Positions 1-43,978 of a stretch of 43,978 bases of DNA are shown here, one piece after another. Location: the NCBI GenBank assembly GCA_029210695.1, contig JARGFH010000030.1, forward strand, positions 1-43,978. The letters run 5' to 3'. The notes beneath the pieces were generated by a model, which was not told the origin of the DNA, did no database searches, and was given only the letters and a program-made list of their open reading frames with translations. The position numbers were made by a program, and so were the translations under genes. The stretch comes from Acidimicrobiia bacterium (GTDB lineage: Bacteria > Actinomycetota > Acidimicrobiia > Spongiisociales > JAHEDJ01). How positions within the stretch are numbered: position 1 is the first letter of the stretch; each line of letters begins with the position of its first letter.

Positions 1-78
1 CCAACAGTGGGTATTCCCTCTCAGGAGGTGGGGAATTTCAGTGAGCAGGTCTGGGGAGTTTCAATGAGCGTGGTCACA
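1..78 (-). mobile_element. Probable terminus of an IS21-like insertion sequence
   Basis: Two near-identical direct repeats of about 18 bases lie 23 bases apart: TGGGGAATTTCAGTGAGCA at 29 and TGGGGAGTTTCAATGAGCG at 52. On the minus strand the putative element would begin TGTGACCACGC at base 78. Homology of the neighbouring IS3 orfB fails at exactly that point. IS21-family elements are known to carry repeated motifs inside their ends, so the arrangement fits such a terminus. The assignment rests on motif memory and on the break in orfB. The body of the element would lie outside the window. Confidence 0.4.
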
Positions 79-129
79 GATCGGCTCGACCCCGAACTCC
101 TCTCTATGCCCGTCGATGTAATCCACCAT
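61..129 (-). pseudogene. Truncated IS3-family transposase orfB (first ~18 codons)
   Basis: An ATG at 129 overlaps the orfA stop (TGATG) and reads MVDYIDGHREEFGVEPIC, the usual start of the IS3-family orfB integrase-like subunit (IS3 group). The frame then runs into DHAH and a stop at 61-63, so the DDE catalytic domain is absent. The break coincides with the putative terminus of a second element at base 78. The remnant cannot encode an active transposase. In intact IS3 elements OrfB is usually made as an OrfAB frameshift product. Confidence 0.75.
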
Positions 130-464
130 CACCTCTGTGGGCGGTCGAGCTCCGCTGCGAAAAAAGCCGAGGCAGAACGAAGAATCGCATTCGCTCTCCT
201 CAGCTCCTTCACCTCCCGCTGCAACTCTTTGATCGTCTCGGACTCATCCGAGGTCACCCCGGGCGTCTCACCCCGGTCGATCTCGTCCTGTCGGACCCAG
301 GCGCGCAAGGACTCCACCCCACACCCCAACTGGCCGGCCACCCGGCCGATCGTTCCCCTCTTCTCCCCGGTCTCCTCCCGGAGCTGGCGGACCATCCGCA
401 CCGCCCGCTCCTTGAACTCGGCCGAGTACCGACGGTTCGTCGGCGCCTGCAGTTTCTTTGACAT
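129..464 (-). CDS. IS3-family transposase OrfA (HTH and leucine-zipper subunit)
   Basis: A 111-residue protein begins MSKKLQAPTNRRYSAEFKERAV, the classic start of the IS3-type OrfA helix-turn-helix (HTH_Tnp_1). The segment GTIGRVAGQLGCGVESLRAWV is the HTH, and a heptad-like ETIKELQREVKELRRANAIL follows as a coiled coil. The ending SAFFAAELDRPQR is typical of the family. OrfA binds the IS ends and regulates or frameshifts into OrfB. I chose the ATG at 464 because GGATGGAG lies just upstream and family homology begins there. The partner orfB is truncated, so the element is dead in cis. Confidence 0.9.
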   Translation of the reverse strand: MSKKLQAPTNRRYSAEFKERAVRMVRQLREETGEKRGTIGRVAGQLGCGVESLRAWVRQDEIDRGETPGVTSDESETIKELQREVKELRRANAILRSASAFFAAELDRPQR

Positions 465-652
465 AACTCCATCCTCGCTTCCAAGGTAAAGAGTCTCCAA
501 GAATCCCAGGGCGATACAAACCGAGGGCTCCGAACGCCCTTCTTTTTGTGTTGAGTTTGTAGTGTACACGTCACGCATCGTGGTTGTGGGTTTTCTTTCG
601 CGAATGATGAGTGGCGCAACTCGAGACTCGCCGTTTGGTACCATCGCCACTT
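465..652. other. Intergenic region with the IS3 outer end and a small hairpin
   Basis: This stretch holds the upstream end of the IS3 remnant and the leader of the deacetylase gene. A 5-bp stem (AGGGC 524-528, GCCCT 536-540) followed by TCTTTTT resembles a weak plus-strand terminator, possibly shielding the element. The element's outer boundary may be near the TGTACA at 563-568, but no second copy of the inverted repeat is available to fix it. No convincing promoter is seen for the downstream gene. Confidence 0.35.
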
Positions 653-1381
653 ATGGCAGTCCTGTGTTATCACTCTGTGTGCAACGATTGGGCAGACCCG
701 CTGGCCGTGACCGCAACGCGATTCGAGCATCAATGCGAATGGCTCGCCCGGCGATTCACAACCGTTGATCTGGAGACTGCCGTGGGACTGCTCGACCGTT
801 ACGGAAGGCTCCCACGGCGCGTCGCTTCGCTCACCTTCGACGACGGATTCGCCGACAACTTCGACGTAGCGCTCCCAATCCTCCGGCGACTACACCTTCC
901 GGCGACGGTATTCGTCGTAGCGGCAACCATCGACCGGGGACACGAAGTGAGCTGGGTGGACTCACCCCCGCCATTCCGTCTCGAGACCTTGACCCGGGAC
1001 CAGATCATGACGATGGCCGCTGAGGGTGTGGGCATTGGTTCTCATTCACTCTTCCACAAGGATCTCACTTCGCTGTCACACAGCGAATGTCTCGAAGACC
1101 TCAAGACCAGCCGGCAGATCCTCGAAGAGATAATCAGCGCTCCCGTACCGAACCTCGCCTACCCGCGCGGGAGGTGGAACCATACGGTTGCCGAGGCTGC
1201 CAAGGCGGCCGGCTACGCCCGGGCATTCACCCTGCCAACCGGCCCAGAGGAAATCAGTTCGTATTCTCTTCCGAGAGTCGGCATATACCGCGCCAACGGA
1301 TCTATTCGCTTCGGAGTCAAGAACGCGCGTTGGTACCTGCCGGCCCGGATGTCAAAGGCGTATCAGTTCGCCCGGCGCTGA
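653..1381 (+). CDS. Polysaccharide deacetylase (NodB domain, CE4)
   Basis: This 242-residue protein has the CE4/NodB homology domain, which removes acetyl groups from N-acetylated sugars in a metal-dependent way. Visible motifs are MAVLCYHSV at the N-terminus, TFDDG at residues 61-65 (catalytic base and metal Asp), HSLFH at 131-135 (metal histidines) and YPRG at 170-173. I see no signal peptide, so it may act in the cytoplasm or by another export route. I chose the ATG at 653 because the family's usual opening starts there; a longer reading from 611 adds only unrelated residues. Its end overlaps the end of the convergent GT4 gene by 19 bp. It probably edits the glycan made by the neighbouring glycosyltransferases. 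Confidence 0.9.
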   Translation: MAVLCYHSVCNDWADPLAVTATRFEHQCEWLARRFTTVDLETAVGLLDRYGRLPRRVASLTFDDGFADNFDVALPILRRLHLPATVFVVAATIDRGHEVSWVDSPPPFRLETLTRDQIMTMAAEGVGIGSHSLFHKDLTSLSHSECLEDLKTSRQILEEIISAPVPNLAYPRGRWNHTVAEAAKAAGYARAFTLPTGPEEISSYSLPRVGIYRANGSIRFGVKNARWYLPARMSKAYQFARR

Positions 1382-2442
1382 ACTCCAATGGCCCGGACAA
1401 CGTCGAGAATCTCCGAGACGGTTGATTCCAGCGAGTACTCCCCCATTGCCAGCGCCCGACCGTTCGACCCCAGACGGCGGCGAAGTTCTGTGTCGGTGAG
1501 AAGCTCCTCGAGGGCGTCGGCGAGGCTTCCCGGGTCGTGCGGTTCCACCAGTCGCCCGACATCGTCGTTGATGACCTGGGGTATCTGCCCTACCCGTGAA
1601 GCCACTACCGGCAGGCCGCTGGCCAGAGCCTCGAGTACCGACAACGGCATGGCCTCGAACCACGACGGGAGACAGAACACGTCCGCCCGCTGCAGGTATT
1701 CAGGCATTTCCCGGTGGGGGACGGCCCCGATGAAGTCCTCCAGACCGCTGGCGACGGCCAGTACTTCCTGCTCCTCGGCGACACCTTCGTCCGGTCGCCC
1801 CCCGACGATCACCAACCGATGCGCTACACCCCGCGAAAGCAAGAGCCGGGAAGCATCCATGAGATCGACAACACCCTTGCGGCGGGTGAGAAGCCCTGCG
1901 TAAATCACAGTCGGTGGATTCCGATTCCCTCTTTCAATTGGTGCGAAGGTGTCGGTATCCACCCCGTTGTAGATCGTCACAGTGCGCTTGGCCGGAAGGA
2001 CGGTGGTGATGCCGTCCGACACACTGATCATGACGTTGGCGGCCGGCGCAATGATCCGGATGAGCAACCGTCTCATCTTCGATGACGCCCACTCCGGCAG
2101 CGATCCGCCGTGGACATGGAGAATCGTCCTCGCCCCCCGCACCCGCGCGGCAATCAACAGCAGACCCGCCCTGATCATCGTGACGGACGGAACGAAAGCG
2201 CTATGCACGTAGACCACGTCATAGGCGCCGCCGAGTCTGAACACACGAACGGTGTCGGCAATGGTCCTGCCAACATTGGTGGCGCTCAGAACGCCGGCGG
2301 TGTAACCCCGGTCGCGAGTCAGATTGAGGACACCTACACTGCATCGTGGTGTGAGGTGTCGCTGCAACGTCGTGAGCATTGCCGAAATACCCCCCGAATC
2401 AGGAGGTCCCTTACCGACCAGAAGCACTGAAAGGGGTTTCAC
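1363..2442 (-). CDS. Glycosyltransferase family 4 protein
   Basis: This 359-residue retaining GT-B glycosyltransferase begins SVLLVGKGPPDSGGISAML, a GT4 donor/acceptor N-lobe. The C-lobe has VIYAGLLTRRKG and the EX7E-type segment EAMPLSVLEALASGLPVV, which contacts the nucleotide-sugar. GT4 enzymes add a sugar from NDP-sugar to a lipid-linked acceptor at the cytoplasmic membrane face; donor and acceptor cannot be read from the sequence. The GTG start lies only 25 bp from the divergent kinase start at 2468, leaving almost no room for two separate promoters. No strong ribosome-binding site is visible. Confidence 0.9.
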   Translation of the reverse strand: MKPLSVLLVGKGPPDSGGISAMLTTLQRHLTPRCSVGVLNLTRDRGYTAGVLSATNVGRTIADTVRVFRLGGAYDVVYVHSAFVPSVTMIRAGLLLIAARVRGARTILHVHGGSLPEWASSKMRRLLIRIIAPAANVMISVSDGITTVLPAKRTVTIYNGVDTDTFAPIERGNRNPPTVIYAGLLTRRKGVVDLMDASRLLLSRGVAHRLVIVGGRPDEGVAEEQEVLAVASGLEDFIGAVPHREMPEYLQRADVFCLPSWFEAMPLSVLEALASGLPVVASRVGQIPQVINDDVGRLVEPHDPGSLADALEELLTDTELRRRLGSNGRALAMGEYSLESTVSEILDVVRAIGVQRRAN

Positions 2443-2467
2443 GAGGTATCAATGGTAGCTTTTGCGC

Positions 2468-3382
2468 ATGGATGCCAACAGGCAGGGCGAACCGGCACCG
2501 TTTCCGATCGAACCGGACATCGAGCACGTCCACTCAGTGCTCCACCGACTCGGAATCGAAATCCGCAAACCGCCAGTCACGACTTCGGGACTCCACGAAA
2601 TCGACGTGTGGGGGAGGGAATCCGACCTCATCGAGCTTCGGAGCGGACTTGAGAGCGCCGGCCTCCTCCCATACCGCCCGCACCGCCGAGCAGACCATCG
2701 TTTCTTCCTTGGTCTTGGATCGCAGGGCTGGATCAAAGTCGATGTGAAGCTGCGCGGCAAAGAGCAGTCGCAAATAATCGGCGATCTCGCATGGCTGCTC
2801 CGCCGCCGTCGTGGAATGGTCGTCGCGTTGCTTGGGGCCGATGGAGCCGGTAAGTCGACTGCCTCTGAATGCGTCGAGAAAAGCATGCCGATCGATGTGA
2901 CGAGCAGATACCTCGGCGACGCCCGTCGATCACCCGCCGGGCGCCGGCCGCGCAAGGTGCGGGTCTCGCCAGCACGCCGGATGGCGGGGCTGGCCAAGTG
3001 GATCGTAACGACCCTCATGAAACTGTGGTCACTCGAGGTGGCGGCTCGACGGGGCACAGTTGTGGTGTGCGACCGCCATCCCATCGAAGCCGGCCACATT
3101 GGTGGTGAGTCCCGGTTCGTTCGGACTATCAAACGAGGAGTGATCCGGACGCTGGCTCCCGGGCCTGATCTCATAGTCCTTCTCGATGCTCCTGGCGAGA
3201 TCCTCTTTGCACGCAAGGGAGAGCACTCGCCTGAGCATCTCGACCGCATGTCAGAAGTCTGGCGCCGCGTCATCGAACGAAACCGCGGCATCGTGATTGG
3301 CGTGGACCGGCCTGCCGATCAGGTCTGTCATGACATCCAAGAGCAGATCTGGGTCAGGCTCGCCAAACGGCGAGCATCGTGA
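2468..3382 (+). CDS. Nucleotidyltransferase-like / thymidylate-kinase-like fusion protein
   Basis: This is a 304-residue two-domain protein. Residues 1-100 resemble the nucleotidyltransferase-like domain often fused to such kinases: HEIDVW at 43-48, then HHxFF-like and WIKVDVKL segments near 77-95. From residue 117 a thymidylate-kinase-like P-loop domain follows, with Walker A GADGAGKST at 123-131 and a DRH motif at 202-204 in VVVCDRHPIEAG. True thymidylate kinases are about 210 residues and lack the N-terminal domain, so the substrate is probably not dTMP. A related fusion occurs at 6753-8036, suggesting a shared role in glycan assembly. The ATG at 2468 was preferred over a TTG two codons upstream. 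It overlaps the next gene by 4 bp (GTGA). Confidence 0.75.
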   Translation: MDANRQGEPAPFPIEPDIEHVHSVLHRLGIEIRKPPVTTSGLHEIDVWGRESDLIELRSGLESAGLLPYRPHRRADHRFFLGLGSQGWIKVDVKLRGKEQSQIIGDLAWLLRRRRGMVVALLGADGAGKSTASECVEKSMPIDVTSRYLGDARRSPAGRRPRKVRVSPARRMAGLAKWIVTTLMKLWSLEVAARRGTVVVCDRHPIEAGHIGGESRFVRTIKRGVIRTLAPGPDLIVLLDAPGEILFARKGEHSPEHLDRMSEVWRRVIERNRGIVIGVDRPADQVCHDIQEQIWVRLAKRRAS

Positions 3383-4494
3383 ACCAATCCGATCTGCTCT
3401 ACCCACTCCTTGGCGAGACTGGTCTAGAGACCCCTATGGTCATCTGTCCCCCGGCAGACGGATGGCGCCGGCTCATCGGCCATCTCGTGGACCGGGCCGT
3501 CAACCATCGGCGTGCCGATCGCTTGCTTCCCGCAGATCGCGAGCTCGTAATCTGGCGACCTTCTCCCGGACGCTGGCCCCGCTTCCCACGGCTCAGGCAG
3601 AGGCTCCTGGCCGGGGCTATGTATGTTCAACTCCCCCACAACTCACCGATCGACTCGATACGCCGACAAGAGGAGTTCGTTCCCTCCGATCACCCGCGAG
3701 CAGGGAGCGGCGGCGGATTGCACCAGATCGGGACCCAGCGTGGCCGGGCCGTGCTGCTGCGACTCGGCTCGATTGACACGTCCGGCGACCCTGGGCGCCA
3801 TTATGAGGCATTGCAGGCGATCAGCCGACCGGTCGTGCCTGCTGCTTTGGCAACCGGCACCAGAGATATGGTCCGGTGGACACTCGAAGGGTTCGTCGAC
3901 GGGCGCCGCGTCGACAAGTTGACGGCGGCGATGACCGAACAGGTCAGCGACTTCCTCTGTGATCTGCCCCGCAGCAGCGAACCGATCACTGCGATCGAAT
4001 CAAGTGCGGGCGTGTTGGCATCGGCGACAACCGCCGTGGATATCAAGGGAGTAGCGACGATCATCGACGGGGCGACCGGAAACCTGCCCGCGGTTGTCGC
4101 ACATGGCGATCTTTGGTCCGGGAATCTTCTGTTTCACAACGGAGAGTTGACCGGGATCGTCGACTGGGACTCCTGGCTCGAGCGAGCCGTTCCGGGCACC
4201 GACCTTCTCCACTTGCGCGCCGAGGAAATTCGCCGGAGTGGAGGCATGGCCTACGGGGACCTGGTGGCCGACGGTTTTTGGGCGAGACCCGACGTTGCCG
4301 GTTTAATCGGAACCTATATGCGCCGCCTCGATATTCCATGGGATGGACGGCTGCTGCCGGTCATCGGTTGGGCATGGTGGTTGACCACTACCGCCGGAGC
4401 GCTAACCCGTACCCCGGCGCTGGCCGGCGACGGCGAGTGGATGGCGAGGAACGTGATCGATCCGGGCCGGCTGATAACCCGGCAGCTCAGGTGA
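3379..4494 (+). CDS. APH-type phosphotransferase family protein in polysaccharide locus
   Basis: This 371-residue protein has a C-terminal aminoglycoside-phosphotransferase/choline-kinase-like domain. The catalytic loop is VVAHGDLWSGNLLF (HxDxxxxN) and the metal-binding segment is GIVDWDSW. The N-lobe has GRAVLLRLGSI, where the usual ATP-binding Lys appears as Arg. The first ~110 residues are not recognised and look like a degenerate Rossmann-type region, as in the related protein at 13268-14797. Family members phosphorylate small hydroxyl compounds such as sugars, choline and antibiotics. Here the neighbours make a sugar, lipid carrier or polyol substrate more likely than an antibiotic. The GTG start overlaps the stop of the upstream kinase fusion, so the two are translationally coupled. 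Confidence 0.8.
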   Translation: MNQSDLLYPLLGETGLETPMVICPPADGWRRLIGHLVDRAVNHRRADRLLPADRELVIWRPSPGRWPRFPRLRQRLLAGAMYVQLPHNSPIDSIRRQEEFVPSDHPRAGSGGGLHQIGTQRGRAVLLRLGSIDTSGDPGRHYEALQAISRPVVPAALATGTRDMVRWTLEGFVDGRRVDKLTAAMTEQVSDFLCDLPRSSEPITAIESSAGVLASATTAVDIKGVATIIDGATGNLPAVVAHGDLWSGNLLFHNGELTGIVDWDSWLERAVPGTDLLHLRAEEIRRSGGMAYGDLVADGFWARPDVAGLIGTYMRRLDIPWDGRLLPVIGWAWWLTTTAGALTRTPALAGDGEWMARNVIDPGRLITRQLR

Positions 4495-5620
4495 TGGGAG
4501 GCTCGTCTTCCACCGCCCATTCCGGGCTTCCCCAGCGAGTTGAATCAACGCCCGATGCCTCCGGCAAACGGAAGCCGTAGCGCGCAATACGAGCCAACCC
4601 CTCCCAGACTCCCCAACCCCACGCAAGTTGCATGGCGCCGAGAACCCCCGGAACCCGAAATCGGTCCCGCCACGAACCGAGCGTCCGCATGATCGGTGCG
4701 GACATGCCGATGAGGAGTGCCAGATAGACCAAGAGGACCCCCGGCAACAAGAGCGGGAAGAAGGGGAGGAGGCCGGCGCAGACGACGAGCGCGGCGACGA
4801 CCAGCGGTGGCGCGGCGTGGCGAAAGCGCACCTCAGATGGGTGCAGGAAAGCCACATCGGCCTTGCCTCGTCCATATCTCCGATATTGGCGGGCAAGATC
4901 GATAATTCGACTCCGACAACGCCATGCGACCTCGATCGTCGGGTCGAGCAGCAGCTTTCCTCCGCTAGCGCGCACGCGCACGTCGAACTCGTAGTCCTCA
5001 TTGGCGACGAGTCGCTCGTCCCATCCTCCAAGCTCCCTGGCCAGGTCGGTGCCATATGCACCGAACGGTATGTGGTCCGTCTCCATCGGTTCGGTCGCGT
5101 AGTGATATGCAGAACCACCCACTCCGAACGGTGACCCCAGGCTGGCGGCGATGGCTGCTCCGCTGGGGGGTGAACCTACCGCCTCTTTCTTGCCACCAAC
5201 CCCGGCCCACTTGCCGGTTTGGAGATGGGTCACCAGTCGTTCAACGTAGTCGTTGGGAATCGTGCAATGGGCGTCGACCCGCACGAGATAGGAGCCCGTC
5301 GCCTCTCTGAGGCCGAGATTGAGCCCAGTTGGAATGGACTTGCGGTGGTTGGTGAGGACTCGAACCCGCGGGTCCTGCGCCGACCAGGCAAGCAGTTTGG
5401 CAAGGGTTCCATCATCAGATACTCCGTCGACCACCAGGATCTCGAGTTCTGGGTACGATTGACAGACCACGGATTCGAGCGTGGCATCGATGGTCCTGAC
5501 TTCGTTCAGGATCGGGATGATGACCGATACCGCCGGAGCGATCTGTGACACTTCGAAATCCCCCAAAGTCGTATTCCTCCGCCCGGCCGTCGGGCCTGGA
5601 GGATTGTAACCCTGTGCCAT
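4487..5620 (-). CDS. Glycosyltransferase family 2 protein (ExoA-like)
   Basis: This 377-residue inverting GT-A glycosyltransferase has AVSVIIPILNEVRTI at residues 30-44, VVDGVSDDGT at 63-72 for UDP-sugar binding, a D-A-H segment (LVRVDAHCT) in the place of the DxD motif, and GGWDERLVANEDYEFDVRVR as the acceptor/catalytic region. About 60 hydrophobic residues near the C-terminus form two or three membrane segments, as in succinoglycan-type ExoA enzymes. The ATG at 5620 was chosen since upstream codons show no family similarity and would run through the divergent gene. The start codons of this gene and the next are 18 bp apart. Its stop overlaps the APH gene by 8 bp. Confidence 0.9.
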   Translation of the reverse strand: MAQGYNPPGPTAGRRNTTLGDFEVSQIAPAVSVIIPILNEVRTIDATLESVVCQSYPELEILVVDGVSDDGTLAKLLAWSAQDPRVRVLTNHRKSIPTGLNLGLREATGSYLVRVDAHCTIPNDYVERLVTHLQTGKWAGVGGKKEAVGSPPSGAAIAASLGSPFGVGGSAYHYATEPMETDHIPFGAYGTDLARELGGWDERLVANEDYEFDVRVRASGGKLLLDPTIEVAWRCRSRIIDLARQYRRYGRGKADVAFLHPSEVRFRHAAPPLVVAALVVCAGLLPFFPLLLPGVLLVYLALLIGMSAPIMRTLGSWRDRFRVPGVLGAMQLAWGWGVWEGLARIARYGFRLPEASGVDSTRWGSPEWAVEDEPPIT

Positions 5621-5638
5621 CCGCCGTTCGGAGCCCCC

Positions 5639-6781
5639 ATGAATGACCCAGGCGACCGTCTCCGGGTGCTGGTCGTCGGCATGCGGCCACCCCGGTTGCC
5701 GATCCGGGACGGCTACGTGCTGCACCTCTACCACCTGCTCAAACAACTGCACCGGCACCACGATGTCCGGTTTCTGGCCCCGGATGATGAGAACGGGCTG
5801 TTCAAAGACATCGACGGGCTGAACTGTTCCCTCGTTGCCGGCGGACGGCGCAAGCTCGAAAGGGAGACGTTGGATCAGATCGGACGGTTCAAACCCCAGG
5901 TCGTGCACGTCGTTGGTGCCCCGCTGGCGGGAATACTCCGACGACTACCCCGGCCGATGTCGTCCATACTCGGCGCTCTCGATGCTCCTCACCTCAATGT
6001 CGATGCCGTGGAGGCAAGAACCGCCGCAGGTTTGATTAGCAAGCGGGTGAAGCGAGCTCGAGCGATCTGGGCTATTCGGCACTCATATCGACAGGCGGAT
6101 CGGGTCGTCGTTGTGAGCGCCGAAGATCGGGAGGCCCTCGAACACCAGAATGCTCGTCTGTCGGTCTCGGTAATCCCGAATGGTGTTGACGTGGACGATT
6201 TCGGATCACGACGCGATGTGGCCCGACAACGCGATCATCTCCTGTTCACCGGAGCGCTGGACTACCCGCCGAATGTGTCTGCCGCGCTGTTCCTCGTCAA
6301 TGAAGTCCTACCCAGAATCCGAGCCGTGCAACCGTCGGCCCGGGTGTCCTTGGTTGGTCGCGATCCTTCTGACGAGATCCGGAGCCTCGACGGCCGACCA
6401 GGCGTTGATGTCGTCGGACCGGTCGATGTCATGGTTGATGCGCTCGCCGTCGGAAGCGTGTACGTCTGTCCGATGATCAGCGGTACAGGGATCAAGAACA
6501 AACTGCTGGAAGCCCTCGCAAACGGTCTGCCCTGTGTTGCGAGTGAGCTGGCGGTGCGGGGAACGAGCCTCGCTGACGGCATCGAGGTGCTCATAGCCAA
6601 CACGGCAGATGAGGTAGCCGAAGCCACACTTCGATTGCTCTCCGATGCCGGGCTACGGGAGCGAATCGGCAGCGCAGGTCAGGACTACGTGACGCGGAAC
6701 CACGCCTGGTCTTCGATCGGCGAGCTGTATTCAGATCTGTATCGAGCGGTCCTCACGCCCGGTGGCGGCGAACCCAGGTAA
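5639..6781 (+). CDS. Glycosyltransferase family 4 protein
   Basis: This 380-residue GT-B enzyme begins LRVLVVGMRPPRLPIRDGYVLHLYHLLKQL, followed by VVSAEDREAL and SVIPNGVDVDDF at the domain junction. The C-lobe carries LLFTGALDYPPNVSAALFLVNEVLP and GTGIKNKLLEALANGLPCVAS, resembling the sugar-transferase subgroup found in exopolysaccharide systems. It probably adds one residue to the lipid-linked repeat unit. The ATG at 5639 sits only 18 bp from the divergent GT2 start, so any promoter must lie inside that gene or the transcript is nearly leaderless. The 3' end overlaps the convergent kinase fusion by 29 bp. Confidence 0.9.
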   Translation: MNDPGDRLRVLVVGMRPPRLPIRDGYVLHLYHLLKQLHRHHDVRFLAPDDENGLFKDIDGLNCSLVAGGRRKLERETLDQIGRFKPQVVHVVGAPLAGILRRLPRPMSSILGALDAPHLNVDAVEARTAAGLISKRVKRARAIWAIRHSYRQADRVVVVSAEDREALEHQNARLSVSVIPNGVDVDDFGSRRDVARQRDHLLFTGALDYPPNVSAALFLVNEVLPRIRAVQPSARVSLVGRDPSDEIRSLDGRPGVDVVGPVDVMVDALAVGSVYVCPMISGTGIKNKLLEALANGLPCVASELAVRGTSLADGIEVLIANTADEVAEATLRLLSDAGLRERIGSAGQDYVTRNHAWSSIGELYSDLYRAVLTPGGGEPR

Positions 6782-8036
6782 ACAGACGAGCCCGCCGACT
6801 CATTGGGTACGCCATCAAGAATTCGTTCAGGTCTCGCAACACGACGTCGTCCGTGAGGTGGCCGCCGAGCATCGCGTCGTGACGTTGAAGATTCGGCACC
6901 CGGTGAAGATGTTGTCGATAGGCAGCATGCTGCTGGGCGACAAGCGTGGCACCCACCAGATCGTCCGGCTTCCGGGCAGCCGCTTCCGCCGCATCCACAT
7001 CGAGGAACACGGCGAAATCGGCGTTCGGAATGAACAAGCGGATGAGGAAACGCTGAAATCCGGAGTGCACCCCCTGGTAGAGCACATCAACCGTCCCAAG
7101 CGCATCAATGAGGTGACGATCGTAGATAACTAGGCCGCCGGCCTTCCTGGTCTGATTACGGACGTCGGCGAGATACGCCATGGTCACGAGCGTCAGCCAG
7201 ACCCAGCCCGTGAGTCCCCGACGAGACGAGATGGTCTCCGACGCCTGACCTTCTGCCAACCGCTCCAATCCAATCTCTTCCTCTTTGCGGAGTCGGCGTG
7301 CCCAGACGGCCAACCGGTCGAGCAGCTTCAATCGCATTCCGGGCCGGGTCCATACGACGGTCGTCGGAATGTCACACCGTTTGAGGCTCTCACTGAGCGC
7401 CTCCACGAGCGTTGATTTTCCCGATCCATCAATACCGCTGATCGCCACCCGGATGCTCGGTCGACGCAATTTCCGTCGAGGTGCCGGCTCATCCGGATCG
7501 GTGGGCGATGGAGACCGCCAAGCGATCAGCCGGTTCCTGCCGAGTTCGCGCTCCAGATCGGAGACACCCCCCAACAAACCTGGATCGATTGAGTCGGGAT
7601 CGACCCCACCGTCCATCAGGTGCAGGACTTCCAGGTACGACCGAACGTCGGGTTTGCCCCGCCGCCGCACACGGTCCGTGACCTTGTCAAGGTCCGTTGG
7701 TGCCCGCCCTGACTTGAATTCGGCTTTGGCGAGAATTGTGCCGCGGTCGACGATGGCGTAACTCTCACCATCGACATAGCCGAGGTGGCTAAGGATGCCG
7801 CTGAGTGGAATCCAATCCGCTTGTCGCGCCAGCGACTCAGCCGCGCTCAGATCAGGCACATAGATGTCAATGTCTGACGACCATCCGGGCCCGAGTGGAG
7901 AGACGCTGAACTCTGCGCCGGTTGCCTCGAGGAGCGCGACCGCTCGATCGAAGGCCTCGACCATGCGCACCTGATCCGCCGGTGAAGGGAACGTACCGGC
8001 GGGAAAGCCACGTTCGTCATTGCTTGGCTCCGTCAT
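6753..8036 (-). CDS. Nucleotidyltransferase / thymidylate-kinase-like fusion protein
   Basis: In this 427-residue protein, residues ~25-150 form a nucleotidyltransferase-like domain with GWSSDIDIYV at 51-60, a DxD-type metal motif, and AKAEFKSG at 103-110. Residues ~195-427 form a thymidylate-kinase-like domain with Walker A GIDGSGKST at 201-209 and a later VIYDRHLIDA segment. It is the better preserved of the two fusions in the locus; the one at 2468 keeps only one Asp in the corresponding motif. The substrate is unknown, and phosphorylation or nucleotidylation of a glycan precursor is inferred from context. The ATG at 8036 overlaps the TGA of the ATP-grasp gene (ATGA), so the two are translationally coupled. 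Confidence 0.8.
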   Translation of the reverse strand: MTEPSNDERGFPAGTFPSPADQVRMVEAFDRAVALLEATGAEFSVSPLGPGWSSDIDIYVPDLSAAESLARQADWIPLSGILSHLGYVDGESYAIVDRGTILAKAEFKSGRAPTDLDKVTDRVRRRGKPDVRSYLEVLHLMDGGVDPDSIDPGLLGGVSDLERELGRNRLIAWRSPSPTDPDEPAPRRKLRRPSIRVAISGIDGSGKSTLVEALSESLKRCDIPTTVVWTRPGMRLKLLDRLAVWARRLRKEEEIGLERLAEGQASETISSRRGLTGWVWLTLVTMAYLADVRNQTRKAGGLVIYDRHLIDALGTVDVLYQGVHSGFQRFLIRLFIPNADFAVFLDVDAAEAAARKPDDLVGATLVAQQHAAYRQHLHRVPNLQRHDAMLGGHLTDDVVLRDLNEFLMAYPMSRRARLFTWVRRHRA

Positions 8037-9142
8037 TCCCCTACTCCAGTCTGGCGCCGCAATCGAATGAAGGCAGGAAGCGGGTCGCACACCGACACAA
8101 TGCTGTGACAGACTCCGCGGTGAGGCATAGCTTCTCTCCAAGCCGAGAAGATGGTGCGGTCGCCGGCCCGGATTTCCGACAGAAGGCTGCGAAGATCACC
8201 GTCGATCCAGCGATAGCGTACGCCCACCGCGGCCGTTTGCGTGGCAACATCCTCGCCCTCCGTCAACCGGCACACCAGGTCGGGAAGGTTCAATCCCGCC
8301 GCCAGGGCGAGAGCCATCGATCCGTACGGGCGGAGATTCAGGTCGATCAACGCTTCTCCAACGAACTGAGCCTGGAATATTCCATCGAAGTCCCCGAGTA
8401 GCGCCTCCAGCAACCCGAACCGGTTTGGATCGATTGCTTCGGTTATCGCGAAGGAGGCCGTGCCGGCCGCAGACGGGAACGTCCGGATGTAGCGTTGTTG
8501 CAGCCGGGCGACGATCCGTCCATTCCAGGCAACTCCGGCAAGGGCCCGGGTTACTCCGTTCAGATACGGCTGGGCAACGCCGACCCCGACCGGTACCGCC
8601 ATGAGGTCGATGGCATGGTCGACGCGAACGGAGACCGGCCCTCCTGGAGACTTGGTCCGCGGCTTCACAATCAGCGGGAAGCCGAGCTCACGGCCGACGA
8701 GGTCCAACTCGGCGGCCGAAGCGAAGGTCCTCGTGGGAGGGGTGGTAAGACCAGCCGCGATGATCCCGGCGGTCAGGGTGGACTTGTCCATGAGGCGGGC
8801 AGTCGCGGGAACGAGCGAGACGAGCGCGATATCAGAGGTGGGGAATACGGTGGTTGCCGCCCGATCGGTTGCCAGGTTTCGAACTGCTTCAGCAAAGCCG
8901 GGGTCGGACGGGGGAACAACCGAGACCGTCTCAGATGTGAATCGGGAGCCGGCAGCCAGCGAACCGGGACCGCTGACCGCCACAATGGCGGTACGCCCTG
9001 CCCTGGCCAAGGCGCGCACCGTGGCAAGGGCCGAGCGATCATGGGTCCACCCCTCCGAGGTCACTATTGCGGTCGACGAGGTCCCTGGCACAGCGGGATC
9101 GTAGTGTCTTGTATCGACATGGCATCTCTCCGTTCGGCGCAA
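8033..9142 (-). CDS. ATP-grasp domain protein
   Basis: This is an ATP-grasp enzyme of about 369 residues. The N-terminal part, TAIVTSEGWTHDRSALATVRALARAG, is the pre-ATP-grasp fold. FPLIVKPRTKSPGGP carries the ATP-binding Lys, and ALIDLNLRPYGSMALAL carries the N-x-R-P metal-binding motif. ATP-grasp enzymes join a carboxylate, through an acyl-phosphate, to an amine or similar nucleophile. In a glycan cluster such a protein could attach an amino acid or other carboxylate to a sugar, but the substrate cannot be read here. The start is uncertain: TTG at 9142 is the longest, and GTG at 9091 keeps the whole fold. It is followed by the kinase fusion with a 4-bp overlap. Confidence 0.75.
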   Translation of the reverse strand: MRRTERCHVDTRHYDPAVPGTSSTAIVTSEGWTHDRSALATVRALARAGRTAIVAVSGPGSLAAGSRFTSETVSVVPPSDPGFAEAVRNLATDRAATTVFPTSDIALVSLVPATARLMDKSTLTAGIIAAGLTTPPTRTFASAAELDLVGRELGFPLIVKPRTKSPGGPVSVRVDHAIDLMAVPVGVGVAQPYLNGVTRALAGVAWNGRIVARLQQRYIRTFPSAAGTASFAITEAIDPNRFGLLEALLGDFDGIFQAQFVGEALIDLNLRPYGSMALALAAGLNLPDLVCRLTEGEDVATQTAAVGVRYRWIDGDLRSLLSEIRAGDRTIFSAWREAMPHRGVCHSIVSVCDPLPAFIRLRRQTGVGE

Positions 9143-9157
9143 TAGATTGGCGAGATC

Positions 9158-10114
9158 GTGAAGAAGGTCCTCTTCGTCGCCCTCACCGCGCTCGTGGTGA
9201 TCATCTTGATTTCGGTGACGGCCGACTCCGAACGTGTGCTGCTATTGCCGGACGCGTTCAGCGCCGATTCGATCTGGAACACGCCGCTGCCGGAAGACGT
9301 TCCGCTACATCCGCGCTCCGATGAGATGATCTCGTTCCTGGCGTCGGATAACGCGCTACAGGGGTGTATCACCCTGGCCGGAGCCGAGAACAATTGGGGC
9401 ATGCCGATCTATGTCGCTGATGCGGATTCACCGACATATAGCGTGACGTCCACCAAGTATCCGGTTCCGCCGGAGTTCGCATCGTTGCGCATCCCGCGCC
9501 GCGCCTTGCCGGCGGACACATCGGACGCCGAGATGGTGATATACGACCTCGATCGAGGGGTAGTGGCACAGCTTTCGAAAGCTCGGTACGACGGTGATCG
9601 CGACGCGTGGACTGTGAGCGGCGGGAGCATCGCCTACCTGGAGTCGAACGGTCTGGACGGCTCGTTGCCGGCTTCAGATGAACGCCGCAATCGGGGAACC
9701 TTTCGGGGTTACAACGGCGCCGTGGCGGCCGTTCATTACGACGACGTCGCGGATGGGGTGTTGGACAACGTTGTCAAGATCGGGGTTCATAGATCGCATG
9801 TGGATGCGGTCTCACCAATGGTGGGTAGCGACGGCGACCTCGTCGCCGACGGCGTACCCCGCCAGGGCATGCGGCTCCGCATACGTCCGGAGTTGGACCT
9901 CACCACCCTGGGACTGGCACCACAGGCCTTGATCATTGCCACGGGCCTCCAGGAGTACGGGGCGATTATCGGCGACAGCACGGGCGGGGCCATCGTTCTC
10001 ATGCTGGAAGACACGGACCGGAGTGGCTCGGGAGGTCGATGGGACCTCGACGAGTTTGGTCTCTGTGCCATCACCGCAGCCGACCTCCAGATCGTTGACA
10101 CCGGGTCTGGATGA
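9158..10114 (+). CDS. Secreted protein of unknown function (DSxWNTP family), without SLH repeats
   Basis: This 318-residue protein has a signal peptide or membrane anchor (MKKVLFVALTALVVIILISVTA) and a single unrecognised extracellular domain. Conserved landmarks shared with the paralogue at 10230-11705 are DAFSADSIWNTPL, GCITLAGAENNWGMPIYVAD, VSGGSIAYLESNGLDGSLP, VHYDDVADGVLDNVVKIGV and GLQEYGAIIGDSTGGAIVLMLED. Aromatic residues and Asp/Asn/Gly-rich loops suggest a carbohydrate-active or sugar-binding fold, but I do not recognise the family and assign no activity. The start is GTG at 9158, with TAGATT at 9143-9148 as a possible -10 for a near-leaderless transcript. Confidence 0.8.
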   Translation: MKKVLFVALTALVVIILISVTADSERVLLLPDAFSADSIWNTPLPEDVPLHPRSDEMISFLASDNALQGCITLAGAENNWGMPIYVADADSPTYSVTSTKYPVPPEFASLRIPRRALPADTSDAEMVIYDLDRGVVAQLSKARYDGDRDAWTVSGGSIAYLESNGLDGSLPASDERRNRGTFRGYNGAVAAVHYDDVADGVLDNVVKIGVHRSHVDAVSPMVGSDGDLVADGVPRQGMRLRIRPELDLTTLGLAPQALIIATGLQEYGAIIGDSTGGAIVLMLEDTDRSGSGGRWDLDEFGLCAITAADLQIVDTGSG

Positions 10115-10229
10115 CCCGCCGTCGGGTACACCCACACCGGTTTGGGGTAGTGGCCGCCAATCGACGATACTCTGCCGACACTGTGCGCTGGGGATTGCGA
10201 CGACGGAACTCCACAAGGAGACTCAACAC

Positions 10230-11705
10230 ATGACTCGTCAATTGACTCGCCTAGCTCTCGCCCTCGCTATCGGGCTAATGGTGATCTCCGCAGATGTTGC
10301 TTCTGCTGCCGAACCTGCGCCCGACGCATTCTCAGCCGACTCGTTCTGGAACACGCCGGTGGCCCCCGACGCAACGGTCCATCCCAATTCCGACAACATC
10401 ATCGACTTCCTCGTGGCCGACAACGACCTCGACGGGTGCATCACCCTCGGAGGCGCGGCCGACAGCAGCAACTGGGGCATGCCGACCTTCGTGGCCGATT
10501 CGTCCGACCCCGAAACACCCGTGTCAACGGTCAAATGGGATGTACCACCGGAGTTCGCGCATCTGCGGATTCCAATCGGAGCAACAGCTGCGGACAACTC
10601 CGACGGGGAAATGGTCGTCTACGACCTGGTGGCCGGCGTGGTCGCTCAGCTCTCGAAGGCCGTGTATTCCTCCGGAACCTGGACGGTGAGTGGAGGCAGT
10701 GTTGCCTACCTCGACTCAAACGGCCTCGACGGATCACTCCCCCAATCGGATGAGCCGAAAAACGGCGGGACGTTCCGCGGATATCCGGGATCAACAGCCA
10801 TGGTGCACTACGACGACGTGGCCGGCGGTCGCCTCGACAACGTCGTCAAGATCGGGGTCAACACCGCCAACGCGAGATTCGTGTTTCCGATGATCGGTAG
10901 CGATGGCGACACATCGAACCCGGACGCTCCACTGCAGGGAATGCACATTCGGATCCGTCCAGATGTGGATCTCGCCGGCCTGGGCCTCACAGGCCAGGCG
11001 TTGACCATCGCCAGGGGTCTTCAGGAATTCGGGATGATCGTCGCCGACAGCACAGGAGGAGCCGTAGTACTCGCGCTGGAAGATACGGTGGCCGGCGGAC
11101 GGGGGAACCTCTGGAAACTCAACCGCGAGAGTCTGTGTGCCATCACCGGCGCCCACCTCGAGGTGCTTGCCGATTCCGGCACACCAACCTCTCCAAGTGG
11201 TTTCACGGATGTCGCCGGTCACTTCTTCGAACCCGACATCACCTGGCTCGTAGAGGCGGGCATCACCAAGGGATGCGGGTCCGGTCGTTTCTGCCCGGAT
11301 GCGCCTGTCTCACGAGGTCAGATGGCTGCCTTCCTATCGCGAGCGCTCAACCTCGAGACGGCGCCGTCTGCGGGATTCACCGATACCGTCGGACACTTCT
11401 TCGAGCGTGACATTGATCGGTTGTTCGCGGCGAACGTGACCCGCGGCTGTGCCACAGGGATCTTCTGCCCCGACAGACTGATGACCCGGGGCGAGATGGC
11501 CGCGTTTCTGGTCCGGGGTTTTGGACTGCCGGCCGCCCCGCCGTATCCCTTCACCGATACCGTCGGAAGCTACTTCTCGCACGATATCGACCGGTTGGCG
11601 GCCTCGGGTATCACACGTGGGTGCACCGCATCGACCTTCTGTCCGAACGACCATGTGACCCGCGGTCAAATGGCAGCATTCCTGAGAAGGGCAAAAGAAG
11701 GCTGA
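10230..11705 (+). CDS. Secreted DSxWNTP-domain protein with three C-terminal SLH-like repeats
   Basis: This 491-residue protein has a signal peptide (residues 1 to about 27, ending ASA), then the same unknown domain as the upstream paralogue (DAFSADSFWNTPV to AITGAHLEVL). Three S-layer-homology-like repeats follow, each with the pattern FTDxxGxxFxxDIxxLxxxxITxGC...FCPxxxxTRGxMAAFLxR. SLH repeats normally bind cell-wall secondary polymers, so this is probably a wall-bound version of the upstream protein. The ATG at 10230 follows AAGGAG at 10215-10220. The unusual point is the fixed Cys pair in each repeat, probably a disulfide. Tandem duplication with gain or loss of the anchor is the simplest history. 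Confidence 0.85.
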   Translation: MTRQLTRLALALAIGLMVISADVASAAEPAPDAFSADSFWNTPVAPDATVHPNSDNIIDFLVADNDLDGCITLGGAADSSNWGMPTFVADSSDPETPVSTVKWDVPPEFAHLRIPIGATAADNSDGEMVVYDLVAGVVAQLSKAVYSSGTWTVSGGSVAYLDSNGLDGSLPQSDEPKNGGTFRGYPGSTAMVHYDDVAGGRLDNVVKIGVNTANARFVFPMIGSDGDTSNPDAPLQGMHIRIRPDVDLAGLGLTGQALTIARGLQEFGMIVADSTGGAVVLALEDTVAGGRGNLWKLNRESLCAITGAHLEVLADSGTPTSPSGFTDVAGHFFEPDITWLVEAGITKGCGSGRFCPDAPVSRGQMAAFLSRALNLETAPSAGFTDTVGHFFERDIDRLFAANVTRGCATGIFCPDRLMTRGEMAAFLVRGFGLPAAPPYPFTDTVGSYFSHDIDRLAASGITRGCTASTFCPNDHVTRGQMAAFLRRAKEG

Positions 11706-11720
11706 TCCGGCAGTGTCATT

Positions 11721-13271
11721 TTGAGCAACAAACAGATTGGAGACGCCAAAACCTCCGTCTCGGAAACAGATGATTCGGAGTCACACAGCCAGGTGCGCGG
11801 CTCGAGTTTGTTGTTATCAGGTCAGCTGGTCGCAACCGCCATCAGCTACGCCACGCAGATCCTCATTATTCGCTACTTGAGCAAGAGCGACTACGGCGCC
11901 TTCGCGTACGCCCTCTCAATCGTGGCCGTTCTGCAAGCGGCGGTCCAGTTTGGCTTCGACCGCGGCCTGTCGAGATACCTGCCGATCTACGACGAGAAGT
12001 CCGACACCGGTTCCATCATCGGAGCCATCACGTTCGTCGGCGGTATGGCCGCTGGGTTTGGCTCGGTGGCCGCGGTGGTTTTCTGGACTACCCGTTCGCT
12101 CATCGAAGGTGCCCTCATTGAGGACCCGCTGGCAGTGTCGGTTTTGGCGATACTGGTGGTGCTTGCGCCGGTGGATGCGCTCGACAACTTGCTCATCACC
12201 ATCCTGGCCGCGTTCCGTCGGACCGGTGCGATCTTCCTTCGACGCTACGTCGTTGCCCCGTTGCTCAAATTCGCGACTGTCGTGCTGCTGATAGGCACGG
12301 GCAGCAACGTCAAGTTCCTCGCAGTCGGGTACGCGACCGCCGGCTTCATCGGACTGGTGGTCTTCGCTTCAGTGCTGGGTCGTTATCTCTCTTTACGTCG
12401 TTCGAAAGATCCGATGAGCCCCATTCGATTTCCGATCCGGGAGTTGGCGACGTTCTCGTTGCCCCTGTTGACCACTGATCTCGTATTCATGGTGTTCAAC
12501 GCCTCGGACTCGATAATGCTGGAGTGGTTCGGGTCGACGGTCGACGTTGCGACCCTACGGGCTGTCCAACCAACCGCCCGCCTGAATCAACTCGTGTTGT
12601 CTGCGTTCGGTGTGCTCTACATCCCCTACATAGCCAGGCTCTTTGCGCGAGGAGAACACGACGAAGTTGGCAGACGGTACTGGCAAACCGTCAACTGGGT
12701 GGTGATGCTATCCCTACCCGTCTTGAGCCTTTGCCTGTTGTTTCCCAACGAGTTGACCGGCCGACTCCTGGGCGGTGACTATGCCGATTCGGCAGCGGTG
12801 CTGGGCGTGCTCGCCGTCGGGTACTTCATCCATGCGATGTTCGGGTTCAACGGAATGACTCTCAACGTGTACAGGAAGATCGGATACCTGGTCGGCGTGA
12901 ACCTTGCGGCGGTATCGGTCAACGTAGCTCTCAATCTTGCGCTCATCCCATCGATGGGACCTCTGGGAGCTGCGATCGGGACCACTGGGTCCTTCCTCTT
13001 TCACAATATCGCCAAACAGTACGGACTGATTCGAAGAGTGGGGCTCTCACGGGCTAGTTCCTCGACCTGGCGGCTATACGCATTGGTGATTGGCGTCGCA
13101 ACAACTTCGGCGGTCGTCGGCTACGGAAGCGGGATTCCATTCTGGGGTCGAGTCGGCCTTTGGGCTGCTTTCGGCGCAATTGCCATTCTTGTAGGACGTA
13201 AGATCCTTCGAATCGATGAAGCCTTCCCCGGTCTGGCCAGGATTCCGTTGATCCGCCGCATCTTCCGATGA
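11721..13271 (+). CDS. Polysaccharide flippase (Wzx-like, MOP superfamily)
   Basis: This 516-residue integral membrane protein has about 12-14 predicted helices. The first follows a 25-residue polar N-terminus: SSLLLSGQLVATAISYATQILIIRYLSKSDYGAFAYALSIV is the typical opening of Wzx/PST transporters. These proteins move lipid-linked oligosaccharide repeat units to the outer membrane face. Its place next to an O-antigen ligase/polymerase and a Wzz-like protein supports a Wzx/Wzy-type export route. The start is TTG at 11721 with no clear ribosome-binding site; a GTG at 11793 would remove only the polar tail. Its stop overlaps the next gene's start (ATGA). Confidence 0.88.
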   Translation: MSNKQIGDAKTSVSETDDSESHSQVRGSSLLLSGQLVATAISYATQILIIRYLSKSDYGAFAYALSIVAVLQAAVQFGFDRGLSRYLPIYDEKSDTGSIIGAITFVGGMAAGFGSVAAVVFWTTRSLIEGALIEDPLAVSVLAILVVLAPVDALDNLLITILAAFRRTGAIFLRRYVVAPLLKFATVVLLIGTGSNVKFLAVGYATAGFIGLVVFASVLGRYLSLRRSKDPMSPIRFPIRELATFSLPLLTTDLVFMVFNASDSIMLEWFGSTVDVATLRAVQPTARLNQLVLSAFGVLYIPYIARLFARGEHDEVGRRYWQTVNWVVMLSLPVLSLCLLFPNELTGRLLGGDYADSAAVLGVLAVGYFIHAMFGFNGMTLNVYRKIGYLVGVNLAAVSVNVALNLALIPSMGPLGAAIGTTGSFLFHNIAKQYGLIRRVGLSRASSSTWRLYALVIGVATTSAVVGYGSGIPFWGRVGLWAAFGAIAILVGRKILRIDEAFPGLARIPLIRRIFR

Positions 13272-14797
13272 TGGTGCTCGAGGAGACTCGACGGCTAGTC
13301 ATGGCCCCGTCGTCCAACCTTCCCCAAACCGAAAACGGCTCATGGTTGTTTCTGTTGGCCGGCCTCGACCATGTGGTCTGCCTGGGCCTCCCGCCTCGAG
13401 CTGTAATCAGCCTGCTGCGCGCCACGGCCAAACGGGTGACGATCCTCCCGGAGGGATCCGAAGTCACCGAAGGCGATCATGCTGCAGCCTTCGTGGTAGC
13501 CAGCGACGATGAGGCCTGGGTGGATGAGGCTTCACGCGGCTACAAGTCCTCGATCGAGGCAGGTGCCAGCGTCGTGCAGCTCGCCGGCAGCGCCCGGGCG
13601 TTAGAGGGCGGCCGATGGATCGTGCTCGAAATCACATCCCCTCCTGATTCGGTTTGGGTGCGGCGCCTCAAACGACTCGTCCAACTGGCCCAATCCCGTG
13701 TCGCTGCCATCGCCCGGGGTCAAATCGCTCCTTCCGCTCGTCGCCACCCTTCAGATGTTGCCTTCATACGTGTCCCATCAGAAACCCGAACGGAACCCGA
13801 CCCGGCAGCCCTCTCAATAGGAAGTCGGTCCCTCGAGCTTCCATCGTTCGTTCGGGAAATAGCTGCTGCTGCGGGCTACGACTTTGCAGATCGTGAGTGG
13901 TCGTTTGGGCCGCCCCGTGGTTTCTCCTCGCAGAAGGTGGTATTCGTGATCGAGGGCACCGACGCAACCCCGGAGATCGTGGTCAAACTCACTCAGGAAT
14001 CCCGCTTCAATCGACGATTGCAAGCCGAAGCCGGTTCCCTGCATCGCTGGGCATCGGAAACTGTCTCTTTCGCCACGCCTCGCGTGGTTTTCGAGGGCCT
14101 GCACGATGATCGTCTCGTTCTCGGGCAGACCGCTGTCTCTGGCCGGCCCTTCCGAGCGGTCGCAGAGCCCGATCCGGCCGGTCGCATCGCCGGTGCCGGA
14201 TACCGGGCGATCATCGATCTCTCGACGAATTCGGTCCAGCCGACCGCGGCCGGTGAAAGCGCGACGGCTCTGTCGTCACTCACCGCCGACTTCGGGAAAG
14301 CCTTCCGGCCTCCGGATTCGACGGCTGCCGCGATCAGCGCGACCGCCGACCGGCTCGGAGCGCTCGAGCTTCCGGCTGTGTTCATGCACGGCGATCTCGG
14401 CGTGTGGAACTTGCTGGTCGACCCGGATGGCAGGATCGGCATTCTGGATTGGGAAAACGGCGACCCTCGCGGGATGCCGTTGTGGGATCTATTCGTGTAT
14501 TCCCGCACTCTGGGCGTATTCCTGGCCGATGCGCGGGGCGTTAGATACTCGCCAGCGGTATTCGCCAGACAGTTCCTCAAAGATTCGGCGCTGCGCCGGT
14601 CCATGTTCGAGTGGATTCGAGAGTATCGTCGATATGTGGAAATTCCGGTACGTGCGGTCGACGACCTCTTCATCATGTGCTTGGTGCAGCAGGCAGTTCG
14701 GGAAGCGGCGAGTTTGGAAGATCCGGCATGGTTGGCATCTCACGGCACGCGATACCTGGCCTCTGCCCTGGCCCGCCCACTTGGATTCGAAGGCTAG
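13268..14797 (+). CDS. APH-type kinase with an unrecognised N-terminal domain
   Basis: In this 509-residue protein the C-terminal half is an APH/choline-kinase-like fold. PEIVVKLTQESRF carries the N-lobe Lys, FMHGDLGVWNLLV is the catalytic loop and IGILDWENGDPRG is the metal-binding loop. The N-terminal ~150 residues, with DHVVCLGLPPRAVISLL and KRVTILPE, look like a degenerate Rossmann/methyltransferase-type fold. It resembles the APH protein at 3379-4494 in architecture. Coupled translation with the flippase (4-bp overlap) suggests its substrate is part of the exported glycan or its carrier. The specific substrate is unknown. Confidence 0.8.
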   Translation: MMVLEETRRLVMAPSSNLPQTENGSWLFLLAGLDHVVCLGLPPRAVISLLRATAKRVTILPEGSEVTEGDHAAAFVVASDDEAWVDEASRGYKSSIEAGASVVQLAGSARALEGGRWIVLEITSPPDSVWVRRLKRLVQLAQSRVAAIARGQIAPSARRHPSDVAFIRVPSETRTEPDPAALSIGSRSLELPSFVREIAAAAGYDFADREWSFGPPRGFSSQKVVFVIEGTDATPEIVVKLTQESRFNRRLQAEAGSLHRWASETVSFATPRVVFEGLHDDRLVLGQTAVSGRPFRAVAEPDPAGRIAGAGYRAIIDLSTNSVQPTAAGESATALSSLTADFGKAFRPPDSTAAAISATADRLGALELPAVFMHGDLGVWNLLVDPDGRIGILDWENGDPRGMPLWDLFVYSRTLGVFLADARGVRYSPAVFARQFLKDSALRRSMFEWIREYRRYVEIPVRAVDDLFIMCLVQQAVREAASLEDPAWLASHGTRYLASALARPLGFEG

Positions 14798-14836
14798 CGT
14801 GATCAAGCCTCCGCGACCGGCAACGAGATCAACAGC

Positions 14837-16132
14837 ATGAGCCCGATTGTCGTTCTGACCCTGCTAACTGCATCGTTGCCGGCGATCGTCGCAGTCGCCG
14901 TTTGGATGTGGCGGCGACCGATTCGCTTCCTCGCCGCCTATTTTGCGGTCTTGCCGGTTGGTTCGGCAGTTTCGTTGCCGCTGGGTTTGCCCTCGTCGTT
15001 CTCCACGGTGTCGTCGTTACTCGGTCTTCTTGTCATAGCTGTGTACTTTCGGAGATGGAAACGCGAGCGACCGCCACTGCGGATTCCGTCGCTTAGCGTG
15101 CCGGTATGGGCGATCTACCTGGCCCTCGCCGCCGCCAGCACTGCATGGTCCATCAGGAGTAGCGCCACAATCAACGGATTGCTGGTCCTGATCAGCCTGA
15201 TCGGCCTCTTCTTCGTGGTTGTCGTGACACCGATCACGAGCCAGGAGTTGGGTTACCTCAGAGCCTGGATCGCCACCGGGGCAGCCCTAACTGGTCTCTA
15301 TGGGATTGTCCTCGCCGCGACCGGAAATCTGCAGAAGACCGGCGCCGGCCTGGCCCGTTTCATGGTTACCGGCGCAGGAGGTGGCGACCGTGGTGACCCG
15401 AACATAACCGCCGCAGCATTCCTGGTACCGATTTCCATCGCGTTGTGGGAAGGCCTCAATCCGGATCGGTCTCGAAAAAGCCGTGGGTGGTACCTCACGG
15501 CGGCTGCACTGGCCGGATCAGCGGTGCTGTTGACGGCGTCGAGAGGCGGGCTCCTCTCGCTGGGGGTCGTCTCGGTTGTGACCATCCTCTCGAGAAAGAG
15601 AGGAATATTGTCGCTCGTACTGCTCGGCCTGATGGTGCTTCCGACGATGCTCCTGATCCCCTCCACCTTCCAGGAACGGGCGGACAATACGGGGACGAGC
15701 GGTCGGACCGAGATCTGGCGTCTTGCCATCGACAGCTGCCCGCAATATTGCCCGACCGGCAGCGGATACGGAACGTTTGCCGATGTGCACGAGGCGGCGA
15801 TCCTCGTATCAGAAGATGCCACGGGAACGAAACTACGGTATCAGGCCCACTCGATCTGGCTCGAAGCTTTGATCGAGCTCGGAGTCCTCGGGTTTGCCCT
15901 CCTGATCGTGGCATTCGCCATTACGATGAATGACCTGATCCATGTGAACATTGCCGAGCGCGGAGGCGCGCTGGCAGGTCTAATCGGCTTACTGGTGGCG
16001 AATACGTTTCTCTCAACCCTGACCTTCAAGTACTTCTGGCTGGGTCTGATCTACGCTCTCCTGGTGGTCGGCTCCGCGGCCGACAAGACTTCAATCAGCC
16101 CTCTTCACCCAGCAGGTCACTCGGCGCGGTGA
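14837..16132 (+). CDS. O-antigen ligase/polymerase-like membrane protein (Wzy/WaaL)
   Basis: This 431-residue protein has about 10-12 membrane helices and the Wzy_C/O-antigen ligase signature region. LLTASRGGLLSLGVVSV is a conserved helix, the large periplasmic-type loop follows it (about residues 270-340), and YQAHSIWLEALIELGVLGFALLIV holds the conserved His. Such proteins polymerise repeat units or transfer finished glycan to an acceptor outside the membrane. It follows the APH gene by 39 bp on the same strand as the flippase, so the three form a short operon. The stop overlaps the convergent Wzz-like gene by 38 bp. Polymerase and ligase cannot be told apart from sequence alone. Confidence 0.85.
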   Translation: MSPIVVLTLLTASLPAIVAVAVWMWRRPIRFLAAYFAVLPVGSAVSLPLGLPSSFSTVSSLLGLLVIAVYFRRWKRERPPLRIPSLSVPVWAIYLALAAASTAWSIRSSATINGLLVLISLIGLFFVVVVTPITSQELGYLRAWIATGAALTGLYGIVLAATGNLQKTGAGLARFMVTGAGGGDRGDPNITAAAFLVPISIALWEGLNPDRSRKSRGWYLTAAALAGSAVLLTASRGGLLSLGVVSVVTILSRKRGILSLVLLGLMVLPTMLLIPSTFQERADNTGTSGRTEIWRLAIDSCPQYCPTGSGYGTFADVHEAAILVSEDATGTKLRYQAHSIWLEALIELGVLGFALLIVAFAITMNDLIHVNIAERGGALAGLIGLLVANTFLSTLTFKYFWLGLIYALLVVGSAADKTSISPLHPAGHSAR

Positions 16133-17231
16133 GATCAACGGCTTGTTCGATCCAGTCGACCACCACCTGGCGACGGACGTCAATTGCGCCTGCCAGCCAT
16201 CTGGGATCGGCGTTGGCCAGATCCTTCAGAGTTGTAATTCCTGCAGTCGCGAGCCTGGCCCCGAAAATCGGACCGATGCCGTTGATGGACTCGACGACCT
16301 CTGAGGCCGCCTCATGGGATGAGATCAGCGAACGGACCGGCGCTGATCGCTGCATCTCGTCCATGAACACCACGAGAGGCTGATCTCCGACCAGATCTGA
16401 CTGCTCGTCTTGATCCCGACCGTCGGTAGGCGCGACGGCAAGCCGCCTGCCCTGCCCGTCGCCCCCGGCGGTGCGCCGGTACGCACTCCCATCTTCATCC
16501 CATGTCTCCCATTGGTCACCGGTGGCGCCAACCGAATGCGCGGAGTCTGCATGAGTTCTGACGACTGAGACGGGCCGTGCGGATGGATCGGGCTGTAAAC
16601 CCTTGACGTAGAAGGTGATCAACGTCGCCATTCCGATGGCTGACGCCAAACCGGCCACCACGCTCAATACGATGATGAGGAGGCGGGGACCCGCAAGCGG
16701 AGTTGTTGGTACCGTCGCCTCGATCTGAAGGGCAAACTCACCGAATCCGGGGCCGACCCGGTTCAGTTCCTCCGCCAGGGCTTGGCCCGCTGCATTGGCA
16801 TAGAGTGCGGCAAGCTCAGGATCGGGATGCAACGCTTCGATCCCGACAACCCACGTATTCTCGAGAGGTTCGGCTGTAACAATGTCGGGAATGAGGTCGG
16901 CCGGGAGGATGCCGGTTCCTGCCCGTTCCGCCGCTAGGGCGGCGACGGTGCCGCCGTTGAAGATGGCGACGGCTGTTCGCGGGAATGATTCGACACGGAT
17001 TTCCAGCTGGGACGCCACCACCAACGCTTCGGCGTGATACAACGGCTCGTCCGGTTCGACGATCCAGGCTACAAAGTTCACGGCGGAGATCACGATGAGG
17101 GCGAGCAGCAAGAACTGCAACCAACCGCGCCGGAGGGTGGTAACAATGTCGAGAGGTCCCACCTGAACCGATGGGCGTTGACCGGTTTGGGCGTTGTCGG
17201 CTGCGCTTCGTGAGAGGCTTGGATCAGTCAT
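16095..17231 (-). CDS. Wzz-like chain-length protein with C-terminal helix-hairpin-helix domain
   Basis: In this 378-residue protein, residues 25-60 (DIVTTLRRGWLQFLLLALIV) hold the first helix and residues 183-209 the second. The external region between them (61-182) is as in Wzz/Wza-kinase co-polymerases that set glycan chain length. Instead of a tyrosine kinase, the cytoplasmic tail has a charged linker (~215-305) and a helix-hairpin-helix segment, INGIGPIFGARLATAGITTLKDLA (316-339), plus a second helical pair to ~364. HhH domains usually bind DNA or proteins, so the fusion is unexpected. The ATG at 17231 is used. TACTAT on the minus strand (17248-17243) could be a -10 for a nearly leaderless transcript. 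Confidence 0.8.
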   Translation of the reverse strand: MTDPSLSRSAADNAQTGQRPSVQVGPLDIVTTLRRGWLQFLLLALIVISAVNFVAWIVEPDEPLYHAEALVVASQLEIRVESFPRTAVAIFNGGTVAALAAERAGTGILPADLIPDIVTAEPLENTWVVGIEALHPDPELAALYANAAGQALAEELNRVGPGFGEFALQIEATVPTTPLAGPRLLIIVLSVVAGLASAIGMATLITFYVKGLQPDPSARPVSVVRTHADSAHSVGATGDQWETWDEDGSAYRRTAGGDGQGRRLAVAPTDGRDQDEQSDLVGDQPLVVFMDEMQRSAPVRSLISSHEAASEVVESINGIGPIFGARLATAGITTLKDLANADPRWLAGAIDVRRQVVVDWIEQAVDLTAPSDLLGEEG

Positions 17232-17290
17232 GGATTACGCTCATAGTACAAGACTCAGGGAGCGACGCCTCCAAAACAATATGTTGCGGA

Positions 17291-17306
17291 AAGTGTTCGA
17301 ACACTT
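17291..17306. promoter_or_regulatory. Perfect 16-bp palindrome between divergent wzz-like and SLH genes
   Basis: AAGTGTTCGAACACTT is a perfect inverted repeat. A second one, GAACGCGTTC, follows at 17310-17319 and shares the GAAC/GTTC half-sites. Both lie upstream of a plausible SLH-gene promoter (CTGACG 17335-17340, 16-bp spacer, CATAAT 17357-17362), about 60-75 bases before its start point. They are also about 60 bases upstream of the wzz-like start. The position suits a dimeric activator or a shared operator. No regulator for it is seen in the window. Confidence 0.5.
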
Positions 17307-17334
17307 GCAGAACGCGTTCAGCCCTGCTGCAATG

Positions 17335-17362
17335 CTGACGAAACCCGGTGCGCTGGCATAAT
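17335..17362 (+). promoter_or_regulatory. Putative promoter of the SLH-repeat surface protein gene
   Basis: The -35-like CTGACG (17335-17340) and -10-like CATAAT (17357-17362) are separated by 16 bases. They would start transcription near 17369, about 50 bases before the ATG at 17418. The match is moderate and the call is based on spacing alone. Confidence 0.4.
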
Positions 17363-17417
17363 GGGGATTCGCGTTGGCAGACCAACCAACGTTCTCGCAG
17401 ATATTAGGGGCCTAAGA

Positions 17418-19325
17418 ATGCAGATGAAGAAGCGAGGTTTCCTCGCAATTGTACTTTCAATGGTCATCGTCGGCGCCACGATGGTGGTTGCCTTGGGTGA
17501 GACCGCTTCGGCTCAAACCACCAACACATTCACCGACGACGACGGCAACACCCACGAAGCTAACATAGAAGCGATTGCCGCGGCGGGAATCACCAAAGGC
17601 TGCAACCCGGCCGGCACGTTGTACTGTCCGTCTGACTTCGTGACCCGGGCTCAGATGGCTTCGTTCCTGGCCCGTGCCTTCAGCCTCCCTGCCGCTTCTC
17701 TCGACTATTTCCTCGACGACACCGGCAACACCCACGAGGACAACATCAACCGCATCGCCGCCGCAGGGATCACGCTCGGCTATCCCGACGGCACCTTTCG
17801 ACCGACGGGGTTCGTGACCAGGGCTCAGATGGGTTCGTTTATCGCCAGGGCGATGAAGCTGACCCCCATCGTTGCGAATCGTTTCAGCGATGTGTCGGGA
17901 ACTCATGCAGCGAACATCAACGCAATTGCGGAAGCCGGCGTGACGTTGGGATGCAATCCCGCCGGGACCCTGTATTGCCCCAACGATAACGTTCGCCGTG
18001 ATCAAATGGCCTCGTTCCTCGCTCGCGCCACGCCGACTACGAGCACCACCACAAGTACCAGCACCACAACAACTTCGAGCACCACAACGACGACAACGGT
18101 AGTGACCAATCCGAACGTTGCCCAGGGTTCGTTCGGGATTTATGTCGATGGAACCGAACCAAGTGCTGCCCTGTTTTCGGGACCCGGCACCGAGGACACC
18201 CCGGCAGTGGTGGATTTGAATGAAACCTTCTCGATTCGGGTAGCGCTGGCCAACACGGGCGCCGCGGCTACCTCAGTTCGGCCCAAGCTGCAGTTCCGCT
18301 CCATTGGCCCGTCGGTGCCGCCGGGAACCAGTTGGTCGCCGTGGGCCGACGTCACGGGATCGTCGAACCTCGTCCGAGCCAGCCTTGGAACTGTCGTCGA
18401 CGGTGCGCCAACCACGGAACGGCTCGACGGCTCGCTGACGTTCGTGCCAGGGCGGATCGACGAAGTCGACGGCGTCATCAACTCTGCTGTCGCGCTGGCT
18501 CAGAACCAGGAAACCGAGTTCCTGTTCTCGGTAAGAGTTACGATCCCGAGCGTTGCCAAAGACCAGTTCCAGTTCCGATTGATCGACGCCGCTTTGGGCA
18601 GCGTATACGACGGATACGACCAACGGCCGCCGGCCGTCAACTTCCCCTTCGCGTTTGCCAACGGGTTTGAGGCCGGCACCCCCGGAGCTGTCATCACAGC
18701 AGCCGGCTCCGCCAACCCGGATCCGTGGACACAGGTAGAGCCGGGAACGGTGATCACATACGACAACACTCAGAAGATCCAGGCCACGCAGTCGGCCAGA
18801 TTCGAGCGCTCGTATCTCGACCTTGATTCGTACCTACGGCTCAACGACTTCAATCAGGCCCAGCACCTGTACGGGCGGGTGTACTTCCGCTATACGGGTC
18901 TTGCGCGGGACATCGACAGCCAACCGGTGAATGTGCGAATCGTCGACGTGGTCGGTGGATATGACGACGGGGACCAGAACTCGCATTCGATCACGGTCAC
19001 TCTGGCCGGCCAGGTCAGGATAAAGGCGGGCGGCCTCGCCGGACCGGGTGATGTCGAACTGGTGCTGCCAAGTACAACCCTCGACTTCGACACGTGGTAC
19101 CGCATCGAGTGGCACGCCACGACTGAGTCGGCGCCTCTTGCCAAAGACGGCACGGTCGAGGTAGTGATCTACAACGCGGCTGGTACGGAGTTGGAGAGGG
19201 GTTCCATCTCTGCCGCTCCAACCCTCACCGAATTCGAAGACATCGACATCGGCCCCCGCAGGAGCACCATCACCGCCTGGATCGATGCAGTGGCACTCTC
19301 CAACCAGGGCTGGCTCGGACCGTAA
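17418..19325 (+). CDS. Secreted SLH-repeat surface protein with Thr/Ser linker and C-terminal lectin-like module
   Basis: This 635-residue protein has a signal peptide (MKKRGFLAIVLSMVIVGATMVVALGETASAQ). Three SLH-like repeats follow (residues ~35-195), with GCNPAGTLYCPSDFVTRAQMASFLARA in repeats one and three; repeat two lacks the Cys pair and reads GYPDGTFRP. A Thr/Ser-rich linker (~residues 204-229) leads to a beta-rich middle region (FGIYVDGTEPSAAL...). The C-terminal region (~415-635) resembles a concanavalin/laminin-G-like sugar-binding sandwich. It is probably a wall-attached adhesin or S-layer-associated protein. ATGs at 17418 and 17424 are both possible. AGGGG about 10 bases upstream favours the first. 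Confidence 0.85.
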   Translation: MQMKKRGFLAIVLSMVIVGATMVVALGETASAQTTNTFTDDDGNTHEANIEAIAAAGITKGCNPAGTLYCPSDFVTRAQMASFLARAFSLPAASLDYFLDDTGNTHEDNINRIAAAGITLGYPDGTFRPTGFVTRAQMGSFIARAMKLTPIVANRFSDVSGTHAANINAIAEAGVTLGCNPAGTLYCPNDNVRRDQMASFLARATPTTSTTTSTSTTTTSSTTTTTTVVTNPNVAQGSFGIYVDGTEPSAALFSGPGTEDTPAVVDLNETFSIRVALANTGAAATSVRPKLQFRSIGPSVPPGTSWSPWADVTGSSNLVRASLGTVVDGAPTTERLDGSLTFVPGRIDEVDGVINSAVALAQNQETEFLFSVRVTIPSVAKDQFQFRLIDAALGSVYDGYDQRPPAVNFPFAFANGFEAGTPGAVITAAGSANPDPWTQVEPGTVITYDNTQKIQATQSARFERSYLDLDSYLRLNDFNQAQHLYGRVYFRYTGLARDIDSQPVNVRIVDVVGGYDDGDQNSHSITVTLAGQVRIKAGGLAGPGDVELVLPSTTLDFDTWYRIEWHATTESAPLAKDGTVEVVIYNAAGTELERGSISAAPTLTEFEDIDIGPRRSTITAWIDAVALSNQGWLGP

Positions 19326-19342
19326 GCCACCTTCGAATAGAC

Positions 19343-19381
19343 AATCGCCGGCGCGAGGGACAACCCCGACCGCCGGCGATT
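19343..19381 (+). terminator. Hairpin terminator after the SLH surface protein gene
   Basis: An 11-bp perfect stem (AATCGCCGGCG at 19343-19353 with CGCCGGCGATT at 19371-19381) encloses a 17-base loop 17 bases after the stop codon. The T-run is short (TTTC), so termination strength is uncertain. Confidence 0.6.
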
Positions 19382-19655
19382 TCGCGTCCGGCGTTGCTGC
19401 CGACGCCGGCGCATGCAAAGAGTGCTCGTCGCTCGGCGGCCTAGTACGACAACCGATGCCACGAAGAACTCCGACAAGCGCTATAGTAAAACCGTACGCC
19501 CGATTGCGTACAACGCCGGGCTCCCCCCCACTCGTTCCGTCTGGTGGAGCCACCGCAGGACATGCTGGTTCACGTCGACGCCGCGTCGGCTCTCCAACGC
19601 AGATCAGGCGGGGCGTCAACCCCGACGGTTCGACGCTTCGGAAGGAGCAACCATC
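19382..19655 (+). promoter_or_regulatory. Intergenic leader region upstream of the RRM gene
   Basis: No gene is supported in this stretch. TATAGT at 19482-19487 is a good -10 candidate but lacks a clear -35. If it is used, the transcript has a leader of about 160 bases before the ATG at 19656. Long structured leaders are common in cold-induced RNA-binding and cold-shock genes, so post-transcriptional control is possible. GGAAGGAG at 19640-19647 is a strong ribosome-binding site. Confidence 0.4.
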
Positions 19656-19910
19656 ATGTCCAGCAACCTCTACGTGGGTAATCTCACGTTCAACACCACC
19701 TCGGGTGACCTCGAGACTCTCTTCGCCAAGCACGGCGAGGTGACGAAGGCCCAGGTCATCACGGACCGGGACACCGGTCGGTCACGTGGCTTCGGCTTCG
19801 TCGAGATGGCCACCTCCGAGGGCGGCAAGGCCGCCATCGACAACCTCAACGGTTACAACCTCGATGGTCGTGACCTCACTGTGAACGTCGCCAAAGAACG
19901 CTCACGCTGA
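19656..19910 (+). CDS. RRM-domain RNA-binding protein (cold-inducible Rbp-like)
   Basis: This 84-residue protein is essentially one RNA recognition motif. RNP2 LYVGNL is at residues 5-10 and RNP1 RGFGFVEM at 44-51, with the aromatic residues that stack on RNA bases present. Bacterial single-RRM proteins bind RNA and are often cold-induced, as known in cyanobacteria. The ATG at 19656 is preceded by GGAAGGAG. A 54-residue Cys-rich protein follows 11 bases later and probably shares the transcript, which ends at the hairpin at 20121-20156. Confidence 0.95.
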   Translation: MSSNLYVGNLTFNTTSGDLETLFAKHGEVTKAQVITDRDTGRSRGFGFVEMATSEGGKAAIDNLNGYNLDGRDLTVNVAKERSR

Positions 19911-19921
19911 AACCAGGTTCG

Positions 19922-20086
19922 ATGCGCAAGATCGACGGAGGCAGGCAACGATGCGTGGGATGCGGACATCCCCGCAAAGAGCACAACGATCGCGAAGGGT
20001 GCTCGGTGCCCAAATGTGCTTGTAGTGAGTACATGCAACCGGCGGACCCGGAGTCATCCGGCCGCAAGGGAGCGAAACGGTCGTAG
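19922..20086 (+). CDS. Small Cys-rich (zinc-ribbon-like) protein
   Basis: This 54-residue protein is encoded 11 bases after the RRM gene. It reads MRKIDGGRQRCVGCGHPRKE at the start, then a Cys-His-rich stretch with CVGC at residues 11-14, H16, H21, C27, C32 and C34, and ends with a basic tail (GRKGAKRS). The spacing of Cys pairs suggests a single zinc-binding knuckle. It matches no family I can name. The close spacing and shared terminator support co-expression with the RNA-binding protein, so an RNA- or ribosome-related role is possible but is inference. No strong ribosome-binding site is seen. Confidence 0.6.
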   Translation: MRKIDGGRQRCVGCGHPRKEHNDREGCSVPKCACSEYMQPADPESSGRKGAKRS

Positions 20087-20120
20087 TGATCTGTCCCCTT
20101 CGGGGCGCATAGACTGATTG

Positions 20121-20156
20121 AGTAGGGGTGAGTTCGGAAACGGACTCACCCCTCTC
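20121..20156. terminator. Strong bidirectional hairpin terminator
   Basis: AGGGGTGAGT (20124-20133) pairs perfectly with ACTCACCCCT (20144-20153). Three inner pairs and a GAAA tetraloop extend the stem to about 13 bp. It lies between the convergent RRM operon and the SDR gene. A smaller CCCC-TTC-GGGG hairpin precedes it at 20095-20105. Confidence 0.75.
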
Positions 20157-20191
20157 TCGTTAACAGGCGTACCGGGATAGGTCCAGAGCAC

Positions 20192-21667
20192 CTATCCCGA
20201 GAGCCGGTGCTCCCCCGGCACGCGACCGGCGCCTGCCGCCGCGATCCGGCGGGCCATTGCGCCGAAGATCAGGGCATGGAACGGGACCAGGGCGTACCAG
20301 TACATCCGTCCCAGGAGGCCACGAGGCACGAACGTCGCGGTCTGGGTCAGCTCTGTCGCAGATCCGTCGGGGTCCACCGACCACTCCAACCAGGCTTCGC
20401 CCGGCAGCTTCATCTCTGCTTGCAGCAGCAAACTGCGGTCCGGTTCCACCCGGACGACCCGCCAGAAATCGAGGGCCTCGCCGGGCCGGAGATCCTCCGG
20501 GTGGCGCCGGCCGCGCCGCAGCCCCACTCCCCCGATCAGGGAGTCGAGCACGCCGCGAATACGCCAGGCCCAGTCAAATCCGTAGTAGCCAACGTCACCC
20601 CCAACCCTGGTGAACGCCCAGAAGATGTCCCCGGCGGCGGCTCGTGAGTCGACGACCCGACGATCCTCGAACCTCTTGCCGCCCGCCCACGCCGGATCGG
20701 TGGGAAGTGGGTGAGCGGGGCTGGTGGCTGCATCGCTCCAACGGGTCTCGACCTGGCGGGAGGTGGTGAGTTCCAGCGCCAGGCGCACGGCCTCCCGGTA
20801 GCTGATCGGCTGGTACGGGAAGAGCCGCGCCGGCGCGTCGTCGGTTACGATCACTTCATTCTTCAGACTGTCCACGAGCGGTCGCGCTACGGCGGACGGA
20901 AGCGGAGTGACGAGGCCGATCCACCGGGATGACAGGCCGGGACTGAGCACCGGGACCGGGATGATGATCCGCCGCCGCAGGCCGGCCTCTTCCGCGTAGA
21001 TCTGCATCATCTCCTCATAGGTCAGAACCTCGGGACCACCCACCTCGAGCACCCGGCTGACCGGTTCGTCCTCGAGCACTGCAGTGAGCATCTCGAGCAC
21101 GTCTCGAATGGCGATGGGCTGACACCGAGTTCGGACCCATTTCGGAGTGGTCATGATCGGCAGCACTTCGGTGAGATAGCGCAGCATCTCGAAGCTCACC
21201 GAACCGGATCCAATGATCACCGCCGCCCGAACCTCGGTCACCGGAACGCGCCCGGACGCCAGCGTCTGGCCCACCTCCTGGCGGGACCGGAGATGCTTTG
21301 AGAGCGCTTCATCTTCGGGACGGCCCAGTCCGCCGAGGTAGACGATGCGACGGAGGCCTGCAGTTGCAGCAGCTTCCTGGAAATTCTGGGCGCCGACCCG
21401 GTCGGTTTGCCCGAAGTCGGCGGTGTCACCCATTGAGTGGATCAGGTAGTAGGCGTAATCACATCCCTCGAGTGCAGCCCCGAGGGTGGCAGGATCGAGA
21501 ACGTCGCCTTTCACCACCTCGACCTGATCGCGCCAGGGGTCGAGAGCCAGCTTGGAAGGGTCCCGGGCCAGACAGCGGACTCGATGGCCGCGCTCGAGCA
21601 AGCGCTGCACCAACCGTCCGCCGATGTAGCCGGTTGCCCCGGTGACGAGAGTGAGAGGCGAGTCCAT
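20192..21667 (-). CDS. NAD(P)-binding SDR-family protein with DUF2867 domain
   Basis: This 491-residue protein starts with an atypical short-chain dehydrogenase/epimerase fold. GATGYIGG at residues 10-17 is the dinucleotide-binding motif, and LARDPSKL, GDVLD and YYLIHSM follow as in the NmrA-like/complex I-assembly type. The C-terminal ~150 residues (DIFWAFTRVGGDVGYYGFDWAWRIRG through LIFGAMARRIAAAG) match the DUF2867 domain. The substrate is unknown and the protein is probably an oxidoreductase or NAD(P)-sensing protein. The ATG at 21667 directly precedes the nucleotide-binding strand. It diverges from the TetR gene, so it may also be under TetR control. Confidence 0.85.
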   Translation of the reverse strand: MDSPLTLVTGATGYIGGRLVQRLLERGHRVRCLARDPSKLALDPWRDQVEVVKGDVLDPATLGAALEGCDYAYYLIHSMGDTADFGQTDRVGAQNFQEAAATAGLRRIVYLGGLGRPEDEALSKHLRSRQEVGQTLASGRVPVTEVRAAVIIGSGSVSFEMLRYLTEVLPIMTTPKWVRTRCQPIAIRDVLEMLTAVLEDEPVSRVLEVGGPEVLTYEEMMQIYAEEAGLRRRIIIPVPVLSPGLSSRWIGLVTPLPSAVARPLVDSLKNEVIVTDDAPARLFPYQPISYREAVRLALELTTSRQVETRWSDAATSPAHPLPTDPAWAGGKRFEDRRVVDSRAAAGDIFWAFTRVGGDVGYYGFDWAWRIRGVLDSLIGGVGLRRGRRHPEDLRPGEALDFWRVVRVEPDRSLLLQAEMKLPGEAWLEWSVDPDGSATELTQTATFVPRGLLGRMYWYALVPFHALIFGAMARRIAAAGAGRVPGEHRLSG

Positions 21668-21766
21668 CGGCGAGAGGATACCTGCGCCGTGGTTCCTACT
21701 TCGGAGCCCACTCGGCAAGACAGGAGCGTGATTCCCCATGAGTCTGCGCGAGCACCCGTGTCTCGT

Positions 21767-21795
21767 TTGTGAGTGAGCACTCACTCAGTTACTCT
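21767..21795 (+). promoter_or_regulatory. TetR promoter with operator palindrome in the spacer
   Basis: TTGTGA (21767-21772), a 17-base spacer and TACTCT (21790-21795) form a promoter. Transcription would begin at about 21802-21804, at or next to the GTG start, so the mRNA should be leaderless. The palindrome TGAGTGAGCACTCACTCA (21770-21787) overlaps the -35 and fills the spacer, where a bound repressor would block RNA polymerase. It resembles the TGAGTGAG-type boxes of many TetR regulators. Confidence 0.75.
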
Positions 21796-21803
21796 GACCC
21801 ATC

Positions 21804-22412
21804 GTGAATACCCGACACACCCGCGCCAAGCCACTGTCACGTGATGATCGCAGAGAAGCGATCTTGACGGCCGTCATCCCCCTCCTCATCGAGAAGGGTC
21901 AGGCGGTGACTACCGCCGAGATGGCAGAGGCGGCGGGTATCGCAGAAGGAACCATCTTCCGGGCGTTCCCGGACAAGGCCGCGCTCATTCACGAAGCGGT
22001 GAAGATCACGATGGATCCGGCCCCGGTCCGGGTCGCCCTCGAAGCGATCGACGCGACCGCCCCCATCGAGACACAACTCACCGAGGCCGCCCACATTCTC
22101 GTCGAACGGTTCGACCGGATCACCGCACTGATGGAAGTCCTTCGCACGATGCCACTTCCGGCCACCGGCCCGCCGGCCGGCGCCCGCCGTGTGGTTACCG
22201 AGTCGATCGCCTCCATCTCGGCCGGCCTTACCGTGCTCCTCGAGCGGCACCGCGATCGCCTCGTGATTGCACCCTCACGAGCGGCGGCGGCCTTCCGGGG
22301 ATTGATCTTCGCCAATGCCCACTCGGTGATGACCCCGGAGGAGAAATTGACGATCGATGAGGTCGTCGGGATCCTGCTCTGCGGCATTTCAGCTCGCCCG
22401 ATCGGAGACTGA
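21804..22412 (+). CDS. TetR-family transcriptional repressor
   Basis: In this 202-residue protein, residues ~14-62 (RDDRREAILTAVIPLLIEKG, then TTAEMAEAAGIAEGTIFRAF) form the TetR helix-turn-helix. The remaining all-helical part is the ligand-binding and dimer domain. The operator at 21770-21787 in its own promoter predicts autorepression. The ABC exporter pair begins 7 bases downstream of its stop, so the regulator probably controls its own operon and is induced by a substrate of the exporter. The GTG start fits the leaderless promoter. Confidence 0.92.
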   Translation: MNTRHTRAKPLSRDDRREAILTAVIPLLIEKGQAVTTAEMAEAAGIAEGTIFRAFPDKAALIHEAVKITMDPAPVRVALEAIDATAPIETQLTEAAHILVERFDRITALMEVLRTMPLPATGPPAGARRVVTESIASISAGLTVLLERHRDRLVIAPSRAAAAFRGLIFANAHSVMTPEEKLTIDEVVGILLCGISARPIGD

Positions 22413-22419
22413 TCGCCTC

Positions 22420-24150
22420 GTGCTGATCCGGATTCTCAAAGAGCGCCTCAAGCCGTATTCCCGTCAGATCACGATCGTGATCCTCCTTCAACTGGCCGGG
22501 ACGATCGCGTCGTTGTACCTCCCCAGCCTCAACGCCGACATCATCGACGACGGTGTCGTCACCGGTGACACGGCCTACATCACCCGCACCGGGGTGTGGA
22601 TGCTGCTCGTATCCCTGATTCAGGTCGGCTGCACGATCTCCGCCGTCTTCTTCGGCGCCAGAACCGCCATGGCGTTCGGACGCGACCTGCGCTCGGTGAT
22701 CTTCCACCGGGTAGCCGACTTCTCGAGCCGGGAGATGGCCGCCTTGGGTGCGCCCTCGCTGATTACCCGCAACACCAACGACGTCCAGCAGGTACAGATG
22801 CTGGTGTTGATGGGCCTCACCATGATGGTGTCGGCCCCGATCATGATGGTGGGCGGCATCATCATGGCCCTGCGCGAAGATGTCGGGCTCTCGTGGCTGG
22901 TGGTGGTGGCGATTCCGATTCTGGCCATGGCGGTCGGGTTGATCATCTCCCGAATGATCCCGGCCTACCGGCTGATGCAGTCGCGAATCGACAGCGTTAA
23001 CCGGGTCCTTCGCGAACAGGCCACCGGCATCCGGGTCCTCCGCGCCTTTGTCAGGGAACCGTTCGAGACCAAACGATTCGAGCAGGCGAATGCCGACCTC
23101 ACAGACGTGTCGATCACGGTCGGCCGGTGGATGTCGGCCATGTTCCCGGTGGTAATGCTTGTGCTCAACCTATCCAGTGTTGCGGTGCTGTGGTTCGGCG
23201 GGTTCCGCATCGACTCAGGCGCTATGGAGATCGGCGCTCTCACCGCCTTCCTCACCTATCTGATCCAAATCCTGATGTCGGTGATGATGGCAACGTTCAT
23301 GCTGGTCATGGTGCCACGAGCCACCGTGTCTGCCGATCGCATCGGTGAGGTCCTCGACACCGAGTCGTCGGTGCTGCTCCCGGCGGTCGGAGTGACCAAG
23401 GTCGGCCGGCGCGGCGAACTCGATCTGCGCGGAGCGGGGTTCAGCTACCCGGGAGCAAACTTCCCGGTGCTGTGTGACGTGACGTTCTCGGCCAGACCCG
23501 GCCAGACCACCGCCATCGTGGGGTCGACGGGTGCCGGGAAGACGACCTTGTTCGGCCTGATTCCCAGGTTGTTCGACGCCACCACCGGAAGCGTGCTCGT
23601 CGACGGAGTCGACGTTCGAGAACTCGAGCCAAGCGTCTTGTGGTCGAAGATCGGGCTGGTCCCCCAGATCCCCTACCTGTTTTCGGGGACGGTTGCCTCC
23701 AATCTGCGCTACGGCAAGCCCGATGCCAGCGAAGCCGAAATGTGGGCGGCGCTCGAAGTCGCCCAAGCTCGAGGGTTCGTCGAGGACATGCCGGAGGGTC
23801 TCGAGGCACTGATCTCCCAGGGTGGCACCAACGTGTCGGGCGGTCAGCGCCAGCGCCTCGCCATCGCCAGGGCGCTGATCCTGAAACCCGAGATCTACCT
23901 GTTCGACGACTCATTCTCTGCCCTCGACCTGGCAACCGACGCCAGGCTCAGGCGGGCGCTGAAGCCGGTGACGGCCGACGCCACAGTCCTGATCATTGCC
24001 CAGCGCATCTCGACCATCGCAGACGCCGACCAGATCGTCGTGCTCGAAGACGGCGAGTTGGTGGGTCTCGGCACCCATGAGTCATTGCTGGAGACGTGTG
24101 AGACATACGTCGAGATCGTCGAGTCGCAGCTGAAGGCGGAGGTTGCCTGA
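22420..24150 (+). CDS. ABC exporter subunit with degenerate ATP site (heterodimeric type)
   Basis: This 576-residue half-transporter has six membrane helices followed by a nucleotide-binding domain. Walker A GSTGAGKTT is at residues 368-376 and the signature NVSGGQRQR near 471. Walker B is LFDDSF, where the catalytic Glu is Asp (D497), and the switch His is Gln (Q528, IIAQRISTI). That pattern is the known degenerate site of heterodimeric exporters such as TM287/288 and BmrCD, so this is the non-catalytic partner of the next gene. The GTG at 22420 was chosen as the first start after the TetR stop. The stop overlaps the next ATG (TGATG). Confidence 0.92.
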   Translation: MLIRILKERLKPYSRQITIVILLQLAGTIASLYLPSLNADIIDDGVVTGDTAYITRTGVWMLLVSLIQVGCTISAVFFGARTAMAFGRDLRSVIFHRVADFSSREMAALGAPSLITRNTNDVQQVQMLVLMGLTMMVSAPIMMVGGIIMALREDVGLSWLVVVAIPILAMAVGLIISRMIPAYRLMQSRIDSVNRVLREQATGIRVLRAFVREPFETKRFEQANADLTDVSITVGRWMSAMFPVVMLVLNLSSVAVLWFGGFRIDSGAMEIGALTAFLTYLIQILMSVMMATFMLVMVPRATVSADRIGEVLDTESSVLLPAVGVTKVGRRGELDLRGAGFSYPGANFPVLCDVTFSARPGQTTAIVGSTGAGKTTLFGLIPRLFDATTGSVLVDGVDVRELEPSVLWSKIGLVPQIPYLFSGTVASNLRYGKPDASEAEMWAALEVAQARGFVEDMPEGLEALISQGGTNVSGGQRQRLAIARALILKPEIYLFDDSFSALDLATDARLRRALKPVTADATVLIIAQRISTIADADQIVVLEDGELVGLGTHESLLETCETYVEIVESQLKAEVA

Positions 24151-26153
24151 TGAGCGGCCGCGACATGAAAGCAACTGAACGAATCTCGGGTCAGCGCGGG
24201 CCCGGTCATGGCCCGTTCGGTGGTGGGATGATCGGTCAGAAACCGCTCTCGTTCGGAGCTTCTGCCAAACGGATCGTCAAGCGCCTTCGACCGCAACTTC
24301 CCAAGGTCATCGGTGTGTTTGCGGCTGGAATCGTCAGTGTGGCGCTCTCCGCTATCGGTCCGAGGGTATTGGGTCGGGCAACAGACCTGATCTTCGCCGG
24401 AGCGATCGGCAAGCGGCTTCCGGCCGGGCTCACAAAGGAGCAAGCCATCGAAGCGGCCAGAGCAGCCGGCCAGGCCCAGATCGCAGATCTGCTGACCGGA
24501 GTGGACGTGATACCCGGTCAGGGAATCGACTTTGCGGCGCTGGGGAACGTGCTGTTGATCGTCATCGCCCTCTACGCAGGCTCGGCCTTGCTCGGGTTCC
24601 TGCAGGGGTACATGCTCAACGATGTAGTCCAGCGAACCATCTTCCGTCTTCGTTCCGAGGTCGAGGACAAGCTCAACCGGCTCCCACTCCGTTATTTCGA
24701 CCGCCAGCCGCGCGGCGAGCTCTTGAGCCGGGTCACCAACGACATCGACAACGTATCCCAGAGCCTCCAGCAGACGATGAGCCAGCTGCTGACGTCACTG
24801 TTGACGATCATATTTGTGGTCGGGATGATGATCTCGATCTCACCGACGCTGTCCCTGATTGCCCTGGTGACGATCCCCGTCACGATGGTGGTTGCCGGTT
24901 TGGTGATGAGGAAGTCTCAGAAGCACTTCATCACCCAGTGGCGCCGGACCGGAAACCTCAACGCTCAAATCGAAGAGGCGTTTACCGGCCACTCGCTGGT
25001 CAAAGTGTTCGGCCGTCAGCAGGAAGTCCAGGCCACCTTCGAGCTCGAAAACGAAGCGCTGTATAAGGCCAGCTTCGGAGCACAGTTCCTCTCCGGGCTG
25101 ATCATGCCGATCATGATGTTCATCGGAAACCTCAACTACGTGATCATCGCCGTGATTGGCGGGCTGCGGGTGGCGAGCGGCACGATGAGCCTCGGTGACG
25201 TCCAGGCGTTCATTCAGTACTCCCGCCAGTTCACGCAGCCGGTCACTCAGGTGGCGTCCATGGTCAACCTGTTGCAGTCGGGCGTTGCCTCAGCAGAACG
25301 GGTGTTCGAACTTCTCGACGCAGAGGAGGAAGTTCCGGACGACCATCATCCTCCGATGTCAAACGAATCGTACGGGCGAGTGACGTTCGAGGACGTTTCG
25401 TTCCGCTACGACGAGGATCGCCCACTCATAGAGCACCTGTCGATGACGGTCGAACCTGGCCAGACGGTCGCGATCGTCGGGCCGACCGGAGCGGGCAAGA
25501 CCACGCTGGTCAACCTGATCATGCGGTTCTACGAACTGAATGAAGGTCGGATCACCCTCGATGGGGTCGACATCACGCAGATGTCGCGTGCCGGGCTACG
25601 TTCACGAATCGGCATGGTGCTGCAAGACACGTGGCTGTTCAAGGGGACGATCAGGGACAATATCGCCTACGGACGGCCGGATGCCACGGAGGCTGAAGTC
25701 CTCGAGGCTGCCCGGGCCACACTCGTCGACCGTTTCGTTCACAGCCTTCCCGAGGGCTACAACACCGTCATCGACGATGAGGGCAGCAACGTCAGCTCCG
25801 GCGAAAAGCAGCTGATCACCATCGCCCGGGCGTTCCTCGCCGACCCTGCCTTGCTCATCCTCGATGAAGCAACCAGCTCGGTCGACACCCGCACCGAGCT
25901 GCTGGTACAGCATGCCATGGCGGCGTTGCGCACAGATCGCACCAGCTTCGTCATTGCCCACCGCCTCTCGACCATCCGGGACGCCGATCTGATCCTGGTG
26001 ATGGAGGAAGGCCGGATCGTCGAACGCGGCAACCACAACGAGCTGATCAAGCTCGACGGCGCCTACGCCCACCTCTACAACTCACAGTTTGCCGGACCCG
26101 ATGTCGAGGACCCGGCCCTGGTCCCGGAAGGTCCCCCCGTCGGCGTACGTTGA
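24150..26153 (+). CDS. ABC exporter subunit with intact catalytic site (heterodimeric type)
   Basis: In this 667-residue half-transporter, a ~45-residue Gly-rich cytoplasmic start precedes six membrane helices. The nucleotide-binding domain has Walker A GPTGAGKTT (444-452), a signature NVSSGEKQL near 550, Walker B with the catalytic pair D572-E573 and switch His H604 (VIAHRLSTI), all canonical. A long insert between the first two helices (RLPAGLTKEQAIEAARAAGQ region) is typical of the catalytic subunit of these exporters. With the preceding gene it should form an efflux pump for drugs, lipids or peptides. Co-transcription with tetR supports a toxic or lipidic substrate. Confidence 0.93.
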   Translation: MSGRDMKATERISGQRGPGHGPFGGGMIGQKPLSFGASAKRIVKRLRPQLPKVIGVFAAGIVSVALSAIGPRVLGRATDLIFAGAIGKRLPAGLTKEQAIEAARAAGQAQIADLLTGVDVIPGQGIDFAALGNVLLIVIALYAGSALLGFLQGYMLNDVVQRTIFRLRSEVEDKLNRLPLRYFDRQPRGELLSRVTNDIDNVSQSLQQTMSQLLTSLLTIIFVVGMMISISPTLSLIALVTIPVTMVVAGLVMRKSQKHFITQWRRTGNLNAQIEEAFTGHSLVKVFGRQQEVQATFELENEALYKASFGAQFLSGLIMPIMMFIGNLNYVIIAVIGGLRVASGTMSLGDVQAFIQYSRQFTQPVTQVASMVNLLQSGVASAERVFELLDAEEEVPDDHHPPMSNESYGRVTFEDVSFRYDEDRPLIEHLSMTVEPGQTVAIVGPTGAGKTTLVNLIMRFYELNEGRITLDGVDITQMSRAGLRSRIGMVLQDTWLFKGTIRDNIAYGRPDATEAEVLEAARATLVDRFVHSLPEGYNTVIDDEGSNVSSGEKQLITIARAFLADPALLILDEATSSVDTRTELLVQHAMAALRTDRTSFVIAHRLSTIRDADLILVMEEGRIVERGNHNELIKLDGAYAHLYNSQFAGPDVEDPALVPEGPPVGVR

Positions 26154-26251
26154 GAGAACGATGGACAATCTGTCGGATCCCCGACAATCGCTTGAACCAT
26201 CGGTCCCCCACCCCTACTGTTGCCGGACCCCCACGCTCTGGGAGGAACCAG

Positions 26252-26581
26252 ATGGCGAAATTCATGTTGATCTACACCGGCGGCATGGGTATGGAAGCGG
26301 ATCCCGAGGATCAGAAGAGGATCATGGAAGAGTGGGGTGTGTGGTACGGCAAGATGGGTGCCTCGATCGTCGATGGCGGCGCACCCTTCGCACACTCCAA
26401 GCACCTGAAGGGCAACGGCATCGAAGACGGGCCTCTGAGCGAGACACCTGCCACCGGCTACACCGTGATCGAAGCCGACTCACTCGAGGCAGCGGCGGCT
26501 GCCTGCGAAGGCCATCCGCACCTCAACCACGGCGGCCGGGTCGAGATCTACACCTGCATCGACATGGGCTCCCCTGAATAG
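26252..26581 (+). CDS. YCII-related domain protein
   Basis: This 109-residue protein begins MAKFMLIYTGGMGM and has the dimeric alpha-beta-barrel fold of YCII/DGPF-type proteins. The middle segment reads GAPFAHSKHLKGNG and the C-terminal GYTVIEADSLEAAAAACEGHPHL has the conserved His-containing strand. Many relatives are encoded near sigma factors; none is seen here. Function is unknown beyond the family. The ATG at 26252 follows GGAGG at 26241-26245. Confidence 0.88.
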   Translation: MAKFMLIYTGGMGMEADPEDQKRIMEEWGVWYGKMGASIVDGGAPFAHSKHLKGNGIEDGPLSETPATGYTVIEADSLEAAAAACEGHPHLNHGGRVEIYTCIDMGSPE

Positions 26582-26678
26582 GGGCCAGGAACCCCCGGCT
26601 GAGCTGGGTAAGACCAACCACCAAAGAGCAGCACCGGGGCGCAACTCCAAGCCGCGCCAAGGACGTGGAAGGTGACGA

Positions 26679-26873
26679 ATGGGTGTTGAGGGTTCGCGGT
26701 ACTCGGATCAAGTGGGAACGTTCGCCGAAGAGCTGGTCGTCGCGCTCTCCCCCATCGGTGACGTGTCGCGACATGCTCGCATGCCGTACCACACGCTCCC
26801 GGCCGACATCCTCGATGACGAGGAGATGCTCATCGAATGGGCTCGAGAGTCGGCCGACATCGCGTTGAGGTGA
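26679..26873 (+). CDS. Small hypothetical protein
   Basis: A 64-residue acidic reading frame begins MGVEGSRYSDQVGTFAEELV and ends EMLIEWARESADIALR, with GGAAGGTG just upstream of the ATG. The predicted helix-rich C-terminus and the ribosome-binding site argue for a real gene, but I recognise no family. It could be non-coding between the YCII and DUF1295 genes. Confidence 0.4.
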   Translation: MGVEGSRYSDQVGTFAEELVVALSPIGDVSRHARMPYHTLPADILDDEEMLIEWARESADIALR

Positions 26874-26931
26874 TCCGTATTCGGCCACACCCAGTTCGGA
26901 GGGACTCGGTCCCGCCGTTTCCGCGGCGCCG

Positions 26932-26960
26932 TTGCGGTATCAACTCCACACCCCTAGGGT
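26932..26960 (+). promoter_or_regulatory. Promoter for a leaderless DUF1295 transcript
   Basis: TTGCGG (26932-26937), a 17-base spacer and TAGGGT (26955-26960) are followed eight bases later by the ATG at 26968. The transcript would therefore start at the initiation codon. A longer reading frame starting at TTG 26932 would begin inside this -35 box and is unlikely. Confidence 0.55.
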
Positions 26961-26967
26961 CGTCCGG

Positions 26968-27843
26968 ATGACCGACGAAAACCGAAGATCTCTCATCGGC
27001 ATCGCGGCCGCCCTCGTGATCGGGGTACTGGTCGGGTTGGCCGGCAGCGCCGGCAGCCGCAGCGTCGGTCCGATAGCCGTGTTTGCCGTGTGCGGACTAG
27101 TCGCATATGCGATCAACTGGGTGGTCTTCGTCCCCTCCAACCGGGCGAAAACCGAGCACTACTTCGACCTGACCGGTAGCGTCACCTATCTGACCGTCAC
27201 GGCCGTTGCTCTGGCGTTCAGCGGCGACCTCGACGCCCGGGCGATCATCGTTGGCGTCATGGTTTGGATATGGGCTGCACGACTGGGTTCGTTCCTGTTC
27301 CGCCGGGTTCGGCGGGACGGGCGAGACGGCCGGTTCGACCGGATCAAGACCGACCCGCTGCGGTTCTTCATGACCTGGACGTTGCAGGGCCTGTGGGTAC
27401 TGCTCACCTTGGCTGCGGCCCTGGCGATCATCACCGGCACCGAACGACAGACGATCGGATGGCTTGCCGTCGTCGGCATCGCCGTCTGGGTCGCCGGCTT
27501 CGCGGTCGAGTCCGTGGCCGATTGGCAGAAGTCAGCCTTCAAACGGAATCCGGCCAACGCCGGCCGCTTCATCACTTCCGGATTGTGGGCATGGTCGCGT
27601 CATCCGAATTACTTCGGAGAGATCGTGCTCTGGACGGGCATAGCAATCATGGCCCTCCCGGTCCTTTCCGGTTGGCGGTGGATCACCTTGATCTCGCCGT
27701 TATTCGTTGTGCTTCTGCTGACCCGTGTGAGCGGGATCCCGATGCTCGAGACCCGGGCCGAGAAGCGCTGGGGCGACGAAGCGGAGTACCAGGAGTACAC
27801 AAGCCGGACACCCGTCTTGATTCCCCGGCCACCGCGTAACTAG
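26968..27843 (+). CDS. DUF1295 membrane protein (steroid 5-alpha-reductase-like)
   Basis: This 291-residue protein has about seven membrane helices and the C-terminal DUF1295 signature. FITSGLWAWSRHPNYFGEIVLWTGIAI contains the conserved RHPNY...E motif that binds NADPH in isoprenylcysteine methyltransferase/5-alpha-reductase-type enzymes, and RWGDEAEYQEYTSRTPVLIP follows near the end. The probable role is an NADPH-dependent reductase or methyltransferase-like enzyme acting on a lipid; the substrate is unknown. The ATG at 26968 fits a promoter eight bases upstream. Confidence 0.9.
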   Translation: MTDENRRSLIGIAAALVIGVLVGLAGSAGSRSVGPIAVFAVCGLVAYAINWVVFVPSNRAKTEHYFDLTGSVTYLTVTAVALAFSGDLDARAIIVGVMVWIWAARLGSFLFRRVRRDGRDGRFDRIKTDPLRFFMTWTLQGLWVLLTLAAALAIITGTERQTIGWLAVVGIAVWVAGFAVESVADWQKSAFKRNPANAGRFITSGLWAWSRHPNYFGEIVLWTGIAIMALPVLSGWRWITLISPLFVVLLLTRVSGIPMLETRAEKRWGDEAEYQEYTSRTPVLIPRPPRN

Positions 27844-27954
27844 CAGCATCGATCCGCGGGGCCTCGGACGCCGCAGGGCTCAAGACTGCGCCCGCAGGAT
27901 CCATCTTGCGTGCCGGTGGACCCGGGTCTTCGACCATCAGCGAGCCCATTGGTA

Positions 27955-29205
27955 TCAGTGCTCGGGCCGGCCGGCGACGATGGCGGTCACATGATCTACT
28001 GCTCTTTCGACACCATTCTCCGCTCGGAGCCTTGCTGCCAGCTCCGCCGATCTGGAGCGAATGTTCTCTTGGTCCGTTGTCAGGATCGCCCGGGACAAGG
28101 ACTCGATGGTGAGCCGGCGTCTAGGCAGGCTAACTCCTACTCCGAGAGCCTCTACCCGCTCTCCCCAGAAGAACTGGTCGGCGAACGACGGCACCACGAC
28201 TGATGGGGTCCCCGACTGAAGAGCCGTGCCGGTGGTGCCTGCGCCGCCGTGGTGCACAACTGCCGCCATCTGGGGAAACAACCAATCGTGCGGAACATCG
28301 TCGACCACGAGCACGTCGTCACTCGAATCCGCCACCTTGAGTCCTCCCCATCCGGTCAATAGGACCGCCCGCTTGCCCGTCCGCCTGACCGCGGCCAGCA
28401 CCACGCCGGTGAGTACTTCCGGCTCCCGCTCGGGGCGGCTGCCGAATCCGACATATACGGGCGCCGGACCATCGGCCAGAAACCGGGTGAGGGCTTCCGA
28501 CGGCCGCCAAGTCCTGGGACGTTCACGGACCCAGTAGCCGGTCACCTTGATTTGGTCCGGCCAGTCCGAAGGTGGCGTCACCACCGCCGGCGAGAATCCG
28601 TAGAGAACCGGCATCGATTTGTAGATGGACCGGTAGAGACCCGACCGCGGAAGCGGACCCAAGCCTAATCCCGCTCGCCAGCGATTGACCGACCGCCGGA
28701 CCGGCTGCCAGGTGATCTGCTCCACGGCGACGTGGGACCACAGATTGAGAAGCCCGGACCCACTCCGCTTCATGAACAGGCTGGGAAACTGGCGGGTGCG
28801 GGTCATGGGCTGCAGGTAGGCGCCGATCGCCGGGATGCGGGCTGCCTCGGCGAGGTGGTAGGCCGGGAAGGCGAGAACGGAAAACAAAACCGCGTCGGTG
28901 CCTGCCATGGCGGCCTCGCAATCCTTCAGGTATTGATGAAAGATTGGTCCTGAAAGATCCAAGAGACGCTGCATGATTCGAACGGGGTTCCGTCCGCTGG
29001 CGAGCCACCTCTTGCCCGGCTCCGCTTCCATCATGAGGCGGGGATCTCCACCGGCAGGGCTGAACTCCATACCCGCCTCCCGGATCTCCGGCTCGTAACG
29101 CTCGTGGGTAGACAGCCGCACGGTGTTTCCCACCGCAACGAGTCCATGGCCGAGTGCAATGTACGGCTCGATGTCACCCCTCGACCCGACCGTGAACAGA
29201 GTCAT
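27955..29205 (-). CDS. Glycosyltransferase family 1 (UDP-glycosyltransferase/MGT-like)
   Basis: This protein of about 416 residues opens MTLFTVGSRGDIEPYIALGHGL, as in sterol- and macrolide-type GT1 enzymes. The C-domain has PVYVGFGSRPEREPE and the donor-binding VLVVDDVPHDWLFPQMAAVVHHGGAGTTGTALQSGTPSVVVPSFADQFFW, with the HHGGAGTT motif. Such enzymes glycosylate small lipophilic acceptors such as sterols, hopanoids, polyketides or carotenoids, rather than building polysaccharides. The start could be ATG 29205, GTG 29211 or ATG 29229. I chose 29205, where family similarity begins and which leaves the palindrome at 29211-29226 outside the gene. Confidence 0.9.
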   Translation of the reverse strand: MTLFTVGSRGDIEPYIALGHGLVAVGNTVRLSTHERYEPEIREAGMEFSPAGGDPRLMMEAEPGKRWLASGRNPVRIMQRLLDLSGPIFHQYLKDCEAAMAGTDAVLFSVLAFPAYHLAEAARIPAIGAYLQPMTRTRQFPSLFMKRSGSGLLNLWSHVAVEQITWQPVRRSVNRWRAGLGLGPLPRSGLYRSIYKSMPVLYGFSPAVVTPPSDWPDQIKVTGYWVRERPRTWRPSEALTRFLADGPAPVYVGFGSRPEREPEVLTGVVLAAVRRTGKRAVLLTGWGGLKVADSSDDVLVVDDVPHDWLFPQMAAVVHHGGAGTTGTALQSGTPSVVVPSFADQFFWGERVEALGVGVSLPRRRLTIESLSRAILTTDQENIRSRSAELAARLRAENGVERAVDHVTAIVAGRPEH

Positions 29206-29210
29206 GTGCA

Positions 29211-29226
29211 CGAGACCATGGTCTCG
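29211..29226. promoter_or_regulatory. 16-bp palindrome at the start of the GT1 gene
   Basis: CGAGACCATGGTCTCG is a perfect inverted repeat immediately upstream of the likely GT1 start (29205). It could be an operator or a translation-blocking hairpin. It would be coding if the upstream ATG at 29229 is used. Confidence 0.35.
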
Positions 29227-29253
29227 CATGTGGAGGCCAAGAACAAGCGATGG

Positions 29254-29281
29254 TTGCTCCCCGCACCCGTGGACCTATAGG
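29254..29281 (+). promoter_or_regulatory. Putative promoter of the dienelactone-hydrolase-like gene
   Basis: TTGCTC (29254-29259), a 16-base spacer and TATAGG (29276-29281) fit a housekeeping promoter. A 7-bp hairpin (GGATCGG 29280-29286, CCGATCC 29293-29299) lies at the start point, and AAGGGAG at 29317-29323 is the ribosome-binding site. Confidence 0.45.
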
Positions 29282-29329
29282 ATCGGATCGCCCCGATCCG
29301 ACATGCCTTCACGACTAAGGGAGTCAGCT

Positions 29330-29938
29330 ATGACCCGAGTTGTCCTCTTCCATCACGCGCAGGGGCTGACGCCCGGTGTGGAGGCGTTTGCCGATAATCT
29401 TCGGGCTGCCGGTCACGAAGTGCACACCCCGGACCTGTTCGACGGCGAAACCTTCGACTCCATTCAGGCCGGCATGGCCCATGTCGGAACGATTGGGTTC
29501 GGGGAGATCATGCAACGCGGCGCTCGTGCAGCCGATGCCCTCGGCGGCCACCTCGTGTACGCGGGGTTCTCGCTGGGTGTGGTGCCGGCCCAGATGCTTG
29601 CCCAGACCCGTCGCGGGGCGCTGGGCGCGGTGCTTTGTTATTCGTGCGTGCCCGTCTCGGAGTTCGGTGAGTCGTGGCCCGCCGACGTTCCGGTGCAGAT
29701 CCACGGGATGGACGCCGACCCCTTCTTCGTAGACGAGGGTGACATCGACGCCGCCCGTGCCATCGTCGAGTCCTCCCCCCGCGCCGAGTTGTTCCTGTAT
29801 CCGGGTGATCAGCACTACTTCGCCGATAACTCGTTGCCCTCCTACGACGCGGAAGCAACCGAGCTGTTATTGCGGCGGGTCATCAGCTTCCTGGCGGGAC
29901 TGTCCGACGCACCGGCGGACGCCCCGGCCAAACCGTGA
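29330..29938 (+). CDS. Dienelactone hydrolase family protein
   Basis: In this 202-residue alpha/beta-hydrolase, HLVYAGFSLGVVPAQ holds the nucleophile elbow (G-F-S-L-G, Ser instead of the Cys of classical dienelactone hydrolases). QIHGMDADPFF carries the Asp region and LYPGDQHYFAD the catalytic His. The substrate is unknown; relatives hydrolyse esters and lactones. The ATG at 29330 follows AAGGGAG. A promoter lies about 50 bases upstream. Confidence 0.88.
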   Translation: MTRVVLFHHAQGLTPGVEAFADNLRAAGHEVHTPDLFDGETFDSIQAGMAHVGTIGFGEIMQRGARAADALGGHLVYAGFSLGVVPAQMLAQTRRGALGAVLCYSCVPVSEFGESWPADVPVQIHGMDADPFFVDEGDIDAARAIVESSPRAELFLYPGDQHYFADNSLPSYDAEATELLLRRVISFLAGLSDAPADAPAKP

Positions 29939-30066
29939 CATCTATCCAGGTCACATGCCGGCCGTTTGACGCCATTGTGAACCCGAGATGGGTGTGGACC
30001 GAGCTTGCACCGGACACGAACCGGACACCCGGCATCATGACCGGCGGCCATTTGCCCGGCCCTCGG

Positions 30067-30411
30067 CTACTCCTCCAGCATGGCAAGGCGGATCGCAACC
30101 AGGCGGCGAACGAGAACCTCATCCGGTGCCCGGTCCACCGGGAACCGCAAGGTGCCTTTGGACCAGTCGTAGCCCTCGAGTAGCTCCGGCTCGACGCGTG
30201 GGATGACAGAGCCGGAGTGGGGGAAGTAGCTGCAGTGGCGTTTGGCATGGGCGTAGCCGACCACAGCCTTTCCGCCGACTTTGAAGGCAGGGACACCGTA
30301 CGACATGCCTTCTTCTGCCTCCGGAAGGATCGACGTCAACATCGCACGAAGGCGGTTCAGCGTGCTTCGCTGAGGTTCGGGTGCTGCATCGAGGTACTCG
30401 TCCACGGTCAT
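30067..30411 (-). CDS. DUF1801 protein (YdhG-like)
   Basis: This 114-residue protein begins MTVDEYLDAAPEPQRSTLNRLR, followed by EEGMSYGVPAFKVGGKAVVGYAHAKRHCSYFPHSG and FPVDRAPDEVLVRRLVAIR, the standard layout of the DUF1801 family that includes the YdhG/Fra-like fold. Some relatives bind iron or act as chaperones. Function here is unknown. It converges with the downstream hydrolase gene and diverges from the cyclase-like gene. Confidence 0.88.
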   Translation of the reverse strand: MTVDEYLDAAPEPQRSTLNRLRAMLTSILPEAEEGMSYGVPAFKVGGKAVVGYAHAKRHCSYFPHSGSVIPRVEPELLEGYDWSKGTLRFPVDRAPDEVLVRRLVAIRLAMLEE

Positions 30412-30516
30412 GGCGAGAATCTACATCGTTTGCTGAACCGACTACCAGGGAATCGGCCCCACGCACGCCGGCAGGTCGCCGAGTGGTCCCGTGCCGGAGG
30501 TGGCATCATTGCGGTC

Positions 30517-31479
30517 ATGGACAATCCGGACACCCTCGCGGACGGCGTAATTGATTGGCTGCTCCACGGGGATTCAGCCATCCGCTGGCAGGTCATGCGT
30601 GATCTTCAGGACGCGTCTCCCGAAGATGTAGCGGCCGAGCAGGCGCGGGTCGAGCACGACGGCTGGGGTTCCCGCCTTCTCGCGCTCGAGGGTCCCGATG
30701 GACTCTGGGACGGGGGTGCCTGCTTCCCGAAGTCCTACACCGGCGGTGAACCGGGGCAACCCTGGACGGCCACGATGCACACGCTGCAGACGCTACAGCT
30801 CCTCGGGCTCGACCCGGCCTCGGGGTCCGCACGCCGGGCGATGGCGCTGGTCGCGGAGAACGGGCACTGGGAGCACGCCGGGCAGAGATATTTCGACGGT
30901 GAGGTCGAGCCGTGCATCAACGGCCGGACGATCGAGACGGGGGCCCATTTCGGGGTAGATGTCGCACCGATCGTCGAGCGGATCCTCGGCGAGCGGCTGG
31001 ACGATGGTGGCTGGAACTGCGAGGTCGAGAACGGTTCGGTGCGCTCCTCTTTCGACACGACGATCAACGTGCTCGACGGGCTCCTCGAGTTCGAGCGCGC
31101 GACCGGTGAATCTCCCGAGGTGAGCGCCGCCCGGCGCGGCGGTGAGGAGTACCTGCTCGAGCGCGGCCTTTTCCGCCGCAAGAGCAACGGCGAGGTCGCC
31201 GACCCGGCGTATCTCGAGTTCGCGTTCCCCTACTACTGGCACTACGACGTGCTGCGTGCACTCGACTATTTCCGTTGGTCGGGCACGGACCCGGATCCCC
31301 GGATGGCCGAGGCTGTGGAGGTCGTGCGATCGAAGCGGCAGCCCGACGGCCGGTGGCTGCTCGACCGCATCCACCCGGGCCGCGTCCACTTCGACCTCGA
31401 GGGTGGAGTTGGGACGCCGAGCCGCTGGATCACCCTGCGTGCCCTCCGGGTGCTCGACTGGTGGGACGGCTCCGCGTGA
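30517..31479 (+). CDS. Prenyltransferase/squalene-cyclase-like (alpha/alpha toroid) protein
   Basis: This 320-residue protein has repeating helical pairs with QW-like turns: GPDGLWDGGACF, DDGGWNCEVENGSVRSSFDTTINVLDGL and QPDGRWLLDRIHPGRVHFDLEGGVGTPSRWITLRALRVL. It resembles half of a terpene cyclase toroid, but full squalene-hopene cyclases are about 630 residues and carry a DXDD motif that is not evident here. A catalytic cyclase role is therefore doubtful, and a binding or degraded-toroid role is possible. It is followed by a DUF1697 gene on the same strand. Confidence 0.75.
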   Translation: MDNPDTLADGVIDWLLHGDSAIRWQVMRDLQDASPEDVAAEQARVEHDGWGSRLLALEGPDGLWDGGACFPKSYTGGEPGQPWTATMHTLQTLQLLGLDPASGSARRAMALVAENGHWEHAGQRYFDGEVEPCINGRTIETGAHFGVDVAPIVERILGERLDDGGWNCEVENGSVRSSFDTTINVLDGLLEFERATGESPEVSAARRGGEEYLLERGLFRRKSNGEVADPAYLEFAFPYYWHYDVLRALDYFRWSGTDPDPRMAEAVEVVRSKRQPDGRWLLDRIHPGRVHFDLEGGVGTPSRWITLRALRVLDWWDGSA

Positions 31480-31522
31480 CGGGCGAGGCGAGTTCGCAGT
31501 CGGCACACGGGCGACCTGCACG

Positions 31523-32077
31523 GTGACGCCCTACGTGGCTCTGCTGCGGGGCGTGAACGTGGGCGGTGGAAACCGGCTGCCGATGGAGGGCCTCCGTGCG
31601 ACGGCTGAGCACCTCGGCTTCACGAACGTCGCCACCTGCCTCCAAAGCGGTAACCTGCTGTTCTCCAGTCCCGACGACGAGTCCGAGATCGTGGCACGTT
31701 TGCGAGCGGCGCTGAGCGAGCGGCACGACCTCACCGTTCCGGTGGTGGTCCGATCGGCAGCCGAGTTCCTGGCCGTGGTCGAGCGCCATCCCGATCACGC
31801 CGGCGCGTTACCCCCCAAGCTGCTTCATGTTGCGTTCCTCGACCAAGCCCCGGAGGTCGACGCGGTGGATGCATTCGACGCCGAGCAGTTCGCTCCCGAC
31901 CGTTGGCATCTTGACGGGCGTGAGCTGTACCTCACCTACCCGGACGGGTCGGCACGATCAAAGATGACCATCGATGCCTTCGAGCGACGTTGGAACCTGA
32001 TTGCAACAGCACGCAACCTCAACACCGTTCGCCGAATCGCGGACCTGCTCACCGCTTCGTCAAGTCGGAGTGACTAG
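31523..32077 (+). CDS. DUF1697 protein
   Basis: This 184-residue protein begins TPYVALLRGVNVGGGNRLPM and has NVATCLQSGNLLFSS, then MTIDAFERRWNLIATARNLNTVRRI near the end, all typical of the DUF1697 family. Function is unknown. The GTG at 31523 gives the usual start; the preceding cyclase-like gene ends 43 bases upstream. Confidence 0.92.
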   Translation: MTPYVALLRGVNVGGGNRLPMEGLRATAEHLGFTNVATCLQSGNLLFSSPDDESEIVARLRAALSERHDLTVPVVVRSAAEFLAVVERHPDHAGALPPKLLHVAFLDQAPEVDAVDAFDAEQFAPDRWHLDGRELYLTYPDGSARSKMTIDAFERRWNLIATARNLNTVRRIADLLTASSSRSD

Positions 32078-32346
32078 GCGTCGACGATCCCGACCTGTGA
32101 CGCACATCCCCCTGCGGCCACGCTTGGCCCTCATTCGGTGACGCCGTACAAGCGGAGCATCTCCGTCATCCAGCATTGCGCCCGCTCCGTACCTTCACTG
32201 CAGACCAAAGAAGCCCCTAAGTCCTCGAGAATCGAAGCCGCCGGGCCGCACCCTCCGTCCCCGAACACGCACGGAGTCCGTTGGCCATGATCGATCGAGG
32301 ATTGAGGTTTTCTGGGTATTGACAAACCTTCTCTTGACAGTGATTC
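32078..32346. other. Intergenic region between DUF1697 and the Mrp remnant
   Basis: No gene is convincing here. A 64-codon minus-strand frame at 32131-32325 (ending CWMTEMLRLYGVTE) has no known family and poor codon support. Two TTGACA boxes (32319-32324 and 32334-32339) precede the MrpA-like remnant, perhaps the old operon promoter. No matching -10 is clear. Confidence 0.4.
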
Positions 32347-32682
32347 ATGCCGCTCACGATATCAATCGCCGCCTACTTCGTTGTCGCCGCCACCCTATGG
32401 GTGGTCGGGCGTCATATCGGACGCGCTTCGAGCGCAGTTGCCGCCGTTCCCTACATAGGGCAGCTCGCGCTGGTTGCTGCGCATTACCTGGGTGATCGTT
32501 CGGGTTTTGACGAGCGCTTCGACTGGATTGCGTCTCTTGGCGTGAGCTTCGGTCTCCGATCCAATGACCTAACCATGGTCCTCACTGCGATTGTCGCCGG
32601 GGTCTGGCTACCGGTTGGCCCCGTGCGATCCTCCACCCCGTTGCGGCTTGGAGGTTCCTCTTGTACTTCACCGGTCGGCTGA
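32347..32682 (+). pseudogene. N-terminal remnant of an MrpA/NuoL-like antiporter subunit
   Basis: About 85 residues (MPLTISIAAYFVVAATLWVVGRH to NDLTMVLTAIVAGV) resemble the first membrane helices of the MrpA/NuoL-type subunit. FDERFDWIASLGVSFGLRSNDLTMVL corresponds to the family's WxPSLGxxxxLRxDGLSLxF region. After about 32600 the frame becomes unrelated sequence, and the MrpE frame takes over in another register. The full MrpA protein has some 700-900 residues, so more than 85% is missing. This looks like one side of a deletion inside an mrp operon. Confidence 0.6.
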
Positions 32683-33098
32683 TCGTTTCTACATGGGACG
32701 TCATCTGATCGCTGCGGTTGGGACGAGATGAAATCATGCCGGCGATCATCGAGGTGCCGCTGCGGGCGAGGACGCGAAACCAGCTGACCCTGCTGATGAA
32801 CTCGATCTCATTCACCCCGGGTACCGTGGCCCTGGAGCTCCACGACAATCACCTGATCGTGCACGTGCTCAACACAGACGACCCGGGCGAGGTGGCGGCA
32901 GAGATCCGGACGATGGAGTCGAAGATCATGGCGGTGTTGTCACGGGCCGAATTTGAAGACGCGACCCAAGAGAACGTCTGGCGGCGCTGGCGCCTGGTCG
33001 ACCGACGCTATCTCATCCCGGCCTGGGCTCACCCGCCGCCCGAGATCCATCCGCGCACGTCGGATACTCCCGCCCGGCCGCAGGAGCCGCCGAAGTAG
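32625..33098 (+). pseudogene. mrpE: Remnant of mrpE (Na+/H+ antiporter subunit E) with an in-frame stop
   Basis: WRFLLYFTGRLIVSTWDVI resembles the transmembrane part of MrpE. It stops at TGA 32706-32708, and the same frame resumes with PAIIEVPLRARTRN and FTPGTVALELHDNHLIVHVLNTDDP, the known soluble C-terminal half. The N-terminal helices are missing. Reading continues about 35 residues past the expected end into the antisense of the next gene, as if the original stop was lost. mrpF and mrpG do not follow. An independent short protein from TTG 32718 or ATG 32736 is possible. Confidence 0.65.
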
Positions 33099-33634
33099 TA
33101 GTGGAATTCGAGGCCCTCGAAGGCGCCCTCACCGACGTAGCGGGCCTCGCCGGAGGGTATGGAGTCATCCGCCGCCTGGACATAACCACGCCAAGTACCT
33201 TCGGCATTGGTGATGACGGCCTCCTCCGCCACCCATACGTCGCCAACCTCCCCTCCGTCAAAGAAACGGAGACGATCGTGTCGTTCGGTCCCGCTGACCC
33301 GCGGGTCGGACATGTCGAGTTCGCACACAACGAGGAAACCGGTTCCTCCCTCCGGATTGACCCCCTCGTCCGAGAATTCGCATGTCGCCGTACCCGAGAC
33401 CACCACTGCGTCGGAAGGTATCGCATGGAAGGGGGCTGATTCCGTTGTCAACGACTCCGATCCGCCTGTCGTTGCCACCGTCGTCGAGGACACCGGAACA
33501 GCTGTCGTTGCCACCGTCGTCGAGGGCACCGGGGCGACTGTCGTGGTCGTTGACTCGGATGAGGACGACCCGCAGGCGGCCACCAGGCACGCGGCGAACG
33601 CGGCACCGATGAATCTTGTCGTCGTCAACCTCAT
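33029..33634 (-). CDS. Secreted lipoprotein of unknown function
   Basis: This 201-residue protein has a lipobox (LVAACG, Cys at residue 21) and a Thr/Ser/Val-rich spacer (residues ~27-64). A beta-rich domain of unknown family follows, with TATCEFSDEGVNPEGG, DRLRFFDGGEV and FEGLEFHYYFGG. The spacer is encoded by two 36-base tandem repeats (33468-33503 and 33504-33539). It lies 90 bases after the LysM-WD40 gene with a good ribosome-binding site (GGGGAAGG), so it may be the last member of the Tad operon or separately expressed. Confidence 0.75.
   Translation of the reverse strand: MRLTTTRFIGAAFAACLVAACGSSSSESTTTTVAPVPSTTVATTAVPVSSTTVATTGGSESLTTESAPFHAIPSDAVVVSGTATCEFSDEGVNPEGGTGFLVVCELDMSDPRVSGTERHDRLRFFDGGEVGDVWVAEEAVITNAEGTWRGYVQAADDSIPSGEARYVGEGAFEGLEFHYYFGGSCGRAGVSDVRGWISGGG
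33468..33539. repeat. Two 36-base tandem repeats inside the lipoprotein gene
   Basis: Both units begin GTCGTTGCCACCGTCGTCGA and differ at a few positions. Read on the minus strand they encode the repeated STTVATT-type linker. The linker length is likely to vary between strains. Confidence 0.8.
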
Positions 33635-33724
33635 TACCTTCCCCTTCTCAAGAATTCAGCTCTTCCACGTCGCCTTGCGATGAAGCCGTGTCGCTCTTCC
33701 TTTCGTCCAGGTGTGGGTCGCCGG

Positions 33725-36700
33725 TCACCGCACCGTCCAAATCTTGACGGTCCCGTCGTCGCTGGCGGTGGCGATGCGGGTACCGTCGGGGCTCCACGCC
33801 ACGTCCGTTACCTCATCGGTGTGGCCGGTGAGCGTGGCCAGTTCGTCGCCCGAGCCCGCATCCCAGATCCTGGCGGTCCCGTCGCTGCCGGCGGTGGCGA
33901 TCCGGTTGCCCTCGGGGCTCCACGCCACCACCCACACTTTTCCGGTGTGGCCGATGAGGGTGACCAACCCGTCGCCGGTGTTGGCGTCCCAGACCTTGGC
34001 GATCTTCCCATCGCGGCCGGCGGTGGCGATCCGGGTGCCGTCGGGACTCCACGCCAAGTCCGTCACCTTTAGGAGGCTCGGGATCGTGAGCAGTTCGTCG
34101 CCGGTGGTGGCGTCCCAGACCCTGACGCTCGTCCTGCAGGTGGTGGCGAGGCGGGTGCCGTCGGGGCTCCACGCCGCCTCCCACACCCATGAAGTGGGTC
34201 CAGGGCAGAGGGACAGTGTGAACTGTTCCTCACCGGTGGTGGCGTCGAGCACCGCTGCCCACCCCCAGGCACCGCCGACGACGATGCGGGTGCCGTCGGG
34301 GCTGTAGGCCACGGTCCCATCGCTAATCCAGCCGAGGAGTTCGTCGCCGGTGGCGGCGTCGTAGACCGCTGATCCCGGCCCCACGATCGCCAGGCGGGTG
34401 CCGTCGGGGCTGTAGTCCATTGCCACCCTCACGGTTTCGAAGTTCCCCAGGCTAAAGGAGAGCAGTTCGTCGCCGGTTGGGTAGCCGACGAGCGCGGCTA
34501 CTCCCCTACCCGACTGGGCCATAACGAGGAGACGGTCGGCTCCATCGGGTGCCTCTTGGGCGGGGTCGAGGACGACGATTGGGTCCCAGGTGCCGTCGTT
34601 GATCGGCGACAGCCGACCATCGAGCGGTGTGGTCGCGGTCACCTCCACTGCGGCTGTCTTGGCCTCGAGGATCGGAAGGACATCGGTCAGGTTGTCGACA
34701 ACGGTGATCCGTTCGAGCTGTTCGAGCCCGTCTCCGAATCCGACGCACATGATGTGGATGCCGTCGGCGAGAGGCGTGGTGGCAAGCTCGGTGGCGATCG
34801 TGGCGCACGTGTCGAGGAGATCATCAGGTTCGCCGGTGACGCGGGTTGCCCCTGCGAACTCGAGGTCGAGGAGGAGGTGGACGTCGCCGGTGTGCCCGAC
34901 CGTGACGAGTGTCGGGTACGGGGCGGGGACGGCGGTTGCCTTGCGTCGGAGCAGCTCGGCGTCCGTGGTGGCCGAGAGTGTCCAGCTGCGGCCGCCGTCG
35001 TCGATGGCCCATCCGGGTGGCGGGTTGGTGTGCGGTGTCCAAAGGAGGAGCCGGAGGGTGTGTGGGCTGAGGTGGACACCGACGACATGCGGCGGCTGCT
35101 GGTGGGCAGCATTGACGTCGTGGACCATGGCTCGCAGGGCGATGTCGACGAACTCCGTGGCGGTCGGGGCAGCCGATGCTCGTATTGTCGCCTCCGTCTT
35201 TTGTGCCTCGGCGGGTGGCGGTGTGGGTGCGGTCCCGGTTCGGCGGCGTCGCAGCTGACCGGCTCGGAGCCGGCGCAGCAGGCCGACGACACCGGCACCG
35301 AGGATCCCGAGACCGGCCAGCCGGACGGCGATCGGGAACAGATCCCCGAACGGCCCGGCGTCGGCGGTGTCGTCAGCCGCCTCGATATCGGCCGGTTCGA
35401 TGTCGTCGGCCTGGATCGTGCGCGGCGACGTGGTGTCTTCCATGGGTGGCGCGGTCGGTGTGCTCGTTGCTTGGGCAGGCACAATGGTCTGCGGTGTTGC
35501 GTCCGGGTGCGTGGTGTCCGGTGTCGAGGTGGATGGTGGTGGCACATCCACGCTCGGTTCGGCCCAGCCGGTCTCGGGCTCGACTGCCGGGGCTGTGTTG
35601 CCCGGGATCGCGGGTAGTTCGAAGACCTGTCCCGGGTCGATGAGGTCGGGGTCGTGCGGGGGTGCGAGCCGGTCCAGGTTCATGTCGACAAGTTGTCGCC
35701 AGTAGTCGGCGACTTCTGTGGTCGTCGGGGCCTCGTCGAGCGCGTCGGTGAGGGTCGTTTCTGCGATGCTCCAGAAGGTGTCGCCCTGTGCGACGGTGAT
35801 CTTCGCAGGACCTTCGGCTGGAGGTGGCGAGGCGGTTTCGGCTCGCAGGTCGGAGGGGACGGGTGGGAGTTCGAAGACCTGTCCCGGGTAGATGAGGTCG
35901 GGCTCGTGCGGGGGTGCGAGCCGGTCCAGGTTCATGTCGACAAGTTGTCGCCAGTAGTCGGCGATCTCCTGGTTGGACGGTAGTCGTCCCCAGGCGTCGG
36001 CCAGTGTGGTTTGGGCGATGTTCCAAAAGGCATCCCCGGGCTCGACCGCAACCTCGGTCGCTGCCTGCTCGGTTGCGGGTTGCTCGGTCGCCGCCGGCTC
36101 GTCGGTGGTGTTGGCGTCGGCGGGGAGGAGGAGCTGCCAGCCGGGCGTGAGGGTGTCGGTGGTCTCGGTGAAGCGGTACCCGTCGTTCATGGTGCGGCCG
36201 GCGTTGAGGGTCTGGATCTCGTTCCAGCGTCGCCCGTTGGCGAGGGTGTCCTCGGCGATCTTCCAGAGGGTGTCGTGGCGTTGCACCCGGTAGGTCGGGT
36301 GCGATGTTGGCGCCTCGGATCGGGTCGGTTGTTGGTCGTCGGCTCGCTGCCATGGCCCCTCATCGATGTCCAGCACCGGCTGAGCGGACACGTCGACGAG
36401 GGATGCGGCCAGCGGGGTTGCCGCTGCTGGCAGTGCCCGCATCGGTCCGAGAGTGGCCACGGCCAGGGTGATGGCGGCAACGAGTTGAGCGACGGCTGGT
36501 TGCAGTCCGGGCAGAACGGGGAGCCGTCGTGCGGTGCGGCCGCGGAGCGCAGCAGCCATCTCGACGGCGAGGACGATGGCGAGCTGTGCCCAGATAACCC
36601 ATACGATGACTGCCAGCGTGTTGATGATCAGGTTCGGGTCGATGCCGCCGCGGAGGGCGAGTTGGATCTGGTCGAGGGTGGGGATGCTGGTGGGTAGGGG

Positions 36701-36805
36701 CCAGCCGACGTAGGCGATCAGCCCGGCCGGGACGGCGATGGTGAAGAGTGCGAGGGCGATGAGGGCGACGAGCCCGTTGATGGCGTGTTTGGCGTGTCGC
36801 ATCAT
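33725..36805 (-). CDS. Tad-locus membrane protein: three LysM domains and a C-terminal WD40-like propeller
   Basis: This protein has 1026 residues. Three membrane helices lie near 10-33, 60-84 and 103-125. Three LysM-type domains follow at ~172-228, 252-314 and 335-398 (peptidoglycan binding), then a Pro/Thr-rich spacer and a helix at ~493-511. An unrecognised domain spans ~545-760. Six WD-like blades occupy ~770-1026, each with a SPDGTRxA and W/V-D-xxTGDEL pattern. LysM proteins in actinobacterial Tad loci usually end in a transcription-activator-type domain, so a propeller here looks like a domain swap. The predicted topology places LysM outside and the propeller inside. The ATG at 36805 overlaps the upstream stop. 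Confidence 0.85.
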   Translation of the reverse strand: MMRHAKHAINGLVALIALALFTIAVPAGLIAYVGWPLPTSIPTLDQIQLALRGGIDPNLIINTLAVIVWVIWAQLAIVLAVEMAAALRGRTARRLPVLPGLQPAVAQLVAAITLAVATLGPMRALPAAATPLAASLVDVSAQPVLDIDEGPWQRADDQQPTRSEAPTSHPTYRVQRHDTLWKIAEDTLANGRRWNEIQTLNAGRTMNDGYRFTETTDTLTPGWQLLLPADANTTDEPAATEQPATEQAATEVAVEPGDAFWNIAQTTLADAWGRLPSNQEIADYWRQLVDMNLDRLAPPHEPDLIYPGQVFELPPVPSDLRAETASPPPAEGPAKITVAQGDTFWSIAETTLTDALDEAPTTTEVADYWRQLVDMNLDRLAPPHDPDLIDPGQVFELPAIPGNTAPAVEPETGWAEPSVDVPPPSTSTPDTTHPDATPQTIVPAQATSTPTAPPMEDTTSPRTIQADDIEPADIEAADDTADAGPFGDLFPIAVRLAGLGILGAGVVGLLRRLRAGQLRRRRTGTAPTPPPAEAQKTEATIRASAAPTATEFVDIALRAMVHDVNAAHQQPPHVVGVHLSPHTLRLLLWTPHTNPPPGWAIDDGGRSWTLSATTDAELLRRKATAVPAPYPTLVTVGHTGDVHLLLDLEFAGATRVTGEPDDLLDTCATIATELATTPLADGIHIMCVGFGDGLEQLERITVVDNLTDVLPILEAKTAAVEVTATTPLDGRLSPINDGTWDPIVVLDPAQEAPDGADRLLVMAQSGRGVAALVGYPTGDELLSFSLGNFETVRVAMDYSPDGTRLAIVGPGSAVYDAATGDELLGWISDGTVAYSPDGTRIVVGGAWGWAAVLDATTGEEQFTLSLCPGPTSWVWEAAWSPDGTRLATTCRTSVRVWDATTGDELLTIPSLLKVTDLAWSPDGTRIATAGRDGKIAKVWDANTGDGLVTLIGHTGKVWVVAWSPEGNRIATAGSDGTARIWDAGSGDELATLTGHTDEVTDVAWSPDGTRIATASDDGTVKIWTVR
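33775..34420. repeat. Tandem WD40-type repeats at DNA level
   Basis: The plus-strand motif CGGGTGCCGTCGGGGCT and its variants recur about every 105-140 bases (near 33778, 33903, 34029, 34149, 34287 and 34394). They encode the SPDGTR segment of successive blades. The periodicity and divergence are those of protein repeats, not a CRISPR array. Confidence 0.8.
35617..35964. repeat. 96-base near-perfect direct repeats encoding LysM halves
   Basis: Bases 35617-35712 and 35869-35964 are almost identical, with only about two differences seen by eye. They encode the shared ADYWRQLVDMNLDRLAPPH and PGQVFELP segments of LysM domains two and three. The surrounding halves have diverged, so this suggests a recent internal duplication or gene conversion. 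Confidence 0.8.
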
Positions 36806-37206
36806 GGCTCCTCGGTGATGGCTGCGGCGGTCTCGGTTGCGGTGACAGTGATGGGACCGGTGGGAAGCAGTACCGGGTCGACGGTGAGTTCGACCGTGAC
36901 GGTGATGGTGTCGTCGGTGACGACGATTTCGCTGGCCGTGTGCCCGAGGTCTGTCAGGTAGTCGCGGGCTTCCTGTTCTGCGGCGGCGGGGAGGAGTCGG
37001 ACGATGCCGTCGGTGCGGAGAGTGTCGAGGTCGACGGCCTGGGCTCCGGCCCGGGCGGCGTTGTCGGCGAGGTTGCTGGCCTCCCGTAGTGCGTTGACCT
37101 TGCGGCCCCCATCGACGACAAGTCCCGCTGCGGCGAGGAGGGCGAGAGCGAGCACCGCCAAGAAGGTGGAGACGGCTCCCCTTTCACTACGGAGCCGAGC
37201 GTTCAC
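36802..37206 (-). CDS. TadG/Rv3654c-like pseudopilin
   Basis: In this 134-residue protein, RGAVSTFLAVLALALLAAAGLVVDGG is a class III prepilin-like N-terminus followed by one helix. The rest is a short extracellular alpha/beta part (NLADNAARAGAQAVD, then beta strands). It matches the helicase/secretion-neighbourhood TadE-like group. Phe replaces the usual Glu+5 (AVSTF), so processing or packing may differ. The GTG start overlaps the TadE stop (GTGA), and its own stop overlaps the LysM-WD40 gene. Confidence 0.8.
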   Translation of the reverse strand: MNARLRSERGAVSTFLAVLALALLAAAGLVVDGGRKVNALREASNLADNAARAGAQAVDLDTLRTDGIVRLLPAAAEQEARDYLTDLGHTASEIVVTDDTITVTVELTVDPVLLPTGPITVTATETAAAITEEP

Positions 37207-37631
37207 GGTGTCGCCCCCTCCGCGTTGGCGCGATAGGCGTCGATGATTTCGACACCCGTCGACGAGAAGGTGCGAGTGCCGGGGACGGCGAGCATGGCCA
37301 GATCGGAGAAGGCGGCGTCGCAGCTGACGGTCACGGCTACCCGGCCCCCCGGCGTGAAGTCGGAGGTGTCGATGTTCACCTCGAGCTGCCGGCAGCTCAC
37401 CGTGCCCGCGGCGATATTCGCCGAGGCGCTATCGATGGCGGCTTGTTCCGCGGCTTGTGAGCTAGCGGCGAGTGAGGCGGCGCGGGCGGCTTCTTGGGCG
37501 GCGTTGGCCACGTCACCCTCGGCTTGCGTAACCCTGCCGGCGAACACCACGAGCAGCAAGAACCCGATCAGCAGTGGGGTGAGCACCGCCAGTTCGGTCG
37601 AAACCGCCCCGTCTTCAGACCTCCGTATCAT
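37203..37631 (-). CDS. tadE: TadE-family pseudopilin
   Basis: In this 142-residue protein, the N-terminal EDGAVSTELAVLTPLLIGFLLLVVFAG has the Gly/Ala cleavage site and Glu+5 of prepilins. A coiled helix follows (DVANAAQEAARAAS, typical of TadE), then a beta domain with two cysteines (SCRQL, VSCDAAF). TadE is a minor pilin-like component thought to prime Flp pilus assembly. It overlaps both neighbours by 4 bp. Confidence 0.85.
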   Translation of the reverse strand: MIRRSEDGAVSTELAVLTPLLIGFLLLVVFAGRVTQAEGDVANAAQEAARAASLAASSQAAEQAAIDSASANIAAGTVSCRQLEVNIDTSDFTPGGRVAVTVSCDAAFSDLAMLAVPGTRTFSSTGVEIIDAYRANAEGATP

Positions 37632-38026
37632 CGGTCAGGCTCCTGAATGAAGCGCTCCACTCCGCCGGTGGCGTGGGCGGTCACCCGCCAGTCGAATCCG
37701 GGCAGGATGCGAGGTGCCCGTCCGGTCACGTCGACGGTGACCGTGTCGGCAGTCCGGCTGACGGACACCTCCGGGTCGGTGAGGTTGCCGGCGGCGTCCA
37801 GGAACCACTCTGCTGCCCGCACGCCGTCGTCTTCGGTTGCCGTGACTACTTGGGCGGCGTCGAGCGCTTCGCGGGCGGCAGCTTCGGCGACTTGGCGGGC
37901 ATGCCACCACAGAGCGACCTGGAACGGCACCAGGACGAGCGCGATGATCACCGGCATGACCACGGCCAGCTCGGTCGAGGTCAGCCCGCGTTCCGTCCTG
38001 TGCGGTCCCGTCACCGTCATGCCCAT
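37628..38026 (-). CDS. TadE-family pseudopilin (second copy)
   Basis: This 132-residue protein has RGLTSTELAVVMPVIIALVLVPFQVALWWHARQVAEAAAREALDAAQ, again a prepilin-like cleavage site with Glu+5, then a helix and a beta domain ending VTAHATGGVERF. It probably works with the other TadE/TadG proteins in pilus biogenesis. ATG 38026 or 38020 are both possible. The stop overlaps the next start (ATGA). Confidence 0.85.
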   Translation of the reverse strand: MGMTVTGPHRTERGLTSTELAVVMPVIIALVLVPFQVALWWHARQVAEAAAREALDAAQVVTATEDDGVRAAEWFLDAAGNLTDPEVSVSRTADTVTVDVTGRAPRILPGFDWRVTAHATGGVERFIQEPDR

Positions 38027-38034
38027 GCTCCCGT

Positions 38035-38253
38035 TCAGGGTGTGGGTGGGGTGACGTTGTCGGGGATCGCCTCGGCGTTTGACCGCATCTTGGCGATCAG
38101 GATCACACCTGCGGCGACGGCGATGGCGACCAGCACGCCGGTGAGTACGGCGGCCTCGGTCGACATCGCTCCTTTCTCGTCCTCGATGTCGATCCCGAGA
38201 CGGGTCAGCCCTACCTCGATGAGGAGGCGGGCGTAGTCGATGTAGGCGGTCAT
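38035..38253 (-). CDS. flp: Flp-type pilin
   Basis: In this 72-residue protein the N-terminal ~29 residues are a leader-like segment (MTAYIDYARLLIEVGLTRLG...). KGAMSTEAAVLTGVLVAIAVAAGVILIAKM is the prepilin site with Glu+5 and the hydrophobic stalk, and a short tail of 16 residues follows. It is probably the major Flp pilin subunit. The leader is longer than in classical Flp and resembles the actinobacterial Rv3656c-type. GGGAG precedes the ATG. Confidence 0.8.
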   Translation of the reverse strand: MTAYIDYARLLIEVGLTRLGIDIEDEKGAMSTEAAVLTGVLVAIAVAAGVILIAKMRSNAEAIPDNVTPPTP

Positions 38254-38317
38254 GGATGGTGCTCCCTTCGCTGTGTAACGTGGTTCCTCCGCTGGTTGGG
38301 GGTGTCATGGTTGGGTG

Positions 38318-39226
38318 TCATGGGACCGTTCCGGGGGTGGAGATGGCTTGAACGACGCCGAAACCGATGAACAGGATCATGCCGACCACGAGGGTGACGA
38401 CTGGTAGCAGCATCTTCTCGGTGGCGGATTCGGCTTGGGCTTCGATGGCTGCGGTTTGGGCGGCCCGCATCGAGTCGGCTTTGGCGGCGAGCGAGGCGCG
38501 GATTCGGGCTCCTTGGTCCCCGGCCAGTTGCGCAGCAGCCGCCAATTCCCGGAGTTCGTCGACGCCGAGTTCGACACCGAGGTCGTCGAAGATCTCCCAC
38601 GGAGTGCGGTTGGTGATGCGGGCCTTGCGTAGGGAGGCTCGGATCTCGGCGAACGCCCAGCCGTCGCCGAGGTCGGCTGATGCCTGCAGGGCGGTCTCGA
38701 GGCCTCCGCCGCCGGCGAGGATGACGGTGACCAGGTCGAGGTACGCGGAGAGCGAGTGGCGGAAGTCCCGACGGCGTCGCTCGATCCGCTCGGCCAAACC
38801 CAGGTCCGGGTAGAGGAACCCGGCTACCCCGAGCCCGATCGCCGCTACCGCGGCCACAGCGGGCGATATGGACACTCCGGCTGCCGCCACTGCGAGCGTG
38901 AAGAGGACGGGGATGGCGAAGCCGGCGAGACCGGCGAGGAGCTTCTCGTAGGCGTGGGCTTCGACTGTCTTCCCAAGTGCGCGGAGCCGGGTGGACAGAC
39001 GCCCCATGTCGACCAGTCCAGTGGCTTCGAGCAGCCGTACCCCTGCCTGTCCGATCCGCTCAGCGAACGCACCGGTGGTCACCGGCTGCGTGGTTGCGGG
39101 TCGGGGTTTCTCAAGGCCGGCGAGGGCTTCGGCGAGTGGGATCGGTCGGGGCCGTATCGCCCGGACCCCGAGATACACACCGGCCCCGACCGTCGCTCCG
39201 GCCGTCATGGCTGCCAGGACACTCAT
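38318..39226 (-). CDS. tadC: TadC inner-membrane platform protein
   Basis: This 302-residue protein has three to four membrane helices and a central cytoplasmic T2SS-F domain (RRRRDFRHSLSAYLDLVTVILAGGGGLETAL through ELRELAAAAQLAGDQGARIRASL). With TadB it forms the membrane platform that couples the TadA ATPase to pilin movement. The ATG at 39226 overlaps the TadB stop. A 64-base gap to the pilin gene holds its ribosome-binding site. Confidence 0.92.
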   Translation of the reverse strand: MSVLAAMTAGATVGAGVYLGVRAIRPRPIPLAEALAGLEKPRPATTQPVTTGAFAERIGQAGVRLLEATGLVDMGRLSTRLRALGKTVEAHAYEKLLAGLAGFAIPVLFTLAVAAAGVSISPAVAAVAAIGLGVAGFLYPDLGLAERIERRRRDFRHSLSAYLDLVTVILAGGGGLETALQASADLGDGWAFAEIRASLRKARITNRTPWEIFDDLGVELGVDELRELAAAAQLAGDQGARIRASLAAKADSMRAAQTAAIEAQAESATEKMLLPVVTLVVGMILFIGFGVVQAISTPGTVP

Positions 39227-40086
39227 CGGATCGGCTCCCGAGTGATGTGGCGGAGGGTGAAGCGTTCCGGTGCTTCGAGGCGACTGTAGCGGTGGAGCAT
39301 GACACCGGCCCCGAAGAACACGGCCGTCACCACTACGAGCCATCCCTGCCCGGCGACGGTGTTGTATGGCTCCAACAGGTGCCGGGCGAACACGTCGAGG
39401 AACGCGACGGTGGCGGCGGTGATCCCGACTGCGATGCGGGCCGAGGTGCGGATCCGGGCCCGGCCGATCTCGATCCGGGAGCGCATGCGCACGTCACCGC
39501 GGATCGCGTCCGCCAACCTGGCCAGCAGCGGGCCCAGGTCGCGGGCTTCGAGACGGGCGGCCGCGGCCAACGCCGCCACCACCATGTCCGCCGACGAATG
39601 ATCCAGTTCCCTCGCGAGAGTGTCGAGGGCGGCGTCGAGGGGTTGATGCCGCAGGCGCCGGGCGAAGGCTTCGAGCTGGGGCCGGATGGCGGTGGGGGCG
39701 ACCGCCGCGGTCTGGATCAGCGACGACTCCAACCCGGCGGCGCCGGCCATCGTGTCGCGGAGCATGTCCGCCCAGGTGGCGATCGCGTCGGCGGTTGCCG
39801 CCTCGCGGGCACGGTGGGCCTCGCCGCCGAGGGCCGCCGGCCCGACCAGCACACCTGCGAACACGGCGACCCCAGCGACCGGCCAACGGGTGACCAAACC
39901 CACCACGAGTCCGGCGACCGTGGCGATGGATAGCCAGGCGACGGCGCGTTCGGCGGGCACCGCCGTCGGCACCAAGCGGCCGGCCGGCGGGACGACCCGG
40001 ATGCCGCGGATGGCGGTCACGCCCAGCCACACTCCGAAGCCGATCACGGCACCGAGCAGGGAAGCGATCAAGATCAGCACGGTCAC
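39223..40086 (-). CDS. tadB: TadB inner-membrane platform protein
   Basis: This protein of about 287 residues has N-terminal and C-terminal membrane helices and a T2SS-F domain (ADAIATWADMLRDTMAGAAGLESSLIQTA, DHSSADMVVAALAAAARLEARDLGPLL). It pairs with TadC. The GTG at 40086 gives the same GTGA overlap as elsewhere in the operon; the GTG one codon earlier is equally readable. Confidence 0.92.
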   Translation of the reverse strand: MTVLILIASLLGAVIGFGVWLGVTAIRGIRVVPPAGRLVPTAVPAERAVAWLSIATVAGLVVGLVTRWPVAGVAVFAGVLVGPAALGGEAHRAREAATADAIATWADMLRDTMAGAAGLESSLIQTAAVAPTAIRPQLEAFARRLRHQPLDAALDTLARELDHSSADMVVAALAAAARLEARDLGPLLARLADAIRGDVRMRSRIEIGRARIRTSARIAVGITAATVAFLDVFARHLLEPYNTVAGQGWLVVVTAVFFGAGVMLHRYSRLEAPERFTLRHITREPIR

Positions 40087-41378
40087 CACCGTCCCGAAGC
40101 GTCGGCGAGGTGTGATGAATCAAACCCGGCGGCAACGAGGCGGTCGAGGGTGTCGTTGCGGATGGTTGGGCCCGGCGACGGAGCCGCCCACCCTTGTGGG
40201 CCGGGTCGGTATACCTCGTTGGTTGAGATCTGCCGTACCTCCGCCTCCAGCACCTCCCGCACCGACGTGACCCGCCGGACACTGTCCACCCACCCGAGGT
40301 GCACGATGAGGTCGACGGCGTTGGCGATCCACTTGTTCGACGTTTCCTCATCGAGGCCCGCCTCGGCCGTGTACATGCCGAGCCGGACGATCGCTCCTTT
40401 CGACGAGTCGGCGTGAATCGACGACATTGACCCGTCGTTGCCCTGGGACATGGCCCTGAGCATGTCGACTACCTCGACACCGCGTATTTCACCGACGATG
40501 ACGCGGTCGGGGTTCTGCCGCAGTGTGGCTCGCACACAGTCCGCCAGGGTGGCTTCGCCGTGTCCTTCGATGTTGGCGCCCCGGCGTTCCCAACAGACCT
40601 GATCCGGGTGGAGATCCGAGAACCGGTCGAGACCGATCTCGAGGTTGTCCTCCACCGTCACTACCCGCTCGTCGGCTGGGATCTCGTTGAGCAGGCAGCG
40701 CAGCATCGTCGTCTTGCCGGTGTTGGTGCCGCCGGCGACGATCAGGTTCAGCTTGGCCCGCACCGCAGCTCCCAGGAACTCGGCCAGCTCGGCGTCGACG
40801 ACGCCGAGCTCGATCAGGTGTTTCAGCCGGTAGATGGAGAAGTCGTGGCGGCGGATCGTGACCGCCGGGCGGCCCGTCAGCCCCATCACCGCATGGAGAC
40901 GTTCTCCACCCGGGAGCTGGAGGTGTAGCTCCCACGACACCTGGTCCCACCGTTTCTCTGATCGGCCGATCCGCCGCGCCGCCGTCGACAGGATCTCGAT
41001 CAGCTCCCGATCCGAGTCCGCGGCCGCTTCTCCTCGGACTTTGGTGCCGTCCCGGTACACGAGCCACACGTTGTCGCAGCCGTTGACGTGGATGTTGGCA
41101 ATGTCCGGGTCGTCGATGTACGGCTGGAGCCGCCCCAACCCGTGGACCCGATCAAAGACGGCCGAGGCGACTTCAGCCTCTGCAGTCTCGTCGAGGAGCG
41201 GCTCGCCGTTGCGGTAGGCCTGCTCGGCAAGCCGTGACAGTTCGGCTGCGATCAGCGACCGGGTCAGGGCTTGCTCGTCCTCAATGCTCAGTGGATCGTC
41301 GACAGCGCGGAGACGCTCAGCCAGGTTCTCCGCCACCGCCCGATGCAGCCGCCCGACCAAATCGGATTGACCGTTCAC
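40083..41378 (-). CDS. tadA: TadA/CpaF secretion ATPase
   Basis: In this 431-residue GspE-type ATPase, Walker A GGTNTGKT is at 216-223, the Asp box is around VTVEDNLEIGLDR, Walker B NPDRVIVGEIRG is near 289-300 and the His box is SSIHADS at 319-325. It powers pilus extension (and often retraction) at the membrane. The GTG at 41378 overlaps the upstream stop (GTGA), and family homology begins shortly after it. A longer reading has only unrelated residues. Confidence 0.95.
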   Translation of the reverse strand: MNGQSDLVGRLHRAVAENLAERLRAVDDPLSIEDEQALTRSLIAAELSRLAEQAYRNGEPLLDETAEAEVASAVFDRVHGLGRLQPYIDDPDIANIHVNGCDNVWLVYRDGTKVRGEAAADSDRELIEILSTAARRIGRSEKRWDQVSWELHLQLPGGERLHAVMGLTGRPAVTIRRHDFSIYRLKHLIELGVVDAELAEFLGAAVRAKLNLIVAGGTNTGKTTMLRCLLNEIPADERVVTVEDNLEIGLDRFSDLHPDQVCWERRGANIEGHGEATLADCVRATLRQNPDRVIVGEIRGVEVVDMLRAMSQGNDGSMSSIHADSSKGAIVRLGMYTAEAGLDEETSNKWIANAVDLIVHLGWVDSVRRVTSVREVLEAEVRQISTNEVYRPGPQGWAAPSPGPTIRNDTLDRLVAAGFDSSHLADASGRW

Positions 41379-42163
41379 GATCCCACCTCCCGTGCCATCG
41401 CCGACGGCGCAACGCTGCCTGAATCGCCGGTCGCCACTGCGGAATCGCTGTGGGGTAGCGGCGCCAGGGCAGCGGCCAGGGTCGCCGCCGATCTGATGAG
41501 CTGGGATCGGCGCAGGCTCCCGATCGCACCGGGGGTACCGGCAAGCACGGCAGCCGTCTTCGGGTCCCACGCGATGACCCCGACCACGGGACAGTGCAGC
41601 GCAGCTGCCACCTCGCTGGGGCCGTGCGGCTGATCGCCGACCAGCAGGAGCGACGTCTCAGAATCGGCGGTCTTCAAGGCTTCGCAGCGGATCCCGGCCG
41701 GTCGGAGCTGATCAACCGTCGGGCGGGCAACAACCATCACCGGGCCCGCTCTGAGCAAGGGCATGGAAGGCGCGGATCGTGTCGAGATCCGTCCCCCGTC
41801 AACGATGACATCAAGGTCCGATTGAACCGTGGCCCAGCCGACCAGTTCGTCGGCGGTATCTCTGAGCACCACCTGCGATTCGTCCGGAGATGGAGGTCCC
41901 ACCAGCACGGGGAGCCCGCCGGGAAGGGTCTGGGTGTGTTCCCGAACCAACTCGTCGCTGAGGCCGCCACGCCGTGCCGCCGCCGCCAGCGAGACCAGCC
42001 CAGGCGTATCGGCCATGCCGAACCGTACGGCGATCACACCACCAGAGATGTCTGCCTCGACCACGATGCAGCGACGATGCTGTGGCCAGGTGGCGGCCAA
42101 GGCCAACGCCGTCGTGGTCACGCCTGGTGACCCGTGAGCCGAGACGAGGCTGAGCACGCTCAC
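41375..42163 (-). CDS. tadZ: TadZ/CpaE-like ParA-type protein with degenerate P-loop
   Basis: This 262-residue MinD/ParA-fold protein begins MSVLSLVSAHGSPGVTTTALALAATWP, followed by VVEADISGGVIAVRFGM and VIVDGGRIS. The P-loop GSPGVTTT lacks both the signature Lys and the catalytic Lys of KGGxGKT, so ATP hydrolysis is doubtful. TadZ proteins position the Tad machine at the pole and often have weak ATPase activity. It overlaps both neighbours by 4 bp. Confidence 0.82.
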   Translation of the reverse strand: MSVLSLVSAHGSPGVTTTALALAATWPQHRRCIVVEADISGGVIAVRFGMADTPGLVSLAAAARRGGLSDELVREHTQTLPGGLPVLVGPPSPDESQVVLRDTADELVGWATVQSDLDVIVDGGRISTRSAPSMPLLRAGPVMVVARPTVDQLRPAGIRCEALKTADSETSLLLVGDQPHGPSEVAAALHCPVVGVIAWDPKTAAVLAGTPGAIGSLRRSQLIRSAATLAAALAPLPHSDSAVATGDSGSVAPSAMAREVGS

Positions 42164-42837
42164 CGGTCGCCTCCGGCGACGAGCACCAGCCGGACCCGAT
42201 CGGCCGCTGCGGCTGTTACCACCTCGGCCGAAGCCTCGGCCGGTACTTGGAGCGATACGAACCGGTCGCCTTGCGTCCCTAGCTCGGCGATGTCGAACAC
42301 CACCGCCGACACGATCAGCTGTCCGGTATCAGTCGCAGGGTCGGTGGCCACCACGTCGACGTGATCTCCCGGCGCCAGACGCAGGGTCGGGTACTCGCCC
42401 GGTGCCAACGCCACGCCCACCACCGCCTCACCCGTGGCCAGTTCGTTGCCGGAGACGAAATCGGAGGACGTGAGGATCGTGCCCGCTTCGAGGTCGACGG
42501 CTGCTGTCGAACCCGCCACCCGCGTCAGCTCGTCGGAACCGAGCGATGCGATCGGATCATCCGACGCCACATACACCACCATTAGATCGTCGGCCGCCAC
42601 CACCTCGCCTCGCTCGACCGGTTGTGCCAGCGCCAGCACCGGCTCACGGGCAGCGGCGCGTGAGAACACCACCACCGCCACCAAGGCACCAATGGCGACC
42701 AGGAACACCGCGATCAGAAGCTGAGGAACCTGCACCCTCGGTCGAGCCGGCTCCACCCGCAGCTGGCTCCGACCCTGCTGACCGTTCCCTGCAGGATCTG
42801 GACGTGTGGCGGGTTGGCTACTCGTCATCCGGTTCAC
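42160..42837 (-). CDS. cpaB: SAF-domain CpaB/RcpC-like pilus protein
   Basis: This 225-residue protein has a Pro/Arg-rich cytoplasmic start, one helix (QLLIAVFLVAIGALVAVVVFS) and an SAF domain (PVERGEVVAADDLMVVYVAS, LEAGTILTSSDFVS). LAPGDHVDVVATDPATD is typical of CpaB. In Gram-negatives it stabilises the outer-membrane channel; here, without a secretin, it may align the pilus with the wall. The GTG at 42837 lies one base after the upstream stop. Confidence 0.85.
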   Translation of the reverse strand: MNRMTSSQPATRPDPAGNGQQGRSQLRVEPARPRVQVPQLLIAVFLVAIGALVAVVVFSRAAAREPVLALAQPVERGEVVAADDLMVVYVASDDPIASLGSDELTRVAGSTAAVDLEAGTILTSSDFVSGNELATGEAVVGVALAPGEYPTLRLAPGDHVDVVATDPATDTGQLIVSAVVFDIAELGTQGDRFVSLQVPAEASAEVVTAAAADRVRLVLVAGGDR

Positions 42838-42838
42838 G

Positions 42839-43732
42839 TCATCCTCCCGTCTCCACCGCCTGGATCTCGGCCACGGCCACCCCGAAACCGGAGGCCAGGT
42901 CGACGGTGCCGAACACTCCCTGGTAGGCGTCGTTGATCCACCACTCGAACTCCCAGCTGACCGTCACCGAGGCATCGAAACGACCGTCCGGCTCCCCGTA
43001 CGAGCTGTGCTCGTAGGTGTGAGCGCAGTCCGTGGCGTCCTCAGCGGCGCCCGGCGTCCAGGCGACACCCGGCCCGAAGCACGTAGTCTCACCGCCGTCA
43101 CCCATCGCCCAAGTGGCGCGGGTCGGGGTGGCCAGCACGGTCACTGTGACCACGCCACGGGTCTCGGATGCCTCCAGCGGCGACCAATACGCCGGATCGA
43201 GCCACAGCCACGTCGGAACTTGAACGAAAGTCTCGGCGGCCAGCGGAGGACTGGTCTCCGGGGCCGGAGGAGGCGGCTCCAGGCGAGCTGCTGCGATGTC
43301 CCGAATCACCTCCGGCGGGACGCCCGGCGTCACCTCGACGATGATCTGGATCTCGATGTCCCCCCGCCCGTCGTGCCAGCAGATGACGTCGTACCACACG
43401 TACTCGCCGGTCGGGTCGAGACCGAACAACTCGATCTCGTCGGGTTCGACCGGACCGACCTCGTAGAAGCCGACCTCGTCGCCCTCCTGGAAAGGCCCGG
43501 CCGCGTCGCAGTAGTAGTCCCACAGCTCGTGCATCGTGTAGGTCTCGGGCTCACCGGGAACAATCCCGTGGCATTCGCCCACGACGTCGCCACCCCGGTC
43601 CTTGATGTCCCCACTCCCTGAGCAGTGGTCTGCGAGCGCGGGCGGAGCAGGTACCAGCGTCGCCACCAGCGCTATCAGCGCCAGCAACATCAGACCGTGG
43701 GCAAGCCCCGATCGGTTGGTGCGAACTCGCAT
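42839..43732 (-). CDS. Secreted Tad-operon protein of unknown function
   Basis: This 297-residue protein has a signal peptide (TNRSGLAHGLMLLALIALVATLVPAPPALA). Two unrecognised regions follow: a Cys-containing part (YYCDAAGPFQEGDEVGFYEVG), then a beta-rich PKD-like part with ATWAMGDGGETTCFGPG and DCAHTYEHSSYG. Similar proteins head Tad operons in other actinobacteria, which suggests a role in pilus assembly outside the membrane. A second start at 43690 would overlap the upstream stop as TGATG. I chose 43732 for its fuller signal peptide. Confidence 0.75.
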   Translation of the reverse strand: MRVRTNRSGLAHGLMLLALIALVATLVPAPPALADHCSGSGDIKDRGGDVVGECHGIVPGEPETYTMHELWDYYCDAAGPFQEGDEVGFYEVGPVEPDEIELFGLDPTGEYVWYDVICWHDGRGDIEIQIIVEVTPGVPPEVIRDIAAARLEPPPPAPETSPPLAAETFVQVPTWLWLDPAYWSPLEASETRGVVTVTVLATPTRATWAMGDGGETTCFGPGVAWTPGAAEDATDCAHTYEHSSYGEPDGRFDASVTVSWEFEWWINDAYQGVFGTVDLASGFGVAVAEIQAVETGG

Positions 43733-43914
43733 GCGAAATCCACCTGTCCTTGAAAATCTGACACCTTCCAGACGCCGTCCTCCAACACCATCACCGCCGA
43801 CTCGAGGTTCGTTTGCCCTTCTCGAACAGGAGGCACGTCGTCGAGGCGCTCACCCGTCGCCAGGTCGTACAGCCCGTAGTCGGGGTCGGATTCGAGGCAG
43901 CCGGAACTTGTCAA
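43690..43914 (-). pseudogene. C-terminal fragment of a gene upstream of the Tad operon
   Basis: About 72 residues (SGCLESDPDYGLYDLATGERL to FACEFAPTDRGLPTV) form the end of a protein. SAVMVLEDGVWKVSDF suggests the last strand of an NTF2-like or lipoprotein fold. The frame is cut at about 43909, where unrelated sequence starting TGTCAAGCTTTTTGAGACA begins and stops the frame soon after. The first part of the gene, and perhaps the operon promoter, was lost. Confidence 0.6.
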
Positions 43915-43978
43915 GCTTTTTGAGACAGACGGTTCATTGTTTCATTGGGTCGGCGTGTCCTCCTCTGGTTTGTTGATC
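43909..43978. mobile_element. Possible insertion-sequence end at the right window edge
   Basis: Starting at TGTCAAGCTTTTTGAGACA the sequence is AT-richer than the Tad operon and breaks the upstream gene. TG...CA-type ends of this kind are common in insertion sequences, but no transposase is visible within the window. Confidence 0.35.

Follow-up and report, generated by a model that had tools for sequence, protein, structure and literature searches.

The gene on the minus strand at positions 16095-17231 of the window, a 43,978-nucleotide stretch of DNA from an Acidimicrobiia bacterium, encodes a 378-residue protein (P0001) in which a predicted polysaccharide co-polymerase (PCP) ends in a helix-hairpin-helix (HhH) domain. 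Both parts are already known; what is new is a PCP with an HhH tail. We lean towards reading P0001 as a kinase-less PCP of a Wzx/Wzy cluster whose tail would dock a protein partner. The gene was defined from its open reading frame and translation, together with four two-part orthologues, one of which is cut by the end of its contig. It begins with ATG, and an in-frame TAA stands two codons upstream. On the plus strand, 16095-17231 contains no ORF of at least 120 aa, and the frame of these coordinates is interrupted by stops. No promoter or terminator signal above chance came out of a scan of this region.

From its N-terminus, P0001 is made up of a first membrane helix (residues ~37-58, positions 17058-17123), an extracytoplasmic PCP domain (residues ~59-182, 16686-17057), a second membrane helix (residues ~183-212, 16596-16685), a linker presumed to be cytoplasmic (residues 213-311, 16299-16595) and the HhH domain (residues 312-364, 16140-16298), all on the minus strand. 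The two membrane helices correspond to helices 17-38 and 163-192 of an AlphaFold2 model of the PCP part, in which model residue i is protein residue i+20. The outer domain is delimited by this model, by PDB matches to Wzc, KpsE and WzzE and by identity to the orthologues, the linker by its fast evolution relative to the orthologues, and the tail by its HHH_5 match, its own model and fold matches. The initial annotation had described a linker after the membrane part and an HhH segment at residues 316-364; the former is borne out, and the latter was essentially right. As deduced from the topology of PCPs, the tail would lie in the cytoplasm.

As modelled, P0001 has at its N-terminus a minimal Wzz-type PCP, in which two membrane helices flank an outer domain of ~120 residues. 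In the AlphaFold2 prediction (built from 21 sequences; mean pLDDT 87.6, pTM 0.72), a membrane helix leads into an alpha/beta domain of this length, and the second membrane helix follows. Among solved structures, the model comes closest to Wzc (Z 14.1 over 177 residues, rmsd 3.2), followed by KpsE (Z 11.7) and WzzE (Z 9.0), and unrelated structures start at Z ~8.4. A long helical arm is typical of Wzz and Wzc; it is absent from the model, where the longest outer-domain helix has 21 residues.

Pfam Wzz (PF02706) gave no match to P0001 up to E 10, and a search with the same family at E 0.01 found it in 0 of 8 genomes (control positive in 10 of 14), while Pfam GNVR, a PCP-kinase domain, reached P0001 at E 0.22 only. 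Since the direct Pfam Wzz test is negative, the PCP assignment rests on profiles and on the predicted fold. A profile made from five close relatives and nothing else (A2) reaches PCPs elsewhere in the phylum, with its best match at L042 (E 9e-21). Two of the loci reached, L046 and L052, carry Pfam Wzz above cut-off, the second of them (E 6.8e-7) along with an ATPase domain. A wider profile that includes distant PCP rows (A5) matches solved Wzc at E 2.4e-9; left out of it were L039 and L059, which resemble other proteins, and L038, L040, L041, L052 and L057. The term 'Wzz-like' used in the initial annotation is thus apt by fold and fails by Pfam family.

The tail is predicted to be a genuine HHH_5 domain. 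The match at residues 312-364 has an E value of 1.9e-6 and scores 28.7 bits, where the cut-off is 27; in a whole-genome scan it scored 26.8 bits, or 27.1 with the neighbours, and it is therefore only just over the cut-off. NCBIfam gave only sub-cut-off matches to P0001, all in the HhH region (ribosomal L21, RadA, polymerase IV and NuoE among others). An AlphaFold2 model of the tail (37 sequences, mean pLDDT 85.5) shows the five helices expected of (HhH)2, in keeping with the fold first proposed for it. VIA-align matched this model to the HhH regions of polymerase theta, RadA and the NusA acidic repeat AR2 at Z ~10-11. In Foldseek the best match was Rad51/RadA (E 9.7e-3, probability 1.00), and there was no match at E <=0.001. 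Among PDB sequences, the tail profile matches a complex I subunit (8.5e-8), Rad51 (1.3e-6) and Dinoroseobacter protein-O (1.6e-6); it also matches NusA (E ~7e-6), and many DNA polymerases rank below.

HHH_5 occurs in many nucleic-acid proteins, and DNA-repair proteins and polymerases make up most of what the tail matches by fold or by sequence (RadA, Rad51, polymerase theta, DNA polymerases). These matches would suit a tail that binds the chromosome or RNA and thereby links the glycan machinery to the nucleoid. The canonical GIG of the first hairpin in P0001, a motif that HhH copy 2 retains in the four orthologues, would suit it as well. However, G-h-G in both HhH units is usual in DNA binders, and the second hairpin of P0001 has none, while copy 1 of the orthologues reads GVDA. 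The initial annotation had suggested a tether either to another cytoplasmic protein or to DNA. Because the second hairpin is without G-h-G and orthologue copy 1 has lost the first as well, the DNA version is weakened and we regard it as unlikely; a protein tether is plausible and the likelier of the two. Net charge is negative, at -4 in P0001 and between -1 and -10 across the 37 domains of alignment A3, but a ComEA-like domain of the same genome is equally acidic (-4), so that charge alone does not decide.

For comparison, five other proteins in the genome of P0001 contributed six HhH regions, with net charges of 0 to +5; besides these and the ComEA-like domain, two partial matches gave 0 and -3. 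Net charge as proof against DNA binding was dropped in view of the ComEA-like control.

A full-protein search matched 44 of 59 genomes, mostly via the HhH alone. Besides P0001, two-part proteins were found in G008, G015, G021 and G028 (the last being the one cut by a contig end), which are four of five genomes sampled from a single other genus of the order; none was found in the fifth, G048, which is 68% complete. In the class, the N-terminal profile matched 9 of 395 genomes, five of them strongly, namely the genome of P0001 and the same four. In a phylum-wide sample 19 of 396 genomes matched, that of P0001 included. The other four sampled genomes of its own genus, one of which is 56% complete, gave no match to the N-terminal profile. 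A protein scan of the contigs with the single sequence found no relative, and an alignment query found three records of environmental genomes, which hold three of the four orthologues.

Other PCP-HhH fusions were sought from both ends. None of 16 further loci with a long HhH frame, chosen among the matches listed in a class-wide HhH search, has a PCP-profile match (E <=1). Likewise, 23 loci with weaker PCP-profile matches (L038-L060) contain no frame with an HhH match at E <=10. The loci of this search span ~1.5 kb on each side and cover 19 of the 22 phylum-wide PCP-profile matches other than P0001, so fusions elsewhere may exist. Within one open-access library, no report of a PCP/Wzz-HhH fusion was found.

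The two parts of P0001 differ from the linker in how well they are kept. Identity to the orthologues is 71-76% in the outer domain (residues 63-180) and 33-44% in the membrane-helix regions; it falls to 13-22%, with gaps, in the linker (residues 211-304) and is 47-53% in the HhH. Rates of dN/dS, taken from pairs with unsaturated dS, give a similar picture among the four orthologues. The outer domain gives 0.04-0.08 (2 of 6 pairs unsaturated), HhH1 0.02-0.08 (3 of 6) and HhH2 0.02-0.05 (4 of 6); values are higher in the linker, at 0.17-0.34 (4 of 6), and in the segment that separates the two HhH copies, at 0.22-0.50 (3 of 6). The HhH copies of the four orthologues are under purifying selection, and the tethers are drifting. 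For pairs that include P0001 the values are 0.12 for the outer domain (1 of 4 unsaturated), 0.16 for HhH1 (1 of 4) and 0.60-1.03 for the linker (3 of 4), figures that are rough, all being at dS >=1.5, with selection on the HhH of P0001 itself given by one unsaturated pair.

These results bear on whether the tail is a mobile domain that joined the C-terminus by chance and has no function. The HhH module is promiscuous (see below), which would suit such an accretion, but the HhH tail is present in all five members found (homologues without it everywhere would have counted against the initial annotation), and the orthologue copies evolve at dN/dS 0.02-0.08 in unsaturated pairs while their linkers evolve faster. 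We therefore hold a functionless tail to be highly improbable. Because the four orthologues from another genus keep both parts, and in three of them the flanking genes are conserved as far as the contigs extend, the pairing of PCP and HhH in P0001 is more than chance.

All four orthologues carry two HhH copies in the tail, and P0001 carries one. Two copies per chain would add contacts if the HhH tails of neighbouring subunits packed under the membrane and stabilised the PCP ring with no outside partner. The long linker would permit such tail-tail packing, and PCP-2 proteins form octamers according to PMC12220298. Set against this, the widespread solo membrane-HhH protein described below has a single copy, and we take self-assembly through the tails to be a fair but unlikely rival.

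By the Pfam names of its neighbours, the PCP-HhH gene belongs to a Wzx/Wzy glycan cluster. On the plus strand, it is preceded in the window by an S-layer-homology (SLH)-containing gene (10104-11705; SLH E 1.2e-23), a Wzx-type flippase (11721-13271; PF01943 E 1.5e-20), an APH-like phosphotransferase (13268-14797; PF01636 E 1.4e-14) and a Wzy-type polymerase/ligase with a Wzy_C domain (14837-16132; PF04932 E 1.1e-17), and it is followed by a gene for a second S-layer-homology protein (17361-19325; SLH E 1.7e-17). The Wzy_C gene and the PCP-HhH gene are convergent, tail to tail, with an overlap of 38 bp, and the SLH gene at 17361-19325 is divergent from the latter. The phosphotransferase and Wzy genes are syntenic in three related records; the flippase gene is so in two, the third being too short, the gene at 17361-19325 in two, one of which is cut by a contig end, and the gene at 10104-11705 in two. 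The longest related record, L033, has genes for ATP-grasp and DAFS-type proteins, Wzx, APH, Wzy, PCP-HhH and SLH proteins, and here too the PCP gene meets Wzy tail to tail, overlapping it by 26 bp, and is divergent from an SLH gene. On the two shorter records, the cluster genes are kept as far as the contigs extend.

In its layout, with an alpha/beta outer domain between two membrane helices and a Wzx/Wzy context, P0001 resembles Wzc (PCP-2a) and CapA/CpsC (PCP-2b), the split being the one usually drawn (PMC12220298). It differs from the PCP-2 family in having no kinase domain, no Pfam Wzz match, a short outer domain of ~120 residues and an HhH tail. The hallmark of PCP-2a, namely a C-terminal tyrosine kinase with Walker motifs and a tyrosine-rich tail, is absent: HHH_5 is the only above-cut-off match in P0001, which agrees with the initial annotation in that the protein has no kinase domain. 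KpsE (PCP-3) shares the fold with P0001, but it was solved with the KpsMT transporter, whereas P0001 has Wzx and Wzy as neighbours.

A separate tyrosine kinase or pseudokinase encoded elsewhere could still drive the PCP, with the HhH tail added to it rather than replacing it. PCP-2b systems (PMC12220298) and the EcpK system (PMC12004946) use separate partners. With the eps_fam kinase family (TIGR01007), 0 of 8 genomes, that of P0001 included, gave a match above the curated cut-off, which the control exceeded in 5 of 14 named genomes. Sub-cut-off eps_fam matches occur in all 8 genomes, six of them in the genome of P0001 (G000), and a stand-alone partner of this kind is therefore possible. However, these six are all on other contigs, and weak eps_fam scores are also expected for ParA/MinD-like ATPases. 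On this evidence a separate kinase seems distinctly improbable.

We return to the docking of a protein partner. By analogy with known PCPs, the outer domain, together with its membrane helices, would form an assembly that encircles the Wzy polymerase or lies next to it and determines the chain length of surface glycans. On the cytoplasmic side, a long, loose linker would end in the HhH as a protein-docking knob, which would hold a cytoplasmic or membrane partner. Binding through the HhH would then do the organising job of the PCP-2 tyrosine kinase or pseudokinase, with no phosphorylation involved. In this account we infer the cytoplasmic side, the docking role, the replacement of the kinase and the identity of any partner.

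Several observations argue for docking, which is itself drawn by analogy. First, the conserved HhH sits on a free linker, in a genome with no eps_fam kinase above cut-off. Second, the HhH module is also found on other membrane proteins. Third, NusA AR2, a near match of the tail, binds proteins, namely SuhB and the C-terminal domain of the RNA polymerase alpha subunit (PMC6614801). AR2 resembles the tail in fold (Z 10.2) and is a dual HhH of ~65 residues; NusA differs in being a soluble transcription factor, and AR2 is 22% identical to the tail.

Docking in place of phosphorylation also has a precedent. PCP-2 proteins are thought to be driven by cycles of tyrosine phosphorylation, but in 2025 a subfamily that works without it was put forward (PMC12004946). 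In the Myxococcus EcpK/EpsV system of that study, a pseudokinase is proposed to act as a scaffold that binds the cytoplasmic end of the PCP independently of kinase activity. EpsV/EcpK is like P0001 in that the PCP is without a kinase domain and scaffold binding at the cytoplasmic end is proposed; it is unlike P0001 in that the partner is a separate protein of pseudokinase fold, whereas P0001 itself carries the HhH. If our reading is true, an HhH-tailed PCP in a genome without an above-cut-off eps_fam kinase would represent another way of operating such a machine at its cytoplasmic face.

The origin of the tail was approached through a tree of 44 HhH domains, in which all nine PCP-borne domains form one clade (97/81) and the domain of P0001 groups with copy 1 of the orthologues (84/73). 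The alignment has 65 columns, and the deeper branching of this tree is accordingly weak. The PCP-borne clade is surrounded by the domains of a small 'membrane helix + HhH' protein, which may have been the source of the PCP tail. The membrane helix + HhH architecture was seen in 28 loci, the helix being judged by eye. In the class-wide search, with at most 15 candidates scored per genome, at least 101 of the 138 genomes of the order had an HhH match at E <=1e-14. The genome of P0001 has one such small protein (L061:4785-5177), which a P0001 query finds with 42% identity over the HhH (E 1.4e-7). This protein differs from P0001 in its one membrane helix (again by eye), in the lack of a PCP domain and in its neighbourhood: in 10 kb loci of other genomes it is accompanied by a GGT-like gene in 5 of 5 and by rlmN in 4 of 5, and in four shorter loci by rlmN in two and by the GGT-like gene in none, with names taken from reading the sequences.

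The HhH module is, by its sequence matches, promiscuous, appearing at the end of other membrane proteins of the class and of Dinoroseobacter protein-O. Ten loci (L085-L094, of which L085 is cut by a contig end) mostly encode a membrane helix, a long and mainly coiled-coil stretch and one or two HhH copies. L084 resembles an ATP synthase gamma subunit with an HhH, L081 is phasin-like with an HhH, and L079, L080, L082 and L083 are the solo membrane-HhH protein within a long open frame; identities throughout L079-L094 come from reading the sequences and not from a database.

Protein-O, a reaction-centre subunit, is like P0001 in having two membrane helices and a long flexible linker, and its NuoE-type C-terminus is a short-helix domain matched by the tail profile of P0001. 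It is unlike P0001 in its N-terminal part and in the machine to which it belongs, and its HhH part is not visible in the map. In PMC12079452 the role of the HhH tails of protein-O and its relatives is called obscure, and P0001 adds a case to this puzzle of HhH tails on membrane machines. A broader idea, which we consider decidedly unlikely, is that of a shared docking code, in which HhH domains on envelope machines would plug into a common hub and, in this PCP, would have replaced tyrosine phosphorylation in controlling glycan polymerisation from the cytoplasm. Its carriers would be this PCP, the coiled-coil membrane proteins and the ATP-synthase-gamma-like protein and, elsewhere, the complex I subunit and protein-O; the hub would perhaps be the small membrane-HhH protein of the order, reached by HhH-HhH contact.

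The helix-hairpin-helix (HhH) module that ends the Wzz-type polysaccharide co-polymerase (PCP) is also found on other membrane proteins. A small protein consisting of one membrane helix and an HhH domain is encoded in the same genome (L061:4785-5177) and at 27 other loci. Counted from the class-wide search table, an HhH match with E ≤ 1e-14 occurs in 101 of the 138 sampled genomes of the order, most of which encode the predicted small membrane-HhH protein. Comparison of the loci shows that a GGT-like gene and rlmN are often close to its gene.

Sequence reading places the module on larger frames as well. Proteins at nine loci (L086-L094) have a membrane helix followed by a long, mostly coiled-coil stretch and one or two HhH copies, an architecture that occurs in several genomes of the class; L085 is a frame of the same group, interrupted by a contig end. 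The frame at L084:516-1898, named in the same way, resembles an ATP synthase gamma subunit with a C-terminal HhH module.

Among distant PCP relatives within the phylum (L042, L043, L044 and L046), the C-terminal part resembles, on reading its sequence, a kinase domain that lacks the Walker A motif. Neither L042 nor L043 matched any Pfam family at E values up to 1.

Other genes in the glycan cluster around the PCP gene include a pair resembling thymidylate kinases, a pair of APH-like genes and one ATP-grasp-like gene (window 2462-4494, 6753-9142 and 13268-14797). Pfam was applied to three of the five, of which only the APH-like gene at 13268-14797 exceeded its threshold. Matches for the ATP-grasp-like gene and for the second of the thymidylate-kinase-like pair were weak and fell short of their thresholds, and the remaining two were named by reading their sequences.

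Finally, two paralogous proteins of the cluster (window 9158-10114 and 10104-11705) share the motif DAFSADS.WN near the N-terminus. The first matched no Pfam family at E values up to 0.01, and the second carries SLH repeats. Both paralogues are kept in another genus of the order, including the longest related record (counterpart region L033:13732-16268).

Follow-up and report, generated by a model that had tools for sequence, protein, structure and literature searches.

In one of the five LysM gene copies of this genome (on contigs C30, C6, C22, C76/C105, and C14), the last gene of a Tad pilus operon, the C-terminal tail usual for the family is replaced by six WD40 repeats. The window, by which we mean the whole stretch of DNA analyzed (43,978 nucleotides), comprises all of contig C30; the genome is 3.91 Mb in size and assembled in 181 contigs. 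The Tad operon that it carries is itself ordinary; what is unusual is the well-delimited tail replacement in one LysM gene copy. By its sequence, the product is a derivative of the LysM-BTAD family of Tad operons rather than a canonical member of it. LysM domains bind peptidoglycan and WD40 propellers bind proteins; tails of the BTAD/winged-helix type are known from SARP-type regulators. We consider the protein most likely to be a wall-to-cytosol scaffold that would have lost a putative DNA-binding output, and we would give an even chance to the account as a whole, in which the BTAD tail was swapped for WD40 repeats in a duplicated copy to yield a putative envelope-spanning scaffold. The features of the fusion protein and of its operon are as follows, in window coordinates.

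33725..36805, minus strand: LysM-TM-middle domain-WD40 fusion protein, 1026 aa, open ORF
33728..34468, minus strand: six WD40 repeats, aa 780-1026 (Pfam and by eye)
34468..34469, minus strand: breakpoint; identity with paralogue C14 extends through the GAC codon of aa 779, and WD40 begins at aa 780
34469..34573, minus strand: host segment aa 745-779 (strands 758-763 and 769-774), placed tentatively by AlphaFold in a seventh blade
34469..35173, minus strand: conserved middle domain, predicted cytosolic, aa 545-779, without Pfam match, common to all BTAD-tailed relatives
35276..35332, minus strand: predicted fourth transmembrane helix, aa 492-510, then an Arg-rich flank predicted inside (hydropathy and charge)
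35615..36298, minus strand: three LysM units, about aa 170-227, 251-317, and 334-397 (Pfam LysM)
36440..36772, minus strand: three predicted N-terminal transmembrane helices, aa 12-30, 63-81, and 104-122 (hydropathy)
36802..37206, minus strand: TadG-like (Pfam Tad)
37203..37631, minus strand: TadE-like
37628..38308, minus strand: TadE-like, start codon uncertain
38318..39343, minus strand: TadC-like (T2SSF)
39223..40089, minus strand: TadB-like (T2SSF, below the curated cut-off)
40083..41570, minus strand: TadA-like ATPase (T2SSE)
41375..42163, minus strand: 262-aa protein, conserved at this place in the operon, no Pfam match
42160..42837, minus strand: SAF-domain CpaB-like protein
42839..43732, minus strand: 297-aa protein without Pfam match, at the operon head in other loci too

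The fusion gene closes a TadA/TadB/TadC/TadE/TadE/TadG row, and its ATG start and the TadG-like stop codon overlap in ATGA, which bears out the Tad linkage proposed in an earlier, sequence-only reading of this DNA. Of the components of a Tad/Flp locus, the TadA ATPase, TadB/TadC (the TadB-like match being sub-cut-off), and the TadE/TadG pseudopilins are present. The same gene order, with the LysM gene ending the pilus set, recurs in other loci of the same genome, in two relatives, and on Streptomyces and Microbacterium plasmids.

Three LysM domains and a helix near residues 493-511 had been proposed for the protein, and both are recovered: LysM units 1 and 3 score 23.4 and 24.2 bits, above the Pfam cut-off of 20.9, with unit 2 sub-threshold at 16.7 bits (E 0.007), and hydropathy puts a fourth transmembrane helix at residues 492-510. 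A near-identical stretch common to LysM units 2 and 3 (ADYWRQLVDMNLDRLAPPH; window 35615-36055) suggests a recent internal duplication or conversion. The flank that follows the fourth helix has seven K/R and no D/E, and the LysM region is acidic (17 K/R versus 63 D/E). From this charge distribution, the N-terminus is predicted to lie inside, the LysM region outside, and the flank after residue 510 inside; the earlier placement of the LysM units on the outer and the propeller on the inner side accordingly stands as a prediction from hydropathy and the positive-inside rule. The WD40 match over residues 780-1026 is unambiguous (Pfam E 2.8e-43, 144.9 bits versus a cut-off of 27), and four repeats pass singly. 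Counted by eye as TGD-to-TGD units, there are six repeats of 38-44 residues, with TGD or TGE directly before each start.

The origin of this architecture is best seen from the paralogues. All four of them (C14, C76, C6, and C22) share residues 1-780 or 183-780 with the window protein at 55-82% identity; the alignments end at residue 778-794, after which come about 340 residues of another kind, and in each case the protein ends in a winged-helix/BTAD tail. Pfam BTAD matches eight of the nine tails from this genome and its relatives; in the PDB, the tail profile matches AfsR best. The window copy retains the other family features (N-terminal TM helices, LysM units, a further TM helix, and the middle domain) and lacks the C-terminal winged helix and BTAD, having WD40 from residue 780 instead. 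Its nearest sister is the C14 copy, which it matches up to codon 779, the last 24 nt being identical; the two DNAs have CTCGTCGGCTACCCAACCGGCGAC in common and then diverge. Nine nucleotides at the join, ACCGGCGAC, also terminate several of the WD repeats. Because four paralogues in the same genome keep their BTAD tails and the breakpoint is sharp, the suggestion that a transcription-activator-type tail was replaced by a propeller is the right reading. Relatives of the middle domain were not found in four congeners.

An artificial join, produced when an assembly or library chimera fused a LysM-BTAD gene to a WD40 gene, was one of the two threats named for this reading. It draws some force from the absence of the join from any second genome and from the state of the sister contig: C14 opens partway through its copy of the gene, the front part of which is missing from the assembly, and close by are stretches of 54 and 56 nt that match the window exactly, so that the area around the C14 start is tangled. 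Against these stand the mere 9 nt that the parents share at the join, too short for a k-mer misjoin, and the absence from the assembly of the two pieces that a misjoin should leave behind, a BTAD tail at the end of a contig and the rest of a WD40 gene. In addition, window 19451-31480 is syntenic with contig C69 of the congener G001 at about 88-91%, marking the left side as native backbone, and the Tad side is part of the paralogue set of this genome and resembles its other Tad loci. We hold the artificial join to be improbable. A contig derived from two organisms was considered as well; the synteny with G001 argues against it, and the tetranucleotide profile did not discriminate.

The synteny ends at window 31480; at the corresponding position, G001 lacks the stretch between 31.5 and 44 kb, the Tad operon included. 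An Mnh/Mrp antiporter operon may have left remnants within this stretch, at window 32347-33098, where a short membrane ORF adjoins a piece of MnhE that covers its C-terminal half (Pfam positions 74-145 of 145). A lipoprotein-like gene (window 33029-33634) follows the fusion gene on the same strand, at a distance of about 90 nt. A deletion that fused an adjacent WD40 gene is not supported: the relatives of this downstream gene (50-59% identical, in G079 and G077) have no adjoining WD40 genes, and the homologous region of G001 is free of them.

Relatives of the fusion protein were sought in genomes of the order (138), the class (395), and the phylum (396). None of the approximately 52 readable C-termini, a number that includes the genome's own paralogues and was checked by scripted motif count rather than by a per-sequence Pfam scan, carries a run of WD motifs, and the LysM-WD40 fusion is therefore a singleton. 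The domain-architecture search called for earlier thus gave no second case in the order, class, and phylum genomes, and no such junction was found in viral contigs. No donor WD40 gene was found in the genome itself; the genome contigs searched gave at best 42% identity (Planctomycetia), and the class at best 63-64%, over individual repeats (G319), and we take neither match as the donor. Two loci of G319, L178 and L175, have WD40 arrays of nearly identical repeats, with 10-14 SPDG units.

As for the fold, the six-blade propeller envisaged earlier agrees with the six sequence repeats, but AlphaFold closes a ring of seven blades by using host residues. The model of residues 745-1026 (pTM 0.85) has a pLDDT of about 80-97 from about residue 795 on and superposes along its entire length on seven-bladed WD40 structures, as on the 5yzv WD40 domain (Z 37.7, 270 residues, 1.6 A, 33% identity). 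When residues 545-1026 are modeled, the propeller is again confident and the middle domain, the relatives of which are absent from the alignment, falls under a pLDDT of 50. The seventh blade would be built from the host strands at 758-763 and 769-774, joined by the first WD strand, with a pLDDT of about 48-63. WD repeats by themselves are expected to close, which biases the ring model, and since the alignment has no host relatives and the fragment lacks the rest of the host domain, the hybrid blade is a suggestion only. That the swap works because host strands at residues 758-774 complete the WD40 ring is a doubtful idea; if true, one recombination at a repeat boundary would have turned a wall-anchored transcription-factor-like protein into a WD40 scaffold, itself wall-anchored and serving a pilus machine.

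The sequence of events that we propose would start from a duplicated copy of an actinobacterial Tad-operon protein with LysM-TM-middle-BTAD architecture. This copy would have lost its winged-helix/BTAD tail, and an illegitimate recombination at the microhomology-sized join described above may have brought in the six WD40 repeats, gained in frame and in repeat phase. Proteins of this family in general may anchor the Tad machine to the wall and carry a cytosolic output; in the literature searched, we found no description of the function of LysM-BTAD proteins in Tad loci. The window product would probably be an envelope-spanning scaffold, with LysM units that hold peptidoglycan beside the Tad machine and a cytosolic propeller that, instead of the putative DNA-binding output, presents a platform for binding proteins. 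It is somewhat unlikely, in our judgment, that the fusion is genuine and recent yet functionally empty, the output domain having been lost, the WD40 tail being a bystander, and four intact paralogues making the copy dispensable. Its singleton status, the redundancy with four BTAD-tailed copies, the adjoining antiporter operon remnants that suggest a rearranged spot, and the low pLDDT of the host-derived seventh blade would all fit such a fusion. The shared part, however, shows no sign of decay: over 581 shared sites, private changes number 19 in the window copy and 17 in C14, with five each in the middle domain, and dN/dS between the two is 0.34 (0.225 in the middle domain). As far as substitutions can tell, this excludes a marked decay and leaves the LysM and middle domains evolving no faster than those of the BTAD-tailed sister, although a very recent fusion would look alike. 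The WD repeats, moreover, are intact and model well, and both reading frame and repeat phase are preserved. Quite improbable is the wall-to-cytosol sensor proposed in the earlier reading, in which LysM or pilus state would alter the partner binding of the propeller; the predicted topology and the location of the family at the end of Tad operons suit it, but no sensing module is recognized in the protein, and none of the known Tad components found here is related to its WD40 part.

Comparison with known proteins sets the proposed scaffold apart in its tail. The LysM proteins of actinobacterial Tad operons on a Streptomyces plasmid (WP_327378727.1) and a Microbacterium plasmid (WP_054687618.1) have the same operon position and, like the window copy, TM helices, LysM units, and the middle domain, at 31-36% identity; these two were compared without their tails, and the family relatives in whole genomes end in winged-helix/BTAD where the window copy ends in WD40. 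The closest modeled fold to the propeller, the WD40 domain of PkwA from Thermomonospora curvata (5yzv), belongs to a protein annotated as a kinase, whereas in the window the propeller, with its own six WD repeats, belongs to a LysM membrane protein. A WD40 array in the same genus is found in a BTAD-nSTAND1-WD40 regulator of the congener G002 (L174, 8604-13646), which, unlike the window protein, is a soluble-type STAND protein with an N-terminal BTAD and without a LysM or TM part; its repeats are 44-51% identical to those of the window, a comparison that does not make it the donor.

Actinobacterial Tad pili are widely accompanied by the LysM-middle-BTAD protein, and the four usual-tailed copies and one propeller copy of this genome amount to a natural domain-swap experiment, which would make it possible to ask if the BTAD tail has an action on DNA or only a role in protein binding. 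The fusion also shows how repeat boundaries permit in-frame domain exchange. The genome has four close TadA genes and two distant ones. At one of its Tad loci, C105 (3' end of L221) stops after tadA and C76 (start of L016) opens at tadB, with complementary AGAGCCCTCCT ends, and it looks as if an insertion element between tadA and tadB broke the assembly there.
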